Below are positions 1 through 64,000 of a stretch of 64,000 nt of DNA, piece by piece. Source of the stretch: Conchocele bisecta (lineage: Eukaryota; Mollusca; Bivalvia; Lucinida; Thyasiridae); the NCBI GenBank assembly GCA_029237695.1, contig CM055265.1:42153331-42217330 (forward strand), read 5' to 3'. The position numbers and the translations under genes are program-made. The notes under the pieces are model-generated. The model did not search any database. It had not been told where the DNA came from and worked only from the letters and a program-made list of their open reading frames with translations. Numbering within the stretch: position 1 is the stretch's first letter; every line of letters starts with the position of its first letter.

Positions 1-185
1 GGCCCTCGCCACACCAGCATCATTTATCAAATCCCCTAAAAGTAATAGGATTAGCGCTAATCTTACTTTTATATATGGGGCATAGCCTGACTCAACTCTC
101 ACATACAAGAAAGCCAAAAATGTACATGAGGGCCAAATCCGGTATAGTGGGTTCCGGAAAGTATGAACACAATCGTTAAGCCAGT
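1..185 (+). repeat. SINE-A tail (3' part, diverged)
   Basis: The sequence matches the 3' half of the element seen complete at 63600-64000: a cacaccag/cccctaaaa segment, a taataggatta segment, a gtgagggccaaa segment and a terminal aatcgttaa. The 5' tRNA-like half lies outside the window or is missing. No coding potential. Confidence 0.6.
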
Positions 186-254
186 TTAGTCGCCTTTTAT
201 GACAAGCAATGGCTACTGCAGCACTATTCTCAGGATCAGTTGATCCCGCCCCGG

Positions 255-420
255 TGCCTGCACGGGGCGATAAGAGAGGAATTTTACGTCCGATATAAAA
301 TGCATAATAATGCCAATCAATATGTGGGGTAATGGTGAATGAATGTTTATTTTGCCAGAAAATGTCTCAGATGATGTCTCTGATATAAAGAACATGTTGT
401 GTGCCTACTGAGTGGGCATG
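255..420. repeat. Dispersed repeat, inverted copy at 17228-17400
   Basis: It contains the segments tcagatgatgtctctgatat and actgagtgggcatg. The reverse complement of the same series occurs at 17228-17400, and a weaker relative lies at 61545-61600. It has no ORF of note and its class is unknown. Confidence 0.55.
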
Positions 421-575
421 TGCCTTTAACAGCTAGTCATATAGAGACGGGACCACAGTTGAAAGTCTCATCCAACAGACCGGTGGGATGGAAATACTAT
501 GAAAGTATTTTTCGATGCCCTAGGCGAGGTTTGAACCCACAACCTCCAGATTTGAAGTCACTCCCCTATGCCACA
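398..575 (-). repeat. SINE-B (tRNA-derived), minus orientation
   Basis: On the minus strand there is an A-box-like TGGCATAGGGG followed about 35 bp later by a B-box GGGTTCAAACC, the RNA polymerase III promoter layout of a tRNA-derived SINE. Behind it comes a body with atactttcatagtattt and the segment ggtctgttggatgagac. Other copies are at 14995-15165, 52385-52570 and 54716-54778. Confidence 0.65.
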
Positions 576-579
576 ACCC

Positions 580-775
580 ATCCCACCAGACGAAAATTGT
601 CGTCTGCTGTTTTTCATTTTTGCCTTAATTTTTAACAAAAAACTGTGTTGACAGCACATGAGAATCGTCTCCACTTCTTATGCACTGCCAAAACAGGTTT
701 TTTATCAAGAAATATTGAAAATAAAACATTTCCAGCAGACGACAACATTTAATTCAGCATAGTAAGGGACAACAA
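580..775. mobile_element. MITE family 1 (TTAA-type), diverged
   Basis: It has the family layout: outer gtcgtctgctg / cagcagacgac arms, an inner tgacagcac...agaatcgtctcc segment, and a closing ttcagcatagtaaggg. The TTAA ends are eroded. It is non-coding and non-autonomous. Confidence 0.5.
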
Positions 776-886
776 TACACACACACATGATTGAACTATT
801 GATCATTATACCACATTCCGTCTATTGGCAGCATAATAAGAAACAAATAGTTGTGACAATTGTAGGACTTAGCTCTAATAGCTATC

Positions 887-1306
887 AAGGTGTATGATCA
901 CGTGGTTACAACAACAACAACAAGTACTGAAACTTCCAGAAGCCCTCCGATTGAAAGTATGTATTCTTGTATTTTGTCCTTATTATGTAACAGATTTTGA
1001 TGAAATATGGCACATCAAACGCATCATGTTAAGCTGCATTTGGTGGTCTTGGTACTTTGGCCCAAACTTCTGTCGTTGTTGCGAAGAATCAATTTCCGTG
1101 TCTACCGACACGGAAACCGATTCTTCACAAAAATGACATAAGTATGTGCCTGGAACTCCTGGGACCACCAAATGCAGCCATATTTCATTAAAATCTGTTG
1201 CCTATTAAGGAAACTATCAAATAATACTTACTTTGGAGTGGGCGCGCTTTCAACACTTTCAGCCATTGTTGTTGTTGTTGTAACCAAGTGATCATGCACC
1301 TTGGCC
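887..1306. mobile_element. Foldback element with CAA-rich inverted ends
   Basis: The left end (tgatcacgtggttacaacaa) is matched in reverse by the right end (ttgttgtaaccaagtgatca). An inner pair of arms around ccgtgtctaccgacacgg makes nearly the whole 420 bp self-complementary. Two short antisense ORFs here are products of that symmetry. Confidence 0.6.
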
Positions 1307-1555
1307 ATTATGATGATCAAATGATTGATTAGATATAGACTGATTACATCTGACACAAACACATTTTCTAAATGAAAAAGGTGAACGTAACATCTTTAAC
1401 CTTGACCTTGGTCAATGGAATGTGGGTCCCATGCAGACTTCAGCATCAACTTCATGTGATAGGTAACCATAACGAGTGTGGTGAAGATCGGCTATGTAGC
1501 TGATGAATTATGTAGAGGTTATGAATAATAAAGACATGCATGACGACAGCAGTTA

Positions 1556-1776
1556 ACGTAACCCTTAGAATGCGGGAACCGAAAATAGTCTGCTGTTAAT
1601 TTATATTTTGTCTTTTCTCTCTGACAGTAAAAACATGGTTTTGCAGCATTTTAGAATCATTTCCATTGGAAATGATTCTAAAGTGCTGCCAAACCAAGTT
1701 TTTGATGAGAAAAATGGAAAAGACAAAATATTCAGCAGACGACACAAATTAATTCAGCATTGTCAGGGTTAGTTGA
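1556..1776. mobile_element. MITE family 1 (TTAA-type)
   Basis: The segment runs from gttaacgtaacccttagaat to cattgtcagggttag. The core is a stem of tttagaatcatttcc and ggaaatgattctaaa flanked by aaaaacatggttt-like and gtctgctg arms. It is the same family as 2318-2531, 10312-10530 and 16835-17085. Confidence 0.65.
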
Positions 1777-1876
1777 AAATCAAATAACAGTATTCATGCT
1801 GTGAATGTGATAAACTATGTGGTTAAGATCTGTCAGGTAAAACTTGCGTTAACGTATGGATAAGGATAAAATAAGA

Positions 1877-1990
1877 ACTAGAAAATGTGTTCATAGAACA
1901 CGGATGCCCCACATATCGCTTTGATAGTAAACGAAGCTACATTACAAGTCCAAAGAGGAGATAATCCAAGACCAGGGGGAAAATAGATTG
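1877..1990 (+). repeat. 5' end of an ACTAGAAA-class tandem-core element
   Basis: It opens with ACTAGAAAATGTGTTCATAG and the small palindrome TGTTCATAGAACA. The same opening begins the elements at about 18225 and at 24162. Only the leading ~110 bp is present, so this is a truncated copy. Confidence 0.5.
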
Positions 1991-2317
1991 AAATCAAGAA
2001 TATGAATATATCGAGATGTACCGTAGTATATATAGGCATGTTTGAGGTGAGAAAATGAATAATCTGTGTGTCAGCTTAGAAACAGACATACCGGTATAGG
2101 ATAGTGAATTCCAGTCTGTAACATTCCAATTGTACATGTAAATAAAATATTCACATACATAATTACAATACACAATATTTGCTGTTTGTATGCCACATAT
2201 TACACGTGACACATGGTCCTTGCCCGCTTGATACTAATATGTAAAACAGAACCAATGGTTGTGGTTGGTAAATGAGTTAGTTACATGTACCTGTTATTTT
2301 TGGTCTGCTAGTATACT

Positions 2318-2531
2318 ATTAACCCTTACAATGCTGAATTAATTTGTGTCGTCTGCTGAACATTTTTGATTTTTCAATTTTTCTCATCAAAAACTTGGTT
2401 TGGCAGCATTTTAGAATCATTTCCAATGGTAATGATTCTAAAATGCTTCCAAACCATGTTTTTACCGAGAGAAAAGACAAAATATGAATTATCAGCAGAC
2501 AACTATTTTGGGTTCCGCATTCTAAGGGTTA
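2318..2531. mobile_element. MITE family 1 with TTAA ends
   Basis: It is bounded by TTAACCCTTACAATGC and GCATTCTAAGGGTTAA. TTAA duplications with CCCTTA ends are the pattern of piggyBac-type targets. The interior is a stem-loop (agaatcatttcc / gtaatgattct) with no transposase, so it is a non-autonomous copy. Confidence 0.75.
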
Positions 2532-2598
2532 AATAACAATATGTCCCCATTTGGTAATGTGTTAATCCAATTGTCCTCGTCCTTGGGCTATAATTTCC

Positions 2599-3060
2599 TC
2601 AACTGTGATGCTTCAAGTCTGGTATAAAATTATTGAAAAACAGGTTGATTTTCTGGTGTTTACATTTATATACATAGTACTTGGCTAAGAGTAAAATATA
2701 TTGCAATTGTTTTCTGTGTATGCCCGTTTCGACAATTCCAAATGAAATTGTGTAACAATTTATTTCCACTGGAATGTCTTTGTCTATTATTAAGAGATTC
2801 ATTTGTGACCAGAAATTTTGTATCACATTGCATTCCCAGAATAGATGATTGAATGTTTCTATCTGCATGTTACAAAACTTGCATAAACTAGATTCTACTA
2901 TATTACACCTTGCCATCAGTTTATTGGTACCTATAATTCTCATTAGATACTTGTATTGGAAATGTCTGAGCCTTATATCTATGGTACTCGCTATAGTAAT
3001 AGAGTATATCGTTTTCCAGTTAAGGGCTATTCCAGGAAAAATTCTCTGGGGGTGTCGGAC
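2599..3060 (-). pseudogene. LINE reverse transcriptase C-terminal fragment
   Basis: The minus-strand reading carries the Cys/His signature of the zf-RVT region found behind the reverse transcriptase of many invertebrate non-LTR elements: residues LCKFCNMQIETFNHLFWEC, i.e. C-x2-C then H-x4-C, followed by a Trp in IQNFW. Upstream is a helical FQYKYLMRI segment, also usual for this region. No RT palm domain (FADD/YADD) or endonuclease is present, so this is a 5'-truncated dead copy of some 460 bp. The clade (Jockey/CR1/L2-like) cannot be fixed from it. The next 140 bp in the same frame (to 3102) looks non-homologous. Confidence 0.7.
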
Positions 3061-3129
3061 AGCACTTTTATTTTTGACCTGTGGGTCGGGGGTGTCCAAC
3101 AAAATTAATTCCGGTTGGTTGTGAGGTCG

Positions 3130-3800
3130 GAAGCTATATTGTTCTTGTTGGTAGGGGGATATTCAATTTATTTGATTCTGTTAGTGGGGGGTGCACTAAT
3201 ATAATTAATTAATTCAATGCTGTGGGTGTTCGCGTCAATTAGAAAATTAGATTTTCGCAGCCTCACAGCGTCTATTTCGTGTTATTCACAATGCATCATG
3301 CATTGTAAAATGCTCATGTCGATTGGCCAACAAAATGACACTTCCAAAGTAGCGTCCAGTGAAAACTGCCGATAGATAATTACGTCCGGAAGCTGCAATT
3401 CGTACCAAGCATTGTTCGTTCGCTTCCATTTCGCCACCGACGAATAAGACAAACACTATCGGCGCGCCCGAATTTTCATGCGTCATTCACGATCTTTTTG
3501 ACAAATTATTACATACGCAAAGACACGTCTTCGACAGAACACGGCAGCATCACATGTACCTACAGCATGCTCAGCGCGATTTTTGCCTTCGTCCACCCGA
3601 CCCCGTGATCAGCTGGAGAGTGAGCGTAAAAATTCCTCCCATCGTGTCGGGTAGAAATCCCACTCGTCCCGGTGGAGAAGCAAAATATCCACCGTGGGAA
3701 CATTTCTAAGACCGAATCTGCCGCACACCGCGTTTCCCCGTGTTAACCCACGGCGCATCACCGTGCCAGTATACAGGTAATACTGGCAGCGAGGAGAGCA
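3130..3800. other. Unassigned stretch, locally CpG-rich
   Basis: From about 3430 to 3790 CpG is more frequent than in the surroundings (ggcgcgcccg, accgcgtttcc). I recognise no exon, repeat family or RNA here. It could be old promoter-like DNA or a hypomethylated repeat. A C homopolymer sits near 3828-3844. Confidence 0.3.
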
Positions 3801-4086
3801 TTTATGGCTGAATTACTATCGATTTGTCCCACCCCCCCCCCCCACCCCCTAGCGCGTCACACTGTCAGCTTACAGGTCATACGGTTAGCAATTTTGTACT
3901 TTCCAGCACATGAGAATCATCTACAGCGTGCTAAAACCTGGATTTTTTTCCCCAGAAATATTAAAATTAGTAAATTTCAGAAAACCACAAAACTTAATTC
4001 ACAAATAGACATTATGTTTGTAAAACATGGATATGCCCCCATGGCATACTGGAATCCAACTAGATTGTGTGTAAAAAATAAAACTT

Positions 4087-4245
4087 TTAACTCTTTGCAT
4101 GCTGGGAAATTTGTGGACTATAAATAGTTAAAAAATAGCAGATTCATTATATCGTCTTTTATTTCTCCTTTTAAATGTCATGAACATGTCTTGGAATTTC
4201 ATATTCTAATGAAATTTCAAGACATATCTACAGAGAGAAATAAAA
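4087..4245. mobile_element. MITE family 3 (TTAACTCTTTGCATGC), one-sided
   Basis: It begins TTAACTCTTTGCATGCTGGG and contains the family stem tggaatttcat...atgaaatttcaagacat, then gagagaaataaaa. The far terminus is lost where the tandem element at 4253 begins. Better copies are at 58513-58696 and 58727-58956. Confidence 0.6.
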
Positions 4246-4252
4246 CATATAC

Positions 4253-4702
4253 AAATGGCTAAGTGTTTCAGCACCATTTTGAAGGCACAAAGGTCAAGAT
4301 CGTGTCATTGGTGGTGTTAGTGTCACACATGTTCAGGTGAATGAACTGTCCAAATATCAAAGCAATCCTTCAAGTAATATTGAAGATATTGCATGATGGA
4401 GAAACTCTTTCAAACTTTTTGGCGTAAGAAAATGGCTAAGTGTTTCAGCACCATTTTGAAGGCACAAAGGTCAAGGTCATGTCATTGGTGGTGCGATTGC
4501 GCCACACATGTTCAGGTGAATGAACTGTCCAAATATCAAAGCAGTCTTTCAAGCAATATTGAAGATATTACATGTTGGAGAAACTCTTACAAACTTTTCA
4601 AATGTACACGTACAGACGTACTGACATACGGACGTACGGAACCTCAAGAGCAACGCAATATGCCCCCCTTGCTATTGCATAGGAGGCATAATGAGGGATC
4701 AT
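4253..4702 (+). repeat. Tandem-core element, two ~180-bp units plus 3' hairpin
   Basis: Two direct units (4253-4430, 4432-4610) share atggctaagtgtttcagcac and aaggtcaagrtc. They are followed by degenerate acggacgtacgg sequence and a closing hairpin (atgccccccttg / aggaggcat). This is the architecture of the other tandem-core elements in the window. A relative of the unit occurs at 60100-60210, and a reverse copy of the 3' end at 53765-53880. Confidence 0.6.
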
Positions 4703-4795
4703 AGCTAGTTATTTCCCTCCCTTTGCAAATATATTTATAAAGTTCCGGTCCTATGCTGAATTTCAGCGTTTATTTTTTAATGAATAGCACAAAAA

Positions 4796-4879
4796 TTGAA
4801 ATTTGCAAACAGACTAGACCCAGATCAGACTGCACAGATGTGCAGTCTGATCTGGGTCTAGTCTGTTTGCAAATTTGAT
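4796..4879. repeat. Long perfect hairpin
   Basis: The arms aaatttgcaaacagactaga and tctagtctgtttgcaaattt continue inward through cccagatcagactgcaca to a very small loop. It is probably a small foldback element, and it is related in motif to the cagatcctgatcag family (family G). Confidence 0.7.
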
Positions 4880-5149
4880 CTGAGTCTACACTGATTGCAA
4901 TAACCTTAATAAGTGTGAAAATATGAATATGACAAATAATGTAGTGCCCGATCAGATATGAGGGATGATTCGGATCAACACTAGTCAAAATCACTATACC
5001 CCAATATACCCTAAAAACAACAAATCATGTTACATTCGCTATTATTACATGTACAAGCAATAAGGCCCTAAACTACACAATTCGGACCTTATTTCTATAA
5101 ATAAATTCAATGGGAGATAACTAGCTATAATCCCTTATTGAAAGAGTTA

Positions 5150-5945
5150 ACATATCTAGAGGATAGTCTTCCATCACCGGAATGTACTTTAATTCTCCAT
5201 TGTAAGTGTTAAATATCAAAGGGTGACAATTCTCCCCAGTTTGAACGCACTTCATTAACCATTGTAGAAGCTAACTTATCAAGAATGATAACATATAAGG
5301 GATAATATGCTCTATTTCCAAACACACTTAATTCATCATTGTAAATGTTAAAATATCAAGGTGCCAGGATTCTCCACTTTCAACTGCACTTATTTCACTA
5401 TTGTAAGTGTTAACACATCAAGGCGCGACGAGTCTCCTTTTTCAACTGCACTTAACCATTAGACCGCTACTCACAACAATTGTCATCTGATGTTGCTTTT
5501 ATATCTTGCCTTATTTCTCAATAAAAACATGTTTTGACAGCACTTCAGAATCATTTCCAACGGAAATGATTCTGAAGTGCTGTCAAAGTATGTTGTAAAT
5601 TATTCTAAAGTGCTGACAAAGCATGTTTTTGATGATAAAAATGGAAAATAGAAAATAAACAGCACACGACAAAAAAATTAAGATAGCGGTCTATGGGTTA
5701 ATTCATCATTGTAAGTGTGAACATACCTAGGGGCGACGATTCACCCAATCTGAACGCACTTAATTCTCCATTGTAAGTGTGAACATACCTAGGGGCGACG
5801 ATTCACCCAATCTGAACGCACTTAATTCTCCATTGTAAGTGTGAACATACCCAGGGGCGAAAATTCACCCAATCTGAACGCATTTAATTCTCCATTGAAA
5901 GCGTTAACGTATCAAGAGGGATCCTCGCCCTCTGAATGCACTTCC
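5150..5945. repeat. 62-75-bp tandem array abutting exon 8
   Basis: Units share cattgtaagtg...aacata...gaacgcacttaattc. The last three (5700-5900) are near-identical at 62 bp and the outer ones are diverged. The array is interrupted by the MITE at 5452-5701. Its last unit (ctgaatgcactt) runs into the 3' part of exon 8, so the exon boundary and the array edge overlap. Confidence 0.75.
5452..5701. mobile_element. MITE family 1 inserted in the tandem array at TTAA
   Basis: The left end TTAACCATTAGACCGCTACT and right end TAGCGGTCTATGGGTTAA are inverted repeats. The tandem array continues on both sides (gcactTTAA at left, TTAAttcatcattgtaag at right), which gives the target-site duplication directly. 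The core is a tgacagcacttcagaatcat stem. Confidence 0.8.
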
Positions 5946-6112
5946 CCACCAGGATTCCTACGGACAAAAGGAGGCCCCACAAAGTCAACTTGTTTATCAT
6001 CGTTCTGCTGATTTTTCTGCAGTGTGGCACGAAGGGCATCATTAAAGTGCAACAAGTTATCTAGGTCACGTTCAGCATGATTTGCGTAAGGAGAAGTCTC
6101 CGGAGTTGTGAT
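5912..6112 (-). CDS. RBCK1: HOIL-1/SHARPIN-family gene, exon 8 (linker or C-terminus)
   Basis: The acceptor is a clear tctcgtttcag|ATCACAACT and enters in phase 0, as required by exon 7. The frame reads ITTPETSPYANHAERDLDNL and on through LLHFNDALRATLQKNQQ to a VDFVGPPFVRRNPGG segment, with a stop (TGA) at 5914-5912. Two readings are possible. Either this is the terminal exon, giving a SHARPIN-like protein without an RBR domain. Or the exon ends earlier at a GT (for example CCTG|GTGGGG with last exon base 5950), and RING-in-between-RING exons follow beyond the left edge. I see no RBR cysteine pattern at 1-5900. The helical ERDLDNLLHF segment has no family I recognise. The 3' part overlaps the 62-bp tandem array, so the end coordinate is the least certain of all the exons. 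Confidence 0.6.
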   Translation of the reverse strand: MTTPETSPYANHAERDLDNLLHFNDALRATLQKNQQNDDKQVDFVGPPFVRRNPGGEVHSEGEDPS

Positions 6113-9100
6113 CTGAAACGAGAGGGAGACAACTCATTACTCGTGAAGCTGATAGACGGCCCCAGATAACTGCTGCAACTTTAATGTCGCCATCTGCTCG
6201 CTCGTCATAGCTTTGTTTTACAGTGGTTTATTGTAAATTATAATATTATGGCCCATAGAAGACGTTTTTACAATTGAATTTTACAAATATTCTGTACAAA
6301 CTTTTGCACAAAAGATCTAATGCGTCTATTTTTTTGCGAAAATCGTAACATTTTCCTGCGATTTATGCAAATATCATGTAGTGTTTTCACGTTTTCTGGA
6401 AAAAGAATAAATGCGATTCTGAATGTGATTAAGGTAATCCCGGCCTCCGTGTCGGGAAACCCTTAAATTTGATAAAGAAGAAGAGGAGATTAATGGCCTT
6501 TATCACCATACAGCTAACTTTCAAATTAGATATTTATTTAACACCGTTGATTGCCTGTTAATAGTCAACTCTTTGAATTCTAGCGGTGAAAATATCTGCC
6601 AAACAAATTAGGAGTATATGTTTTATTTCTCTCAGGACTCAATTCTAATGAAATTACAAGACATATTCATGATATTTACAGGGAGAAACTAGATTGGTCA
6701 GTAAGCGAGGCTTACGGAATAACCCCCGCGTGGGCCCAGGTACCCCTAAATATGTAAAAAAATAATTCCAAGTGTGTGGACTTGTGACCTTGACTCTGGG
6801 CTTAGCGGGGGCGGCATGAACATGAATTTGTCACAGGGTGGTAGAGGTCCATTGGAGCAATGCGTGTGTGAAATGTGAAGCAGATCCGAGCAAGGAAATA
6901 GAAGCTACCGTATTCTTGCGATTATAAGACGCATTTTTTTTACTCAGATTTGTATCCCAGAAAGCCCCTGCGTCTTATAAATACATGTAGATACATGAGC
7001 ATTTTTTTCCACCCGAAATATTGACATAAACGACCAAAAATAAAAAAAATAAAATGCGTTCCTATATTTGTTGTTGTTGTTAGTCTTTGGGGTAAAATCC
7101 GGTATTGGAATATTGATTTCGTATTCTAAACAGTTCGCGCCTTTACTCGCGCCTTACTCGTTCCGGCCATGTGTCACATTCGGTACACATTTTCTATACC
7201 GAAGGCGAACAGTGTATACCAAGATCAGATCCGGTCGACATTTTCTCTGCCGAATCACAATCTTGCCTCTATCATTTTAATTATCTTTTGAAAACATTTA
7301 CCGGTCCCATATCGGTCGGTGTCATTTTGCCGTGAAAAAAAATTGCATGACGCCATTAACGGTAAATCCCAATATGCATAATGCAATTCCACGAAAGTTA
7401 TAAAACTCCATCATTAGTTTCGAAACTGTGTGTTTACAAGATGCTGATGAAAGTGGCAAGCCTAAGTCAGCTGGCCGACATCAAACACACCGCGTGTCAA
7501 GATTTACAACACAAAGCCATATCAAATATCAACACACGCGGTTGCTGACGTCCGTTTCGTATTCGTCACTAAACTGGTACCCTGTCTAATGCGTTCCAGT
7601 GAAACAATACTACCGAGAACCAGACTCTATTTATGACACGGCAAACGTGTTTATGTGAATTGGGTCTTTATCTCTGACAAATCCTGGCTTATTGCATTAG
7701 CGGCCAGACCAGGCGGTGGATTCGCGTAGTCTGCACATGGTTTACAATGTTCGCCAATCTCTATTTAAAAAATTATAATTATGTCAGCGGACAATGCAAA
7801 TTCGTCATAGCTATAGGCTGCTTTCAGCGTCATTTACGGAAGATACAACTGATTTTGAAATATTACATACTGTAGGCGAAAGTTGTGTGTTGCTTTGTGG
7901 AAACAAATCGATAACACCCAACCGTGTCAACAGGTGCTATTATCTTATGTCATCATTCAGCACGAGCTGTAAACTGTGTGACCTTTAGGCTATGTTTTGA
8001 AATTGCACTGATTGGTCAACACGCTTTTTGATGTGTGCTGCAGATGTGGCGAACGTGCGGCTTTCATCCTTGCATCATGGGGGCAATCAGTAACCCATTT
8101 CATGCTGAGGATACGCTTATGTTTGAGGAAAATCCTAAATATTTTCCTTCTATGCAATCAGAAGTATATGCCGCGACCACCATTTAAACCGTTTCGTCGA
8201 GACGGTTCAAATGAGTGGTTACAACATATACTTTCAGTGAGAAATAACAAAAATAAAAATAAAATATTTAATAAATTTCATATCCGTAAATGTGCATTCT
8301 GAAAGGAACGGGTTAAAAAAACACTCTGGATTATACGCAGATATTGATTTCGAAAATAGTTTCCGTAAATGGTGTTGAAAAGTGAAAATACATACCGCAA
8401 TCAATAATTAACAATATAATACCACTTTCGGCAGCAATATGATTGCAAATATATTAACACGATTTATGACAATAGTCTGTTACACATAATAACACGATTT
8501 TGATATACAAATAGGCAAAAAAATCGGGAGCCAATGCACAACCGTGTACTAACCGAGCACGTATTATAGTGAAGCGTGTACTACCGCGTTCACAGTGTAA
8601 TTGAAGATACTAGAACATGGTGAAATACGGACCGGGGAATCACGGACATAGAGTCGGCAAATTACGGACATAGCAAACTATGATAGGGAAAATACAGACA
8701 AAAACGTCCAAGGTACGAATAAAAAAAACAGTGTGGGGGGATAAATAACAACAACTTGGCGAGTTTTTTTTCATTTTTTTTTTGTTTCATTTTGTTAGGA
8801 AAATTGGGTGCGTCTTATAATCTCATGTAGACATTTTCCCCCAGATTTTGGACTGAAAATAGGGGTGCGTCTTATGCACTCTTGCGACCTATAATCGCAA
8901 GAATACGGTATAACCGATTTCTCTGATGTTAAGTTTTGTAAAGAGACTAAGTATGTGACCTTGACCTCGAGATCAGCGGGGATTTATCACAGCATGATAG
9001 TAGAGCCGTAGAGGAATGCATGCATGAAATATTAAGAATTTTCGATGAAAGAAATAGAAGTTATAACATATTCGTCTGATGTTAAGTTTTGTAAAGAGAC

Positions 9101-11568
9101 AAACTATGTCACCTTGACCTTGGGATCAGCGGGGGTTGGACGGTCATAGATTTGTCACAGCATGATAGTACAACCTTAGAGGAATGCATGTGTGAAATAT
9201 TAAGCATTTTCAATGAAGGAAATAGAAGTTATAACTTATTTCTCTGATGTTAAGTTTTGTAAAGAGACCAAGTATTTGACCTTGACCTTGGGATCAGCGG
9301 GGGTTGGACTGTTGTGGATTTGACACAGCATGGTAGTAGAGCCTTACAGGAATGCATGTGTGAAATATTAAGCATTTTGGATGAAGGAAATAGAAGTTAT
9401 AACAATATTTCTCTGATGTTAAGTTTAGTGACGGACGGACGGACGGACGGACGGACGGACGGACGTTCTTACATTAGGGTACTTATGTGGCTTATCACAT
9501 GTTAAATATTAGCGACATAAAACGATTTTTAGCCACATAAAACGATTTTTTAGGTGGCTAATTGTAACCAACCCTATCCTTTAACAAGTCCATAACCCTG
9601 TGGGGCTAGCCACATAAGTACCCTAATGTGTGCCCGGACGAACGAACGAACGGATGGACGGACGGATACGGACGGACGGACGGACGGACGGACGGACAGA
9701 CAACCTGACTCCAGTATACCCCCCCACAATTTGTTGCGAGGGGTAGAATAAAAGAAAATATGATGATTTCGTGTCCGCTATTTTTTAACTATTTATAGCC
9801 CACAAGTTTTCCTGCATGCAAAGAGTTAAGTTCATATTAGGACGGTACAGATGGAGGAAAATCTCAAAATCAGAACTTCAAATTTGATACAGAAAAAAGG
9901 GGTCAGTGACATACGAAGTCTAACTCCATGATGGAGTTGGCCCCTTCTTCCACTGGCCCCTTTATTTTACTGGCCAGTCACTAAACAAAGCCCTTCCTAA
10001 CTCCTGCCCCTTACCGCCTGTGCCTGTTTTTCCAGCAAAGATTCACGCTTCAGACGCTGTTTCTCCTTTTCAGTGATAACGTATTCGTCCGGCACCTTGT
10101 ATTCGGCCGGGCGTGGGTTTGCGCACACCTCACACCCGGGTCGCGTTGGCTGGTTGATATACGTACATGCAGTGCACGCCCACCCCGTCTACAACAAACA
10201 TGAGTAGTATACAGCTCTAGAAAACAGTGATTGAACTTTTCAATAATCCTATAGACTTACTTGCACACCGATATTACTATTCAAGTTTTAAAATGCTGAA
10301 TTTTAAACTTTTTAACCCTTACACCGCTATCTTCAATGTTTTGTCATCTGCTGTTTATTTTCTATTTTCCATTTTTATCATCAAAAACATGCTTTGACAG
10401 CACTTTAGAATACTTTACAACATGCTTTGGAAATGAGTCTGAAGTGCTGTCAAACCATGTTTTTATTGAGAAATAAGATATAAAAGGAACAGCAGACGAC
10501 AATTGTTGTGAGTAGCGTTCTAAGGGTTAAAATCATTTCTAATGGACCAATACCCCACTCTGTTGGTTTGTTTGTTTATTTGTATCTTGGTGTTTAACGG
10601 CTATCAACAGCTATGGTTATCTAAGGCCGGGCAAACGGGTTCGATCTCGCTTTAACCTGCTGCATTGGGGAGGGGGGGGGGGGATCCCAAAATCAGAAAC
10701 GGAATATTTACATCTCGTTTGTTTACAGCAAGGACCCAATCACTTGTGCATTATTTCATGATAATCAGATCACTGGTTAAGTGAACGTATTTATTTTATA
10801 CAGTGGAACCTCTCTAAACCGGACAACCTGGGAGGTCCCCAGGGTGTCCGATTTAGAGAAGTTCCACTGTAAAACAGGCAGTTGACTATTTCAAGACACG
10901 CGTGAGTGGTTTGTGATCATGAACATACATCAACATCGGAGATAAAGGGCAATGAAACCTATCAAAATTAAGCACAACTAACCTTCCACTGAAACTATTA
11001 CAAACAAGTATTGGCCACAAATGCAGGAATAGTGATGGCACATCATGTGTGAGAAAACTGGAGGACATTTGTACTTGGAAACAAACACTGTAGATATGTA
11101 TTAACCCTATCACCCCTAAGTAACTGGAATGGATTTTGATATGTTAATTTTGCAACCAATCCAACCGTCACAAAATGGTTTTCAGACTAGTCCATTTATG
11201 AAAAGGGGGTATTTTTTGTTCTCGAAAATATGCAAAAAGTGCAGATCCTGATGAGACGGCTCGTCATGAACCGGCTTATCTGGATCTACATGTTTCGCAA
11301 ATGCCACTATACAGGCCTGTGGTGTTGAAAGGGTTAACAGTCCACAGAAGTGGGTCACTGGTCAAAGACTTTTGCGGCTGGTTACAACAAACTTACGTGG
11401 GCTTCGTCGTATGACACACTGCTGTCCCCGGACCCCGCGAGTTGTACCTGCTGCAGCTGACCTACATTTAGTAATAACAGGAACAAATTAAAATTAAAGT
11501 GTATTGGTTGATTGATTGATTGGTTGATTGATTGGTTGATTGATTGGTTGACTGATTGGTTGATTGGT

Positions 11569-11608
<40 letters not shown>

Positions 11609-14600
11609 TGACTGACTGACTGACTGACTGACTGACTGACTGACTGACTGACTGACTGACTGACTGACTGACTGACTGACTGACTGACTGACTGATTGAT
11701 TGATTGATTGAAGCGATTTTCAAATTATTGTTGTCATAATGTATAGTACATATTGGTTATTAATAATTTTATAGCACTTCTTGTAATTTCTTCTAGCTTT
11801 AGCTTCAAATTATTATGCTTAATATAGAAATTGAGCTGGAAAGTGAGTTACAAAATAATTTTTTTTGAACATGTGATTTAATGACAATTTCATGGATGTA
11901 TTTTGTTCTTCGGCAAATTATTTTAAGGATGGCGCATACAGTTTTGACCAACTTGCAGTTACAAACCGATATGGCAGTTTAATGTTCCATAAAATCCCAA
12001 CGTAACGTCAAAATCAATGGTATTTATGTGATAAATGTATGCAATTCTGTGATTAGCATAAATGGCATTCTGCTTGAAATTAAGTTATCAAAATACATGC
12101 GAATAACGCAAATCTCACAACATTCAGACAAAACGTGTTATACATGACGTCATTGCCGTTGTGACGTCACAAGTGTAGTGACATCATCCTGGTGATACTC
12201 CATTCAACTTATTCCCAATAAACTGTTGTGTATCATATGTATACTACCTTTCATGTAGTTTGTTTATATGAAATTTGTTCCCGAAATTTTTGGTGGACGT
12301 ATACTTGAATTTAATTTTGAAATCAGGCAGTTTCATTCACGGGATGTGTGATAAGAGTTTTAATACAAAATGCAGCAGTTGCATTTGCCGACTCGGCAAA
12401 TGCAACTGCTGCATTTTGCATTAAAATTGTCACATACATGCTCAGAATGATTAAACTGTAGTCAGTTTAACCCATAGTAGGCCAGATAAAATTACAGCGG
12501 GAAGAAAACTTGGAGAATATTTTGTCTGTTTTCTCTATTTCTGTTCGAAAGTGTATGGTGTTACCACTCATATGAACAGTCTCGAGGAGACGGTTCAAAT
12601 GAGTGGTAACAACATATACTTTTAAGGAGAAACAAACAAAATAATCTGATTTTTTTAAATCCATAGACTTCAATGTGCTAATTGTCGCAATTATTCTACC
12701 AAATGCAAGATGACTTTAATACGTGAAAATAAAAGAATGTTACTGACAATATAGTAGCGATGGCTTCTATTAGAGAGGGGGCTATTATTTTACCCATCAT
12801 ATCCTTTATTTCGTTAGACGTCTCTCTTGTCCTCGGTTGCGGCGGAAATTTGTGGCCAGCAAAGGTGTGCTTAGGGGCCGGAGTGGGCTTTGAGCGTAGC
12901 TCTACTGTTGGTTCCTGTCAACACGGAACAAGAAATGGCATCGTTAAACGAAGCTTATCCCCTTGCTGGCAGCCTTGATAACAAAAAAATAATAAAAAAA
13001 ACACAATTCCTCAGCGACCTTCACCTTGGGTGGTTGAAAGTGGGTCGTACTGACAGCCATGATAATAAAAAAAGAAGAAAAAGAAAAGAATATAAAAACT
13101 TTAATATTTTGTCTTACAAAGCACCATCCCTCGGACCATCCCTAGACACACATTAAGGCCAGATATTATCAAAATATGAAGCGGTTCATGAGTTATTGAA
13201 AAATGAAAGGGAACGCACATATGTACGTACATGGACTAACTAACGCCATAATTATCCTCTCTTGCCTATCGGTGAAGGGATAGTAAAAGATGCCAATGAC
13301 GTATGTGAGGGCCATATGTCGGGCCGTATGTTAGTAGCAAAGTATACTTTGAGGGAGAAATTTTCATTTTTTTTTATAAATTTTTATTATACTGAATTTA
13401 TTACATTATCACAGCCATTTAATGGCTGTGATAATGTAATAAATTCAGTATAATAATTCTACATACTTTTAATCATGAAATATATGCATTTGTTAGTTCT
13501 ATGTGAAATAATGCATTTCTGGAAAAATAAATGATTACTCCCTCAAAGTATACTTTGCAATGTTGATGAAATAGGCTACAGGTCTCCATTCGGAATTCCG
13601 GTAAGGATGAACCCCGATCGTTAAATTACCCATCGCATGCAGACCCTGATCAAATACTACAAATGCAAAGGATGATCTGTACCTACACTGGACACACAAC
13701 CCATAAGCCCATTTCTCCAGTCACAGCCACATTTCATATTTTCTCTCCTGAGCAACTAGAACGCACTATGTTATTTGTGAGCAGAGCTCCAGATCAGCTG
13801 CGTATTTGCGTAAATACCCAATTAAAATTGCCAAAAACCCAATTGAAATCAGAAGTAGCGAGTATCAAAAAGCAATACAAAATGTGTGGTACCTTTATCA
13901 TGCTATAGAAAACAATAAACAGACCACAAATATAGCATTTTTTTTTTCCCCCATGAAAACACATATTGGTATTTCATTAGAATTGTCTCCAAGGAGACAA
14001 TTCTAATGAAATGCCAAGACATGTTTTCATTTCGAAGCTAACTATTCAATAATTGCTGTCTGTTGATGTGTAAACAGTAGTGTGATTTTATTTTACCTAA
14101 TTAAAATACTGAAATATTGAAATACCCAATTGCTTCAGATATGATGGGAGTGAAAATACTCAATTACTAATTCCTTATCGGTTATTCCATTAATCACAAC
14201 ATGGTGCTGTTTTTCTGCTTCACAAAATGAGAAAAAATGTCAGAAACACTGCAGAATCTAACGAGATTATGAATACGACTTACTGCATGTAGGGTCAAAG
14301 GTAAACCCTTTCACATTTGTGTCCATGACTGCATAAATGAGGCTTATGGGATTTGTTATAGGAATGAATGGCCTTTTTGTTGAATTTATCGGGGTATAAA
14401 CTTGGAAAAGTAGCAGGAATACTGGACGAAGGCCGGAAGGCCTCGTCCAGTATTCCCGCGACTTTTCCAAGTTTATATCCCCGATAAATTCCACAAAAAG
14501 GCCATTCATTCCTTATAATTCCAGCATTTGAAATAAATTCATCGAGAAAATGTGTTTATTTTCCGTTTTCTTAAGAATTATTTTAACTGCGCCTGACGGT

Positions 14601-17600
14601 TACGGAAAGTAGTTCGGCATGGAGTTTACTGGGATATAAATTTTGGACAGAGAGTTGCTACGGACCAATCAAATGTTAGGGAATTGTGTAAATATTTTTG
14701 TGCTGGAATTATGACAAGTGTAGATCCTGATTAAATATCACACTCCTGTAGCCTGATAATGATCTAAATGTATATTGCTTGTCAGAAGCATGGCGGATGC
14801 ACTGGCTGATCTGGATCTACACTGGTCACAAAACCCGTAAGCCCCATTTCACAGCCACATTTAAACTTTTTCCACAATACAGAAAAAAAAGCCAACATTT
14901 GGAAACACTGCAGATCCATAAGAACCGGCTCGTCATGAACCGTCCAACCAAGATCTATTTTAGAACATATTCCTTATCTGAATAATGAAAGCGAAAGTGA
15001 AAGTGAATGGGTTTAAGGTCCCACCAAAGCTAGGGTCATATGGAGACGGGACCACAGTTTAAAGTCTCATCCGACAGACCAGTGGGATGGAAAATACTAT
15101 GAAAGTATTTTTGATGCCCAAGGCGAGGTTTGAACCCACAACCTCCGGATTGGAAGTGAGGTGTTCTGGAATTACATGTAATGTTGGCCACAATCCATCC
15201 CCATCTGAATAAAGAACATTCACAAACATTAGCAGGCATCAGTCTATGTCAGTTATTTAGGGGTGAAAGGGTTAACCTTTTCAACCCTAAGGAACTGGAA
15301 TGGACTGTGATATGCTAATGTTCCGACCAAAATGATTTTCAGATTCGTCCATTTATGAAAAGGGGGCGTTTTTCATACGTTTTTTATAATATAAACGTAC
15401 GGTATGTTTGTACCGTACATACCAACCAATATCGTATAGATATACCATTCAAATCGTACGTTTATACAATTTTTATACATGTGTATAATTCTGGTATGTT
15501 TGTATTGTACAAACATACTAGATTATGGTATATTCATACCATATCCGTACGGATATATTGTATATACGAACGGATATCGTATGTTTGTATAATATTCGTA
15601 TAGTACGTTTGTACTATACGATGATACGGTACAAACATACCAATATCATATGATCATACGATATGCTCATTAAATATACCAATACTATACGATTATGATA
15701 TGCATACGATATTAGTATATACGATATTAGTATATACAAATAGGTAAGGAGCAGAAAAGCGCTACTGTAAGCTGCGTATTTGCGTAAATACCCAATTAAA
15801 ATTGCCAAAAACCCAATTGAAATCAGAAGTAGTGAGTATCAAAAAACAATTGTGGTACCTTCATCATGCTGCAGAAAACAATAAACAGACCACAAATATA
15901 GCATATTTTTCTTATTTGCCATGAAAACACATCTTGGTATTTCATTAGAATTGTCTCCAATTGACAATTCTAATGAAATGCCAAGACATGTTTTCATTTC
16001 GAAACAAACTATTCAATAATTGCTGTCCATTGATGTGTAAACAGTAGTGTGATTTTATTTTTTACCCAATTAAAATTTTGAAATACCCAATTGCTGCAGA
16101 AATGATGGAGTGAAAATACTCAATTACTAATTCCTTATCTGGAACCCTGCAATATTATATGTATGTATATGGTATACGTATACGATACTTATATGTACCG
16201 GTACAAATAGCAAGGGTGGGAATAGTCCCCAATGCCAAATCCTGAAAATGGCTAAACAAACATATTTTTGCACCCACAAATGACTTTGTGGGTGCAAAAA
16301 TATGTTTCTTTAGCCATTTTCAGCACTTGGCAGTATGCGTAAATGTGTGCTTCCCATGATGCAACAGTATTTTTCTGCAATTATCAGGAACCTCAAATCC
16401 TGATTTCAGGATATATCCTGAAAATCCCCACCCCTGAAATAGGTAACCAGTATCAGAGCGCTGCTGTATGAGTGACGTTACCTGTTTGTGAGCTAAGGGT
16501 GGGGGTGTAGGCGAATGACGACTGCCTGGCAAACTGCCTGGCGAACTGCCCGCAGTCGCAGGGGTGGGGGGAGGGGGTAACTCTGTTGGCTTCACATCTG
16601 TAAAGGAGATTACAGGCAAGTTAAGTGTTAAGTTTCCACAACAAAACTTGAGCTTATGATAACGGGGAGTAAAGTAGTGTTACGATTCCACAACCAACTT
16701 GAGCTTACGATTATGTGAGTAAAAGGTTTTTAAGTTTCCACAAGTAAATTCAAGCTTACAATAAAGAGAATACAGTAGTGTTACGTTTCCACAACAAATA
16801 CTGAACTTATATTTCAATAGTAAAGTACCTAGTGTTAACCCTGAGACAGGTAACTTTCTTTTTTTTGTTTTCTGATGTTTATTTTCAATTTTCCATTTTT
16901 ATCATCAAAAACATGCTTTGACAGCACTTTAGAATAATTTACAACATGCTTTGACAGCACTTCAGAATCATTTCCATTGGAAATGATTCTGAAGTGCTGT
17001 CAAACCATGTTTTTATTGAGAAATAAGGCAAGATATATAAGCAACAGCAGACAACAATTGTTGTGAGTAGCGGTCTAAGGGTTAACTAAATTGTAGCTTA
17101 TGATAACTGGACTAAAGTTGTGTTAGGTTTCCACAACAAATCTTGAGTTTATGATTACGGGAGTAAAATACTGTTATGTTTCCAAAACTAAACTTGAGTT
17201 TACGATAACGGGAGTAAAGTTGTGTTATAAGCTACATGCCCACTCAGTAGGCACAAACTGTTCTTTATATCAGAGACATCATCTGAGACATTGTCTGGCA
17301 AACTAAACATTAATTCACCATTACCCCACGTGTTGATTGGCATTATTATACATTTTATATCAGACGTACATTTCCACTCTTATCAGGGGCGATAATCGCG
17401 TTTCCTTCAAATGTTAACGGATATTACTATTTATCCTCTGTATATTTATTTTTGATCTGCAATGATCATACTTTATAATCTGTTGAACATATTATTTGTT
17501 TCAGGTGACTTATTTAATTAGTATAAACAATTAAAAAATATCATGCCTCATTTGCATTTTCTGACCAACACAATAGTCACAAAAGGGTTTTCGGACTAGT

Positions 17601-20600
17601 CCATGTATACAGGGAGTGTTTTTACCCTAAAAAATATACAAATGAGTTGCAAAAAGTGAAGATCCTGATGAGCCGGCTTATCTGGATCTACACTGTTTGC
17701 ATGCACCACTATAGAGGTCTGTAGTGTTGAAAGGGTTAAGTTTCCACAACAAAAGTTTATCGGACTAATGAAAATACTTTTAATTAAGTGCATTCGGTTG
17801 ATCCGAACTTGCAACATATACATCTAAGTCACGCAGGTGCTTGCTGTTTCCATACCAGTGTGAAGAATATATCGCCAAGGTAAACATTGTCCACAAGTTG
17901 ATTACAACTCCAAAAGCCTCGCGGGGGCTCAATTGAGTGCGCCAATTACGTCATACCAGAGTTGTTCTATAAATACAATAAATTCTACAAATACGGTGTT
18001 TTCCAAGAAGCCAAGGGTGACTGATTTTTATGCAGAACTACTCTGGTTTACAGGCGATAAAATTATGCTTTCAATGCGAGAATAGAAGTTATAAGACGAT
18101 TATACGTTTGTCCGGATAACTGATTGTCAAATGTTAATTTTGGGGCAATCTTATGGCTGATGATCTGACCCCATTTTAGGTGAGAAAGACCGTAGCTGCT
18201 ATTTTAAGAAAAGTATCGTAAAAATAGAAAATGTGTTCATAGAACACGGATGGCCAACATATAGCTTTGATGGTAAACAAGGCAAAATTCCAAGTCCAAA
18301 GCGGAGATAATCCATGACCCAGGGGTCAAATCAAAAATCTAAATAAAATGTGCGCATCTGTAGCCTATTTCATCAACATTGCAAAGTATACTTTAGTAGC
18401 AAAGTATACTTTGAGGGAGAAATTTTCATTTTTTTTTTAAATTTATTAATTTTTATTATACGGAATTTATTACATTATCACAGCCATTTAATGGCTGTGA
18501 TAATGTAATAAATTCAGTATAATAATTCTGCATACTTTTAATCATGAAATATATGTATTTGTTAGTTCTATGTGAAATTATGTATTTCAGGAAAAATAAA
18601 TGATTACTCCCTCGGCTACTGATCATCATAAGAAGCTACATACCTAGTTTCAGGTCTTTAAAAGTTTTACGAGTTACAAGGGAAAATTGCCAATTCTAAG
18701 TCGAAAAGGGGGAGATAATCCATGACCCCAGGGTCAAATCAAAAATCAAAATAAACTTTGCACATCTACTTATCATAAGGAAACTACATACCAAGTGTCA
18801 GGTCTGTAGCTAGTACGGTTTAAAAGTTTTACGACTTACAAGGTTGGTGACGGAAGGACGGACGAGACGGGACAGACAGACGGAACTGGACGGACGTACA
18901 GGATGGACGGACAAGGGTAACACTAAATGCCCCCTCCACTATCGTGGTGGGGCATAAAAACTGCCAGTTTTTGTCTGATAATCTGGAGGATCCCTGTATG
19001 GGGATTTAACATCGGGAACTTTTTCTAATTTCAAAAATAGTGGATCGGTTTTCAAAATTTAACTTGTTTTCTTAGTTAGATCATTTCCAAGCTATCGGTT
19101 TCGGAGTCAATTTCCCAAATTTTTTGTTTTTTGACTCCTCTCACAGCTCTCCACCTCCTTTTCCCCCATGTTAAATTTCCATGGGCAAATCAATTTTTTG
19201 TAATAAAATCAATATTGGAACAAATTTCACGAAATAAAAAGAAGGCTCACTCTTAAAATTGAAAAAAAATATTGTTTTTGCATTGTTTATATGTTCATAA
19301 AATTTGTGCCGGAATCGTGAAACAGACAGTAGGTTAAATTTCCCCAACTCCACTCACCAGTGGGCGCGGTCGCCTTGGCCCACCGCTCCTGAAACTCCTC
19401 GCGATTGAGGCCGGCGGATCGGGCGGACGTGAGGTACAGGAAGGCGGAGAAGCCGGTCGACTTGATCCGACACTGAGCGAGAGTGTCCGTGTCCGGCGGG
19501 ATTCGCTTGCCGATGATCCACGACTGTACCTCCACCGGAAACATGTGCTTCATCAACATCTGTAAACAGTAGCATCATAAGCAAGTTGTTCAAACGTCTG
19601 TGGCTGAAACCTGTTTACAGATTACACCTGTAAACAGGTCCAACCACAGACGATTGAACTCCCCACCCACACACCTCCCATTAGATAAATCCATCTGGTC
19701 CGACTATACTACGTATGTTATCACTAATCAATATTGTAATAGTATTTAATGAGGCCCTGGGTGTACCGGCATAAAATAGGATTTTTAGTACCATCTCTGC
19801 CCATCAAAGATTTTTTTTACCAATGTGACTAAACATATATACTCTATATATTTCTGCACGATAGACCTTCAGAAGTAGCAGCTTAAGCCTAGTAATTTGC
19901 ATAAACAAGATGGCCGCCAATGAAATAATAATTTACTATATGTAGGGGCATATCGTATTGTGGAAGCAGTTTTAAAAGCACAAATACCGATAAGCTTCAG
20001 AAATTTAACACTTTATAGACGGCTAAATGTTTATCAATCCATTTTATCAAGAATATGATGTACAGAAATCCAACATGGTCGCCATTTAACATGAATTAAG
20101 TGTTGAAACCACACACATAATTATATTATATGAAACTAGCATAGTCCCAAGGTGTTTAGCATATTGGTATTGATAATAAAACGCAACAAAAACATATAAT
20201 TTGTGGTATAACGTGTTATATTGCATATACAATATGGCCGACCTTATGAACTATTTATCCAGTTTCTGGGATATTTATATGCAACGGTCGTTGTTTCAGC
20301 AGTCACAGCATGGTTAATGCAAACACAATTCTGACAAAGTGATAACTGAAATGCTATACAATGCTTATAAACCAATTTTAAGATAAAAAGAAAAGTGTGT
20401 AAATCCAAAATGGCCGCCATTTTGTATGAATTCCGTAAACTATACTTATAACTTTGATAGCAATGTTGGTAGCACATACCCGTTCAAAACTGCAATTGTC
20501 CCACACATTTTATACATATTTTGTTTACTAAAAACATAGAAAGGAACGTACACGTCATATTACTTTGCACATTTAAGATATCCATCACTGTGAAATTTGA

Positions 20601-23600
20601 ACAGCAATTTCTTGAAATTCAGAGCTATTCACGTATTACACACAACCTATCAGGTAAGAGCATACGATCAGCTTTGACGATTTAACATTTACATGCCGCA
20701 AAAAGTTTCTCAATACTTGTTTGAGGCAAATATGATTTGCATACATGTACTTTCAAGATGGCCACCATTTTGTACAATATGCGTATCAATGAAACTTAAT
20801 CACCATACACTTTCTATCAGTAGCGTCGGAATAAAAATTGTAATTGTTTATTATATATGTATATATGGTTTAATACGACTAGAAGCTGTAATACATACCC
20901 TATTTTATAATTAACATACACTATGCTTATCATGCGATATGGTGACTGTACATGTGTTTGTTTGATGATTAAATGTGTAATATCCTCTACCAACGATCAA
21001 TAGTAATAATGTATCCGTCTTAAGATTATAACATATTGTAGGAATGAATGGCCTTTTTGTGGAATTTATCGGGGTATAAACTTGGAAAAGTCGCGGGAAT
21101 ACTGGACGAAGGCCGGAAGGCCTCGTCCAGTATTCCCGCGACTTTTCCAAGTTTATATCCCCGATAAATTCCACAAAAATGCCATTCATTCCTTATAATT
21201 CCAGCATTTGAAATAAATTCATCAAGAAAATGTGTTTATTTTCCGTTTTCTTAAGAATTATTTTAACTGCACCTGACGGTTATGGAAAGTAGTTCGGCAT
21301 GGAGTTTACTGGGATATAAATTTTGGACAGACACTTGATACGGGCCAATCAAATGTTAGGGAATTGTGTAAATATTTTTGTGCTGGAATTATTGTATCAT
21401 AATTCCAGCACAAAAATATTTACACAATTCCCTAACATTTGATTGGCCAGTAGCAAGTCTCTGTCCAAAATTTATATCCCAGTAAACTCCCACGCCAAAT
21501 TACTTTCTACAGGTGCGCTGTCAGTGCTGTCAATGTAAACAAATGGCTGCCGTCTGTCAAAATAAACACATTTTCTTGATGAATTTATTTCAAATGCTGG
21601 AATTATAAGGAATGAATGAATAACCAATAGGATAAAAATAAACAATTGGCGATAAAAAATTACAATTTTCGAAAAAAAAAAAAAATTGTAATTTTTTATC
21701 GCCAATTGTTTATTTTTATCGCCAATTGCGAAAGTGGCTTTTCCAAGTTTATACCCAGATAAATTCCACAAAAAGGCCATTCATTCCTATGTGTTATTCC
21801 ATTTTGTATTTTGTCTCATGCATTACCATTGCACGGTATACTGTTGCAGAAAATACGTCTACCTGAGTAACAAACTGAACAATATTCATATGACAAATAT
21901 CAAGTTTATGCAAACTGATGTAATACAGCCAATTAATACAATATAAACTACATCATGCATGCACTTTCAGCGACAATTTAATTTACACAAAATGTTACCG
22001 GCAAATGAGACTAAACGAAAGGTAGAAGTGTCCAGGCCCGTACGCAGGAATTATTTTAGGGGGGTGCGTTATCGACGGCGGGAAGGGCTAAACATTGTTT
22101 TTTTGCACATCCACGGACAGACCTCGGCAGATTAACCATTTCACCCCTAAATAACTGGAATTGATTTTGATATGTTAATTTTGCAACCCATTCCAATCAT
22201 CACAAAATGATTTTCAGACCAGTCCATTTATGAACATGAGGTGTTTTTGTTCTCAAAATCATGAACATTACTTGCAAAAAGTGCAGATCCTGATGAAACG
22301 GCTCGTCACGAGCCGGCTCATCTGGATCTACACTTTTTGCCAATACCACTATGGTGTTGAACGGGTTAAGGGGGGTGCGTACGCACCCGTCGCACCCCCT
22401 CTGCGTACGGGCCTGGTGTCAACATTACATAACTGTTGTACCGTGTTTTCTTATTACCACTTTGCGTGCAGAACACGATTACCAAAACAACGTATACTAC
22501 GTGGTTCATGTTCTATTTCTAGCTGATTGCCTGAGATTCTATGTGTGGGACCATGTACAGCTAATCATGGAATCCATTTTAGTGCCTCAATTCAAAATTC
22601 GGCCCACCTGCACGTATTTTGTACATTATCCTTATTTTCCAGGTCAGGAAGTGGTGTTCGATCTATCGAATGTATTATTTTCTATGATCTATTTTCCATG
22701 CACATGCATGCTTAGCCGAACTTAAGTGGATCAATATATTTCTAGTTTTAGTGCAGTTGAGCGATTAATAATTACAACCCAATATGGAATTGATATGCCA
22801 CTCACTCATGTAGCACACTCATTTACATAAACTAGTTGTATACACAGGCGAGTGTTTTATTACTTATCAACCATATATATGTTCTGGTATGGTAGGTGTT
22901 TTTCATAAGCTGCGTATTTGCATATTTGCGTAAATACCCAATGAAAATTGCCAAAAACCCAATTGAAATCAGAAGTAGTGAGTATCAAAAAGCAATGAAA
23001 AATTTGTGGTATCTTTATCATGCTGCAGAAAACAATAAACAGACCACAGCTATAGCATATTTTCTTATTTTTCCATGAAAACACATCTTGATATTTCATT
23101 AGAATTGTCTCCAAGGAGACAATTCTAATAAAATACCAAGAAGTGTTTTCATTTAGAAGCAAACAATTCAATAAGTGCGGTCTGCTGATGTGTAAACAGT
23201 AGTGTGATTCTATTTGACACAATTAACATTTTGAAATACCCAATTGCTTCAGAAATGATGGAGTGACAAAACTCAATTACTAGTTCCTTATCTGGAGCCC
23301 TGATAAGCATGAAATCCATGGCCAGCAGGGTTACGATGATTCAGAAATGTAAGCAATAATATAACAATGTTAATATTAAACAAACATAAATTAAATCAAT
23401 ACTCCAACCGTTGGTCGCGGAATGCATGTTTGTGTCACATTGAAAGCTCATTGATCACCGCTGTGTGCGTGTTGTGTGTTTAATCTGATGTAACGCGTTA
23501 GTTTCTTCTATGCATGCATGAACTCCTTTGGGTATCTTGTTATATATTGTCCATAGCATACCATGCACAAAGATAATGAGATAAGATATGACGACAACAA

Positions 23601-26600
23601 AACATTTATGAAATGGTCACAGAAATAGTTCCTTCGCATGGGTTGTTTAGCATACCTGAACAGATAATACATAGAACTAGGAATATAAACCTGGGCCTGG
23701 TTGTTCAAAACATCAGTTAGCTTAACGGACTGTTAAATCCTTAACTGAATGGTTAAAATCTCTGTTTTAACAGAGATTTTAACCATTCAGTTAAAGATTT
23801 AACAGTCCGTTAAGCTAACGGATGTTTTGAGCAACCGTTAAATCCTTAACTGAATGGTTAAAATCTCTGTTAAAATAGGCAACTAATAGGCAACATGAAT
23901 AATGGTGCTGGATGAACCACTATGTTGACGTACATCTGTCGCTTAATTTCTCGTGACATAGTATGATGGATGCTAAAATGTTGTATATAGAATGTATCAC
24001 CATGCTTTGGTTTTCCACACAAATCTTGTAATACTTGCACCAATTATTTTATTATCACTGCACGGTGATCTATTATATCGTAGGTGGTCTCATTTCGGTA
24101 CATTATCAATATTCTGAATAAAACTAGCAGTACAGCAGCTGGCATGTGTGAAGTTTAATAAACTAGAAAATGTGTTCATAGAACACGGATGTCCCACATA
24201 TCGCTTTGATAATAAATGAGGCCAAATTCCAAGTCAAAATTTTCTTTTACCTGAGCGTTAAAGTTTTTCAAGCACCAAGTATGTGACCTTCACCCTGGGC
24301 TTGGCGGGGGCAGGACAAACGTGGATTTGGCACAGGGCGGTAGAGGACCATTAGAGCAATGCATATATGAAATATGAAGCTGATCCGTGAAAGAAAACAG
24401 AAACTAGAAAAAGTCGATGGCGCGCCATCGCAATATACCCACTTTCCCCAAATGCTAAGTCCGAAAGGGGGAGGTAATCCATGATGGAGGGTCGGATAAA
24501 AAATCCGAATTCACTTTGCGCATCAGCACATCAAAACGAAGCTACGAACCAAATATCAGACGCGTAGGTATTAAGGTGAAAAAGTTTTTCGAGTTACAAG
24601 GAAAAAATGGGAAATTCTGAGTGCGAAAGGGGGAGATAATCCATGATGGAGGGTCGGATGAAAAATCCGAATTCACTTTGCGCATGTGCACATGATAATG
24701 AAGCTACATAGCAAATATGAGGCGCGTAGGTATGAAGGTGAAAAAGTTTTTCGAGTTACAGGAAAAATGGGAAATTCTGAGTCGGAAAGGGGAGGTAATC
24801 GATGATGGAGGGTCGGATCAAAAATGGGAATTCACTTTGCGCATGTGCACATGATAACGAAGCTACATAGCAAATATGAAGCACGTAGGTATGAAGGTGA
24901 AAAAGTTTTTTCGAGTTACAAGGAAATAAATGGGAAATTCTGAGTCCGAAAGGGGGAGATAATCCAATGATGGAGGGTCGGATGAAAAATGCGAATTCAC
25001 TTTGCGCATCTGCACATGATAACGAAGCTACATAGCAAATTATGAGGCGCGTAGGTATGAAGGTGAAATGTTTTTCGAGTTACAAGGAAAAAATGGGAAA
25101 TTCTGAGTCCGAAAGGGGGAGATAATCCATGATGGAGGGTCGGATCAAAAATGCGAATTCACTTTGCGCATCTGCACATGATAAACGAAGGCTACAATAA
25201 GCAAAAATATGAGGCGCGTCGGTATGAAGGTGAAAAAGTTTTTCGAGTTACAAGGAAAAAATGGGAAATTCTTAGTCCGAAAGGGGGAGATAATCCATGA
25301 TGGAGGGTCGGATCAAAAATCCGAATTCACTTTGCGCATCTGCACATGATAACGAAGCTACATACCAAATATCAGGCACGTAGGTATGAAGGTGAAAAAG
25401 TTTTTCGAGTTACAAGAAACGTGACGGACGGACGGACGGACGGACGGACGGACGTACGGACGGACGGACACCCGTGACGAAAACAATATACCCATTTTTT
25501 TTTACAAAAAAGTGGGTATAATTATAAGATATTAACCCGAGCGTTAAAGTTTTTGAAGCACCAAGTATGTGACCTTGACCCTGGGATTGGCGGGGCAGGA
25601 CGAACGTGGATTTGGAACAGGGCGGTAGAGGACCATTAGAGCAATGCGTATATAAAATATGAAGATGATCCATGAAAGAAAACAGAAAGTATAAGATATT
25701 TACCCGAGTGTTAAAGTTTTTGAAGCACTAAGTATGTGACCATGACCCTGGGTTTGGCGGGGGCAGAATGAACGTGGATTTGGCACAGGGCGGTAGAGGA
25801 CCATTAGAGCAATGTGTATATGAAATATGAAGCTGATCCGTGAAAGAAAACAGAAATTATAAGATATTAACCCGAGTGTTAAAGTTTTTGAAGCACCAAG
25901 TATGTGACCTTGACCCTGGGCTTGGCAGGGGCAGGACGAACGTGGATTTGGCACAGGGCGGTAGTGAACCATCAGAGCAATGTGTATATGAAATATGAAG
26001 CAGATCGGTCGAAGGATGAAGAAATTATGAGACATTTACCCGAGTGTTAAAGTTTTGTGATGGACGGACGGACGGACGGGAGGACGGGACGCACGTTCCT
26101 ACGAATGAATACTTGTTGGGTTTTTACTGTATAAAAATACCCAACAAGAGTACCCAACACTATCCTAACCCTACCCAATAAGATCCCTGTACGCTTACAA
26201 CAAGTACCCATTCGTGTGTGTGTGCGGACGGACGGACGGACGGACGGACGGACAAGGGTATCGTGGTGGGGCATAAAAATATTCCAAAGGGTGTTCGAGT
26301 TATGCTCTGGATACAAAATCAGAGCACGAAACAACAAAGGGAGATAAGTAAACAAGATTTCCGCGGAATCAGATGCCTCGCCCTGTCCCGCCTTGACCTC
26401 GAGCCTGGGCCCGAAAGCAATTTTCACTGGCCCGAACATATTATACAATTATTGACTAGTGAGCCATAGAATATCAGATTATATTCTATGGCTCACTAGT
26501 CAATAATTGTTTTATTATATGATAATAGTCTGTATATAGCACTTACGACCTTATGCTACTAGACAAAAATTGAAAAAGAATTTGAAAAAAAAAATGAAAA

Positions 26601-29600
26601 AAAAAAATGGAAAAGAAAAGTTTAAAAATTAAAAATAATAATGCTTGCTACTGGATGCCAGATTTTTTTTTTTAATAGTCCTATATTTATCTACATATAT
26701 CTGCACAGGTCCACATAATGCCACAATATTTTCAACACAGTTTACGGAAATGTAATATACAAAAAAAAATAAAATAATAATGCTCGCTACTGGGAGCCCA
26801 TTTTTGTTAATAGTCCTATATTTATCTACATATATCTGCACAGGTCCACATACTGCCACAATATTGTCAACACAGTTTACGGAAATGTAATAATGTACCT
26901 GTATAAATTACCTGTAATAAGTTAGTGGTCAGTTAAAAAATTGAAAAAGAATGTAAAAAAAAAAATGGAAAAATAAAATTAAATTTAAAAAAAATAAATG
27001 AATAATGCTCCCTACTGGAGCCCAGAATGTTTTTTAATAGTCCTATATTTATCTACATATCATATATACACAGGTCCACATATTGCCATAATATTTTCAA
27101 CACAGTTTACGGAAATGTAATATAATCATTTACCTGTATAAATTACCTGTAAGTGGTCAGTGGTCAGTTGCACATGCTAGCACATGCACAGGTGAATAGT
27201 CTGTATATAGCACTTACGACCTTATGCTACTAGACAAAAATTGAAAAATAATTTGAAAAAAAAATGAAAAAAAAAGTTTAAAAATAATAATGCTTGCTAC
27301 TGGAGCCCAGAATTTTTTTTTAATAATCCTATATTTATCTACATATATCTGCACAGGTCCACATAATGCCACAATATTTTCAACACAGTTTACGGAAATG
27401 TAATATCCAATGTAGTAATTTACCTGTATAAATTACCTGTGGTCAACAGTGGACACTTGCACATGCTAGCCCATGCTAACACATGGTTCTCCCAGTCTCT
27501 ATTGTTCTCTCTACAGGTAAGGTGTACAGAGCACACGAGAAAAAGTGTACAGAGCAGACGAGAAAACAGGTCTTCATGCATTATTGTCCAGTTTGTAGAG
27601 TGCGCAAAACAAAACAAGAGCTGTAGGAGAACGGCATAGCTTGACAAAGAAGGTGGCTGCGGCCTACATAAAAACCTTAACCAAGGTTGACTAAAAACAT
27701 TAACCAAGGGAAACTAGAAATGTGGCCTGTCGGCACACGAATATCCCCACTGGCAGCCAAAGAAAACGAGGCATTTTTGATCATAAGCCATTTAGCCGAG
27801 CGTTAAGGTTTCAAACGCATCAAGACTGTGACCTTGACCCTGGGCATAGTGTGATAATCCATGCATCGGTGTAGAAGATATAGAGCGGAAGGGAATTTCA
27901 ATAGGTTTGACCTTTGACCTTCAACTATGACCTTGACCTTGGACGTAGGTGCGTGGTTATTGATCGAGACACACCTTCTCATCCTGAGAAACATTTGTGC
28001 CAAGGCATTTGATAATGCATGCATCGGTGTAGAAGATATAGAGCGGAAGGGAATTTCAATAGGTTTGACCTTTGACCTTCAACTGTGACCTTGACCTTGG
28101 ACGTAGGTGCGTGGTTATTGATTGTGACACACCTTCTCATCATGAGAAACATCTGTGCCAAGCCATTTGATAATCCATGCATCGGTGTAGAAGATATAGA
28201 GCGGAAGAGAATTTCAATAGGTTTGACCTTTGACCTTCAACTGTGACCTTGGACGTAGGTGCGTGGTTAGCAATTTGATAATCCATGCATCAGTGTAGAA
28301 GATATAGAGCGGAAGGGAATTTCAATAGGTTTGACCTTTGACCTTCAACTGTGACCTTGACCTTGGACATAGGTGCGTGGTTATTGATCGGGACACACCT
28401 TCTCATCACGAGAAACATTTGTGCCAAGCCATTTGATAATCCATGCATCGGTGTAGAAGACATAGAGAGGAAGGGAAGTTCAATAGGTTTGACCTTTAAC
28501 CTTCAACAGTGACCTTGACCTTGGACGTAGGTGCGTGGTTATTGATCGCGACACACCTTCTCATCCTGAGAAACATTTGTGCCAAGGCATTTGATAATCC
28601 ATGCATCGGTGTAGAAGATATAGAGCGGAAGGGAATTTCAATAGGTTTGACCTTTGACCTTCAACTGTGACCTTGACCTTGGACGTAGGTGCGTGGTTAT
28701 TGATTGTGACACACCTTCTCAACATGAGAAACATCTGTGCCAAGCCATTTGATAATCCATGCATCGGTGTAGAAGATATAGAGCGGAAGGGAATTTCAAT
28801 AGGTTGACCTTCAACTGTGACCTTGAACGTAGGTGCGTGGTTAGCAATTTGATAATCCATGCATCAGTGTAGAAGATATAGAGCGGAAGGGAAATTTCAA
28901 TAGGTTTGACCTTTGACCTTCAACTGTGACCTTGACCTTGGACTAGGTGCGTGGTTATTGATGGCGACACACCTTCTCATCATGAGAAACATTTGTGCCA
29001 AGCCATTTGATAATCCATGCATCGATGTAGAAGATAGAGCGGAAGGGAATTCAATAGGATTTGACCTTTGACCTTCAACAGTGACCTTGACCTTGGACGT
29101 AGATGCGTGGTTTTCAAAGTATGGTTGCTGTAGGCCCAGGAGTATTCCATATACAAGCTTGAGTAAAAACCGTAACCAAGGGGAGATAACTAAGTAATCC
29201 AAGGATAAAAGTAGGTCAAGGTGAAATATAGGTCAGGGATTATTGATGTACATCACTAGGAGATGAAGTTGTCCAAGTATGGTTGATGTAGGCCCAGAAG
29301 TATTCCATATACAAGCTTGACTATAAACATTAACCAAGTAATTGAAGGTTAAATGTAGGTGAAGGTAAAATAAAGGTCAGGGGTTATTGATGTACATCCA
29401 TATGAGAAAAAGTTATCCAAGTATGGTGTCTGTATGCACAATAGTATTCCATCTACAAGCTTGACTAAAAACCTTAACCAAGGTTGAGTAAAAACCTTAA
29501 CCAAGGGGAATTAAGTAAGTAATTTAAGGTTAAATGTAGGTCAAGGTCAAATATAGGTCAGGGGTTGTTGATATACATCACTAGGAGATGAAGTTGTCCA

Positions 29601-32600
29601 AGTATGGTTGGTGTAGGGCCATGAGTATTCCATCTACAAGCTTGACTAAAAACCTTAACCAAAGAGAATTAAGTAAGTAATTCAAGAGGAAATGTAGGTC
29701 AAGGTCAAATATAGATCAGGGGTTATTGATGTACATCACTATGAGAAAAGGTTGTCCAATTATGGTGTCTGTATGCACAATAGTATTCCATGTACAAGCT
29801 TGAGTAAAAAGCTTAACCAAGGTCGAGTAAAAACCTTAACCAAGGGGAATTAAGTAAGTAATTCAAGGTTAAATGTAGGTCAAGGTCAAATATAGGTCAG
29901 GGGTTGTTGATGTACATCACTAGGAGATGAAGTTGTCCAAGTATGGTTGGTGTAGGGCCAGGAGTATTCCATCTACAAGCTTGACTAAAACGTTAACCAA
30001 GGGGAATTAAGCAATTCAAGAGGAAATGTAGGTCAAGGTCAAATATAGATCAGGGGTTGTTGATGTACATCACTAGGAGATGAAGTTGTCCAAGTATGGT
30101 GGGTGTAGGGCCAGTAGTATTCCATATAGAAGGTTGACTAAAAACCTTAACCAAAAGGAATTAAGTAAGTAATTGAAGAGGAAATGTAGGTGAAGGTCAA
30201 ATATAGATCAGGGGTTATTGATGTACATACCTATGAGAAAAGGTTGTCGAAGTATGGTGTCTGGATGCACAATAGTATTCAATGTACAATGTACAAGCTT
30301 GAAAAAAAACCTTAACCAAGGTTGACTAAAAACCTTAACCAAGGGGAATTAACCAAGTAATTCAAGAGGAAATGTAGGTCAAGGTCAAATATAGACCAGG
30401 GGTTATTGATGTACATCACTAGGAGATGAAGTTGTCCAAGTATGGTGGGTGTAGGGCCAGTAGTATTCCATATACAAGCTTGACTAAAAACCTTAACCAA
30501 GGCGTGACGGTGACGCCGACGCCGACGCCGACGCCGGGGTGACAACGTAAGCTCTACTTATTCTTTGAATAGTCGAGCTAAAAAGGAGATAACTCAAAAA
30601 TTAGCTACGCAAGAGTTGTCATTCTTGTGCGCGACACACCTCCGGGTCGTGGTCTATGCATGTGTGAAGTTTCATGAAAATATTCCAAAGGGTGGTCGAG
30701 TTATGCTCCGGACAGGAAATCAGTGTGCGAAAACAAAAAAGGGAGATAACTAAAAAATTAGCTATGCAAGAGTTGTCATTCTTGTGCGCGACACACCTCC
30801 GGGTCGTGGTCTATGCATGTGTGAGGTTTCATAAAAATATTCCAAAGGGTGGTCGAGTTATGCTCCGGACAGGAAATCAGTGTGCGAAAACAAAAAAGGG
30901 AGATAACTAAAAAATTAGCTATGCAAGAGTTGTCATTCTTGTGCACGACACCTTCGGTTCGTGGTCTAATTGAATGTGTTAAGTTTCATAAAAATATTCC
31001 AAAGGGTGGTCGAGTTATGGTCAATCAGTGCGCGAAACAAAAAAGGGAGATAACTAAAAAATTAGCTATGCAAGAGTTGTCATTCTTGTGCGCGACACAC
31101 CTTCGGGTCGTGGTCTATGCATGTGTGAAGTTTCATGAAAATATTCCGAAGGGTGGTGGAGTTATGCTCCGGACACGAAATCAGTGCGAGAAACAAAAAA
31201 GGGAGATAACTCAAAAATTAGCTATGCAAGAGTTGTCATTCTTGTGCGTGACACACCTTCGGGTCGTGGTCTATGCATGTGTGAAGTTTCATGAAAATAT
31301 TCCAAAGGGTGTTCGAGTTATGCTCCGGACAAGAAGTGTCTGCGGCGGACGCGGACGCGGCGCGCTGTCAAATCCATAGTATCCCCCGACGGAGTCCGGG
31401 GGATACAATTATATGGATACGGTGTCATTGTAGCGTTATTGTACATCATAAACCAAAACAAAACTATTCTTTTAAAATATAATATCCACTCAGCATGTGC
31501 AGCATGCCAATGGGTAAAACAAGCTCCTTTTCGTTCCTTTGTTTATTTCCGTACTTCCGTCATTAACATAAACATCACGAATTGTAATATTTCGTAGAGT
31601 TGTTGTATTTTCGGTTATCCATGACATCATGTTTGCATACAGTGGGGTCAGCGTGTAAGTGCACACACGAACGAACACGACAGGTTGGTTCGCTACCCAC
31701 CCAAAGTGTATGTTGTTACCACTCAGTTGAACCGTCTCGCCGAGACGGTTCAACTGAGTGGTAACAACATACACTTTTGATGCGAAATGAGAAAAAATGC
31801 AGAAAAATATTTACATTTTTTTTTTATACATGAATTACAGTGGGGTCAGCGTGTAAGTGCACACACGAACGAACACGACAGGTTGGAACCAACCTGTCGT
31901 GTTCGTTCGTGTGTGCACTTACACGCTGACACCACTGTATTTGCGATACCTTCTTTCTATAGCTGCCCCAAGGCCAATAGTCTAAGTCAAATGATGTTTG
32001 CGCTAAAGCTAAAGTACATGCCATAAATATACAACGTATACACCAAGTTGTTGTCCGCTGCATTGCTATTGTGACCGCATCCTAGTAATACATGTACATG
32101 TATTGGCTGAACGAGCAATTTCCGTTAAACCAGGATGTGCTTGTGATAGGAGTACTTAATTTAATTACTAATAATAGCATAAACACGTTAAATAACCGGA
32201 CCATTGTGTATGCAGATATAGCAGATACTGATTTCATGAAATTTGTATGAAATATTCTTTCGGCAAAATATTAATATCCGAATTTGTGGGTCGGTCTCCA
32301 TATAAACACCATAATCTACAGATATTTACGTACATAACGTACTTGTGAAAACTCATCGGCTTTAAGACACATTTTAAACATTAAACCCTACAATACGTAG
32401 GTAGCAATCGTATTTTGTGCAGACATATATTACCAACACAAACAGTAGATGTGTCCTACAAATCAACTCTGACCTTTGTGGATGTACACAAGTTATAATT
32501 ATTGACTAATATGATATACATTTATTTAAAAGACATGTAGTAATGTAAGATGTATATATAACCAATACTTCTAACGTATATGATTATATCAGTCAAGACA

Positions 32601-35600
32601 GCATTGCAGCGTTTAGTTACGAACTGGAACAGTATGTACTTATTGATATAATGAGTATGCCAATTTATGTACATGTACATACTTGACAAAATACTTGTAA
32701 AATGGCGGTCATCTTTGATTTATACAAATTATGTATAAAATATGAGAAGTAAATATTTTCAATGTGTCAGCGAGTATGTGTCAGAAATTGTTATCATTTC
32801 CCTTAAAGGTACAGAATTATGCAATTGCTGTTAGTAGAACATTGGCCGCCAATGTGTCTCATATATAATTAAACGTCAATTATCTTACATATGTCATTGT
32901 TAGTACGATTTTGTCTAATCATCTCGTGAGCCTGAATATGTTGCTTAATACCGAAACTGATCATGACAGGCAGTGTGTGCCAACTGATTCGCATAATTAA
33001 CACAATTTGTATAAAATGGCGGTCATCTTAGATTTATTGAAGATGTAGGTATCACACAATTGCCTGGTAAACAGGTGGATGCATTATAGTTACGGTATTA
33101 AACATTCAAAGTTAGTTGGTAAATTCCATTCGTTTATGAATATACGAGCCAAATTCTATAATTTTCACTGCCATCTTGTTTGTCGAAATTAACAAGTGTG
33201 CACGACTGTTATGTTTCTTCTAACACATGTAATGTTTATGATACATATATGTGAACAACCTGTGGCCATATTACTTCAGAACTAGTGTTTGGTACCCACA
33301 CAGATAGCACGTCCTTGTCCATTTATTTTCATATTTTAGCAAATTCCAATAAAATGGCGACCTTTTTGGATTTTCACAAGCTCGGTTCAGGCTTACATCG
33401 ATTGTTATATATTTGGTAATGTATTAGCTATTAAATAAATTAAGATGCACCAAATTGTCCCTTCAAATATTGGTTCCACAATGTAATATATATCCTACGG
33501 TAGCCGATGCTTTTTTCACTGGCAGCCATATTGTTTATGCAAATTAGTGGGCTTAAGCTACTACTTTGAAAAGTCTATCATACAGAAATATATACAGTAT
33601 AGGTCTCTAAACACATTGGCACCAGAAATCTTTCGTGCACTCGGATGGTACCGTCGACCCTAACGCGCCCAAGGCCTATATACTATAGGGGGTGGGAGGC
33701 AAGGGGGTCTGGATGTGGAGAGGGGGAGGGAGTTCATTCGCCTGTGGTCCAACATATTATGTGGCTGTGACTGGGGAAATGGGGTTTATGAGTTTTGCAG
33801 CCAGTGTAGATCCAGATCAGCCTGTGCATTCGCACATTCTGATCAGGATCTGCACTGTTCAGCATTCCATCAGAAAAAAACCCCGTTGTGCTTCTAACAA
33901 GGAATATAGAGTGTTATCAGGCTATGTGCTATTTGATCAGGAGCAATGCTGGTCACAAATGCTATAAGCCCCTATTTCTCCAGTCAGACACATATGAAAA
34001 TTGTTTCAACATACATAAATAGAGAATACCAGGCTAGTATCTTTTTATATCAAGTTTATCAGACAAAGCTAGGAAACGCGTAGGAATTCCGAGGCTCGTA
34101 GAGGAATTCCTACTGTTGCCGAGCCGAGCCTGATAAACTTGATATCAAAAGACATTTTCAGGTAACGTTTTACACTTAAAGGATACAATCATGGGCTATT
34201 GCATTTACTGGGGTGCACAATACATTTGGTATGTTTAAAGTGTGTGGAGTCCGAAGACCAAATGTATTGTACACCATAGTAAACGTAAACGAAACAGCCC
34301 ATGATTGTATTACTTATATTTACACTGCATTTTCTGATAGTTTCAAAAATGTAAATTAAGAATAATCTTGTTTTACGTAATTTTGTCGCAATTCCTGGAA
34401 CAGCGACGACGTTGCCGGTCAATAGAGTGCCATTATTGATAACCTCATGGAAATTAATGACGTCAAATGAACTTTAACCAATCAACATCGCGTGACGTCA
34501 CGTGGCTCTAATGTATTGTATTGGGATGTAATGCAATACGTCAAATGGGCCTTTTCATTATGAATTTATGGAAGGTGTAAATATTACAGAATGAGCATTT
34601 ATGACGTGGTTTTCATTGAAAAGAACGCAGACTTGTTTATGTTGTGTCATTACACTGACATCATTCGGTAACATCATGTGACGACATTGACAAATAAAAC
34701 ACCAATTTCCTATTTATCGTAACCCAGATATTCGTATCAGGTACATAGTGGGCCAATACAAGGTTCATTACCTGTAGCCGATTTCATCAAAATTGCAAAG
34801 TATACTTTTATTTTTCCCGAAATGCATTATTTCATATAAAACTAACAACTGCATATATTTGATGATTAAAAGTATGCAGAATTATTATACTGCATTTATT
34901 ACATTATCACAGCCATTTTAAATTCAGTATAATAACAAGAAACGAGGCAAAGCCACGAAGGCCAGGTTTTTTCCAAGCATAGACACTTGGATAACATAAT
35001 TATACCCATTTTTTGTAGACTAGATGGCCGTGGCCTGCATGTCGCGCCTTGGGGCGAGGCATGGACACTAAAAAAATAGATATAGTAGATGGAAAAAGTT
35101 TAACGAGGAAAAACTTTAACCGGACACACGGACGTATGCCAAAATGCCGACGATATCGCGCTTTCCGCAAGCGGGTGCAACAATGATGATAAACACCCAT
35201 GTGAAGTATCAAGGTAATGGGTGAAACAGTTGCAAAGATATAGTACACGAAAAAACTTTAACAAAAAAATTCAAAGTAATTTGACCTTGACATTGGGCAC
35301 AGGGGCCGCACGGTTGGGGGTTAGAATGAAAATATGGATGATGATAAACACCCATGTGAAGTTTCAAGGTAATGGGACGAAGCAGTTGCAGAGATATAGT
35401 ATAACAAAAAAGTTTTTTGGTTAAAACTTTAACCAGACGTACGTTAAAAAGTTAACATTGAAAATGGCTAAGTCAATTACGTAGAAATAATAGGTGAAGG
35501 TAAAACAAGAGCTGTAGGAGAACAGCATAGCTCGACTACGAGGGTTGTCGATGTACACATAGCTTGACAAACAAGGAACAAAGTGGCTGCGGCCTGTATA

Positions 35601-38600
35601 AAAACCTTAACCAAGGTTGACTAAAAAACTTAACCAAGGGAAATTAAGTAAGTAATTGAAGGTTAAATGTAGGTCAATGACAGATATAGGTCAGGGGTTA
35701 TTGATGTACATCACTAGGAGATGAAGTTTTCCAAGTATGGTTGCTGTAGGCCCAAGAGTATTCCATATACAAGGTTGATTAAAAACCTTAACCAAGGGGA
35801 AATAACTAAGTAATCCAAGAATAAAAGTAGGTCAAGGTCAAATATAGGTCAGGGATTATTGATGTACATCACTAGGAGATGAAGTTGTCCAAGTATGGTT
35901 GATGTAGGCCCAGGAGTATTCCATATACAAGTTTGACTATAAAGATTAACCAAGTAATTCAAGGTTAAATGTAGGTGAAGGTAAAATATAGGTCAGGGGT
36001 TATTGATGTACATCCCTATGAGAAAAAGTTATACAAGTATGGTGTCTGTATGCACAATAGTATTCCATATACAAGCTTGACTAAAACCTTTACCAAGGGG
36101 AATTAACTAATAATTCAAGGTTAAATGTAGGTCAAGGTGAACTATAGGTCAGGGGTTGTTGATCTACATCACTAGGAGATGAAGTTGTCCAAGTATGGTT
36201 GGTGTAGGGCCAGAAGTATTCCATCTACAAGCTTGACTAAAAACCTTAACCAAAGAGAATTAACTAAGTAATTCAAGAGGAAATGTAGGTCAAGGTCAAA
36301 TATAGATCAGGGATTATTGATGTACAGCGCTATGAGAAAAGGTTGTTCAAGTATGGTGTCTGTATGCACAATAGTATTCCATGTACAAGCTTGACTAAAA
36401 ACCTTAACCAAGGTTGACTAAAAACCTTAACCAAGGGGAATCAACTAAGTAATTCAAGGTTAAATGTAGGTCAAGGTCAAATATATGTCAGGGGTTGTTG
36501 ATGTACACCACAAGGAGATAAAGTTGTCCAAGTATGGTTGGTGTAGGGCCAGGAGTATTCCATCTACAAGCATGACTAAAAACCTTAAGCAAGGGGAATT
36601 AACTAAGTAATTCAAGAGGAAATGTAGGTCAAGGTCAAATATAGATCAGGGGTTATGGATGTACATCCATATGAGAAAAGAGGTTGTCCAAGTATGGTGT
36701 CTGTATGCACAATAGTATTCCATGTACAAGCTTGACTAAAAACCTTAACCAAGGTTGACTAAAAACCTTAACCAAGGGGAATTAACTAAGTAATTCAAGA
36801 GGAAATGTAGGTCAATGTCAAATATAGATCAGGGGTTATTGATGTACATCCCTAGAAGATGAAGTTGTCCAAGTATGGTGGGTGTAGGTCTAGGAGTATT
36901 TCATATACAAGCTTGACTAAAAACCTTAACCAAGGAGAATTAACTAAGTAATTCAAGAGGAAATGTAGGTCAAGGTCAAATATAGATCAGGGGTTATTGA
37001 TGTACATCCCTATGAGAAAAGGTTGTGCAAGTATGGTGTCTGTATGGACAATAGTATTTCATGTACAAGCTTGACTAAAAACGTTAACCAAGGTTGACTA
37101 AAAACGTTAACCAAGGGGAATTAAGTAAGTAATTCAAGAGGAAATATAGGTCAAGGTGAAATATATATCAGGGGTTGTTGATGTACATCACTAGAAGTTG
37201 TCCAAGTATGGTGGGTGCAGGGCCAGTAGTATTCCATATACAAGCTTGACTAAAAACATTAACCAAGGGGAATTAAGTAAGTAATTCAAGGTTAAATGTA
37301 GGTCAAGGTCAAATATAGGTCAAGGGTTGTTGATGTACATCACTAGGAGATAAAGTTGTCCAAGTATGGTTGGTGTAGGGCCAGGAGTATTCCATCTACA
37401 AGCTTGACTAAAAACCTTAACCAAAGAGAATTAACATAGTAATTCAAGAGGAAATGTAGGTCAAGGTCAAATATAGATCAGGGGTTATTGATGTACATCT
37501 GTAGGAGATGAAGTTGTCCAAGTATGGTGGGTGTAGGGCCAGGAGTATTCCATATACAAGCTTGACTAACAAGAATTCCGCCACGGAAGCGGTGTCGCGC
37601 CTACCGAGGCATTTGACCGTGAACATTACAAGTAAATAAATTACCTTGACCTTCAGAATTTGGATGTGGGGGTGTGTGTAATGAAGCATCATCCATAGAC
37701 AAACATTGATGTGAAATATTATCAATGTCTGGAAAGGGGTTAAAGAGATATTGTGAAAAACAATAACTTTAACGCATTTCTGTTACAAATCCGGTGAACA
37801 TTACAAGTAAATAAATGACCTTGACCTTCAAAATTTGGATGTGGGGGTGTGCGTAATGAAGCATCATCCCTAGACAAACATTGATGTGAAATATTATCAA
37901 AGTCTGGCAAGGGGTTAAAGAGATATTGTGAAAAAACAATAACTTTAATGCATTTCTGTTACAAAACCGTACATTACCAAGTAAATAAATGACCTTGACT
38001 TCAGAATTTGGATGTGGGGGGGTGTGCGTAATGAAGCATCTCTAGACAAACATTGATGTGAAATATTCAATTGTCTGGCAAGGGGTTAAAGAGTATTGTG
38101 AAAAAAACCAATTCTTTAAAGCATTTCTGTTAGCAAAAACCTGAACTTTTTACAAGTATAAATGACCTTGAACTTGAGAATTTTTTGTGCGGGGGTGTGC
38201 GTAATGAAGCATCATCCCTAGACAAAACTTGATGTGAAATATTATCAATGTCTGGCAAGGGGTTAAAGAGATATTGTGAAAAAACAATAACTTTAACGCG
38301 TTTCTGTTACAAAACCGGTGAACATTACAAGGAAATAAATGACCTTGACCTTCAAAATTTGGATGTGGGGGTGTGCGTAATGAAGCATCATTCCTAGACA
38401 AACATTGATGTGAAATATTATCAAAGTCTGGCAAGGGGTTAAAGAGATATTGTGAAAAAACAATAACTTTAACGCATTTCTGTTACAAATCCGGTGAACA
38501 TTACAAGTAAATAAATGACCTTGACCTTCAAAATTTGGATGTGGGGGTGTGCATAATGAAGCATCATTCCTAGACAAACATTGATGTGAAATATTATCAA

Positions 38601-41600
38601 AGTCTGGCAAGGGGTTAAAGAGATATTGTGAAAAAACAATAACTTTAACGCATTTCTGTTACAAAACCGGTGAACATTACAAGGAAATAAATGACCTTGA
38701 CCTTCAGACTTTGGATGTCGGGGTGTGCGTAATGAAGCATCATCCCTAGACAAACATTGATGTGAAATATTATCAATGTCTGGCAAGGGTTAAAGAGATA
38801 TTGTGAAAAAACAATAACTTTAACGCATTTCTGTTACAAAACCGATGAACATTACAAGGAAATAAATGACCTTGACCTTCAAAATTTGGATGTGGGGGTG
38901 TGCGTAATGAAGCATCATCCCTAGACAAACATTGATATGAAATATTATCAGTGTCTGGCAAGGGGTTAAAGAGATATTGTGAAAAAACAATAACTTTAAC
39001 GCATTTCTGTTACAAAACCGGTGAACATTACAAGTAAATAAATGACCTTGACCTTGAGAATTTGGATGTGGTGGTGTGCGTAATGAAGCATCATCCCTAG
39101 ACAAACATTGATGTGAAATATTATCAATGTCTGGCAACGGGTTAAAGAGATATTGTGAAAAAACAATAACTTTAACGCATTTGCCTTACAAAAAAAGCGG
39201 ACGACGCGGACGACGCGGACGACGCGGATGACACCGACGACGGAAAATAAGACGACTATAGTCGCGCCTCTGCTAAAGCAGGCACGACAAATAGTCGCGC
39301 CTCTGCTAAAGCAGGCGCGACAAAAACCTTAACCAAGGGGAATTAACTAAGTAATTCAAGAGGAAATGTAGGTCAAGGTCAAATATAGATAAGGGGTTAT
39401 TGATGTACATCTCTAGAAGATGAAGTTGTCCAAGTATGGTGGGTGTAGGGCCAGGAGTATTCCATATACAAGCTTGACTAAAAACCTTAACCAAGGGGAA
39501 TTAAGTAAGTAATTCAAGAGGAAATGTAGGTCAAGGTCAAATATAGATCAGGGGTTATTGATGTACATCCCTATGAGAAAAGGTTGTCCAAGTATGGTGT
39601 CTGTATGCACAATAGTATTCCATGTACAAGCTTGACTAAAAACCTTAACCAAGGTTGACTAAAAACCTTAACCAAGGGGAATTAACTAAGTAATTCAAGA
39701 GGAAATGTAGGTCAAGGTCAAATATAGATCAGGGGTTATTGATGTACATCACTAGGAGATGAAGTTGTCCAAGTATGGTGGGTGTAGGGCCAGTAGTATT
39801 CCATATACAAGGTTGACTAAAAACCTTAACCAAGGCGTGACGCCGACGCCGGGTGACAACATAAGCTCTACTTATTCTTCGAATAGTCGAGCTAATAAAA
39901 ATGGTCACATGTTGGATAGTTGTATGTGGTAGGCACCCCTTGGTTATGAAGCTGTGAAAGTTTGGTGGTCCTAGGTGGTACAGTACCAAAGAAATGGACT
40001 TAAACACGAAAACTTAACATTGTAAACGCGAAAACTTAACATTGAAAATGGCGAAGTCGACTGCGCAGAAAAAATGGGTCAAGTTAAAAACAAAAGTAAC
40101 ATGTTGGATAGTGATATGTGGTGGGCACCCCTTGATTATGAAGCTGTGAAAGTTTGGTGGTCCTAGGTGGTACAGTAACAAAGAAATGGACTCAAATACG
40201 AAAACTTAACATTGATTGTGGACGCCGCCCGCCCGCCGCCCGCCCGCCCGGCTTTCGCCAATCTAATAGCCTGGATTTTTTTTTTAAAAAACCTGGCTAA
40301 AAATTAATAAAGTTATCCTAAAATTGAAAATTTCTCCGTCAAAGTATTATAACTGCAATTTTGATGAAATCGGCTACTGATAAATTGTTTCAACATATGC
40401 ATGCAGGTTGAGTCTCGACCTTGAATCTGGTACTGACCTTGTTCTCGAGATCTTGCATGGTGTCTATGGATTTGATGTTGTTTTTGATACTAGTGAACAT
40501 GTTTGTAAAATCTCAAATGGCATCCATGGGATAGCCTTGAAGGGGATACCAACATTGAGATATTGGATGCTGTCCATATGTTTGACAAAATGCATGAAAC
40601 CAAACTTATTCTCGACATCTCGGATGGTAACCGTGGGTTTGAACTTTGACCTTTTGTATATTACTGGTCTCAACCTTGAGAGCTTGGGTGGTAACCGTGA
40701 GCTTGACGTTTTGTATTAAAAGTACTAATTTCAACCTTTAGAGCTTGGGTGGTGACCGTGGGTTTGAGACCTTAAATGGTGACCGTGGGCTTCAGAGCTT
40801 GGTGACCGTGGGTTTGAGAGCTTCAATGGTGACCGTGGGTTTGAGAGTTTCAATGGTGACCACATGTTTTAGAGCTTGAATGGTGACTGCAGGTTTGAGA
40901 GCTTGAATGGTGACCGCGGGTTTGAGAGCTTGCATGGTGACCGTGGGTTTGAGAGCTTTAAAGGTGACCACGAGTTTGAGAGCTTCAATGGTGACTGTGG
41001 GTTTGAGAGCTTCAATGGTGACTGTGGGTTTGAGAGCTTGCATGGTGACTTCGAGTTTGAGAGCTTGCATCATGGTGACTGTGGGTTTGAGAGCTTGAAT
41101 GGTGACCATGGGTTTGAGAGCTTGCATGGTGACTGCGGGTTTGAGAGCTTGAATGGTTGGACTTGCGGTTTGAGGCGCTTGAATGGTGACTGTGGGTTTG
41201 AGAGCTTGAATGGTGACTGCGGGTTTGAGAGCTTGAATGGTGACTGTGGGTTTGAGAGCTTGCATGGTGACTGCGGGTTTGAGAGTTTGAATGGTGATTG
41301 TGGGTTTGAGAGCTTGGATGGTGACTGTGGGTTTGAGAGCTTGCATGGTGACTGGGTTTGAGAGCTTGAATGGTGACTGGGTTTGAGAGCTTGAATGGCG
41401 ACTGTGGGTTTGAGAGCTTGCATGGTGACCGTGGGTTTGAGAGCTTGAATGGTGACTGCGGGTTTGAGAGCTTGAATGGTGACTGTGGGTTTGAGAGCTT
41501 GCATGGTGACTGCGGGTTTGAGAGTTTGAATGGTGATTGTGGGTTTGAGAGCTTGGATGGTGACTGTGGGTTTGAGAGCTTGCATGGTGACTGGGTTTGA

Positions 41601-44600
41601 GAGCTTGAATGGTGACTGTGGGTTTGAGAGCTTGAATGGCGACTGTGGGTTTGAGAGCTTGCATGGTGACCGTGGGTTTGAGAGCTTGCATGGTGAGTGC
41701 GGGTTTGAGAGCTTGCATGGTGACCGTGGGTTTGAGAGCTTGCATGGTGACAGTGGGTTTGAGAGCTTGAATGGTGACTGTGGGTTTGAGAGCTTGCATG
41801 GTGACTGTGGGTTTGAGAGCTTCAATGGTGACTGTGGGTTTGAGAGCTTGAATGGTGACTGTGGGTTTGAGAGCTTGCATGGTGACCGTGGGTTTGAAAG
41901 CTTGAATAGTGACCATGGGTTTGAGATCTTGAATGGTGGCTGTGGGTTTGAGAGCTTCAATGGTGACTGTGGGTTTGAGAGCTTGAATGGTGACTGTGGG
42001 TTTGAGAGCTTGCATGGTGACCGTGGGTTTGAGAGCTTGCATGGTGACTGTGAATTTGAGAGCTTGGATGGTGACTGTGCGTTTGAGAGCTTGAATGGTG
42101 ACCGTGGGTTTGAGAGCTTGAATGGTGACCGTGGGTTTGAGAGCTTCAATGGTGACCACGGGTTTGAGAGCTTCAATGGTGACCACAGGTTTGAGAGCTT
42201 GGATGATTATCGTGGTTTTGACCTTGAGTGATACTGACCTTGTTCTTGAGATCTCTGATTGTATCTGTGAATTTGACCTTGAGTGTGATATTCCCACCAG
42301 ATGCCTCTTTGTCTTCTATATACACCTTCAAACTGCAACCACAGCAATGGAGGAGATAATGTACAATTTAAATCCATTTTATTGTTTGCACTGGTTTCTC
42401 AACGAATGAAACCACTGCATTTAGATTTGTTTCCATCTAAATTAATTGCATATTGAGACTATTAAACAACATCATATTTATGAACAAGAGGTCACACCTT
42501 GTTGTCGGGCCAAATAATAAAACAGTTACAGTTCACATATTGAATATTTTAATAGCTCAAAACTAAACACATTTTCTTGATGAATGTATTTCAAATGTTG
42601 GAATTATAAGGATGAATGACCTTTTTGTGGAATTTATCGGGGCATAAACTTGGAAAAGCCGCAGGAATACTGGACGAAGGCCGGAAGGCCTCGTCCAGTA
42701 TTCCCGCGACTTTTCCAAGTTTATATCCCCAATAAAGTCCACAAAAAGGCCATTCATTCCTTATAATTCCAGCATTTGAAATAAATTCATAAGAAAATGT
42801 GTGTATTTTGACAGACGGCAGCCATTTGTTTACATTGACAGCACTGTAGAAAGTAGTTCGGTGTGGGAGTTTACTGGGATATACATTTTGGACAGAGACT
42901 TGCTACGGGCCAATCAAATGTTAGGGAATTGTGTAAATATTTTTGTGCTGGAATTATTAACAAGAACAAGGTGGCCGATATTGGATGTGACCTTAATAAA
43001 TGTTTGGGAAAATATCAAACTTCATACATACTTAAATTCTTGGTCTTTCTCTGGTGTCTCCTTTGGTCGGATGTTAATTGTGACCAGAACATTTTCTGCA
43101 GCCAATTTAGCTGCATACTCCTTCGCATGGTTCTGATCGCCATCATTAATGGCCGTCTGCAGCAACTTGGCTGTCTTTGTAGCCACTTCCTCCTGCAGCT
43201 GGGCATTCGGGGTAGTCTTGGCATCCATCTTGTTCCGTGCTCCCATTTGCACATATGTATCGTCTGTTAGCAAGAATTCCGAATGTATCGGCTCATAATA
43301 CCCACTTGCATCAGTTTGGAACACACTGTCAACTGAGTTCAGAATTGAATCTAGCTTCCTAGGCAGTTCACTTGGATGGATATGTAAGCTATCAAATAAT
43401 GGAAAATTCACTTTGGTAACTACGTCGCTACTCGGTGGGAACTTCTCATAATCCGGATATTTGGTAGTTTCTACACTATTATTCGTGATGAGCTCTGCTG
43501 TGATGGGTAAGTATGGAGCGGGGTCAAATGGGGCTCTTAGTGATTGGAGAGGTATGTCACTATTCCTGTTGACCAATGGATCTGTTGGACTACTTCGGTC
43601 ACTAACTGCCGAGCCCCGGTTACTAGTGTCTAAAGCTACTGACGAGTCCGATATAGATTTTCGGAGAACATTTGGTTTGGGAATGACGTCGCTACTTGGA
43701 ACTTGTACTGCTACCAGCATATAGGCTGAAATGTTAGATGTAATTAGGTACCGTATGATGATGACGAGTAAGACAGAACTGCAGATAAGCTTTATGTCTT
43801 AAAGACTATCATACCCCCTGATTTCAAATAGAATGCAGAGCTCCAGATAAGCTGCATATTTGCGTAAATACCCAATTAAAATTGCCAAAAACCCAATTGA
43901 AATCAGAAGTAGTGAGTATCAAAAAGCAATAAAAAAATTGTGATATCTTTATCATGCTACAGAAAACAATAAACAGACCACAAATATAGCATATTTTTTT
44001 TATTTTCTTTGTGAAAACACTTCTTGGTACATACATGTATTTCCAAGACATGTTTTCATTTCGAAGCAAACTATTCAATAATTGCTGTCTGTTGCAATAT
44101 TATACGTATATGGTATAATTATACGATATAGCATATTTTTCTTATTTTCCATGAAAACAGATCTTGGTATTTCATTAGAATTGTCTCCAATTGACAATTC
44201 TAATGAAATGCCAAGACATGTTTTCATTTTGAAACAAACTATTCAATAATTGCTGTCCATTGATGTGTAAACAATAGTGTGATTTTATTTACCCAATTAA
44301 AATTTTGAAATACCCAACTGCTTCAGAAATGATGGAGTGAAAATACTCAATTACCAATTCCTTATCTGGAGCCCTGCTAGGCAAAAAATTATCCAAGCAT
44401 GAAAAAAAGATAAAAAGTTACTTATTTCAGCTGCAAACCTCAACTAAGTGAATTTTCAACCTTATTAGAGCGTTTTCACTTCTCAATTGGATAATCAAAA
44501 AGTCTTTTCAAATTGTTGTGAGTATTTTGTATTTGCACTTGGAAAATAAATGCGTATTCAGCTAAAATAAATACACAAATACACAAATACGTTAATTATC

Positions 44601-47600
44601 GTGTGCTCTGGTTGACTAAAATCAAGTCCTCAGTGAATTTGACCTTGGGCGGTCGGATATGTGGGTCGCATGCAAAACATTCAAAACATTTGATTTCACC
44701 AACATTGCAAAGTATACTTATCTAGCAAAGTATACTTTGAGGGAGATATTTTCAACTTAATGATAAATTTATTAATTTTTATTATACTGAATTTATTACA
44801 TTTTGGCTGTGATAATGTAATAAATTCAGTATAATAATTCTGCATACTTTTAATCATCAAATATATATGCAGTTGTTAGTTTTATATGATATAATACATT
44901 TCGTGAAGAATAAATGATTACTCCCTCAAAATATACTTTGCTAGATAAGTATACTTTGCAATTTTGATGAAATCGACTACTGGTTGACTAAAGTCCTCAG
45001 TGACCTTGACCTTGGGCGGTCGGACGTGGCCGTATGCAAAACAAAGCACCATCCCTAGACACACATTGTGGCCAAATATTATCAAAATTGGTGAAGCGGT
45101 TGAGTTATTGAAAAAAGAAAAAACACTTTTAACATTTTTACCTTACAAACAAGTTGAACACAAGTCCTCAGTGACCTTCACCTTGGGCGGTCGGACGTGG
45201 TCGTATGCAAAACAAAGCACCATCCCTAGACACACATTATGGCCAAATATTATCAAAATTGGTGAAGTGGTTCATTAGTTATTGAAAAATAAAAGGTGTT
45301 ACTACTAACGTACCGTACGTACGTACATGGATTAACACTACATGTATATTCTCAGAGCTCCAGATAAGGTGTGTATTGGCGTATTTTACGCTCACAAATG
45401 CAGCCAAATACAGATGCACGGGTATGTTTTTTAACAACTAAATTATCAATATGAAACTGTACACACTGATCAGACTACACTCGGTGATGTTGGTTTATAT
45501 TGCAGTGTTTTATCTACAATTTTCAGCCAATGAGTCAAAATCGCCATTTCTGAAAAATCAGCGAGTCATTCCATGGAAAACAAGAAACGAGGCAAAGCCA
45601 CGAAGGCCAGGTTTTTTCCAAGCATAGACACTTGGATAACATAATTATACCCACTTTTTGTAGACTAGATGGCCGTGGCCTGCATATCGCGCCTTGGGGC
45701 GAGGCATGGACACTAAAAAAAGAGATATACTAGATGGAAAAACTTTAACCAAAAAACTTTAACCGGACACACGGACGTACAGACGGACGGACGTATACCA
45801 AAATGCCGACTATATTGCGCTTTCCGCAAGCGGGCGCGACAATGATGATAAACACCTTTGTGAAGTATCAAGGTAATGGGTGAAGCAGTTGCAGAGATAT
45901 AGTACAGGAAAAAACTTTAACAAAAACATTCAAAGTAATTTGACCTTGACATTGGGCACAGGGGCCGCACGGTTGGTGGGTAGAATGAAAATATGGATGA
46001 TGATAAACACCCATGTGAAGTTTCAAGGTAATGGGAGAAGCAGTTGCAGAGATATAGTATAACAAACAAGAGGGCCATGATGGCCCTAATTCGCTCACCT
46101 GACTCCATGAACACCAGAGGAGAATGTGACATTGAGTTCATGTGTTTTAAAAAAATTGTGCTATTTTTAGATGGCGGTCATCTTGGATTAAGCAATGACT
46201 CTCATTTTACCAAATCTGAAAATGCTTCACCCAAGGATCTTAACTTACTATGAAGTTTGGCCATCATCGGCCATGTGGTTTCTGAGAAAAAGACGTTCAA
46301 AATCTGGAATAAATGACCTTTTGGCGGCCATCATGGATGACATAATCCATCAAATATTGCACCAGAGCAATCGCCTCATCGATACCTTCAATTTGATATA
46401 TGACATTAGCATATTCGGTCAAAAATAAAATTTGACCCCACGGGCCACGCCCATTTTTGACCCTGGGGTAACCATTTTCACAAATTTGAAAGACCATTGT
46501 ATATCAATCATTCCTACCAAGTTTCATCGAAATCCGGCCAATGGTTCATGAGAAGAAGATTTAAGAATTTGTGCTATTTTTAGATGGCGGCCATCTTGGA
46601 TTAGCGATGACCTCCATTTTAACAAATCTGAAAAGGCTTCACCCATGGACCATAACTGTGAAGTTTGGCTACCATGGGCCAAGTGGTTCATGTGAAGAAG
46701 AATTTTGAAATCTCTAATAAAAGAACGACCTTTTGACCTTTCGGCGGCCATCTTGGATGACCTAACCATCCGATTTTGACAAAAAATGCACCAGAGTGAT
46801 CGCCTCGTTGATACCTTCAATTTGATGTATGACATGACCATATTTGTTCAATAATAAAATTTGACCCCAATTTGACCCCACGGGCCACGCCCATTTTTGA
46901 CCCCGGGGTCACCATTTTAACAACTTTGAAAGAGCATTGTACATCGATCATTCCTACCAAGTTTTGTCGAAATCCAGCTAGCGGTTCATGAGAAGAAGAT
47001 TTTTTAAGAATTTATGCTGTTTTTAGACGGCGGCCATCTTGGATTAGCGATGACATCCATTTTAACAAATCTGAAAATGTTTCACCCATGGACGATAACT
47101 TTTAAGTTTTGATACCTTCAATTTGATATATGACAAGTCCATATTCGGTTAAAAATAAAATTTGACCCCAATTTGACCCCAATTTGACCCCACGGGCCAC
47201 GCCCATTTTTGACCCCAGGGTCACCATTTTAACAACTTTGAAAGAGCATTGTACATCGATCAGTCCTACCAAGTTTTGTCGAAATCCGGTTGGCAGGTCT
47301 TGAGAAGAAGATTTTTGAAGAATTTGTGCTATTTTTAGACGGCGGCCATCTTCGATTACGTAATGATGTAATTTTAACAATTTTGTAATCCCCCTACCTA
47401 AGGACCATGACCATGAAGTTTGGTGACTATAGGCCCAATGGTTACGGAGGAGAAGACGTTTGAAAATGTTCACGGACGACGACGACGGACGACGGACACA
47501 TTGCGGTAACAATAGCTCACATGAGCTTCGCTCAGGTGAGCTAAAAACTTTAACCAAAAAACTTTAACCAGACGTACGTTAACTTTTTAACGTTGAAAAT

Positions 47601-50600
47601 GGCTAAGTCAATTATGTAGAAATAATAGGTCAAGGAAAAAAAAAATGGTCACATGTTGAATAGTTGTATGTGGTGGGCACCCCTTGGTTATGAAGCTGTG
47701 AAAGTTTGGTGGTCCTTAGGTGGTACAGTACCAAAGAAATGGACTTAAACACGAAAACTTAACATTGTAAACGTGAAAATTTAAAAAGTTAACATTGAAA
47801 ATGGTCGACAGCGCGGAAAAAATGGGTGAAGTTAAAAAAAAAGGTAACATGTTGGATAGTGATATGTGGTGGGCACCCCTTGGTTATGAAGCTGTGAAAG
47901 TTTGTTGGTCCTATGTGGTACAGTAACAAAGAAATGGACTCAAACACGAAAACTTAACATTGATTGTGGACGCCGCCCGCCGCCGCCCGCCGCCCGCCGC
48001 CCGCCCGCCGCCCGCCCGGCTTTCGCCAATCCAATAGCCTGGATTTTTTCCCCAAAAAAAACCTGGCTAAAAATGACAATATTTCAGAACTTTAGACAAT
48101 TCTGAAAAATGTGGGTATTTGACTCGTGATACGGAGGTAGATAAAACACTGTTATTGATCACAAGCAAAACCACATACCGGTAATTCTGTAATGGCGATT
48201 CACATTGTATAAACAATGTACAGTGAAATCGCTTTGGCTCAAAATGCGATGGCCCGTAATGTCGGGCTCGCTCGAAATAGCGTCGCGGTCCTGATAATTT
48301 TCCTTATATGTTTAATGTATTGTACATACGATGGCTAAAAATGCAACTCCTTGAAAAATGCCATCCCTCGAAACATTTTTCAAGTCCTACATGTATTTCA
48401 AAGTTTGTGTTTGGCTAATTTTCACACCTCCGCGTCCAACTTATTACAATCAAAGGTTGAGCCACGCTCTAGACAATGAACAGAACAGAACATACGAAAT
48501 GTGATTTCTTTTTCAAGTGCAGTTAATTGCCTAAAGTGTGTAATTTGATCGTCAACGTTGTTGATTTGCGATCAACGACATATGCGATTTATTAACTATT
48601 CTGGGCTTCGGCCACTCGGTGCATTTAATAAGAGTCTGTCATAAGTCACTGGTCGTTTTTCATGGCAACTCCCGGGTTATACTCGAGTAAATTGGGTAGC
48701 ACAGGAACAACCAGAGTCGTTGCTCGGGTTCAAGTCGAGTTGGAACTATAGTAACCCACCATACGGCATGGGTTCGATTAAAGTTACTCTAGTAAGGTTC
48801 AAAGGTCAAAACTCAAGTTGGAACTCTGCTTGTTCCAGTTCAGGACCTGAAATGTTCGTCCTCGACAACTATTCATGATGCATGTAATTAGATATCAATA
48901 GAGTAGTGAAATAGTAAACCCATACCAAGTGGCACGAGTCTGCAAGTTGACAGCGTTTACACTGGTCAAAAACTAGGTAAAGCACCTTTTATTGCGTCGC
49001 AACATTTTACAATTCATGACTGATTCCACATTTTTTAAGGGCACCGTATAACAACATTGTTTGAGCTGGGCCCATACACCACTATTTAGAATGACGTCAC
49101 AACCACCTGCGACATTAATTGTGTGCGCCGCTATTTATAATAATTACTGGAGCTTTTCTCCTTTGATAATAATTGAAATAAAGACAGTTTTGTAAATACA
49201 TTTACAGTTTATTTAATTTCACACAATAACTTTAATCTGCGAATAAATACTATTATAATCTAAAACATGGATACACTCTATTATGCTTCGTTATTTAATA
49301 AATGCGACGGGTACAGTAGTTGACAAATATACCAAAATCGCAAGATGCGATGGCTCGAAAGATGAGATCACTCAAAAACAATGTGCAGGCCCGTGGGCTT
49401 TCAAGCCATCGCGATTTTACTGTATATCCAGTGAACCACCTCCAAATAGCAATCGCCTGACGGCACAAGTTACATTTTTTTCTCCCCAGTGACACGAATG
49501 ATGGTGTCAGTGGACGAAAGGGGCTAAGTCATATAATTGAAGGGGTCAGTGGAAGAAAGCGGCTAAGTCATAGAATTGAAGGGGTCAGTGGAAGAAAGGG
49601 GCTAAGTCATATAATTGAAGGGGTCAGTAGAAGAAAGTGGCTAAGTCATAGAATTGAAGGGGTCAGTGGAAGAAAGCGGCTAAGTCATATAATTGAAGGG
49701 GTCAGTAGAAGAAAGCGGCTAAGTCATAGAATTGAAGGGGTCAGTGGAAGAAAGCGGCTAAGTCATATAATTGAAGGGGTCAGTAGAAAAAAGGGGCTAA
49801 GTCATAGAATTGAAGGGGTCAGTAGAAGAAAGCGGCCAAGTCATAGAATTGAAGGGGTCAGTGGAAGAAAGGGCTAAGGGGTAAGTCATAGAATTGAAGG
49901 GGTCAGTGGAAGAAAGGGGGCTAAGTCATAGAATTGAAGGGGTCAGTGGAAGAAGGGGGCTAAGTCATAGAATTAAGAAGTCAGTGGAAGAAGGGGCTAA
50001 GTCATAGAATTGAAGGGGTCAGTGGAAGAAGGGGGCTAAGTCATAGAATTGAGGGGAGGGGTCAGTGGAAGAAAGGGGGCTAAGTCATAGAATTGAAGGG
50101 GTCAGTGGAAGAAGGGGGCTAAGTCATAGAATTGAAGGGGTCAGTGGAAGAATGGGGCTAAGTCATAGAATTGAAGGGGTCAGTGGAAGAAAGGGGCTAA
50201 GTCATAGAATTGAAGGGGTCAGTGGAAGAAAGGGGCTAAGTCATAGAATTGAAGGGTTCAGTGGAAGAATGGGGCTAAGTCATAGAATTGAAGGGGTCAG
50301 TGGAAGAATGGGGCTAAGTCATAGAATTGAAGGGGTCAGTGGAAGAAAGGGGCTAAGTCATAGAATTGAAGGGTTCAGTGGAAGAAAGGGGCTAAGTCAT
50401 AGAATTGAAGGGGTCAGTGGAAGAAGGGGGCTAAGTCATAGAATTGAAGGGTTCAGTGGAAGCAGGGGGCTAATTCCATAAAGGATTTAGCCCCCTGCTT
50501 CCACTGACTCAATTGCTATAGAAATGACCCTATGAACTAAAGTCGACTGTAAACAGAGGCCAGGTTTTTCACTTCACATGGCTGGCCTTTTGATACAGGT

Positions 50601-51558
50601 TTGACTGTACGTAGTAAAACAGACGTAGACAAATCGGGCCTTAAATGTTCACAGGTGGTCTTTATTGGCAGGGTCATTTATGTGGTAATTGAATAAATGG
50701 GAACGTAAAATGTGGCTGCTATAGACAGGGAATTGCTATTACAAGGTTGTCTTTATCACAGGTCCGACTGTATTACGTATGATTGCAAACGCTCCAGATA
50801 AGTTTGTGTCTAAAGCGTACTATACCCCCTGATTTCAAAATCATTGCGTAGTTTACTTTTAAAAATGGATTATTGATTTTCTTCATTACTAAATAGGGAA
50901 CAAATGATAAAAAATAAAACAAATTTAAACATTCACTTATTTGAGCTGCTTTTTGCATCTCAACAAAGTGAAATTTCAACTTTATGATGGTACATTTTCA
51001 CTACTCAATTTGAAAATCAATGCGTATTTTCACATTGCTGTGCGTATTTTGTACTCCCACTTTTGATAATCAATGCATATTCAGCTAAAAAAATTGCATA
51101 AATACGCCAATACGCACCTTATCTGGAGCTCTGCGACTGTATGTAATACAGTCAAACATCCGCGAACGGCCACCTCTCTACAACAACACCCTCTCTGTAA
51201 CAGCCGAATATTTTATATCCAAAATGTACAATTGTATCTAAATTTTAACTTCCCTACAACAGCCACCGCTCTACAACAGCCAGTTTTGTGTCTTCCCATG
51301 GGTGGCTGTTGTAGAGAGGTTGCATTGTATTACCAATATCTACTTACTACACTTTCCTGTTTTGCCTGTCTCAACTAACGACAAAATGTTGATGAGCTTC
51401 GTTTGGAAGGTTGTAAACTCCTCGTCACTGGCGTCAAACTTGAGAAGAAATTTACGCCACTTGCCGCCAGTTTTCTGTTTACACTCGTGCCAAGATGTAT
51501 CCGTGATTGAATATTGAAGATCCTTCTGTTGCTGATTCAGAGTGACGTTCAGACAGAT
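5912..51558 (-). CDS. RBCK1: LUBAC accessory-subunit gene (HOIL-1/SHARPIN family), eight placed exons
   Basis: Exons, in transcript order: 51558-51348, 43725-43032, 42332-42239, 19559-19358, 16597-16482, 11456-11397, 10188-10015, 6112-5912. Their entry/exit phases run 0-1, 1-2, 2-0, 0-1, 1-0, 0-0, 0-0, 0-end and agree at every junction. The sum is 1752 bp. The predicted domain order is PH-like fold, Ser/Pro linker, LUBAC-tethering motif, ubiquitin-like domain, Pro-rich linker, NZF and a charged tail. In vertebrates HOIL-1 and SHARPIN bind HOIP through the tethering motif and UBL, and the complex makes Met1-linked ubiquitin chains in the cytoplasm for NF-kB and cell-death control. The PH-like exon resembles SHARPIN, and the segment after the NZF resembles HOIL-1. 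The gene symbol is therefore a family-level choice. Introns are 0.7-22.7 kb and repeat-filled. The start codon is not fixed; it lies upstream of 51558, possibly in the candidate exon at 57510-57415. Confidence 0.8.
6906..8910. mobile_element. 2-kb TIR DNA transposon with TA target duplication
   Basis: The termini are inverted: TACCGTATTCTTGCGATTAT at left and ATAATCGCAAGAATACGGTA at right, followed inward by aagacgca / tgcgtctta. The flanking 173-bp repeat unit (aatagaag-tata-ac) is interrupted exactly at TA, so TA is the duplicated target. The interior shows only short ORFs and no transposase I recognise, so it is a non-autonomous or decayed copy. A foldback piece (gagacggttcaaatgagtgg) lies near 8195-8240. 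Confidence 0.8.
9425..9705. repeat. (GGAC)n tracts flanking a foldback
   Basis: Tetranucleotide tracts lie at 9430-9465 and 9635-9700. Between them an inverted pair, cattagggtacttatgtggc and gccacataagtaccctaatg, forms a ~165-bp stem-loop. The same plan (ACGG tract, foldback, ACGG tract) recurs at 26055-26252 with different arms. Confidence 0.75.
9893..9995. repeat. Inverted relative of the 39-bp minisatellite unit
   Basis: It has aaaaggggtcagtgac and then, in reverse sense, ggccccttcttccactggcc. The elements ggggtcagtg and tggaagaag are those of the 39-bp unit at 49499-50485. It may be a fossil progenitor or the end of the same element. Confidence 0.45.
10015..10188 (-). CDS. RBCK1: HOIL-1/SHARPIN-family gene, exon 7 (NZF zinc finger)
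   Basis: It is exactly 58 codons between gttgtag|ACGGGG and GCG|GTAAGG, phase 0 at both ends. It begins [20 protein letters not shown] and continues VCANPRP. This is the Npl4-type zinc finger signature W-x-C-x2-C-x10-C-x2-C with the NQPTRPGC motif typical of HOIL-1, SHARPIN and related ubiquitin-binding NZFs. All four zinc-ligand cysteines are present. After the finger the sequence AEYKVPDEYVITEKEKQRLK lines up in spacing and charge with the segment behind the NZF of HOIL-1, which vertebrate SHARPIN lacks. The expected role is binding of (linear) ubiquitin chains by LUBAC. Confidence 0.93.
10312..10530. mobile_element. MITE family 1 with TTAA ends
   Basis: It is bounded by TTAACCCTTACACCGCTATC and GTAGCGTTCTAAGGGTTAA. 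The interior has the gacagcactttagaat / agtctgaagtgctgtc stem. Non-coding. Confidence 0.8.
10563..10745 (+). repeat. SINE-A, 5' part
   Basis: It contains tttgtttgtttatttg, tggtgtttaacggc and the pol III B-box-like GGGTTCGATCTCG. The body stops after tacatctcgtt. The complete copy is at 63600-64000. Confidence 0.65.
10799..10871. mobile_element. Palindromic Tc1/mariner-type MITE
   Basis: It is a 73-bp palindrome, TACAGTGGAACCTCTCTAAA at left and its inverse ttagagaagttccactgta at right, flanked by TA. CAGT ends with TA targets are the Tc1/mariner pattern. Too short to code. Confidence 0.8.
11101..11337. mobile_element. MITE family 2 with TTAA ends
   Basis: It runs from TTAACCCTATCACCCCTAAG to GTGTTGAAAGGGTTAA. 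It contains actagtccatttatgaaaa and cagatcctgatgagacggct. Other copies lie at 22132-22369 and 54777-54943, with partial copies at 15253-15360 and 17570-17740. Confidence 0.75.
11397..11456 (-). CDS. RBCK1: HOIL-1/SHARPIN-family gene, exon 6 (short linker)
   Basis: The frame LQQVQLAGSGDSSVSYDEAH ends at a strong donor (CCAC|GTAAGT) and joins exon 7 in phase 0. The start is ambiguous because the acceptor is a run of closely spaced AGs (tag-gtcag-ctgcag-cag). Only starts at 11456, 11450 or 11447 keep the frame, so alternative acceptors would add or drop one to three residues. The exon is a flexible acidic/serine linker between the Pro-rich exon 5 and the zinc finger. Upstream of it lies a tetranucleotide array whose in-frame translation (SQSV repeats) should not be taken for protein. 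Confidence 0.7.
11505..11713. repeat. Tetranucleotide microsatellite (ATTG/GGCT/GACT)n
   Basis: Three related blocks follow one another: gattgattggtt (11505-11570), ggctggctggct (11571-11605) and gactgactgact (11606-11695), closed by gattgattga. Point mutations seem to have been spread by slippage. It lies 49 bp upstream of exon 6 in the transcript sense, near its acceptor. Confidence 0.95.
12357..12426. repeat. Perfect short hairpin
   Basis: The arms aaaatgcagcagttgcattt and aaatgcaactgctgcatttt meet at gccgactcggc. The stem is over 30 bp with a tiny loop. Its family is unknown. Confidence 0.7.
12548..12623. repeat. Foldback gttaccactcat/atgagtggtaac
   Basis: The arms aaagtgtatggtgttaccac and gtggtaacaacatatacttt surround cagtctcgaggagacgg. 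The same stem, with other flanks, occurs at 31705-31778 and in part at 8195-8245 and 53700-53725. It is a mobile foldback family. Confidence 0.65.
12990..13245. repeat. Diverged 140-bp tandem units (TGACCTTG type)
   Basis: It shares cagcgaccttcaccttgggt, caaagcaccatccc and agacacacatta with the cleaner pair of units at 45000-45300. It closes with tacgtacatgga as that pair does. Confidence 0.5.
13337..13581. mobile_element. Foldback family P (gcaaagtatactttgagg)
   Basis: The outer arms gcaaagtatactttgaggga and its inverse bracket a central perfect palindrome (attacattatcacagccatt / aatggctgtgataatgtaat). The right end continues tgatgaaataggctac. Other copies are at 18359-18620, 44682-44985, and split at 34773-34934 with 40301-40379. 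Confidence 0.75.
13582..13660 (+). repeat. SINE-A tail fragment
   Basis: It carries caggtctccattcggaattc, ggtaaggatgaaccc and cgatcgttaaattaccc, identical in order to the tail at 63920-63975. Confidence 0.55.
13782..14180. mobile_element. hAT-type MITE H1, copy 1 (right end lost)
   Basis: It opens CAGAGCTCCAGATCAGCTGC, then tacccaattaaaattgcc. It has the central stem tttcattagaattgtctcc/ggagacaattctaatgaaa and ends ...ctaattccttatc without the ggagccctg terminus. CAG...CTG ends are typical of hAT elements. Confidence 0.7.
14361..14712. mobile_element. Foldback family F, copy 1
   Basis: Positions 14361-14512 form a near-perfect ~150-bp palindrome from ggaatgaatggcc to ggccattcattcc, with its centre at ggaaggcc. 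An appended module from ataattccagca to tgctggaattat has its own inverted ends. Other copies are at 21041-21789 (double), 42564-42957, 54156-54510 and 61032-61386. Confidence 0.8.
14716..14870. repeat. Family G repeat (gtagatcctgatc)
   Basis: It contains agtgtagatcctgatt, ctgatctggatctacactgg and ataagcccc-type motifs shared with 13645-13745, 33758-34000, 54560-54715, 56490-56800 and 58265-58500. The motif is largely self-complementary between copies. Confidence 0.55.
14995..15165 (-). repeat. SINE-B, minus orientation
   Basis: The minus strand carries the B-box GGGTTCAAACC with the atactttcatagtatt body and ggtctgtcggatgag. It is a closer match to 398-575 than to the other copies. Confidence 0.6.
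15253..15360. mobile_element. MITE family 2, partial
   Basis: It has ggggtgaaagggttaac, then ttcaaccctaaggaactgga and ttcgtccatttatgaaaagg. It is truncated where the palindromic AT-rich tract begins. Confidence 0.55.
15372..15735. repeat. Quasi-palindromic GTAT/ATAC-rich tract
   Basis: Some 360 bp consist almost only of permutations of short self-complementary words: cgtacggtatgtttgtaccg, gtatgtttgtattgtac, atatcgtatag, catacgatat. No single period holds. Smaller pieces lie at 16150-16205 and 44095-44130, both next to hAT-type MITE copies. The origin is unclear. Confidence 0.6.
15771..16149. mobile_element. hAT-type MITE H1, copy 2
   Basis: It runs from gctgcgtatttgcgtaaata to cttatctggaaccctg. 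It contains the stem tttcattagaattgtctcca and its inverse. The left CAGAGCTCC terminus is degraded. Confidence 0.7.
16247..16322. repeat. Hairpin (tttgcacccacaaa)
   Basis: The arms caaacatatttttgcaccca and tgggtgcaaaaatatgtttc meet at caaatgactttg, and are extended by atggcta / tagccat. It lies 160 bp downstream of exon 5 in the transcript sense. Confidence 0.65.
16482..16597 (-). CDS. RBCK1: HOIL-1/SHARPIN-family gene, exon 5 (Pro-rich linker)
   Basis: It has an acceptor cctttacag|ATGTG and donor AAACAG|GTAACG, entering in phase 1 (the G of exon 4 plus AT gives Asp) and leaving in phase 0. It encodes a disordered segment DVKPTELPPPPTPATAGS followed by SPGSLPGSRHSPTPPPLAHK. The position between UBL and NZF matches the proline-rich spacer of HOIL-1. 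No domain is expected. The length (116 bp) fits both phases exactly. Confidence 0.85.
16620..17225. repeat. ~60-bp tandem array beside exon 5
   Basis: Units carry gtttccacaacaaa...cttgagcttatgataacggg...agtaaagt; about seven are seen, plus an outlier at 17738-17760. The array begins some 25 bp from the exon 5 acceptor and is interrupted by the MITE at 16835-17085. Confidence 0.7.
16835..17085. mobile_element. MITE family 1 inserted in the 60-bp array at TTAA
   Basis: It is bounded by TTAACCCTGAGACAGG and GTAGCGGTCTAAGGGTTAA, with the 60-bp repeat continuing on both sides. The core stem is cttcagaatcatttcc / ggaaatgattctgaag. Confidence 0.8.
17228..17400. repeat. Dispersed repeat, inverse of 255-420
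   Basis: It contains catgcccactcagtaggcac and atatcagagacatcatctga, the reverse complements of segments near 360-415. Confidence 0.55.
17570..17740. mobile_element. MITE family 2, partial
   Basis: It has cacaaaagggttttcggact, agtccatgtat, gaagatcctgatgagccggc and the terminus gtgttgaaagggttaa. The left end is not recognisable. Confidence 0.55.
18225..18960 (+). mobile_element. AGAAAATGTG-class tandem-core element with foldback P inside
   Basis: It opens agaaaatgtgttcatagaac, repeats the ggagataatccatgaccc unit, carries a degraded (ACGG)n near 18850-18910 and closes with the hairpin gccccctccac / gtggtggggc. Foldback P (18359-18620) is inserted within it. The interior codes for nothing. Confidence 0.6.
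18359..18620. mobile_element. Foldback family P, copy 2
   Basis: It has gtagcctatttcatcaacat at left, the central attacattatcacagccatt palindrome, and ctccctcggctactgat at right. One outer arm is partly deleted. Confidence 0.7.
18990..19250. repeat. Dispersed repeat D
   Basis: It shares gggatttaacat, cccccatgttaaatttcc and aataaaatcaatatt with 57120-57400. In both places it lies just 3' of an exon donor on the minus strand (exon 4 here, the candidate exon there). Confidence 0.5.
19358..19559 (-). CDS. RBCK1: HOIL-1/SHARPIN-family gene, exon 4 (second half of UBL)
   Basis: The acceptor gtttacag|ATGTTG and donor CCCACTG|GTGAGT enclose 202 bp, phase 0 to 1. It reads MLMKHMFPVEVQSWIIGKRI, then PPDTDTLAQC and a SAFLYLTSARSAGL segment. 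This follows the second half of the HOIL-1/SHARPIN ubiquitin-like domain closely (a G/FP-V-x-QxWxIGxRL, D-x-x-TL, AYLYLLSARxxxL pattern). In LUBAC this UBL packs against the UBA region of HOIP. Exon 3 supplies the first half of the domain and the two join in phase 0. The CpG content is higher than in the flanking introns. Confidence 0.92.
19598..19657. repeat. Hairpin beside exon 4
   Basis: The arms gtctgtggctgaaacctgtt and aacaggtccaaccacagac form a stem-loop 38 bp upstream of the exon 4 acceptor in transcript sense. Confidence 0.5.
19740..20920. repeat. Degenerate ~165-175-bp repeat with periodic ATGGCCGCCAT motif
   Basis: The motif recurs at 19912 (aagatggccgccaa), 20073 (catggtcgccattt), 20233 (atatggccgacc), 20408 (aaaatggccgccatttt) and 20757 (aagatggccaccatttt), i.e. 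near multiples of 165-175 bp. The rest of each unit is strongly diverged. An inverted copy occupies 32060-33690. The motif resembles the core AAGATGGCGGC bound by YY1; that role is inference. Confidence 0.55.
21041..21789. mobile_element. Foldback family F, copy 2: double, tail-to-tail
   Basis: The unit palindrome is 21041-21192 and the module with ataattccagca ends extends to 21393. It is followed at once by an inverted copy of that module (21399-21610) and by a second, altered arm ending gccattcattcct. The second arm contains the hairpin caattggcgataaaaaatta, also present at 61640-61770. Confidence 0.75.
22033..22415. mobile_element. hAT-type MITE (CAGGCCCGTACGCAGG) with MITE family 2 inside
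   Basis: The ends CAGGCCCGTACGCAGG and CTGCGTACGGGCCTG are inverted repeats with hAT-like CAG/CTG tips. The 5 bp gtgtc stands on both sides. A family 2 MITE (22132-22369) sits inside with its TTAA ends intact. Confidence 0.75.
22132..22369. mobile_element. MITE family 2 with TTAA ends
   Basis: It runs from TTAACCATTTCACCCCTAAA to GTGTTGAACGGGTTAA and contains gcagatcctgatgaaacggc. Confidence 0.75.
22906..23302. mobile_element. hAT-type MITE H1, copy 3
   Basis: It runs from taagctgcgtatttgcatat to cttatctggagccctg. The internal stem attagaattgtctccaagga and its inverse is intact. Confidence 0.75.
23698..23865. mobile_element. Perfect foldback family N
   Basis: The arms gttagcttaacggactgtta and taacagtccgttaagctaac are continuous to the centre at ctctgttttaacagag. 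A half copy lies at 56806-56876. Confidence 0.75.
24162..26274 (+). mobile_element. ACTAGAAA-class tandem-core element (outer)
   Basis: It opens ACTAGAAAATGTGTTCATAG. The units are ~160-170 bp (gtgaccttgaccctgggctt ... gaaagaaaacagaaattata) at about 24250-24402 and 25521-26040. Then follow (GGAC)n, a foldback (aatacttgttgggtttttac and its inverse), (GGAC)n and an end tcgtggtggggcataa. An inner element of the same class interrupts the second unit at 24403-25520. Confidence 0.7.
24403..25520 (+). mobile_element. ACTAGAAA-class tandem-core element (inner)
   Basis: It opens ACTAGAAAAAGTCGATGGCG with the palindrome CGATGGCGCGCCATCG. Six to seven ~165-bp units follow (gaaattctgagtccgaaagg, ggagataatccatgatggag, gaattcactttgcgca), then (ACGG)n at 25420-25470 and the hairpin tatacccatttttttt / aaaaaagtgggtata. 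The host reads cagaa|attataagat across the site, as in its intact sister unit at 25850, so the junctions are known to within a base or two. Confidence 0.75.
26275..26520. repeat. Relic of the 175-bp unit plus a perfect hairpin
   Basis: Positions 26275-26350 hold aaatattccaaagggtgttc and gggagataagt, a unit of the array at 30571-31400. From 26437 to 26518 the arms caattattgactagtgagcc and ggctcactagtcaataattg form a hairpin. Confidence 0.55.
26530..27450. repeat. Four long A-rich tandem units
   Basis: Each unit has a poly-A/gaaaaaaa stretch, aataatgctygctactgg, tttttaatagtcctatattt, atctgcacaggtccacat and caacacagtttacggaaatg. Units start near 26570, 26760, 26935 and 27235. No coding potential; class unknown. 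Confidence 0.7.
27614..30581 (+). mobile_element. ACAAGA...CTAA tandem-core element, copy 2
   Basis: It opens ACAAGAGCTGTAGGAGAACG and closes with the hairpin attctttgaatagtcgagCTAA. The core is ~185-bp units (aagtaattcaagaggaaatg, taggtcaaggtcaaatatag, gtattccat..acaagcttgac) and a GACGCC run. A copy with the same ends is at 35505-39895. Non-coding. The CTAA-after-hairpin end resembles Helitron 3' ends (CTRR). No Rep/helicase is present. Confidence 0.7.
27712..29115 (+). mobile_element. Nested ACTAGAAATG-class element with ~160-bp units
   Basis: It opens ACTAGAAATGTGGCCTGTCG. Units carry tgaccttcaactgtgacctt, ggacgtaggtgcgtggttat and ttgataatccatgcatcggt, about eight times. It replaces part of a core unit of the surrounding element. 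The right end is blurred: no microsatellite or 3' hairpin is seen, so it is truncated. A 5' end of the same type lies at 52187. Confidence 0.65.
30571..31410 (+). repeat. 175-bp tandem array (five units) with terminal hairpin
   Basis: Units contain gggagataactaaaaaatta, gcaagagttgtcattcttgt, gtggtctatgcatgtgtgaa and atattccaaagggtgg. The array ends in cggacgcggacgcgg and the hairpin tatcccccgac / gtccgggggata (31379-31407). Joined open frames of up to 176 codons here are repeat translation, not a gene. Confidence 0.75.
31705..31940. repeat. Two adjacent foldbacks
   Basis: The first (31705-31778) has arms aagtgtatgttgttaccact and its inverse. The second (31838-31938) has arms gtaagtgcacacacgaacga and its inverse around aggttggaaccaacct. 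The left arm of the second also occurs once more at 31640-31695, outside the first foldback. Confidence 0.7.
32060..33690. repeat. Inverted copy of the ATGGCCGCCAT repeat region
   Basis: In reverse complement this matches 19740-20920: for example atttgcataaacaatatggc with ggctgccagtgaa (33520-33545) against atttgcataaacaagatggc at 19898. Further motifs are tgtaaaatggcggtcatctt (32697), ataaaatggcggtcatc (33012), actgccatcttg (33170) and aaaatggcgacc (33352). It is strongly diverged, AT-rich and without exons I can support. Confidence 0.5.
33758..34000. repeat. Family G repeat, self-complementary
   Basis: It contains gtgtagatccagatcagcct, then gcacattctgatcaggatct, and closes ataagcccctatttctccag as the inverse of its start. 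Confidence 0.6.
34048..34312. repeat. Two adjacent foldbacks
   Basis: The first (34048-34148) pairs atatcaagtttatcag with ctgataaacttgatat. The second (34182-34312) pairs gatacaatcatgggct with agcccatgattgtat and contains acaatacatttggt / accaaatgtattgt. Confidence 0.65.
35505..39895 (+). mobile_element. ACAAGA...CTAA tandem-core element, copy 1 (middle of nest)
   Basis: It has the same ends as 27614-30581: ACAAGAGCTGTAGGAGAACA and a hairpin closing gaatagtcgagCTAA. About ten ~185-bp units. At the host junction, gaaataataggt...taaa | taaaaatggtcacatgttg reads without a gap in the element copy near 47620-47660. It is interrupted at 37569-39322. Confidence 0.75.
37569..39322 (+). mobile_element. 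ACAAGAATTCCG tandem-core element (innermost)
   Basis: It opens ACAAGAATTCCGCCACGGAA with the hairpin ccgccacggaagcgg. Nine ~176-bp units follow (acaagtaaataaatgacctt, gtgcgtaatgaagcatcatc, gttaaagagatattgtgaaa), then ggacgacgcggacgacg and twin hairpins cgcgcctctgctaaagcagg. Removing it restores the host unit gactaaaaacc exactly. A shorter relative opens at 59877. Confidence 0.75.
40400..42238 (-). repeat. 27-bp minisatellite derived from UBL exon 3
   Basis: The unit on the minus strand is CTCAAACCCACAGTCACCAT followed by TCAAGCT; it encodes LKPTVTIQA. It begins directly at the splice donor of exon 3, where the first intron bases repeat the exon (ATCAC-TCAAGGTCAAA in both). More than 50 units run to about 40790. 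Diverged longer units follow to 40438, including FKPTVTIRDVENK (near 40630) and IDTMQDLENK with its own copy of the donor AACAAG|GTCAGT at 40438. Because the unit is a multiple of three and lacks stops in several frames, long open frames exist on both strands (up to 501 codons, minus strand). Read on from exon 3 in its own frame, the array meets a stop after 21 codons. It therefore lies in intron 3 and is not expected to be translated. Confidence 0.9.
42239..42332 (-). CDS. RBCK1: HOIL-1/SHARPIN-family gene, exon 3 (first half of UBL)
   Basis: The acceptor tggttgcag|TTTGAAG and donor AACAAG|GTCAGT bound 94 bp, entering phase 2 (AA+T gives Asn) and leaving phase 0. It reads LKVYIEDKEASGGNITLKVK, then FTDTIRDLKNK. 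This is the first beta hairpin and helix start of the ubiquitin-like fold. It matches the HOIL-1 layout in which a VxVED strand and a T-x-L-x-V strand precede an M/I-T-V-x-x-L-K helix. It was too short to stand out as an ORF and was found by requiring phase 2 to 0 between exons 2 and 4. The array on its 3' side is a copy of its last codons. Confidence 0.9.
42564..42957. mobile_element. Foldback family F, copy 3, inside the 699-bp intron 2
   Basis: The palindrome is 42608-42762 (aaggatgaatgac ... gccattcattcc) with the attached module ending gtgctggaattat. It fills more than half of the shortest intron but one, 75 bp from exon 2. Confidence 0.75.
43032..43725 (-). CDS. RBCK1: HOIL-1/SHARPIN-family gene, exon 2 (linker and LUBAC-tethering motif)
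   Basis: The acceptor acatttcag|CCTATATG and donor TTTAA|GTATGT bound 694 bp, phase 1 to 2. The first ~160 codons are Ser/Pro/Asp-rich with no domain I recognise (LRKSISDSSVALDTS, PSSDVVTKVNFP). The last ~60 codons carry EEVATKTAKLLQTAINDGDQ, an AKEYAAKLAAENV segment and LVTINIRPKETPEKD. This lines up with the N-terminal helices and first strand of human HOIL-1 (MALSLTRAVAGGDE, IWLAEQRVPLSVQLKP). In vertebrates that region is the LUBAC-tethering motif through which HOIL-1 and SHARPIN pair with each other and with HOIP. The internal ATG at 43720 is probably not the start, since exon 1 splices in upstream in frame. Confidence 0.92.
43832..44376. mobile_element. hAT-type MITE H1, two copies, one broken
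   Basis: The first copy (43832-44093) opens CAGAGCTCCAGATAAGCTGC but loses its centre and right end. The second (about 44125-44376) has lost its left end and closes cttatctggagccctg. Between them stands a caatattatacgtatatggt scrap also found beside the copy at 16149. This looks like one element rearranged by insertion or gene conversion. Confidence 0.6.
44682..44985. mobile_element. Foldback family P, copy 3
   Basis: It runs from ttgatttcaccaacattgca to tgatgaaatcgactac, with gcaaagtatacttatctagc doubled on each side and the central palindrome shortened (ttacattttggctgtgataa). Confidence 0.7.
44995..45345 (+). repeat. Two 175-bp units with ccttgggcggtcgga
   Basis: The units at 44995-45165 and 45166-45300 share agtcctcagtgacctt, gcaaaacaaagcaccatccc and aaatattatcaaaattggtg. 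They end in cgtacgtacgtacatgg. A leader copy is at 44625-44680. Confidence 0.65.
45579..48070 (+). mobile_element. ACAAGAAACGAGG...CCTGGCTAA element, copy 2
   Basis: It has the same ends and core as 34935-40300. It carries a different inner insertion at 46066-47544. Near its 3' end are gcccgccgcccgcc runs (47970-48018) as in copy 1 (40210-40250). Confidence 0.75.
46066..47544 (+). mobile_element. ACAAGAGGG...GTGAGCTAA Helitron-like element
   Basis: It opens ACAAGAGGGCCATGATGGCC with the palindrome GGGCCATGATGGCCC. It closes with the hairpin agctcacatgagcttcgctc / aggtgagct and CTAA. The core is about three ~420-bp units (tttttagatggcggccatct, caccagagtgatcgcctc, ccacgggccacgcccatttt). A hairpin followed by CTAA resembles Helitron 3' termini. 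I recall this element type from bivalve sequences but cannot name an entry. No coding capacity. Confidence 0.7.
48219..49424. mobile_element. 1.2-kb TIR element with TA ends (Tc1/mariner-like)
   Basis: The termini TACAGTGAAATCGC and GCGATTTTACTGTA are inverted and continue inward (gatggc / gccatc). The interior has no transposase frame that I recognise. The class follows from CAGT tips and TA. Confidence 0.6.
49499..50485 (+). repeat. 39-bp minisatellite (ggggtcagtggaagaaag)
   Basis: About 25 units of ggggtcagtggaagaaaggg plus gctaagtcatagaattgaa. The period is mostly exact at 39 bp (13 codons), so the second half stays open for 138 codons (GLSHRIEGVSGRK). Variants at the agcggc/aggggc position form an alternating pattern in the left half. 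The array closes in a hairpin, agcagggggctaa / ttagccccctgct (50463-50504). Confidence 0.9.
50788..51133. mobile_element. hAT-type MITE H2, copy 1
   Basis: It opens cgctccagataagtttgtgt and closes accttatctggagctctg. The body (tggattattgattttcttca, ttatttgagctgc, tgcgtattttgtactcccac) is shared with 60743-61447 and, in part, 44400-44600. The same tips as H1 with a different interior indicate shared transposition machinery. Confidence 0.65.
51147..51329. mobile_element. TA-flanked MITE 18 bp from exon 1 donor
   Basis: The left end TACAGTCAAACATCCGCGAA with cctctctacaac and the right end gttgtagagaggttgcattg-TA are inverted. Interior segments such as ctacaacagccaccgctcta repeat in alternate sense. 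Tc1/mariner-type tips. Confidence 0.7.
51348..51558 (-). CDS. RBCK1: HOIL-1/SHARPIN-family gene, exon 1 as placed (PH-like)
   Basis: The acceptor gtttctttatag|ATCTG and donor AAGTGTA|GTAAGT bound 211 bp, phase 0 to 1. The last base A joins CC of exon 2. It reads ICLNVTLNQQQKDLQYSITD, then TSWHECKQKTGGKWRKFLLK and FDASDEEFTTFQTKLINILS. The order of strands, a GG turn, an L-x-F strand and a closing helix with spaced hydrophobics parallels the C-terminal half of the SHARPIN N-terminal PH superfold (SYTI, QHEL, GG, L-LHF, WAVLV). Similarity is at the level of pattern, not high identity. HOIL-1 of vertebrates has no such domain. The first half of the fold must lie in an upstream exon. Confidence 0.8.
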
Positions 51559-51569
51559 CTATAAAGAAA

Positions 51570-52135
51570 CAGGGATCCAGATAAGGAATTAGTAATTGAG
51601 TATTGTCACTCCATCATTTCTGAAACAATTGCAGGGCTGTAGCCATGTTGAGGCGAACCGAGGCAGTTGCCTCGGTAGAAATTTTGCCGATTTTTTTTTT
51701 TTACGATGCGGGTCTAGCTACGCGCTCCCACTGGATACACGTTTTATAAGATTTGCCTCGGTACATTTTTACCTCTGGCTACGGCCCTGAATTGGGTATT
51801 TGAAAATTCTAATTGGGTAAAATAAAATCACACTACTGTTTACACATCAACAGACAGCAATTATTGAATAGTTTGCTTCGAAATGAAAACATGTCTTGGC
51901 ATTTCATTAGAATTGTCTCCAAATGGAGACAATTCTAATGAAATACCAAGATGTGTTTTCATGTGACATGAGAAAAATATGCTATATGTGTGGTCTGTTT
52001 ATTGTTTTCTGCAGCATGATAAAGGTACCACAAAATTTCTGTTGCTTTTTGATACTCGCTACTTCCGATTTCAATTGGGATTTTGGCAATTTTAATTGGG
52101 TATTTAAGCAAATGCGCAGCTTATCTGGAGCACTG
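51570..52135. mobile_element. hAT-type MITE H1, copy 4, 11 bp from exon 1 acceptor
   Basis: It is in inverse orientation: CAGGGATCCAGATAAGG at left and cttatctggagcactg at right, with the tttcattagaattgtctcc stem. The flanks taaagaaa and tgaagata differ at two of eight positions and may be a worn 8-bp duplication. The segment 51630-51790 (gcctcggtagaaattttgcc) is a further insertion. Confidence 0.7.
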
Positions 52136-52186
52136 AAGATATAAAGCGGTTTCTTTTATCTAGTTATTCAGCATTGTCTAAACTAT

Positions 52187-52380
52187 ACTAGAAATGTGGC
52201 TTGTCGGCACACTACTGCCCCCGCTGGCAGCCAACACAAGGGCACATTTGAAAATATAAAAGGCCGGTGGACCATGGACAACATGATAGAGGACCATCAG
52301 AGGAATGCGCGTGTGAAATAGGAAGTAGTTATGTGAAAGCAAACAGAAATTATGACATTTACCTGAGCACACTCCTGAGA
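52187..52380 (+). repeat. 5' end of an ACTAGAAATG-class element
   Basis: It opens ACTAGAAATGTGGCTTGTCG, like 27712, then follows with one partial unit (aggaccatcagaggaatgcg, gaaattatgacatttacctg). Truncated. Confidence 0.55.
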
Positions 52381-52384
52381 ATAA

Positions 52385-52570
52385 AATGAAAGTGAATGGG
52401 TTTAACATCCCAGCAGCGGGTAAGGTCATATAGAGATGAGACCACAACAGACCAGTGGGATGGAAATACTATGCAAGTATTTCTTACGCCTAAAGTGAGG
52501 ATTGAACTCACAACGTCCCGTAATGAAGGCCAATGCCATATCCTCTAGGCCACGGCCCATCTGTAGCACG
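52385..52570 (-). repeat. SINE-B, minus orientation, diverged
   Basis: It contains agaccagtgggatggaaata and the complement of a worn B-box (aggattgaactcacaacg). Confidence 0.55.
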
Positions 52571-52756
52571 CTCCTGTAGCCGGATAACGATCTTTATCCC
52601 GTCAACACAGTGAGTATGTGCCGTGAAACACGGTGCCGTGAAACATTTTTGATATCCTGTCAATACGACCTAATCACTGTGTATGAATATTTGCGGTGAC
52701 TGGGGTTATTTTTTTGCAGTTTAAAGCCATTTGTAGGTGTTGACGGGATAAATAGA

Positions 52757-52858
52757 ATAGTAGGTTAGTGCCGTGAATGGGAAAAATATCTGGCGCGGTT
52801 TCCTAAGCCTTGCCAGATATTTTTTCCCAATCACGGCACTAACTTACTATTCTCTATA
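52757..52858. repeat. Foldback (ttagtgccgtga)
   Basis: The arms gaatagtaggttagtgccgt and acggcactaacttactattc enclose gggaaaaatatctggc / gccagatattttttccc. Confidence 0.7.
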
Positions 52859-53764
52859 TATGGCTTGTTGAATAGTGCTTATCAGCTAGTGTTGTAACGA
52901 TATACCGGTATACTGGTATATTGCGATATGTCATCCTGACGATACGTATCGCGGTACGGTTTTCGCGTATCACGATATTTACGCCATATTCTCGGTCGCC
53001 ATCTTGTGTTAAAATAATAGTGTAAAATTATTCAAAATCATTCAAAACATAATTTTTAATATCACAAAAGTAAATATTTTAAATAAACACGCCACAATTA
53101 GATGACTAATACATGTAGCAAGTAATCTCGGAACTCCAATTTCTGTTGTGAACCATTATGTGTCCCCATTCGCGTTGACAGCATGACTTTGCATAAAAAA
53201 ATTGCATAAAAAAAACATATCACCAGTTTAACATTAGCCCAGCACAGATTACTGTCTTATATACTGTGACATTCCTATAAATTGTTTGATTGTGTCTTCC
53301 TCTGGTGCTACACACCAAACAAGGAGTTCGAAGTTATAAACATTTGCACTAAAAACGAACTTTCTAGACCAAAATGTGCGTATGTGACAGTAGTCTTGTT
53401 CCGACTTAGGGGAGATAACCTGTTGTTAAATATACACGGAAGCCCTCACGCACCCCACACATTTTGCTATTGAACATACATATAACACCATTGGCAATCC
53501 ATCAGTCATTATTATGTTCTCATGCTTCATATTTTGAACAAGTATAATATACCAATCTAAGGGACTGGTCATTATTTATCACCAAGGGGGTTGGGGTGGG
53601 AATGGGGCTGGATAAATTTTGTTAACTCACCCACAGCTTTTCATTAAATTGTGAAGGCCCCCCCCCCCACATTGAACAATTAATAATGTTCAAACCCAAA
53701 ACGAGACGGTTCAAATGAGTGATATCATATATTTTTTTAATAAACATATATTGCATCTACTGAT

Positions 53765-53885
53765 TGCCTGGGTTAATCATGCCCCTATGCGATAGCCAGG
53801 GGGACATATTGCCTTGCTCTTGAGGTTCCGTAAGTCCGTCCGTCTGTGTACATTTACATCAACAAGTTTGTAAGAGTTTCTCCAG
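53765..53885 (-). repeat. 3' end of a tandem-core element, reverse sense
   Basis: It is the reverse complement of 4615-4702: atgcccctatgcgatagcca, cttgctcttgaggttccgta, gtccgtccgtc. Confidence 0.6.
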
Positions 53886-54155
53886 TTAGAGTCCAGTATT
53901 CCAGAGGGGCACATCCATGTTTTACAAACATAATGTCTAGTATTAATGTTGGTACAAAAGCTAATTTATTAAAGGTATTAATACATGTACATGTACTTAC
54001 ATTTTCCTAAAATGTTGGGCAAGTAGCTTTTTTGTTTGGGCGAGTAGATTATAATTGTACTTGCCCGGCCGGGTAAGTGTGAAAAGTGAATATTTTTAAG
54101 CCCTGAATATCGCAATACGTATTGCAATATGGGTTTGTTGTATCGCAATATATCG

Positions 54156-54510
54156 GAATAATTCCAGCAAAAAAATATTTACACAATTCCCTAACATTTG
54201 ATTGGCCCGTAGCAAGTCTCTGTCAAAAATTTATATCCCAGTAAACTCCCACGCCAAAATACTTTCCGTAACCGTGAGGCGCAGCTAAAATAATTCATAA
54301 GAAAACGGAAAATAAACACATTTTCTTGATGAATTTATTTAAAATGCTGGAATTAAAAGGAATGAATGGCCTTTTTGTTGAATTTATCGGGGATATAAAC
54401 TTGGAAAAGTCGCGGGAATACTGGACGAGGCCTTCCGGCCATCGTCCAGTATTCCCGCGACTTTTCCAAGTTTATACCCCGATAAATTCACAAAAAGGCC
54501 ATTCATTCCT
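54156..54510. mobile_element. Foldback family F, copy 4 (inverse orientation)
   Basis: The module (ataattccagca...) comes first and the palindrome (54359-54510) second. The centre ggacgaggccttccggcc is inverted relative to copies 1-3 and 5. Confidence 0.75.
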
Positions 54511-54559
54511 ACAATATGGGTTTGACCGTATCGTTGCACCTCTATTAGCAGCCCATCAA

Positions 54560-54778
54560 AATAAAAGAGTTGAAGCATGACTGGTTTTTCATTGGTGGAA
54601 TGACGAACAGTGCAGATCCTGATCAGACTGTGCGTATGCACAGGCTGATCTGGATCTGCACTGGTCGGAAAACAATAAGCCCCATTTCCCCAGTCACAGC
54701 TACATATACAGATCCGAAAAATCAGTGGGATGGAAATATGACAAAAGTATTGAACCCACAGCCTTTGATATTGAAGTT
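54560..54778. repeat. Family G repeat followed by a SINE-B scrap
   Basis: It has gcagatcctgatcagactgt and ggctgatctggatctgcact as inverted arms, then atcagtgggatggaaatatg and tattgaacccacagcct from SINE-B. Confidence 0.55.
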
Positions 54779-54943
54779 AACCCTTTCACCCCTAAGTAAC
54801 TGGAATGGATTTTGATATGTTAATTTTGCAACCAATCCAATCATCACAAAATGATTTTCAGACTAGTCCATTTATGAAAATGGTGTGTTTTTGCTCTCCA
54901 ACAAATATGAAAATTACTTGGTCTGTGGTGTTGAATGAGTTAA
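54777..54943. mobile_element. MITE family 2 with TTAA ends, internally deleted
   Basis: It runs from TTAACCCTTTCACCCCTAAG to GTGTTGAATGAGTTAA. The gatcctgatgagacggct segment present in the other copies is missing. Confidence 0.7.
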
Positions 54944-55045
54944 ACAGCTCCACACACTAAGACAATATAGTCATCTATAATAAATACAGCATGCTGATTA
55001 TATCAGACAGAACTCCATTGCAACATACAGTTATGAACAGTTTGT

Positions 55046-55110
55046 TATTAGCCGATCTATTTATAGATCGGCTAATTATTAGCCGATCTACTTATAGATC
55101 GGCTAATATA
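55046..55110. repeat. Double hairpin attagccgatct
   Basis: Two tandem 30-bp palindromes, each attagccgatct...agatcggctaat. Confidence 0.7.
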
Positions 55111-55289
55111 TTGGTCATCCATCGAATTCTGAAAAAGTTTGTAGCAACTCTTTTCTCCGCTATTCGGTAATCTACGAACGCGAATTTTGCTGTATCACTT
55201 CCAAATTGCATCAACCGATAAAGTTTGCATTTTTGGCAAATATCTCCGTTTAAAACTTTAAATATAGCCAAATAACACAATTTTGAATA

Positions 55290-55650
55290 CGTAATGAGCT
55301 GAACGCCGGAAGAGATTGAACCCGGAAGTTGTTGTTGTTGAAGTCCATAGTTGGCTCTAATGGTTTGTTTACGTATCATGCAGGGATGGCAGGGATGCAT
55401 CCAGCACGCGCGATTGCGGCAATCCCCCTTAATTATTGTCAATGCCGCAAATTATTGATTGTCTTGCGCCCGACATCGCGCAAAAAATCACGGATGGGCC
55501 CCTTTTTAAATGACCAGTGCGCACATTAAAAAAACGTAATTGACTATTCAAACGCGCTGCGTATTTAAATCATTGAAAGGCGTGCAGTTCAATCGAGTGT
55601 GTGCGGCCGTTGAACGTAAACTTCGAGTCGATTTAAACCATTTAAATCGA
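55290..55650. promoter_or_regulatory. CpG-richer stretch with ETS-like sites (possible)
   Basis: The stretch has accggaag-type words (cgccggaagag, cccggaagttg), several CpG dinucleotides (cacgcgcgattgcgg, acatcgcgc) and lies 3.7 kb upstream of exon 1. A promoter is possible but no start signal, TATA box or first exon can be supported, and a minus ORF here (55092-55442) has no recognisable domain. Confidence 0.25.
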
Positions 55651-55819
55651 TAAACAAGGGATAAACAATTGACAACGTTAACCTGTTATGCTCCATTAAG
55701 AAGTAATAAGCTTATGGCAAATCATATTACTTTGGGGCCGAGCTACTACAAGTGACTGGTGTGGCATGGAAATATTGAGTTCTGATTTTGGGAATTTTCC
55801 TCATCGTGGACCCGTTTAA

Positions 55820-55910
55820 TGCGGGATAGTACAACCCGTTGGCCCGGCCTTAAATGACCTTAGCTGTTGATAGGCCGTTAAACACCAATACTCACTCGCT
55901 CATCCATTCC
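55820..55910 (-). repeat. SINE-A fragment, minus orientation
   Basis: It has ggcccggccttaaatgacct and gataggccgttaaacaccaa, the reverse of the SINE-A head. Confidence 0.6.
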
Positions 55911-55997
55911 CCCCCCCCCCCTCCCCCGAGACTCAGTAACTACTAAAATGCGGACATATATTGAACCCTGATTTGATCGTCTAATAACATCATTTTT

Positions 55998-56390
55998 CAT
56001 TTGTTTGTTTATTGGTGTTTAACGGCCTATCAACAGCTAAGGTCATGTAAGGCCGGGCAAACGGGTTCAATCCTGCTGCATTGTGGGGAAAATCATAACG
56101 GAATATTTACATCAAGAAAAAGTATAGTCAGCCCTGAAATTAGAATAAACTGACCTGGTGCCAGGTCCTACCACACCAAAGTCACTAGGCCCCTCCCCGT
56201 AAAAGTAATAGGATTAGGAATAATCGTTTTACTCTTAGAAGGGGTATAACCAGATATAATCCTCACATACAAGAATGCCAAAGACGGACCTGAGGGCCAA
56301 ACCAGGTCTCCGTTCGGGATTCTGGTAAGGATGAATCCCGATCGTTAAATTAACCATCGCATGCTCCCACCTGCCGCCCACTCTACCCAT
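55998..56390 (+). repeat. SINE-A, near complete
   Basis: It has ttgtttgtttattggtgttt, the head ggcctatcaacagctaaggt, aacgggttcaatcc, then the body (ctgacctggtgccaggtcct) and tail (ggtaaggatgaatcccgatc). Confidence 0.7.
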
Positions 56391-56489
56391 CCATAATAAA
56401 TACAGCGAGCTTGCTTATATCAGACAGAACCCCATTGCTATATATACAGTTATGAACAAAGTTCCATATCATTTCTGCTGGTGTGCAGG

Positions 56490-56876
56490 CAAATCTGGGT
56501 TTACACTGGTCACAAATTCAAATAAGCCCCTTTTAATTTTAGCAAGTCACAACTGTGGATGTGACAGGAGATCTGGGGCTTATTGGTTTTGTGACCAGTG
56601 TAGCTCCTGATCAAATAGCACACTCATGTAGCCGGATAACGATCTATATTGCTTGTCAGAAGCATGATGGGTGTTTCATTGATGGAATGGTGAGCAATGC
56701 AGATCCTGATGCTGATATATTGCTGTGACAGGAGAAATGGGGCTTGTGGGCCTTGCGACCAGTATAGACCCAGACCAGCCTGCTGATCATGTTCTTCACT
56801 GATAAAACAGAGATTTTAACCATTCAGTTAAGGATTTAACAGTCCGTTAAGCTAACGGATGTTTTGAACAACCGGG
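56490..56876. repeat. Family G copies and half of foldback N
   Basis: Positions 56500-56780 hold three variants of the cagatcctgatca / ataagcccc motif in both senses. Positions 56806-56876 match one arm of 23698-23865 (aacagtccgttaagctaacg). Confidence 0.55.
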
Positions 56877-56939
56877 CCTTTACGTCCGTTCAACAGCGAG
56901 GTCATATATAGCTAGCTACAAGAGTTGCCTACGATATGG

Positions 56940-57400
56940 TTATCTAAGGAGGGGAAAGTATCGCAGCGAGGCAGCAATTTTGTTTCTACTGTCTATTCCA
57001 CGTTTTCCTGCCGACAAACAAATATTTAAATGTAGGTTCTTTTTCAACAATAACAAGTCACCAAAAACAAAAAAGTCACCCTCCCCAAATCTTTTTGTTT
57101 GATGAAATTCCATCAAATATTCATTTAATAGCGAGAAAACGATTTTCATATGGGAATTTAACATGGGGGAAAAAGAGGCAAAAGAGGAGGGGGAGAAGTA
57201 AAAAAAAACGAAACATTTTGGAAATCGACTAGATAGCTTGGAAATTATTTAACAAAGAAAACAAGTTAGATTTTTAAAATCGGTCCGCAAATAATAAAAG
57301 AAATTATTTTTAGCCCCCATGTTAAAAATTTCCCATAGGAAAATCGTTTTTTCGCAATAAAATCAATATTTTACGGAATGTGACTTTTGTTATAATTGAT
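56940..57400. repeat. Inverted pair around dispersed repeat D
   Basis: The left arm (56985-57170) is a diverged inverse of 57320-57492: attccacgttttcctgccga against gttccacgttttgttgccga. The inner parts match the repeat at 18990-19250. Confidence 0.5.
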
Positions 57401-57414
57401 GAAAAAGTACTTAC

Positions 57415-57510
57415 ATTTAAATCTTTTTTAGATTTAATGTGTTTAATGTCCAAAAGTTCATCGGCAACAAAACGTGGAACAGACATGTAGGTCATATACA
57501 GCAGATCAAG
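57415..57510 (-). CDS. Candidate upstream exon of the HOIL-1/SHARPIN-family gene
   Basis: On the minus strand 96 bp lie between ttattatcag|CTTGATC and TTTAAAT|GTAAGT, open in phase 0 to 0, exactly what exon 1 (51558) needs. It reads LDLLYMTYMSVPRFVADELL, then DIKHIKSKKDLN, and contains two in-frame Met codons that could be starts. Joined to exon 1 it would give ...SKKDLN-ICLNVTL, plausible as strands of the PH-like fold. Against it: the acceptor tract is poor, a decayed inverted copy lies at 56985-57040, and I recognise no homologue. Confidence 0.4.
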
Positions 57511-57679
57511 CTGATAATAAATGCACCATACCGTGACACTGATACAGTATCACAATGAACTAGGAAGTTACCTCAGGCAGGTGTACAGTACAAATCGCAT
57601 GACAAATACAGCAGGAAATTATAAATAATATAAACATGTCTATTGAGGCCCTGGGTCTTAGATGTGGATGAAATGTTGG

Positions 57680-58228
57680 TTTTGTTTGTTTGATTATTGG
57701 TGTTTAACGGCCTATCAACAGCTAAGGTCATGTAAGGCCAGGTAAACGGGTTTGATCCCGTTTTAACCTGCTGCATCGGGGGGAAAATCTCAAAATTAGA
57801 ACGGAATAGAAATTAGAATAACTTGACCTGGTACCAGGATCATACCACACTAAAGTCACTTGGCACCTTCCCCTAAAATAGGATTACGAACAATCGTAAT
57901 ACTCACATAAAGGGGCATAACCAGATTCAACTGTCACATACAAAATGTATGTGAGGGCCAAACCAGGGAGCCGTTTCACTAAACTTCTTACGACTAAAAT
58001 GTTCGTAAGTGCAAACTTATGATAGTCTGTAAAATTTCACATTACCGTAACAATGTTTTCTTGTAAACAATTATTGGATTTACATTTATTGAGCATAGGC
58101 TGCATATGCAGCCTATGCTCAATACATGTATGTGAGGGCCAAACCAGGTCTCCAGTCGGAATTCCGGTAAGGATGAAACCCGATCGTTAAATTACCCATC
58201 GCTTGCGCCCACCTGCCACCCACTCAAA
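57680..58228 (+). repeat. SINE-A interrupted by a foldback
   Basis: The head (57680-57965) reads to gtatgtgagggccaaacca. A foldback piece (57967-58120; cactaaacttcttacgacta, ctgcatatgcagcctatgct) follows. The SINE then resumes with a duplicated atgtatgtgagggccaaacc and its tail (58123-58225). The B-box-like word is gggtttgatcccg. Confidence 0.65.
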
Positions 58229-58264
58229 ATAGTTGGTAAAAAAACATTTCACAATAGATCTGTG

Positions 58265-58500
58265 TCCGTTTTCTGAACATAATATGTGGCTGTGACTGGA
58301 GAAATGGGGCTTGTGGGTTTTGCGACCAGTGAAGATCCAGATCAGCTGTGCCATTCCATCAATGAAGTCATACTTTTAATCAAGGAATATAGATTGTAAA
58401 TTAAAATATCAGGCTACAGGAATGTGCTATTTGATCAGGAGCTACAAATGGGGCTTGTGGGTTTTGCGACTAGTGAAGATCCAGATCAGCCTGTGCATCC
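58265..58500. repeat. Two family G units in tandem
   Basis: aatggggcttgtgggttttg and gtgaagatccagatcagc occur twice, at 58300 and 58447. Confidence 0.6.
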
Positions 58501-58512
58501 GCTACTAGCGAA

Positions 58513-58696
58513 GTTAACTCTGTGCATGCTAGCGGCGAAAATATCCGCCAAACAAATCCTCTGGACGCAATTCTAATGAAATTCCAAGACATATTCATGA
58601 TATTTATAGGGAGAAATAAAAGAAAATACAATGAATTCTGGTCTGCTATTTTTGAACTATTTATAGCCCACAAATTTCCCAGCATGCAAAGAGTTA
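58513..58696. mobile_element. MITE family 3 with TTAA ends
   Basis: It runs from TTAACTCTGTGCATGCTAGC to GCATGCAAAGAGTTAA. It contains attccaagacatattcatga and gggagaaataaaagaaaata, the undisturbed form of the site split at 6687/9748. Confidence 0.8.
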
Positions 58697-58726
58697 ATTC
58701 AGTATGGAATTTCCTATATTTGTTGC

Positions 58727-58956
58727 TTAACTCTTTGCATGCTAGCGGTGAAAATAACATGCAACAAATTACGAGTATGTTTCTTATTTCTCTCTGTAAA
58801 TATGTCTTGGAATTTCATTAGAATCGAGTCCATTCTAATGAAATTCCAAGACATATTCAAGATATTCATTGGGAGAAATCAAAGAAGCTTATAATGAATC
58901 GTCGTCTGGTATTTTTTAACTATTTATACACATTTCCCAGGATGAAAAAGAGTTAA
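58727..58956. mobile_element. MITE family 3, second copy
   Basis: It runs from TTAACTCTTTGCATGCTAGC to GATGAAAAAGAGTTAA, with the stem tcttggaatttcattagaat and its inverse. Confidence 0.8.
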
Positions 58957-59055
58957 GAAATCAAATGCGGGCATACAAATATGATAATTAGCCGACAAAT
59001 ATAAATATATGATCAACGACAAGTTGCGACTGCATTCATATAATATTCATTGATG

Positions 59056-59799
59056 TACCGTAAAGATTCTAATAGACGCCCGGGCGTCTATGAGAATCAC
59101 CACTGGCTCCGAAGTCCAGGGTGGGCGTTTAATAGAGGCAAGTGTTATTCAGCAAAGGGAAAATGATAAAAAAAAATATACGATGTTCTGCTATCTGAAC
59201 AAAAACATAACTAAGTGACGTTACTCTCAAACGCCAGACTTGATTGTACTGTCTGTCAGTTTATAAACATTTGGACCAAGACGTTTCGGCCCACTCTGGT
59301 CATTATGGTACAGTCGGTAGAAGTGTTAAATTTAATGGTAATGTATATCAAGACAGCGTCAATCATTAATGCTGATCAGATTTACGCCTACGGATGTTTC
59401 GTCAGCGTCATCGTTACGGATCTGTCGGGTTTGAGATGCTTTGAAAATGGCGTCTCCGTAACCGTGTAAATTCTGATCACCCTGTGTCTGTGCAAATAGC
59501 TACTGCTGATGAGGAATTTACTGTGACACCGGAAACAGTCGAATTTCGCTTCCGCTTTTGAAAGTGAAAGTAGCAATTATGTTTTTTCCCCGATTTTGAA
59601 GGAAGTTGCTTTCGAAATAATGGAAAGAAAAAAAATCTAATTTAACAATTAGCTCCGATTTTGTTTCAAGTCGGTACTGTGCGTTTATTAGAGGCACTAA
59701 TTTTTGTGAAAATCGGTCAAAAAATGTGTCATTTTCAACGTAAAAAGTGGGGGGTGGGCGTCTATTAGAGCATGGGCGTCTATTAGAATCTTTACGGTA
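59056..59799. mobile_element. 744-bp TIR element with TA ends
   Basis: The ends TACCGTAAAGATTCTAATAG and CTATTAGAATCTTTACGGTA are inverted, with gacgccc and gggcgtc further in, repeated once near each end. Open frames inside (up to 95 codons) show no transposase motif. Confidence 0.75.
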
Positions 59800-59876
59800 T
59801 TTCAACCATTTTTGGGAAATGCTTCTTCGGACGTACCATCTGAGACACAGTCACTTTAACACAGTGTATAATAATA

Positions 59877-60225
59877 ACAAGAATTCCGCTACGGAAGCGA
59901 TGTCGCGCCTGTCGAGGCATTCGACCGTAACATGATCATGGCCACGAAAAAGGTCAAGGTCATGTTAATGGCAGCAAGAGTGTGTTCCAAATGCTTACAT
60001 GTATCAAGTGTCCAAATATTGAAGCAATTCATCATGTAATATTAAAGTTATATGATGATGAAGAAACTTGTACAACCTTTTTGACGTAAATAAAATGGCT
60101 AAGTGTTTCCATAACCATGTGAACGTCAAAAAGGTCAAGGTCATGTTAATGGGGCATAAGTGTGTTCCAAATACTCACATGTATCAAGTAATATTAAAGG
60201 TCACCATAATATGATGATGAGGACG
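59877..60225 (+). mobile_element. ACAAGAATTCCG element, two units, truncated
   Basis: It opens ACAAGAATTCCGCTACGGAA. The two ~170-bp units carry aaaaaggtcaaggtcatgtt and gtgttccaaat. They are related to the units at 4253-4610. There is no 3' hairpin. Confidence 0.65.
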
Positions 60226-60390
60226 CAATTCTCCCTATAAATATCATGAATATGTCTTGGAATTTGATTAGAATTGCGTCAGAGGACAAATTCTAATAAA
60301 ATTCCAAGAACATAATTACAGAGAGAAATAAGAAACCTACTCATAATTCGTTGGATGTTATTTTCACCGCTAGCATGCAAAGAGTTAATT
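60225..60390. mobile_element. MITE family 3, partial
   Basis: It has the stem tatgtcttggaatttgatta and its inverse, and closes gctagcatgcaaagagttaa. Confidence 0.6.
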
Positions 60391-60404
60391 ATCACTCATT
60401 TTGT

Positions 60405-60465
60405 TTATATATATATATATATATATATTATTATAAATATATATATATATACATGTATATAGGAT
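60405..60465. repeat. (AT)n microsatellite
   Basis: Two runs of alternating AT are separated by ttattataaa. Confidence 0.95.
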
Positions 60466-60742
60466 CTTGCATGAGTGATGATTAATATATATTTAATCTT
60501 TCTTCACAAAAACTATATATATAAGAAGAATATATGAAGACATACTAACATTTAAAACATTTCCATAAATTTCCCCTCCATATGGTATAAATTGCAAACA
60601 ATGGAATATGATATATTTTCCTGTACCGGAAAGGTCAACTTACATACATGTATAAATGTGATTTTATCAGATTATGGTTAGTATTAACATTAGTAGTATC
60701 AGCTGATAAAAGTATACAATGTACTATATTGTCATGTATTAA

Positions 60743-61447
60743 CAGCGCTCCAGATATTAAGCTTTGTGTCTAAAGAGTATTGTAACCCCTGATTTCAAAT
60801 TCAATGCATAATTTATTTTTTACAAATGGATTATTGATTTTCTTCATTATTAAATAGGGAACAAATTATCAAAACAAATTTAAACATTAACTTATTTGCA
60901 CAGTGTTTGCTTTTTGCAGCTCAACTAAGTAAATTTCAACTTTATTACAGTATTTTCACTACTCAATTTGAAAATCAATACGTATTTTCACATTGCTGTG
61001 AGTATTTTGTACTCCCATTGTAGATAATATAGGAATGAATGGCCTTTTTGTGGAATGTATCGGGGTATAAACTTGGAAAAGTCGCGGGAATACTGGACGA
61101 AGGCCGGAAGGCCTCGTCCAGTATTCCAGCGACTTTTCCAAGTTTATATCCCCGATAAATTCCACAAAAAGGCCATTCATTCCTCATAATTCCAGCATTT
61201 GAAATAAATTCATCAAGAAAATATGTTTATTTTCCGTTTTCTTAAGAATTATTTTAACTGCGCCTCACGGTTACGGAAAGTAGTTCGGCATGGGAGTTTA
61301 CTGGGATATAAATTTTGGACAGAAACTTGCTACGGGCCAATCAAATGTTAGGGAATTGTGTAAATATTTTTGTGCTGGAATTATTCAATGCGTATTCAGC
61401 TAAAATAAATGTGTAAAATACGCCAATATGCACCTTATCTGGAGCAC
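60743..61447. mobile_element. hAT-type MITE H2, copy 2, with foldback F inside
   Basis: It opens CAGCGCTCCAGATATTAAGC and closes ccttatctggagcac(tg). The 8-bp word TGTATTAA flanks it at 60735-60742 and 61448-61455, the expected hAT duplication. Foldback F copy 5 (61032-61386) interrupts its body. Confidence 0.8.
61032..61386. mobile_element. Foldback family F, copy 5
   Basis: The palindrome is 61032-61184, followed by the module to gtgctggaattatt. Closest to copies 1 and 2. Confidence 0.8.
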
Positions 61448-61544
61448 TGTATTAAACCTGGACTCCCACATCCCAGGTTGTAATATAAGGAGACCTATTT
61501 ATTTTGTTCAATCTTTAGTAGATATGACAAAATAAACATTCAAT

Positions 61545-61810
61545 TACAATTACCAGACGTGTTAATTGGCATTAATTACTATACTTTTTATATCAAATGC
61601 AATTGCCACTATTGCAGGGATTCCGCTGGGGAAAAATTGCCACTTCAAAAAAAAGAAAACAATTGGCGATAAAAAATTACAATTTATTTTTATTTCTTTT
61701 TCGAAAATTGTAATTTTTTATCGCCAATTGTTTATTTTTATCGCCAATTGCGAAAGTGGCGATCGCCAGCGGAATCCCTGCTATTGTTATCAGGGGCGAT
61801 AACCGTGTTT
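61545..61810. repeat. Foldback with ggcgataaaaaattacaatt
   Basis: The arms attgcagggattccgctggg and cagcggaatccctgc, and caattggcgataaaaaatta with its inverse, form a ~170-bp structure (61612-61783). The inner hairpin is that of 21630-21730. Confidence 0.65.
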
Positions 61811-61857
61811 CCTTAAAAGGTTAACGGATACAACTATTTATTCTCTCTGTTAACAGA

Positions 61858-61910
61858 CAAGAGCTGTCAAGACCCAAATGTGCGCAAAATCAATTTGCAT
61901 GGAGATCAAA
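61858..61910 (+). repeat. Orphan 5' end of an ACAAGAGCTGTC element
   Basis: It opens ACAAGAGCTGTCAAGACCC, in the style of the ACAAGA class, but no tandem core follows. Confidence 0.4.
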
Positions 61911-62014
61911 TCTAGGGTTGGCGTGTGTAACCATTCCAAATCTTTCTCGTGAAATCCTCACAGTAAGGTCGAAATTCAAAAGCATGTGAAGATTTTGAAA
62001 TTATTGAGTGTATA

Positions 62015-62641
62015 TACAGTTTACATTCGTCTACTCAAAGTCGGTAAAGTGTCCAAGTTCCGTTTCAGATCCTATTATTTTCAATGTAACTGGCTACCAT
62101 TACGTCGAATTCCGTTACGTCAAATTTTCGCTAATTCGCACTAATTGTTAGGTCCCGAAAACAGAAATGTGTGGTATTTCACTCTCGTTAAGTCAAAGTG
62201 TCAGTTTGCACTCGAAGTGCGAATTTGTGGCGCCAATTTACCGGATCAAAGACTAGACTTAATTGTTTACCTGTGTAAGCCTGTGTGAACAAACTTTGAA
62301 TAAGTGTTCAAGGTGATTTACTCGACACCAATTAAACTGTAAGCGGTTTACATGCTTTATTACTTTACTGCTTTGAATTGTCTTTTCTTGTTCCACCCTG
62401 ATAATACAGATGCGTATACTTAGTTCGACTACACACATGCGTGTATAGGCAAACGCAAGTAAACACATTATAGTTGCAAAAGTGTAACTCCGTGTGTCAC
62501 AGGTCGTATGGAAGTTACGTCCCGTAACGTGTATATGGCAATATTTTGAGGTCCTCTTCAGATTTTGTTACGTCGAACTTCGGTTTACTCAAAGTATTTA
62601 TCACAGTCCGACGGACTTCGAGTAAACGAGAGTAGACTGTA
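62015..62641. mobile_element. 627-bp TIR element with TA ends
   Basis: The left end TACAGTTTACATTCGTCTAC with tcaaagtcgg and the right end ccgacggacttcgagtaaac-gagagtagactgTA are inverted. Non-autonomous, Tc1/mariner-like by its tips. Confidence 0.65.
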
Positions 62642-62805
62642 GTGTAAATATTTATAGCATAGCTAATATGCGACATGACTGGTGAATTTGGCTGTTGCAG
62701 ACTGGAACCATAGTGTCCACAGTTAGGCACTGTGTTTGCATTTTGAGACCATGCACCAACACATGTAGATGAATGTTTCGTGTTATATAAACATATGTAC
62801 AGTAG

Positions 62806-62996
62806 CAAAGCTCCTGTTAAGGTGCATAATTTGGAGGTAAATTTCTTATTTCTCCATCAAAAATTGCAAGTTGGGAGTGCTTTAGAATCGTCTCATTGAG
62901 ACGATTCTAAAGCACTCCCAACTTGCCATTTTTGATGAAGAAATAACAAACTTTCACCCCAAGTTGGTAAAATTACGCACCTTAACAGGAGCTCTG
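62806..62996. mobile_element. Palindromic hAT-type MITE (caaagctcctgttaagg)
   Basis: The ends caaagctcctgttaaggtgc and gcaccttaacaggagctctg are inverted, with the inner stem gagtgctttagaatcgtctc and its inverse. The flanks tacagtag and tgcagtag differ at one of eight positions. Confidence 0.7.
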
Positions 62997-63067
62997 CAGT
63001 AGGTTTAGTATACGTGAATGTTTCACTAGGAAGGCAGACGCACGTGACAAGTTAGCTAGATTGACCG

Positions 63068-63245
63068 TAGCTAGACCATATTTATTCTAATAAACACCCC
63101 CAGGGCTATGCAATTTGTGATCAAAACATGGAAAATAGTATCAAAATATGTTATGTTCACATACAAAAGCTGCTTTTGTATGTGAAAGTAACATATTTTG
63201 AATGCAAATATGGGAGGGGGCTACTATTAGAATAAATATGGTAGG
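63068..63245. mobile_element. TIR element (accatatttattctaata)
   Basis: The left end gaccatatttattctaataa and right end attagaataaatatggta enclose a second stem, aaaagctgcttttgtatgtg and its partner catac. Confidence 0.6.
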
Positions 63246-63375
63246 CGTACGATGAAACCAGAAATATTGATATTGCTAACTGGTTGCATCATCTGATCAT
63301 TAATGTCTACACTGAAAGGACTCCGTTGGAATATTTAATCACGAGTTTCGGGTCGGTCATCATCTGGGGCCCGTA

Positions 63376-63605
63376 CGTTTCACTAAACTTCTTCCGGCTA
63401 AAATGTTCGTAAGCGCAAATTTATAGGATCTCCGGAAATTTCAATTGATGAATTTACATTTATTGAGCAGCCTATATGCAGCCTATGCTCAATAAATGTA
63501 AATCGAATAATTGTTTACAAGAAAACATTGTTAATGTGAAATTTACAGACTATCATAAGTTTGCACTTACGAACATTTTAGTCGTACAAAGTTTAGTTTC
63601 GTTTG
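63376..63605. mobile_element. Foldback (tttcactaaacttcttccgg), complete copy
   Basis: The arms gctaaaatgttcgtaagcgc and cttacgaacattttagtcg, and the centre catttattgagcagcctat / agcctatgctcaataaatg, define it. It is the same family as the insertion at 57967-58120. Confidence 0.65.
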
Positions 63606-64000
63606 TTTGTTTATTAGAGTTTAACGGCCTATCAACAGCAAAGGTCATGTAAGGCCGGGCAAACGGGTTCGATCCCGTTTTAACCTGCTGCATTGGGGGG
63701 AAAATCCCAAAATCAGAACGGAATATTTACATCGAGAACAAATATATTCAGCCCTGGAATTAGAATAACCTGACCTGGTGCCAGGTCCTTACCACACCAA
63801 GTCACTTGGCCCCTTCCCCTAAAATAGGATTACGAATATCGTAATACTCACATAAGGGGTATAACCAGATTCAACTGTCGCATACAACATTCCAAAGACG
63901 TATGTGAGGGCCAAACCAGGTCTCCAGTCGGGATTCCGGTAAGGATGAACCCCGATCGTTAAATTACCCATCGCGTGCTCCCACCTGCCACCCACTCACA
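63605..64000 (+). repeat. SINE-A, complete reference copy (cut by window edge)
   Basis: Head gtttgtttattagagtttaa, then ggccgggcaaacgggttcga with the pol III B-box-like GGTTCGATCCC, then the body ttagaataacctgacctggt and tail ggattccggtaaggatgaac. No good A-box is seen, so tRNA ancestry is probable but unproven. Confidence 0.7.

Follow-up and report, generated by a model that had tools for sequence, protein, structure and literature searches.

Exon-boundary minisatellites in other animals and in Conchocele bisecta

The birth of a minisatellite is hard to read, since the seed is often lost. Tandem repeats that span an exon-intron boundary are called 'mirage' minisatellites, a term said to go back to Canestro et al. 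in 2002. Mirages are also marked by lengths that vary between haplotypes or somatic cells and by regular splicing that is left intact.

The available text of two amphioxus reports (PMC3087553, PMC3902484) describes such minisatellites in Adh3, the globin genes BflGb6 and BflGb9 and troponin C, with a similar case in PGBD5, and places copies of the splice signals in many of the repeats, although not in all. In human, the accessible part of PMC4526556 attributes to Turri et al. 1995 a minisatellite with multiple splice donors in IFI6 (6-16), and the accessible part of PMC2812944 reports that genes of segmental duplications carry internal tandem repeats, with a mean unit of 30 bp and about 4 copies, that are linked to new introns. 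The model of Taylor & Breden 2000, as outlined in the portion of PMC3389668 at hand, has minisatellites born by slippage at noncontiguous repeats, with an incomplete terminal unit. Judged from these partial sources, the kind of event considered here has been described before in a few genes of lancelets and humans. In the literature searched, which left most subscription journals outside its scope, we found no report of mirage repeats in a HOIL-1L gene. In the text consulted, PMC9013439 states that annotated repeats were removed by filtering.

The window analysed is a stretch of 64,000 nucleotides of the Conchocele bisecta genome (contig CM055265.1). It contains a tract that is very probably a minisatellite of the mirage type, derived by tandem duplication of the 3' end of exon 3 of a HOIL-1L/RBCK1-like gene together with the splice donor and the start of the intron, and most likely without coding function. 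The original prediction had called the birth of a minisatellite from an exon unusual; the event itself is supported, but the amphioxus mirages are a precedent. As described there, the boundary copies are excluded from homogenisation, and the 27-bp unit falls within the 10-72 bp covered by the Adh3 units. Unlike in the amphioxus mirages, the dominant unit here is 27 bp of exon codons, without a strong donor and in about 54 copies, decayed boundary copies form a graded series on either side of the array, and the host gene is HOIL-1L-like. The human IFI6 minisatellite, in the account cited above, likewise offers repeated splice donors beside an exon, but its units are used as donors, whereas the array units here are poor donors by a weight table. 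The repeats of human segmental duplications, as far as the accessible part of PMC2812944 describes them, are also minisatellite units, some of them at exon-intron boundaries, but they number about 4 copies against about 54 here, where no new intron is shown. Short non-contiguous direct repeats are present in the exon end, as in the outlined Taylor & Breden model, although their spacings (33 and 39) differ from the unit length of 27.

Host gene and layout of the tract

Exons 2-4, when joined, matched the HOIL-1L structure PDB 5y3t_A at E 2.3e-17, and the Pfam ubiquitin and LTM families were both above their cut-offs in the host-gene exons. A check that covered LTM, UBL, NZF, RING1 and IBR found the HOIL-1L/RBCK1 domain order, LTM + UBL + NZF + RING-IBR. 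Exon 2, carrying the LTM domain (Pfam PF25393), lies at 43032..43723 on the minus strand, as do all features below (tblastn of P0001-P0006; 5' limit approximate). An NZF exon lies at about 10185-10012 (tblastn of P0005 and P0006, whose own NZF matches are under the Pfam cut-off), and the RING1 and IBR exons are found in L009 on the same strand, with E values of 3.6e-14 and 2.6e-22 against structures of HOIL-1L. By homology, the host gene is a HOIL-1L/RBCK1-like ubiquitin-ligase gene.

Exon 3 (94 bp; 42239..42332, located by tblastn) encodes the first half of the UBL (...NLKVYIEDKEASGGNITLKVKFTDTIRDLKNK), with identities of 75% and 73% over the exon to P0005 and P0006, respectively. As predicted, it ends in ...KVKFTDTIRDLKNK/GTCAGT (the slash marks the boundary), with its last base at 42239 and the intron starting at 42238. 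The authentic splice donor, AAG/GTCAGT in phase 0, occupies 42233..42238, as placed from the sequence and the join of exons 3 and 4. Exon 4 (19358..19559; splice ends from the sequence) encodes the second half of the UBL (MLMKHMFPVEVQSWIIGKRI...), and intron 3, between the two exons, is about 22.7 kb long. The joined exons read DLKNK-MLMKHMFP, the counterpart in P0006 being DLKNRMLLKHMFP, and the join is consistent with the homologous proteins.

A search of 40380-42300 revealed one tandem tract running from about 42288, inside exon 3, across the donor to about 40387. From the exon side, it consists of the exon tail with its donor, a further copy at a distance of 55 bp, an array of about 54 27-bp units, and decayed longer copies. 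The tract spans an exon-intron boundary, as a mirage does, and its flanks do not match the tandem consensus; z fell to -0.6 in the upstream intron and -0.3 downstream, indicating that the match ends sharply.

The proximal post-donor copy (TCACTCAAGGTCAAAACCACGATAATCATCCAAGCT; 42196..42231) repeats the exon tail at the 55-bp offset. ATCAC-TCAAGGTCAAA indeed recurs straight after the donor, and CACTCAAGGTCAAA is an exact 14-base repeat, seen in the sequence itself and in overlapping 7-mers. The score of the exon against the first 99 intron bases was reached by 1 of 1000 shuffles, and 42196-42238 matched the tandem consensus at z 5.0 (0 of 2000 shuffles). The 27-bp body follows at 40742..42195, with the consensus CTCAAACCCACAGTCACCATTCAAGCT (LKPTVTIQA). 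Tandem Repeats Finder reported 54.4 copies of 27 bp at 40740-42205 with 88% matches, and our own parse of 40740-42222 yielded 56 segments, 50 of them gap-free, with the same consensus peptide, in agreement with the more than 50 units predicted. Divergence from the consensus was greatest towards both ends, and six identical unit pairs occurred consecutively at a 9-unit offset, which points to a homogenised interior with the boundary units excluded, as in mirages. No strong donor was found in the 27-bp body with the weight table.

Beyond the array lie unit A, a longer edge copy of about 61 bp (40680..40741); unit B, a hybrid whose left part is unit-like and whose right part is exon-like (FKPTVTIRDVENK; 40605..40679); a middle, decayed copy of exon tail and donor with GTTGGTA at the donor position (40500..40604; z against the tandem consensus 6.9); and a distal copy that takes in the exon tail, the donor and the intron start (IKSIDTMQDLENK/GTCAGTACCAGATTCAAGGTC; 40408..40491), the donor-equivalent first base of which is 40437. 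Both intermediates expected at this edge are present, namely FKPTVTIRDVENK at 40605-40646 and IDTMQDLENK with AACAAG/GTCAGT at 40438. The far end of the tract is an exon tail whose donor 9-mer is identical to the authentic one. Copies of the splice signal are weakly represented, with this one intact AAG/GTCAGT (40437), while the middle piece and unit B each have a decayed donor position.

Relation of the exon end to the array

When exon 3 with 34 intron bases was compared with 40380-40740, the score was 78, against a mean of 26 and a maximum of 46 among shuffles (0 of 1000). When the last 42 bases of the exon were placed without gaps at 127,918 positions, the five highest matches other than the exon itself (32, 32, 28, 27 and 26) all fell inside the tract, and the best match outside it was 25. 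The z value against the tandem consensus was -0.5 for the first 40 bp of the exon, +3.0 for the last 54 bp, +3.9 for the exon with 10 intron bases (1 of 2000 shuffles) and +4.8 to +6.9 for the intermediates. The source of the tract appears to be the last ~50 bp of exon 3, boundary included.

Taken by itself, the array body has no more than a marginal resemblance to the exon. The exon-array score was reached by 10 of 300 shuffles and that of the last 54 bp against the tandem consensus by 12-13 of 2000, and under gapped scoring 87 of 6188 windows elsewhere matched the tandem consensus at least as well as exon 3. Such values, together with a consensus-exon share of 21-22 of 33 bases against a best of 20 elsewhere, would suit a history of two events, in which the exon tail and donor were duplicated once to give the copy at 40438, an unrelated 27-bp sequence in between was expanded, and the likeness of exon and array is due to chance. 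We consider this quite unlikely. Unit B is a gap-free hybrid, identical to the exon end at 32 of 42 bases and to the unit consensus at 21 of 27; four of the five edge units shift towards the exon where they leave the consensus; and all 33-mer placements above 20, the exon itself aside, are in or beside the tract. In the array, 16 placements reach at least 22 of 33 (11 at 22, four at 23 and one at 24). The 22 shared core bases of the original prediction hold for the A-variant of the unit, but the G-variant consensus gives 21. Unit B also fixes the register, in which exon VKFTDTIRD passes gap-free into unit LKPTVTIQA; a donor-centred register drawn by eye was dropped for this reason. The comparisons suggest that the link between exon and array is carried by the intermediates.

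The edge copies are also related to one another. Unit A scored 61 with unit B and 37.5 with exon tail plus donor (0 of 500 shuffles each), and its links to the distal copy and the middle piece were weak (21 and 14 of 500). Unit B scored 40.0 with the exon, a narrow margin over the best exon shuffle (39.5). The scores of the middle piece, tested as 40500-40612, with the distal copy, the exon tail and unit B were reached by 0, 4 and 5 of 500 shuffles, respectively, and the distal copy scored 87 with the exon under other scoring (0 of 500). Of 17 sites at which exon and consensus agree, 16, 16, 14, 14 and 12 are retained in the five copies that lie beyond the array body; no placement elsewhere in the window exceeds 12, a value reached 19 times. 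Where the five copies depart from the consensus they lean towards the exon (P 0.005, 0.036, 0.001, 0.012 and 0.12; combined 3e-6 if independent, which the copies strictly are not), the post-donor copy P4 showing no significant pull (P 0.12). A unit tree, proposed originally as a check, was set aside as evidence. The exon-rooted FastTree formed a ladder in physical order starting at the distal edge, but this exact order appeared in 1 of 100 bootstraps and 1 of 100 shuffled-root trees, and its first four branches were recovered in 1 of the bootstraps and 3 of the shuffled-root trees.

The exon 3 end is common to the homologous proteins P0005 and P0006, suggesting that the exon came first. An origin from an unrelated dispersed satellite, the first outcome that the original prediction had named as refuting it, was rejected, as probing the 1.89-Gb genome with the array (very common words skipped, only the best candidates scored) gave one candidate region with 21 matches, all at the array locus. 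The reverse direction, with the repeat first and the exon end overwritten by or recruited from it, could draw on the extension of the periodic tract into the exon, but is extremely unlikely given the end shared with P0005/P0006, its resemblance to ubiquitin (ITLEVEPSDTIENVKAKI) and the HOIL-1L UBL, and the single array locus. A nearby 39-bp array scored at most 24 against six host-gene exons on both strands, as a raw score without a null.

On balance, the array is best read as born from the exon end. The prediction of such a birth holds in modified form, as the duplicated segment comprises exon tail, donor and intron start rather than the exon alone; similarly, exon, intermediates and repeat do adjoin, with graded copies at both tract ends, but the similarity of the array body itself is marginal.

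Coding potential and proposed origin

The LKPTVTIQA frame of the array is not that of the exon, and read-through in the exon frame meets a stop 21 residues past the donor. Of 7996 protein candidates scored for the array ORF, none had an E value of 0.001 or lower, and no Pfam family matched the array peptide above its cut-off. Changed unit codons comprised 22 synonymous and 60 non-synonymous cases, compared with 22:59 possible. Four of the six frames are open, in line with the stop-free frames predicted, but this value is common among shuffled 27-mers and thus uninformative. A coding repeat was rejected on the synonymous share, the closed exon frame and the lack of protein relatives.

A functional tract, in which the donor copy or the repeats act in splicing, giving for instance a truncated HOIL-1L (LTM plus half of the UBL) or a repeat-coding isoform, is very unlikely. 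The donor 9-mer at 40437 equals the authentic one, and these two are the only strong donors of the tract, which has 79 GT sites, but the weight table scores another 17 sites at least as highly in the rest of intron 3. Variant cells are uneven over codon positions 1, 2 and 3 (35, 18 and 46; chi-square P 0.002, for cells that share ancestry and are not independent), with 12, 9 and 10 distinct variant types; against this stand the synonymous ratio, the early stop and the searches above. An Aplysia Sharpin-like HOIL1 isoform without TRIAD is reported in the available text of PMC9334734. The array is probably functionless.

For the mirage-type origin that we prefer, the tract is seen to be continuous, with graded segment copies at either end and the homogenised 27-bp array in between, and the exon end contains short repeats (CTCAAG 33 bp apart, AAGGTCA 39 bp apart). 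A segment made up of the exon 3 end, the donor and the start of intron 3 would have been duplicated in tandem, with replication slippage or unequal exchange at these repeats yielding the first copies of 55-60 bp. A 27-bp sub-part, the codons VKFTDTIRD, may then have been amplified to about 54 units, the middle units turning over and the edges keeping older states. The intronic tract would most likely be spliced out with intron 3, without coding function, and the spare donor at 40437 is predicted to be an inert decoy or rarely used.

A broader proposal, which we regard as rather unlikely, is that mirage formation is a general animal route of intron growth and of spare donors, that the locus is a readable fossil series, and that the donor at 40437 may already see some low-level use, yielding a truncated HOIL-1L. 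At this locus the seed is a conserved exon, and the direction of copying and the decay can thus be argued from one genome. The array shows that a final unit can consist of exon codons and yet be non-coding, and the locus extends exon-boundary repeats to a HOIL-1L-like gene.

Host gene and extent of the tract

The window sits on a 225.6-Mb contig of the 1.89-Gb genome, and its minus-strand gene pieces appear, from their sequence matches, to belong to HOIL-1L (RBCK1). The joined exons 2-4 matched the HOIL-1L structure PDB 5y3t_A (E = 2.3e-17), outranked in the structure match list by three polyubiquitin chains because the domain is repeated in them, and exceeded the Pfam cut-offs for LTM and ubiquitin. 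Homology to two proteins, P0005 and P0006, placed exon 2 (~43723-43032), exon 3 (42332-42239), exon 4 (19559-19358, splice ends taken from the sequence), a zinc-finger exon (~10185-10012) and a further gene piece (~6088-5924), all on the minus strand; the N-terminal exon (51522-51370, minus strand) was placed by P0005 only. HOIL-1L structures also matched two further minus-strand exons in L009, the 10-kb locus left of the window (contig positions 42143331-42153330), namely RING1 at 3471-3527 (E = 3.6e-14) and IBR at 640-741 (E = 2.6e-22), suggesting that the gene is HOIL-1L-like and not SHARPIN-only. Of the four HOIL1 isoforms of Aplysia, one reportedly resembles Sharpin (excerpt of PMC9334734).

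Intron 3 (42238-19560, minus strand, ~22.7 kb) is in phase 0, since joining DLKNK of exon 3 to MLMKHMFP of exon 4 reproduces DLKNRMLLKHMFP of P0006. The tract forms the first ~1.85 kb of this intron and also reaches into exon 3; when the 27-bp consensus was aligned with wrap-around to 40380-42300, the match ran unbroken from 42288 to 40387. In a piecewise test, the last 54 bp of exon 3 matched the tandem consensus with z = 3.0 (13 of 2000 shuffles as high), as did the proximal intron (5.0), unit B (40605-40679; 5.8), the middle piece (40500-40604; 6.9) and the distal copy (40408-40491; 4.8). No match was seen in the initial 40 bp of exon 3 (z = -0.5), on either flank (-0.6, -0.3) or in exon 4 (-0.1).

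Other large tandem arrays, with units of ~135-339 bp, occupy much of intron 3 (24450-31335 and 35612-39835). TCAAGGTCAAA is common to several of them and is found 20 times in the window, counting both strands, so that its presence by itself in exon and intron carries little weight. A second minisatellite (49499-50473, 39 bp x 24.7) lies in the intron that separates exon 2 from the N-terminal exon, and showed no clear similarity to the exons of the gene (best local score 24, without a null). Just upstream of exon 3, intron 2 appears by eye to hold a long inverted repeat (42620-42760; fold-back, MITE-like), with similar translated fragments near 54384-54776 and 21105-21221.

Relationship of the tract to the end of exon 3

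The original prediction of an exon copy held in that copies exist, but the duplicated stretch spans the exon-intron boundary and is not the exon alone. We found that CACTCAAGGTCAAA repeats exactly, 55 bp on, across the splice donor, and that the distal copy leads from the exon tail across AACAAG|GTCAGT to the intron start over 78 aligned columns. When the last 42 bases of exon 3 were placed ungapped at 127,918 positions, covering both strands of the window, the best non-self placements reached 32 (40605-40646), 32 (40438-40479) and 28 (40669-40710), followed by array units at 27 and 26; all five fell within the tract, and placements outside it reached at most 25, at two places. The exon plus 34 intron bases scored 78 against 40380-40740, as compared with a mean of 26 and a maximum of 46 in 1000 dinucleotide shuffles. 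The array body alone (~54 units, 40742-42195, consensus peptide LKPTVTIQA) was not decisive, its score against the exon being reached by 10 of 300 shuffles, and the real evidence for the exon link therefore lies in the intermediates. Once gaps were permitted, the exon 3 score against the consensus was equalled or exceeded by 87 of the 6188 windows taken elsewhere.

Exon and consensus have 17 sites in common, of which the five copies lying outside the array body retain 16, 16, 14, 14 and 12; no placement elsewhere in the window exceeds 12, a value attained by 19 of them. The differences of the edge copies from the consensus would be expected to be random had these copies arisen by mere decay of array units; what is seen is a shift to the exon state (distal, P = 0.005; middle, 0.036; B, 0.001; A, 40680-40741, 0.012), with a combined P of 3e-6 if treated as independent; the shift was not significant in the proximal copy (42196-42231; P = 0.12). 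Some edge-copy pairs were weak, with 21 (A-distal), 14 (A-middle), 5 (B-middle) and 4 (exon tail-middle) of 500 shuffles as high. Units A (~61 bp) and B (~64 bp) and the middle piece are decayed longer copies.

The 27-bp unit aligns gap-free to the exon codons VKFTDTIRD, and 50 of 56 parsed array segments are gap-free. At a 9-unit offset, six consecutive unit pairs are identical; divergence is greatest towards both array ends. Since the exon 3 end is common to P0005 and P0006 and is ubiquitin-like, the older of the two is the exon. A genome search with a 103-bp probe from the array, which passes over very common words, gave a single candidate region, whose 21 matches all lie at the present locus.

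Known mirages and possible function

The tract belongs to an already described kind. Excerpts of two amphioxus reports (PMC3087553, PMC3902484) describe mirages, tandem repeats spanning exon-intron boundaries, with units of 10-72 bp in Adh3 and 150-160 bp in globins. According to these excerpts, the 3' boundary of exon 2 is present in duplicate in BflGb9, BflGb6 haplotypes carry 6 and 3 units, the Adh3 mirage is somatically unstable, homogenisation leaves out the boundary units, and splicing proceeds without sign of disturbance. Internal tandem repeats located at human exon-intron boundaries (excerpt of PMC2812944) and the IFI6 minisatellite (as cited in PMC4526556) are related in kind. Among the matches listed, which leave subscription journals mostly uncovered, there was no report of a HOIL-1L mirage or comparable exon-codon unit. 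Taken together, the initial observation was confirmed, and its interpretation was largely right and is now better founded.

Changed codons among the units comprised 22 synonymous and 60 non-synonymous cases, as compared with 22:59 for possible single changes, indicating no coding constraint by this measure. Variant cells were uneven across codon positions (35, 18, 46; chi-square P = 0.002, cells not being independent); distinct variant types numbered 12, 9 and 10. The unit is indeed stop-free in several frames (four of six), a common value among shuffled 27-mers. Read-through in the exon frame ends 21 residues beyond the donor, and none of 7996 scored candidate proteins was related to the array ORF at E 0.001. 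The 9-mer at the distal donor does not differ from that of the real donor, but 17 further intron 3 sites outside the tract score at least as well under a donor weight table. An effect on splicing is hypothetical, and the likeliest reading is that the tract is an inert intron minisatellite in turnover.
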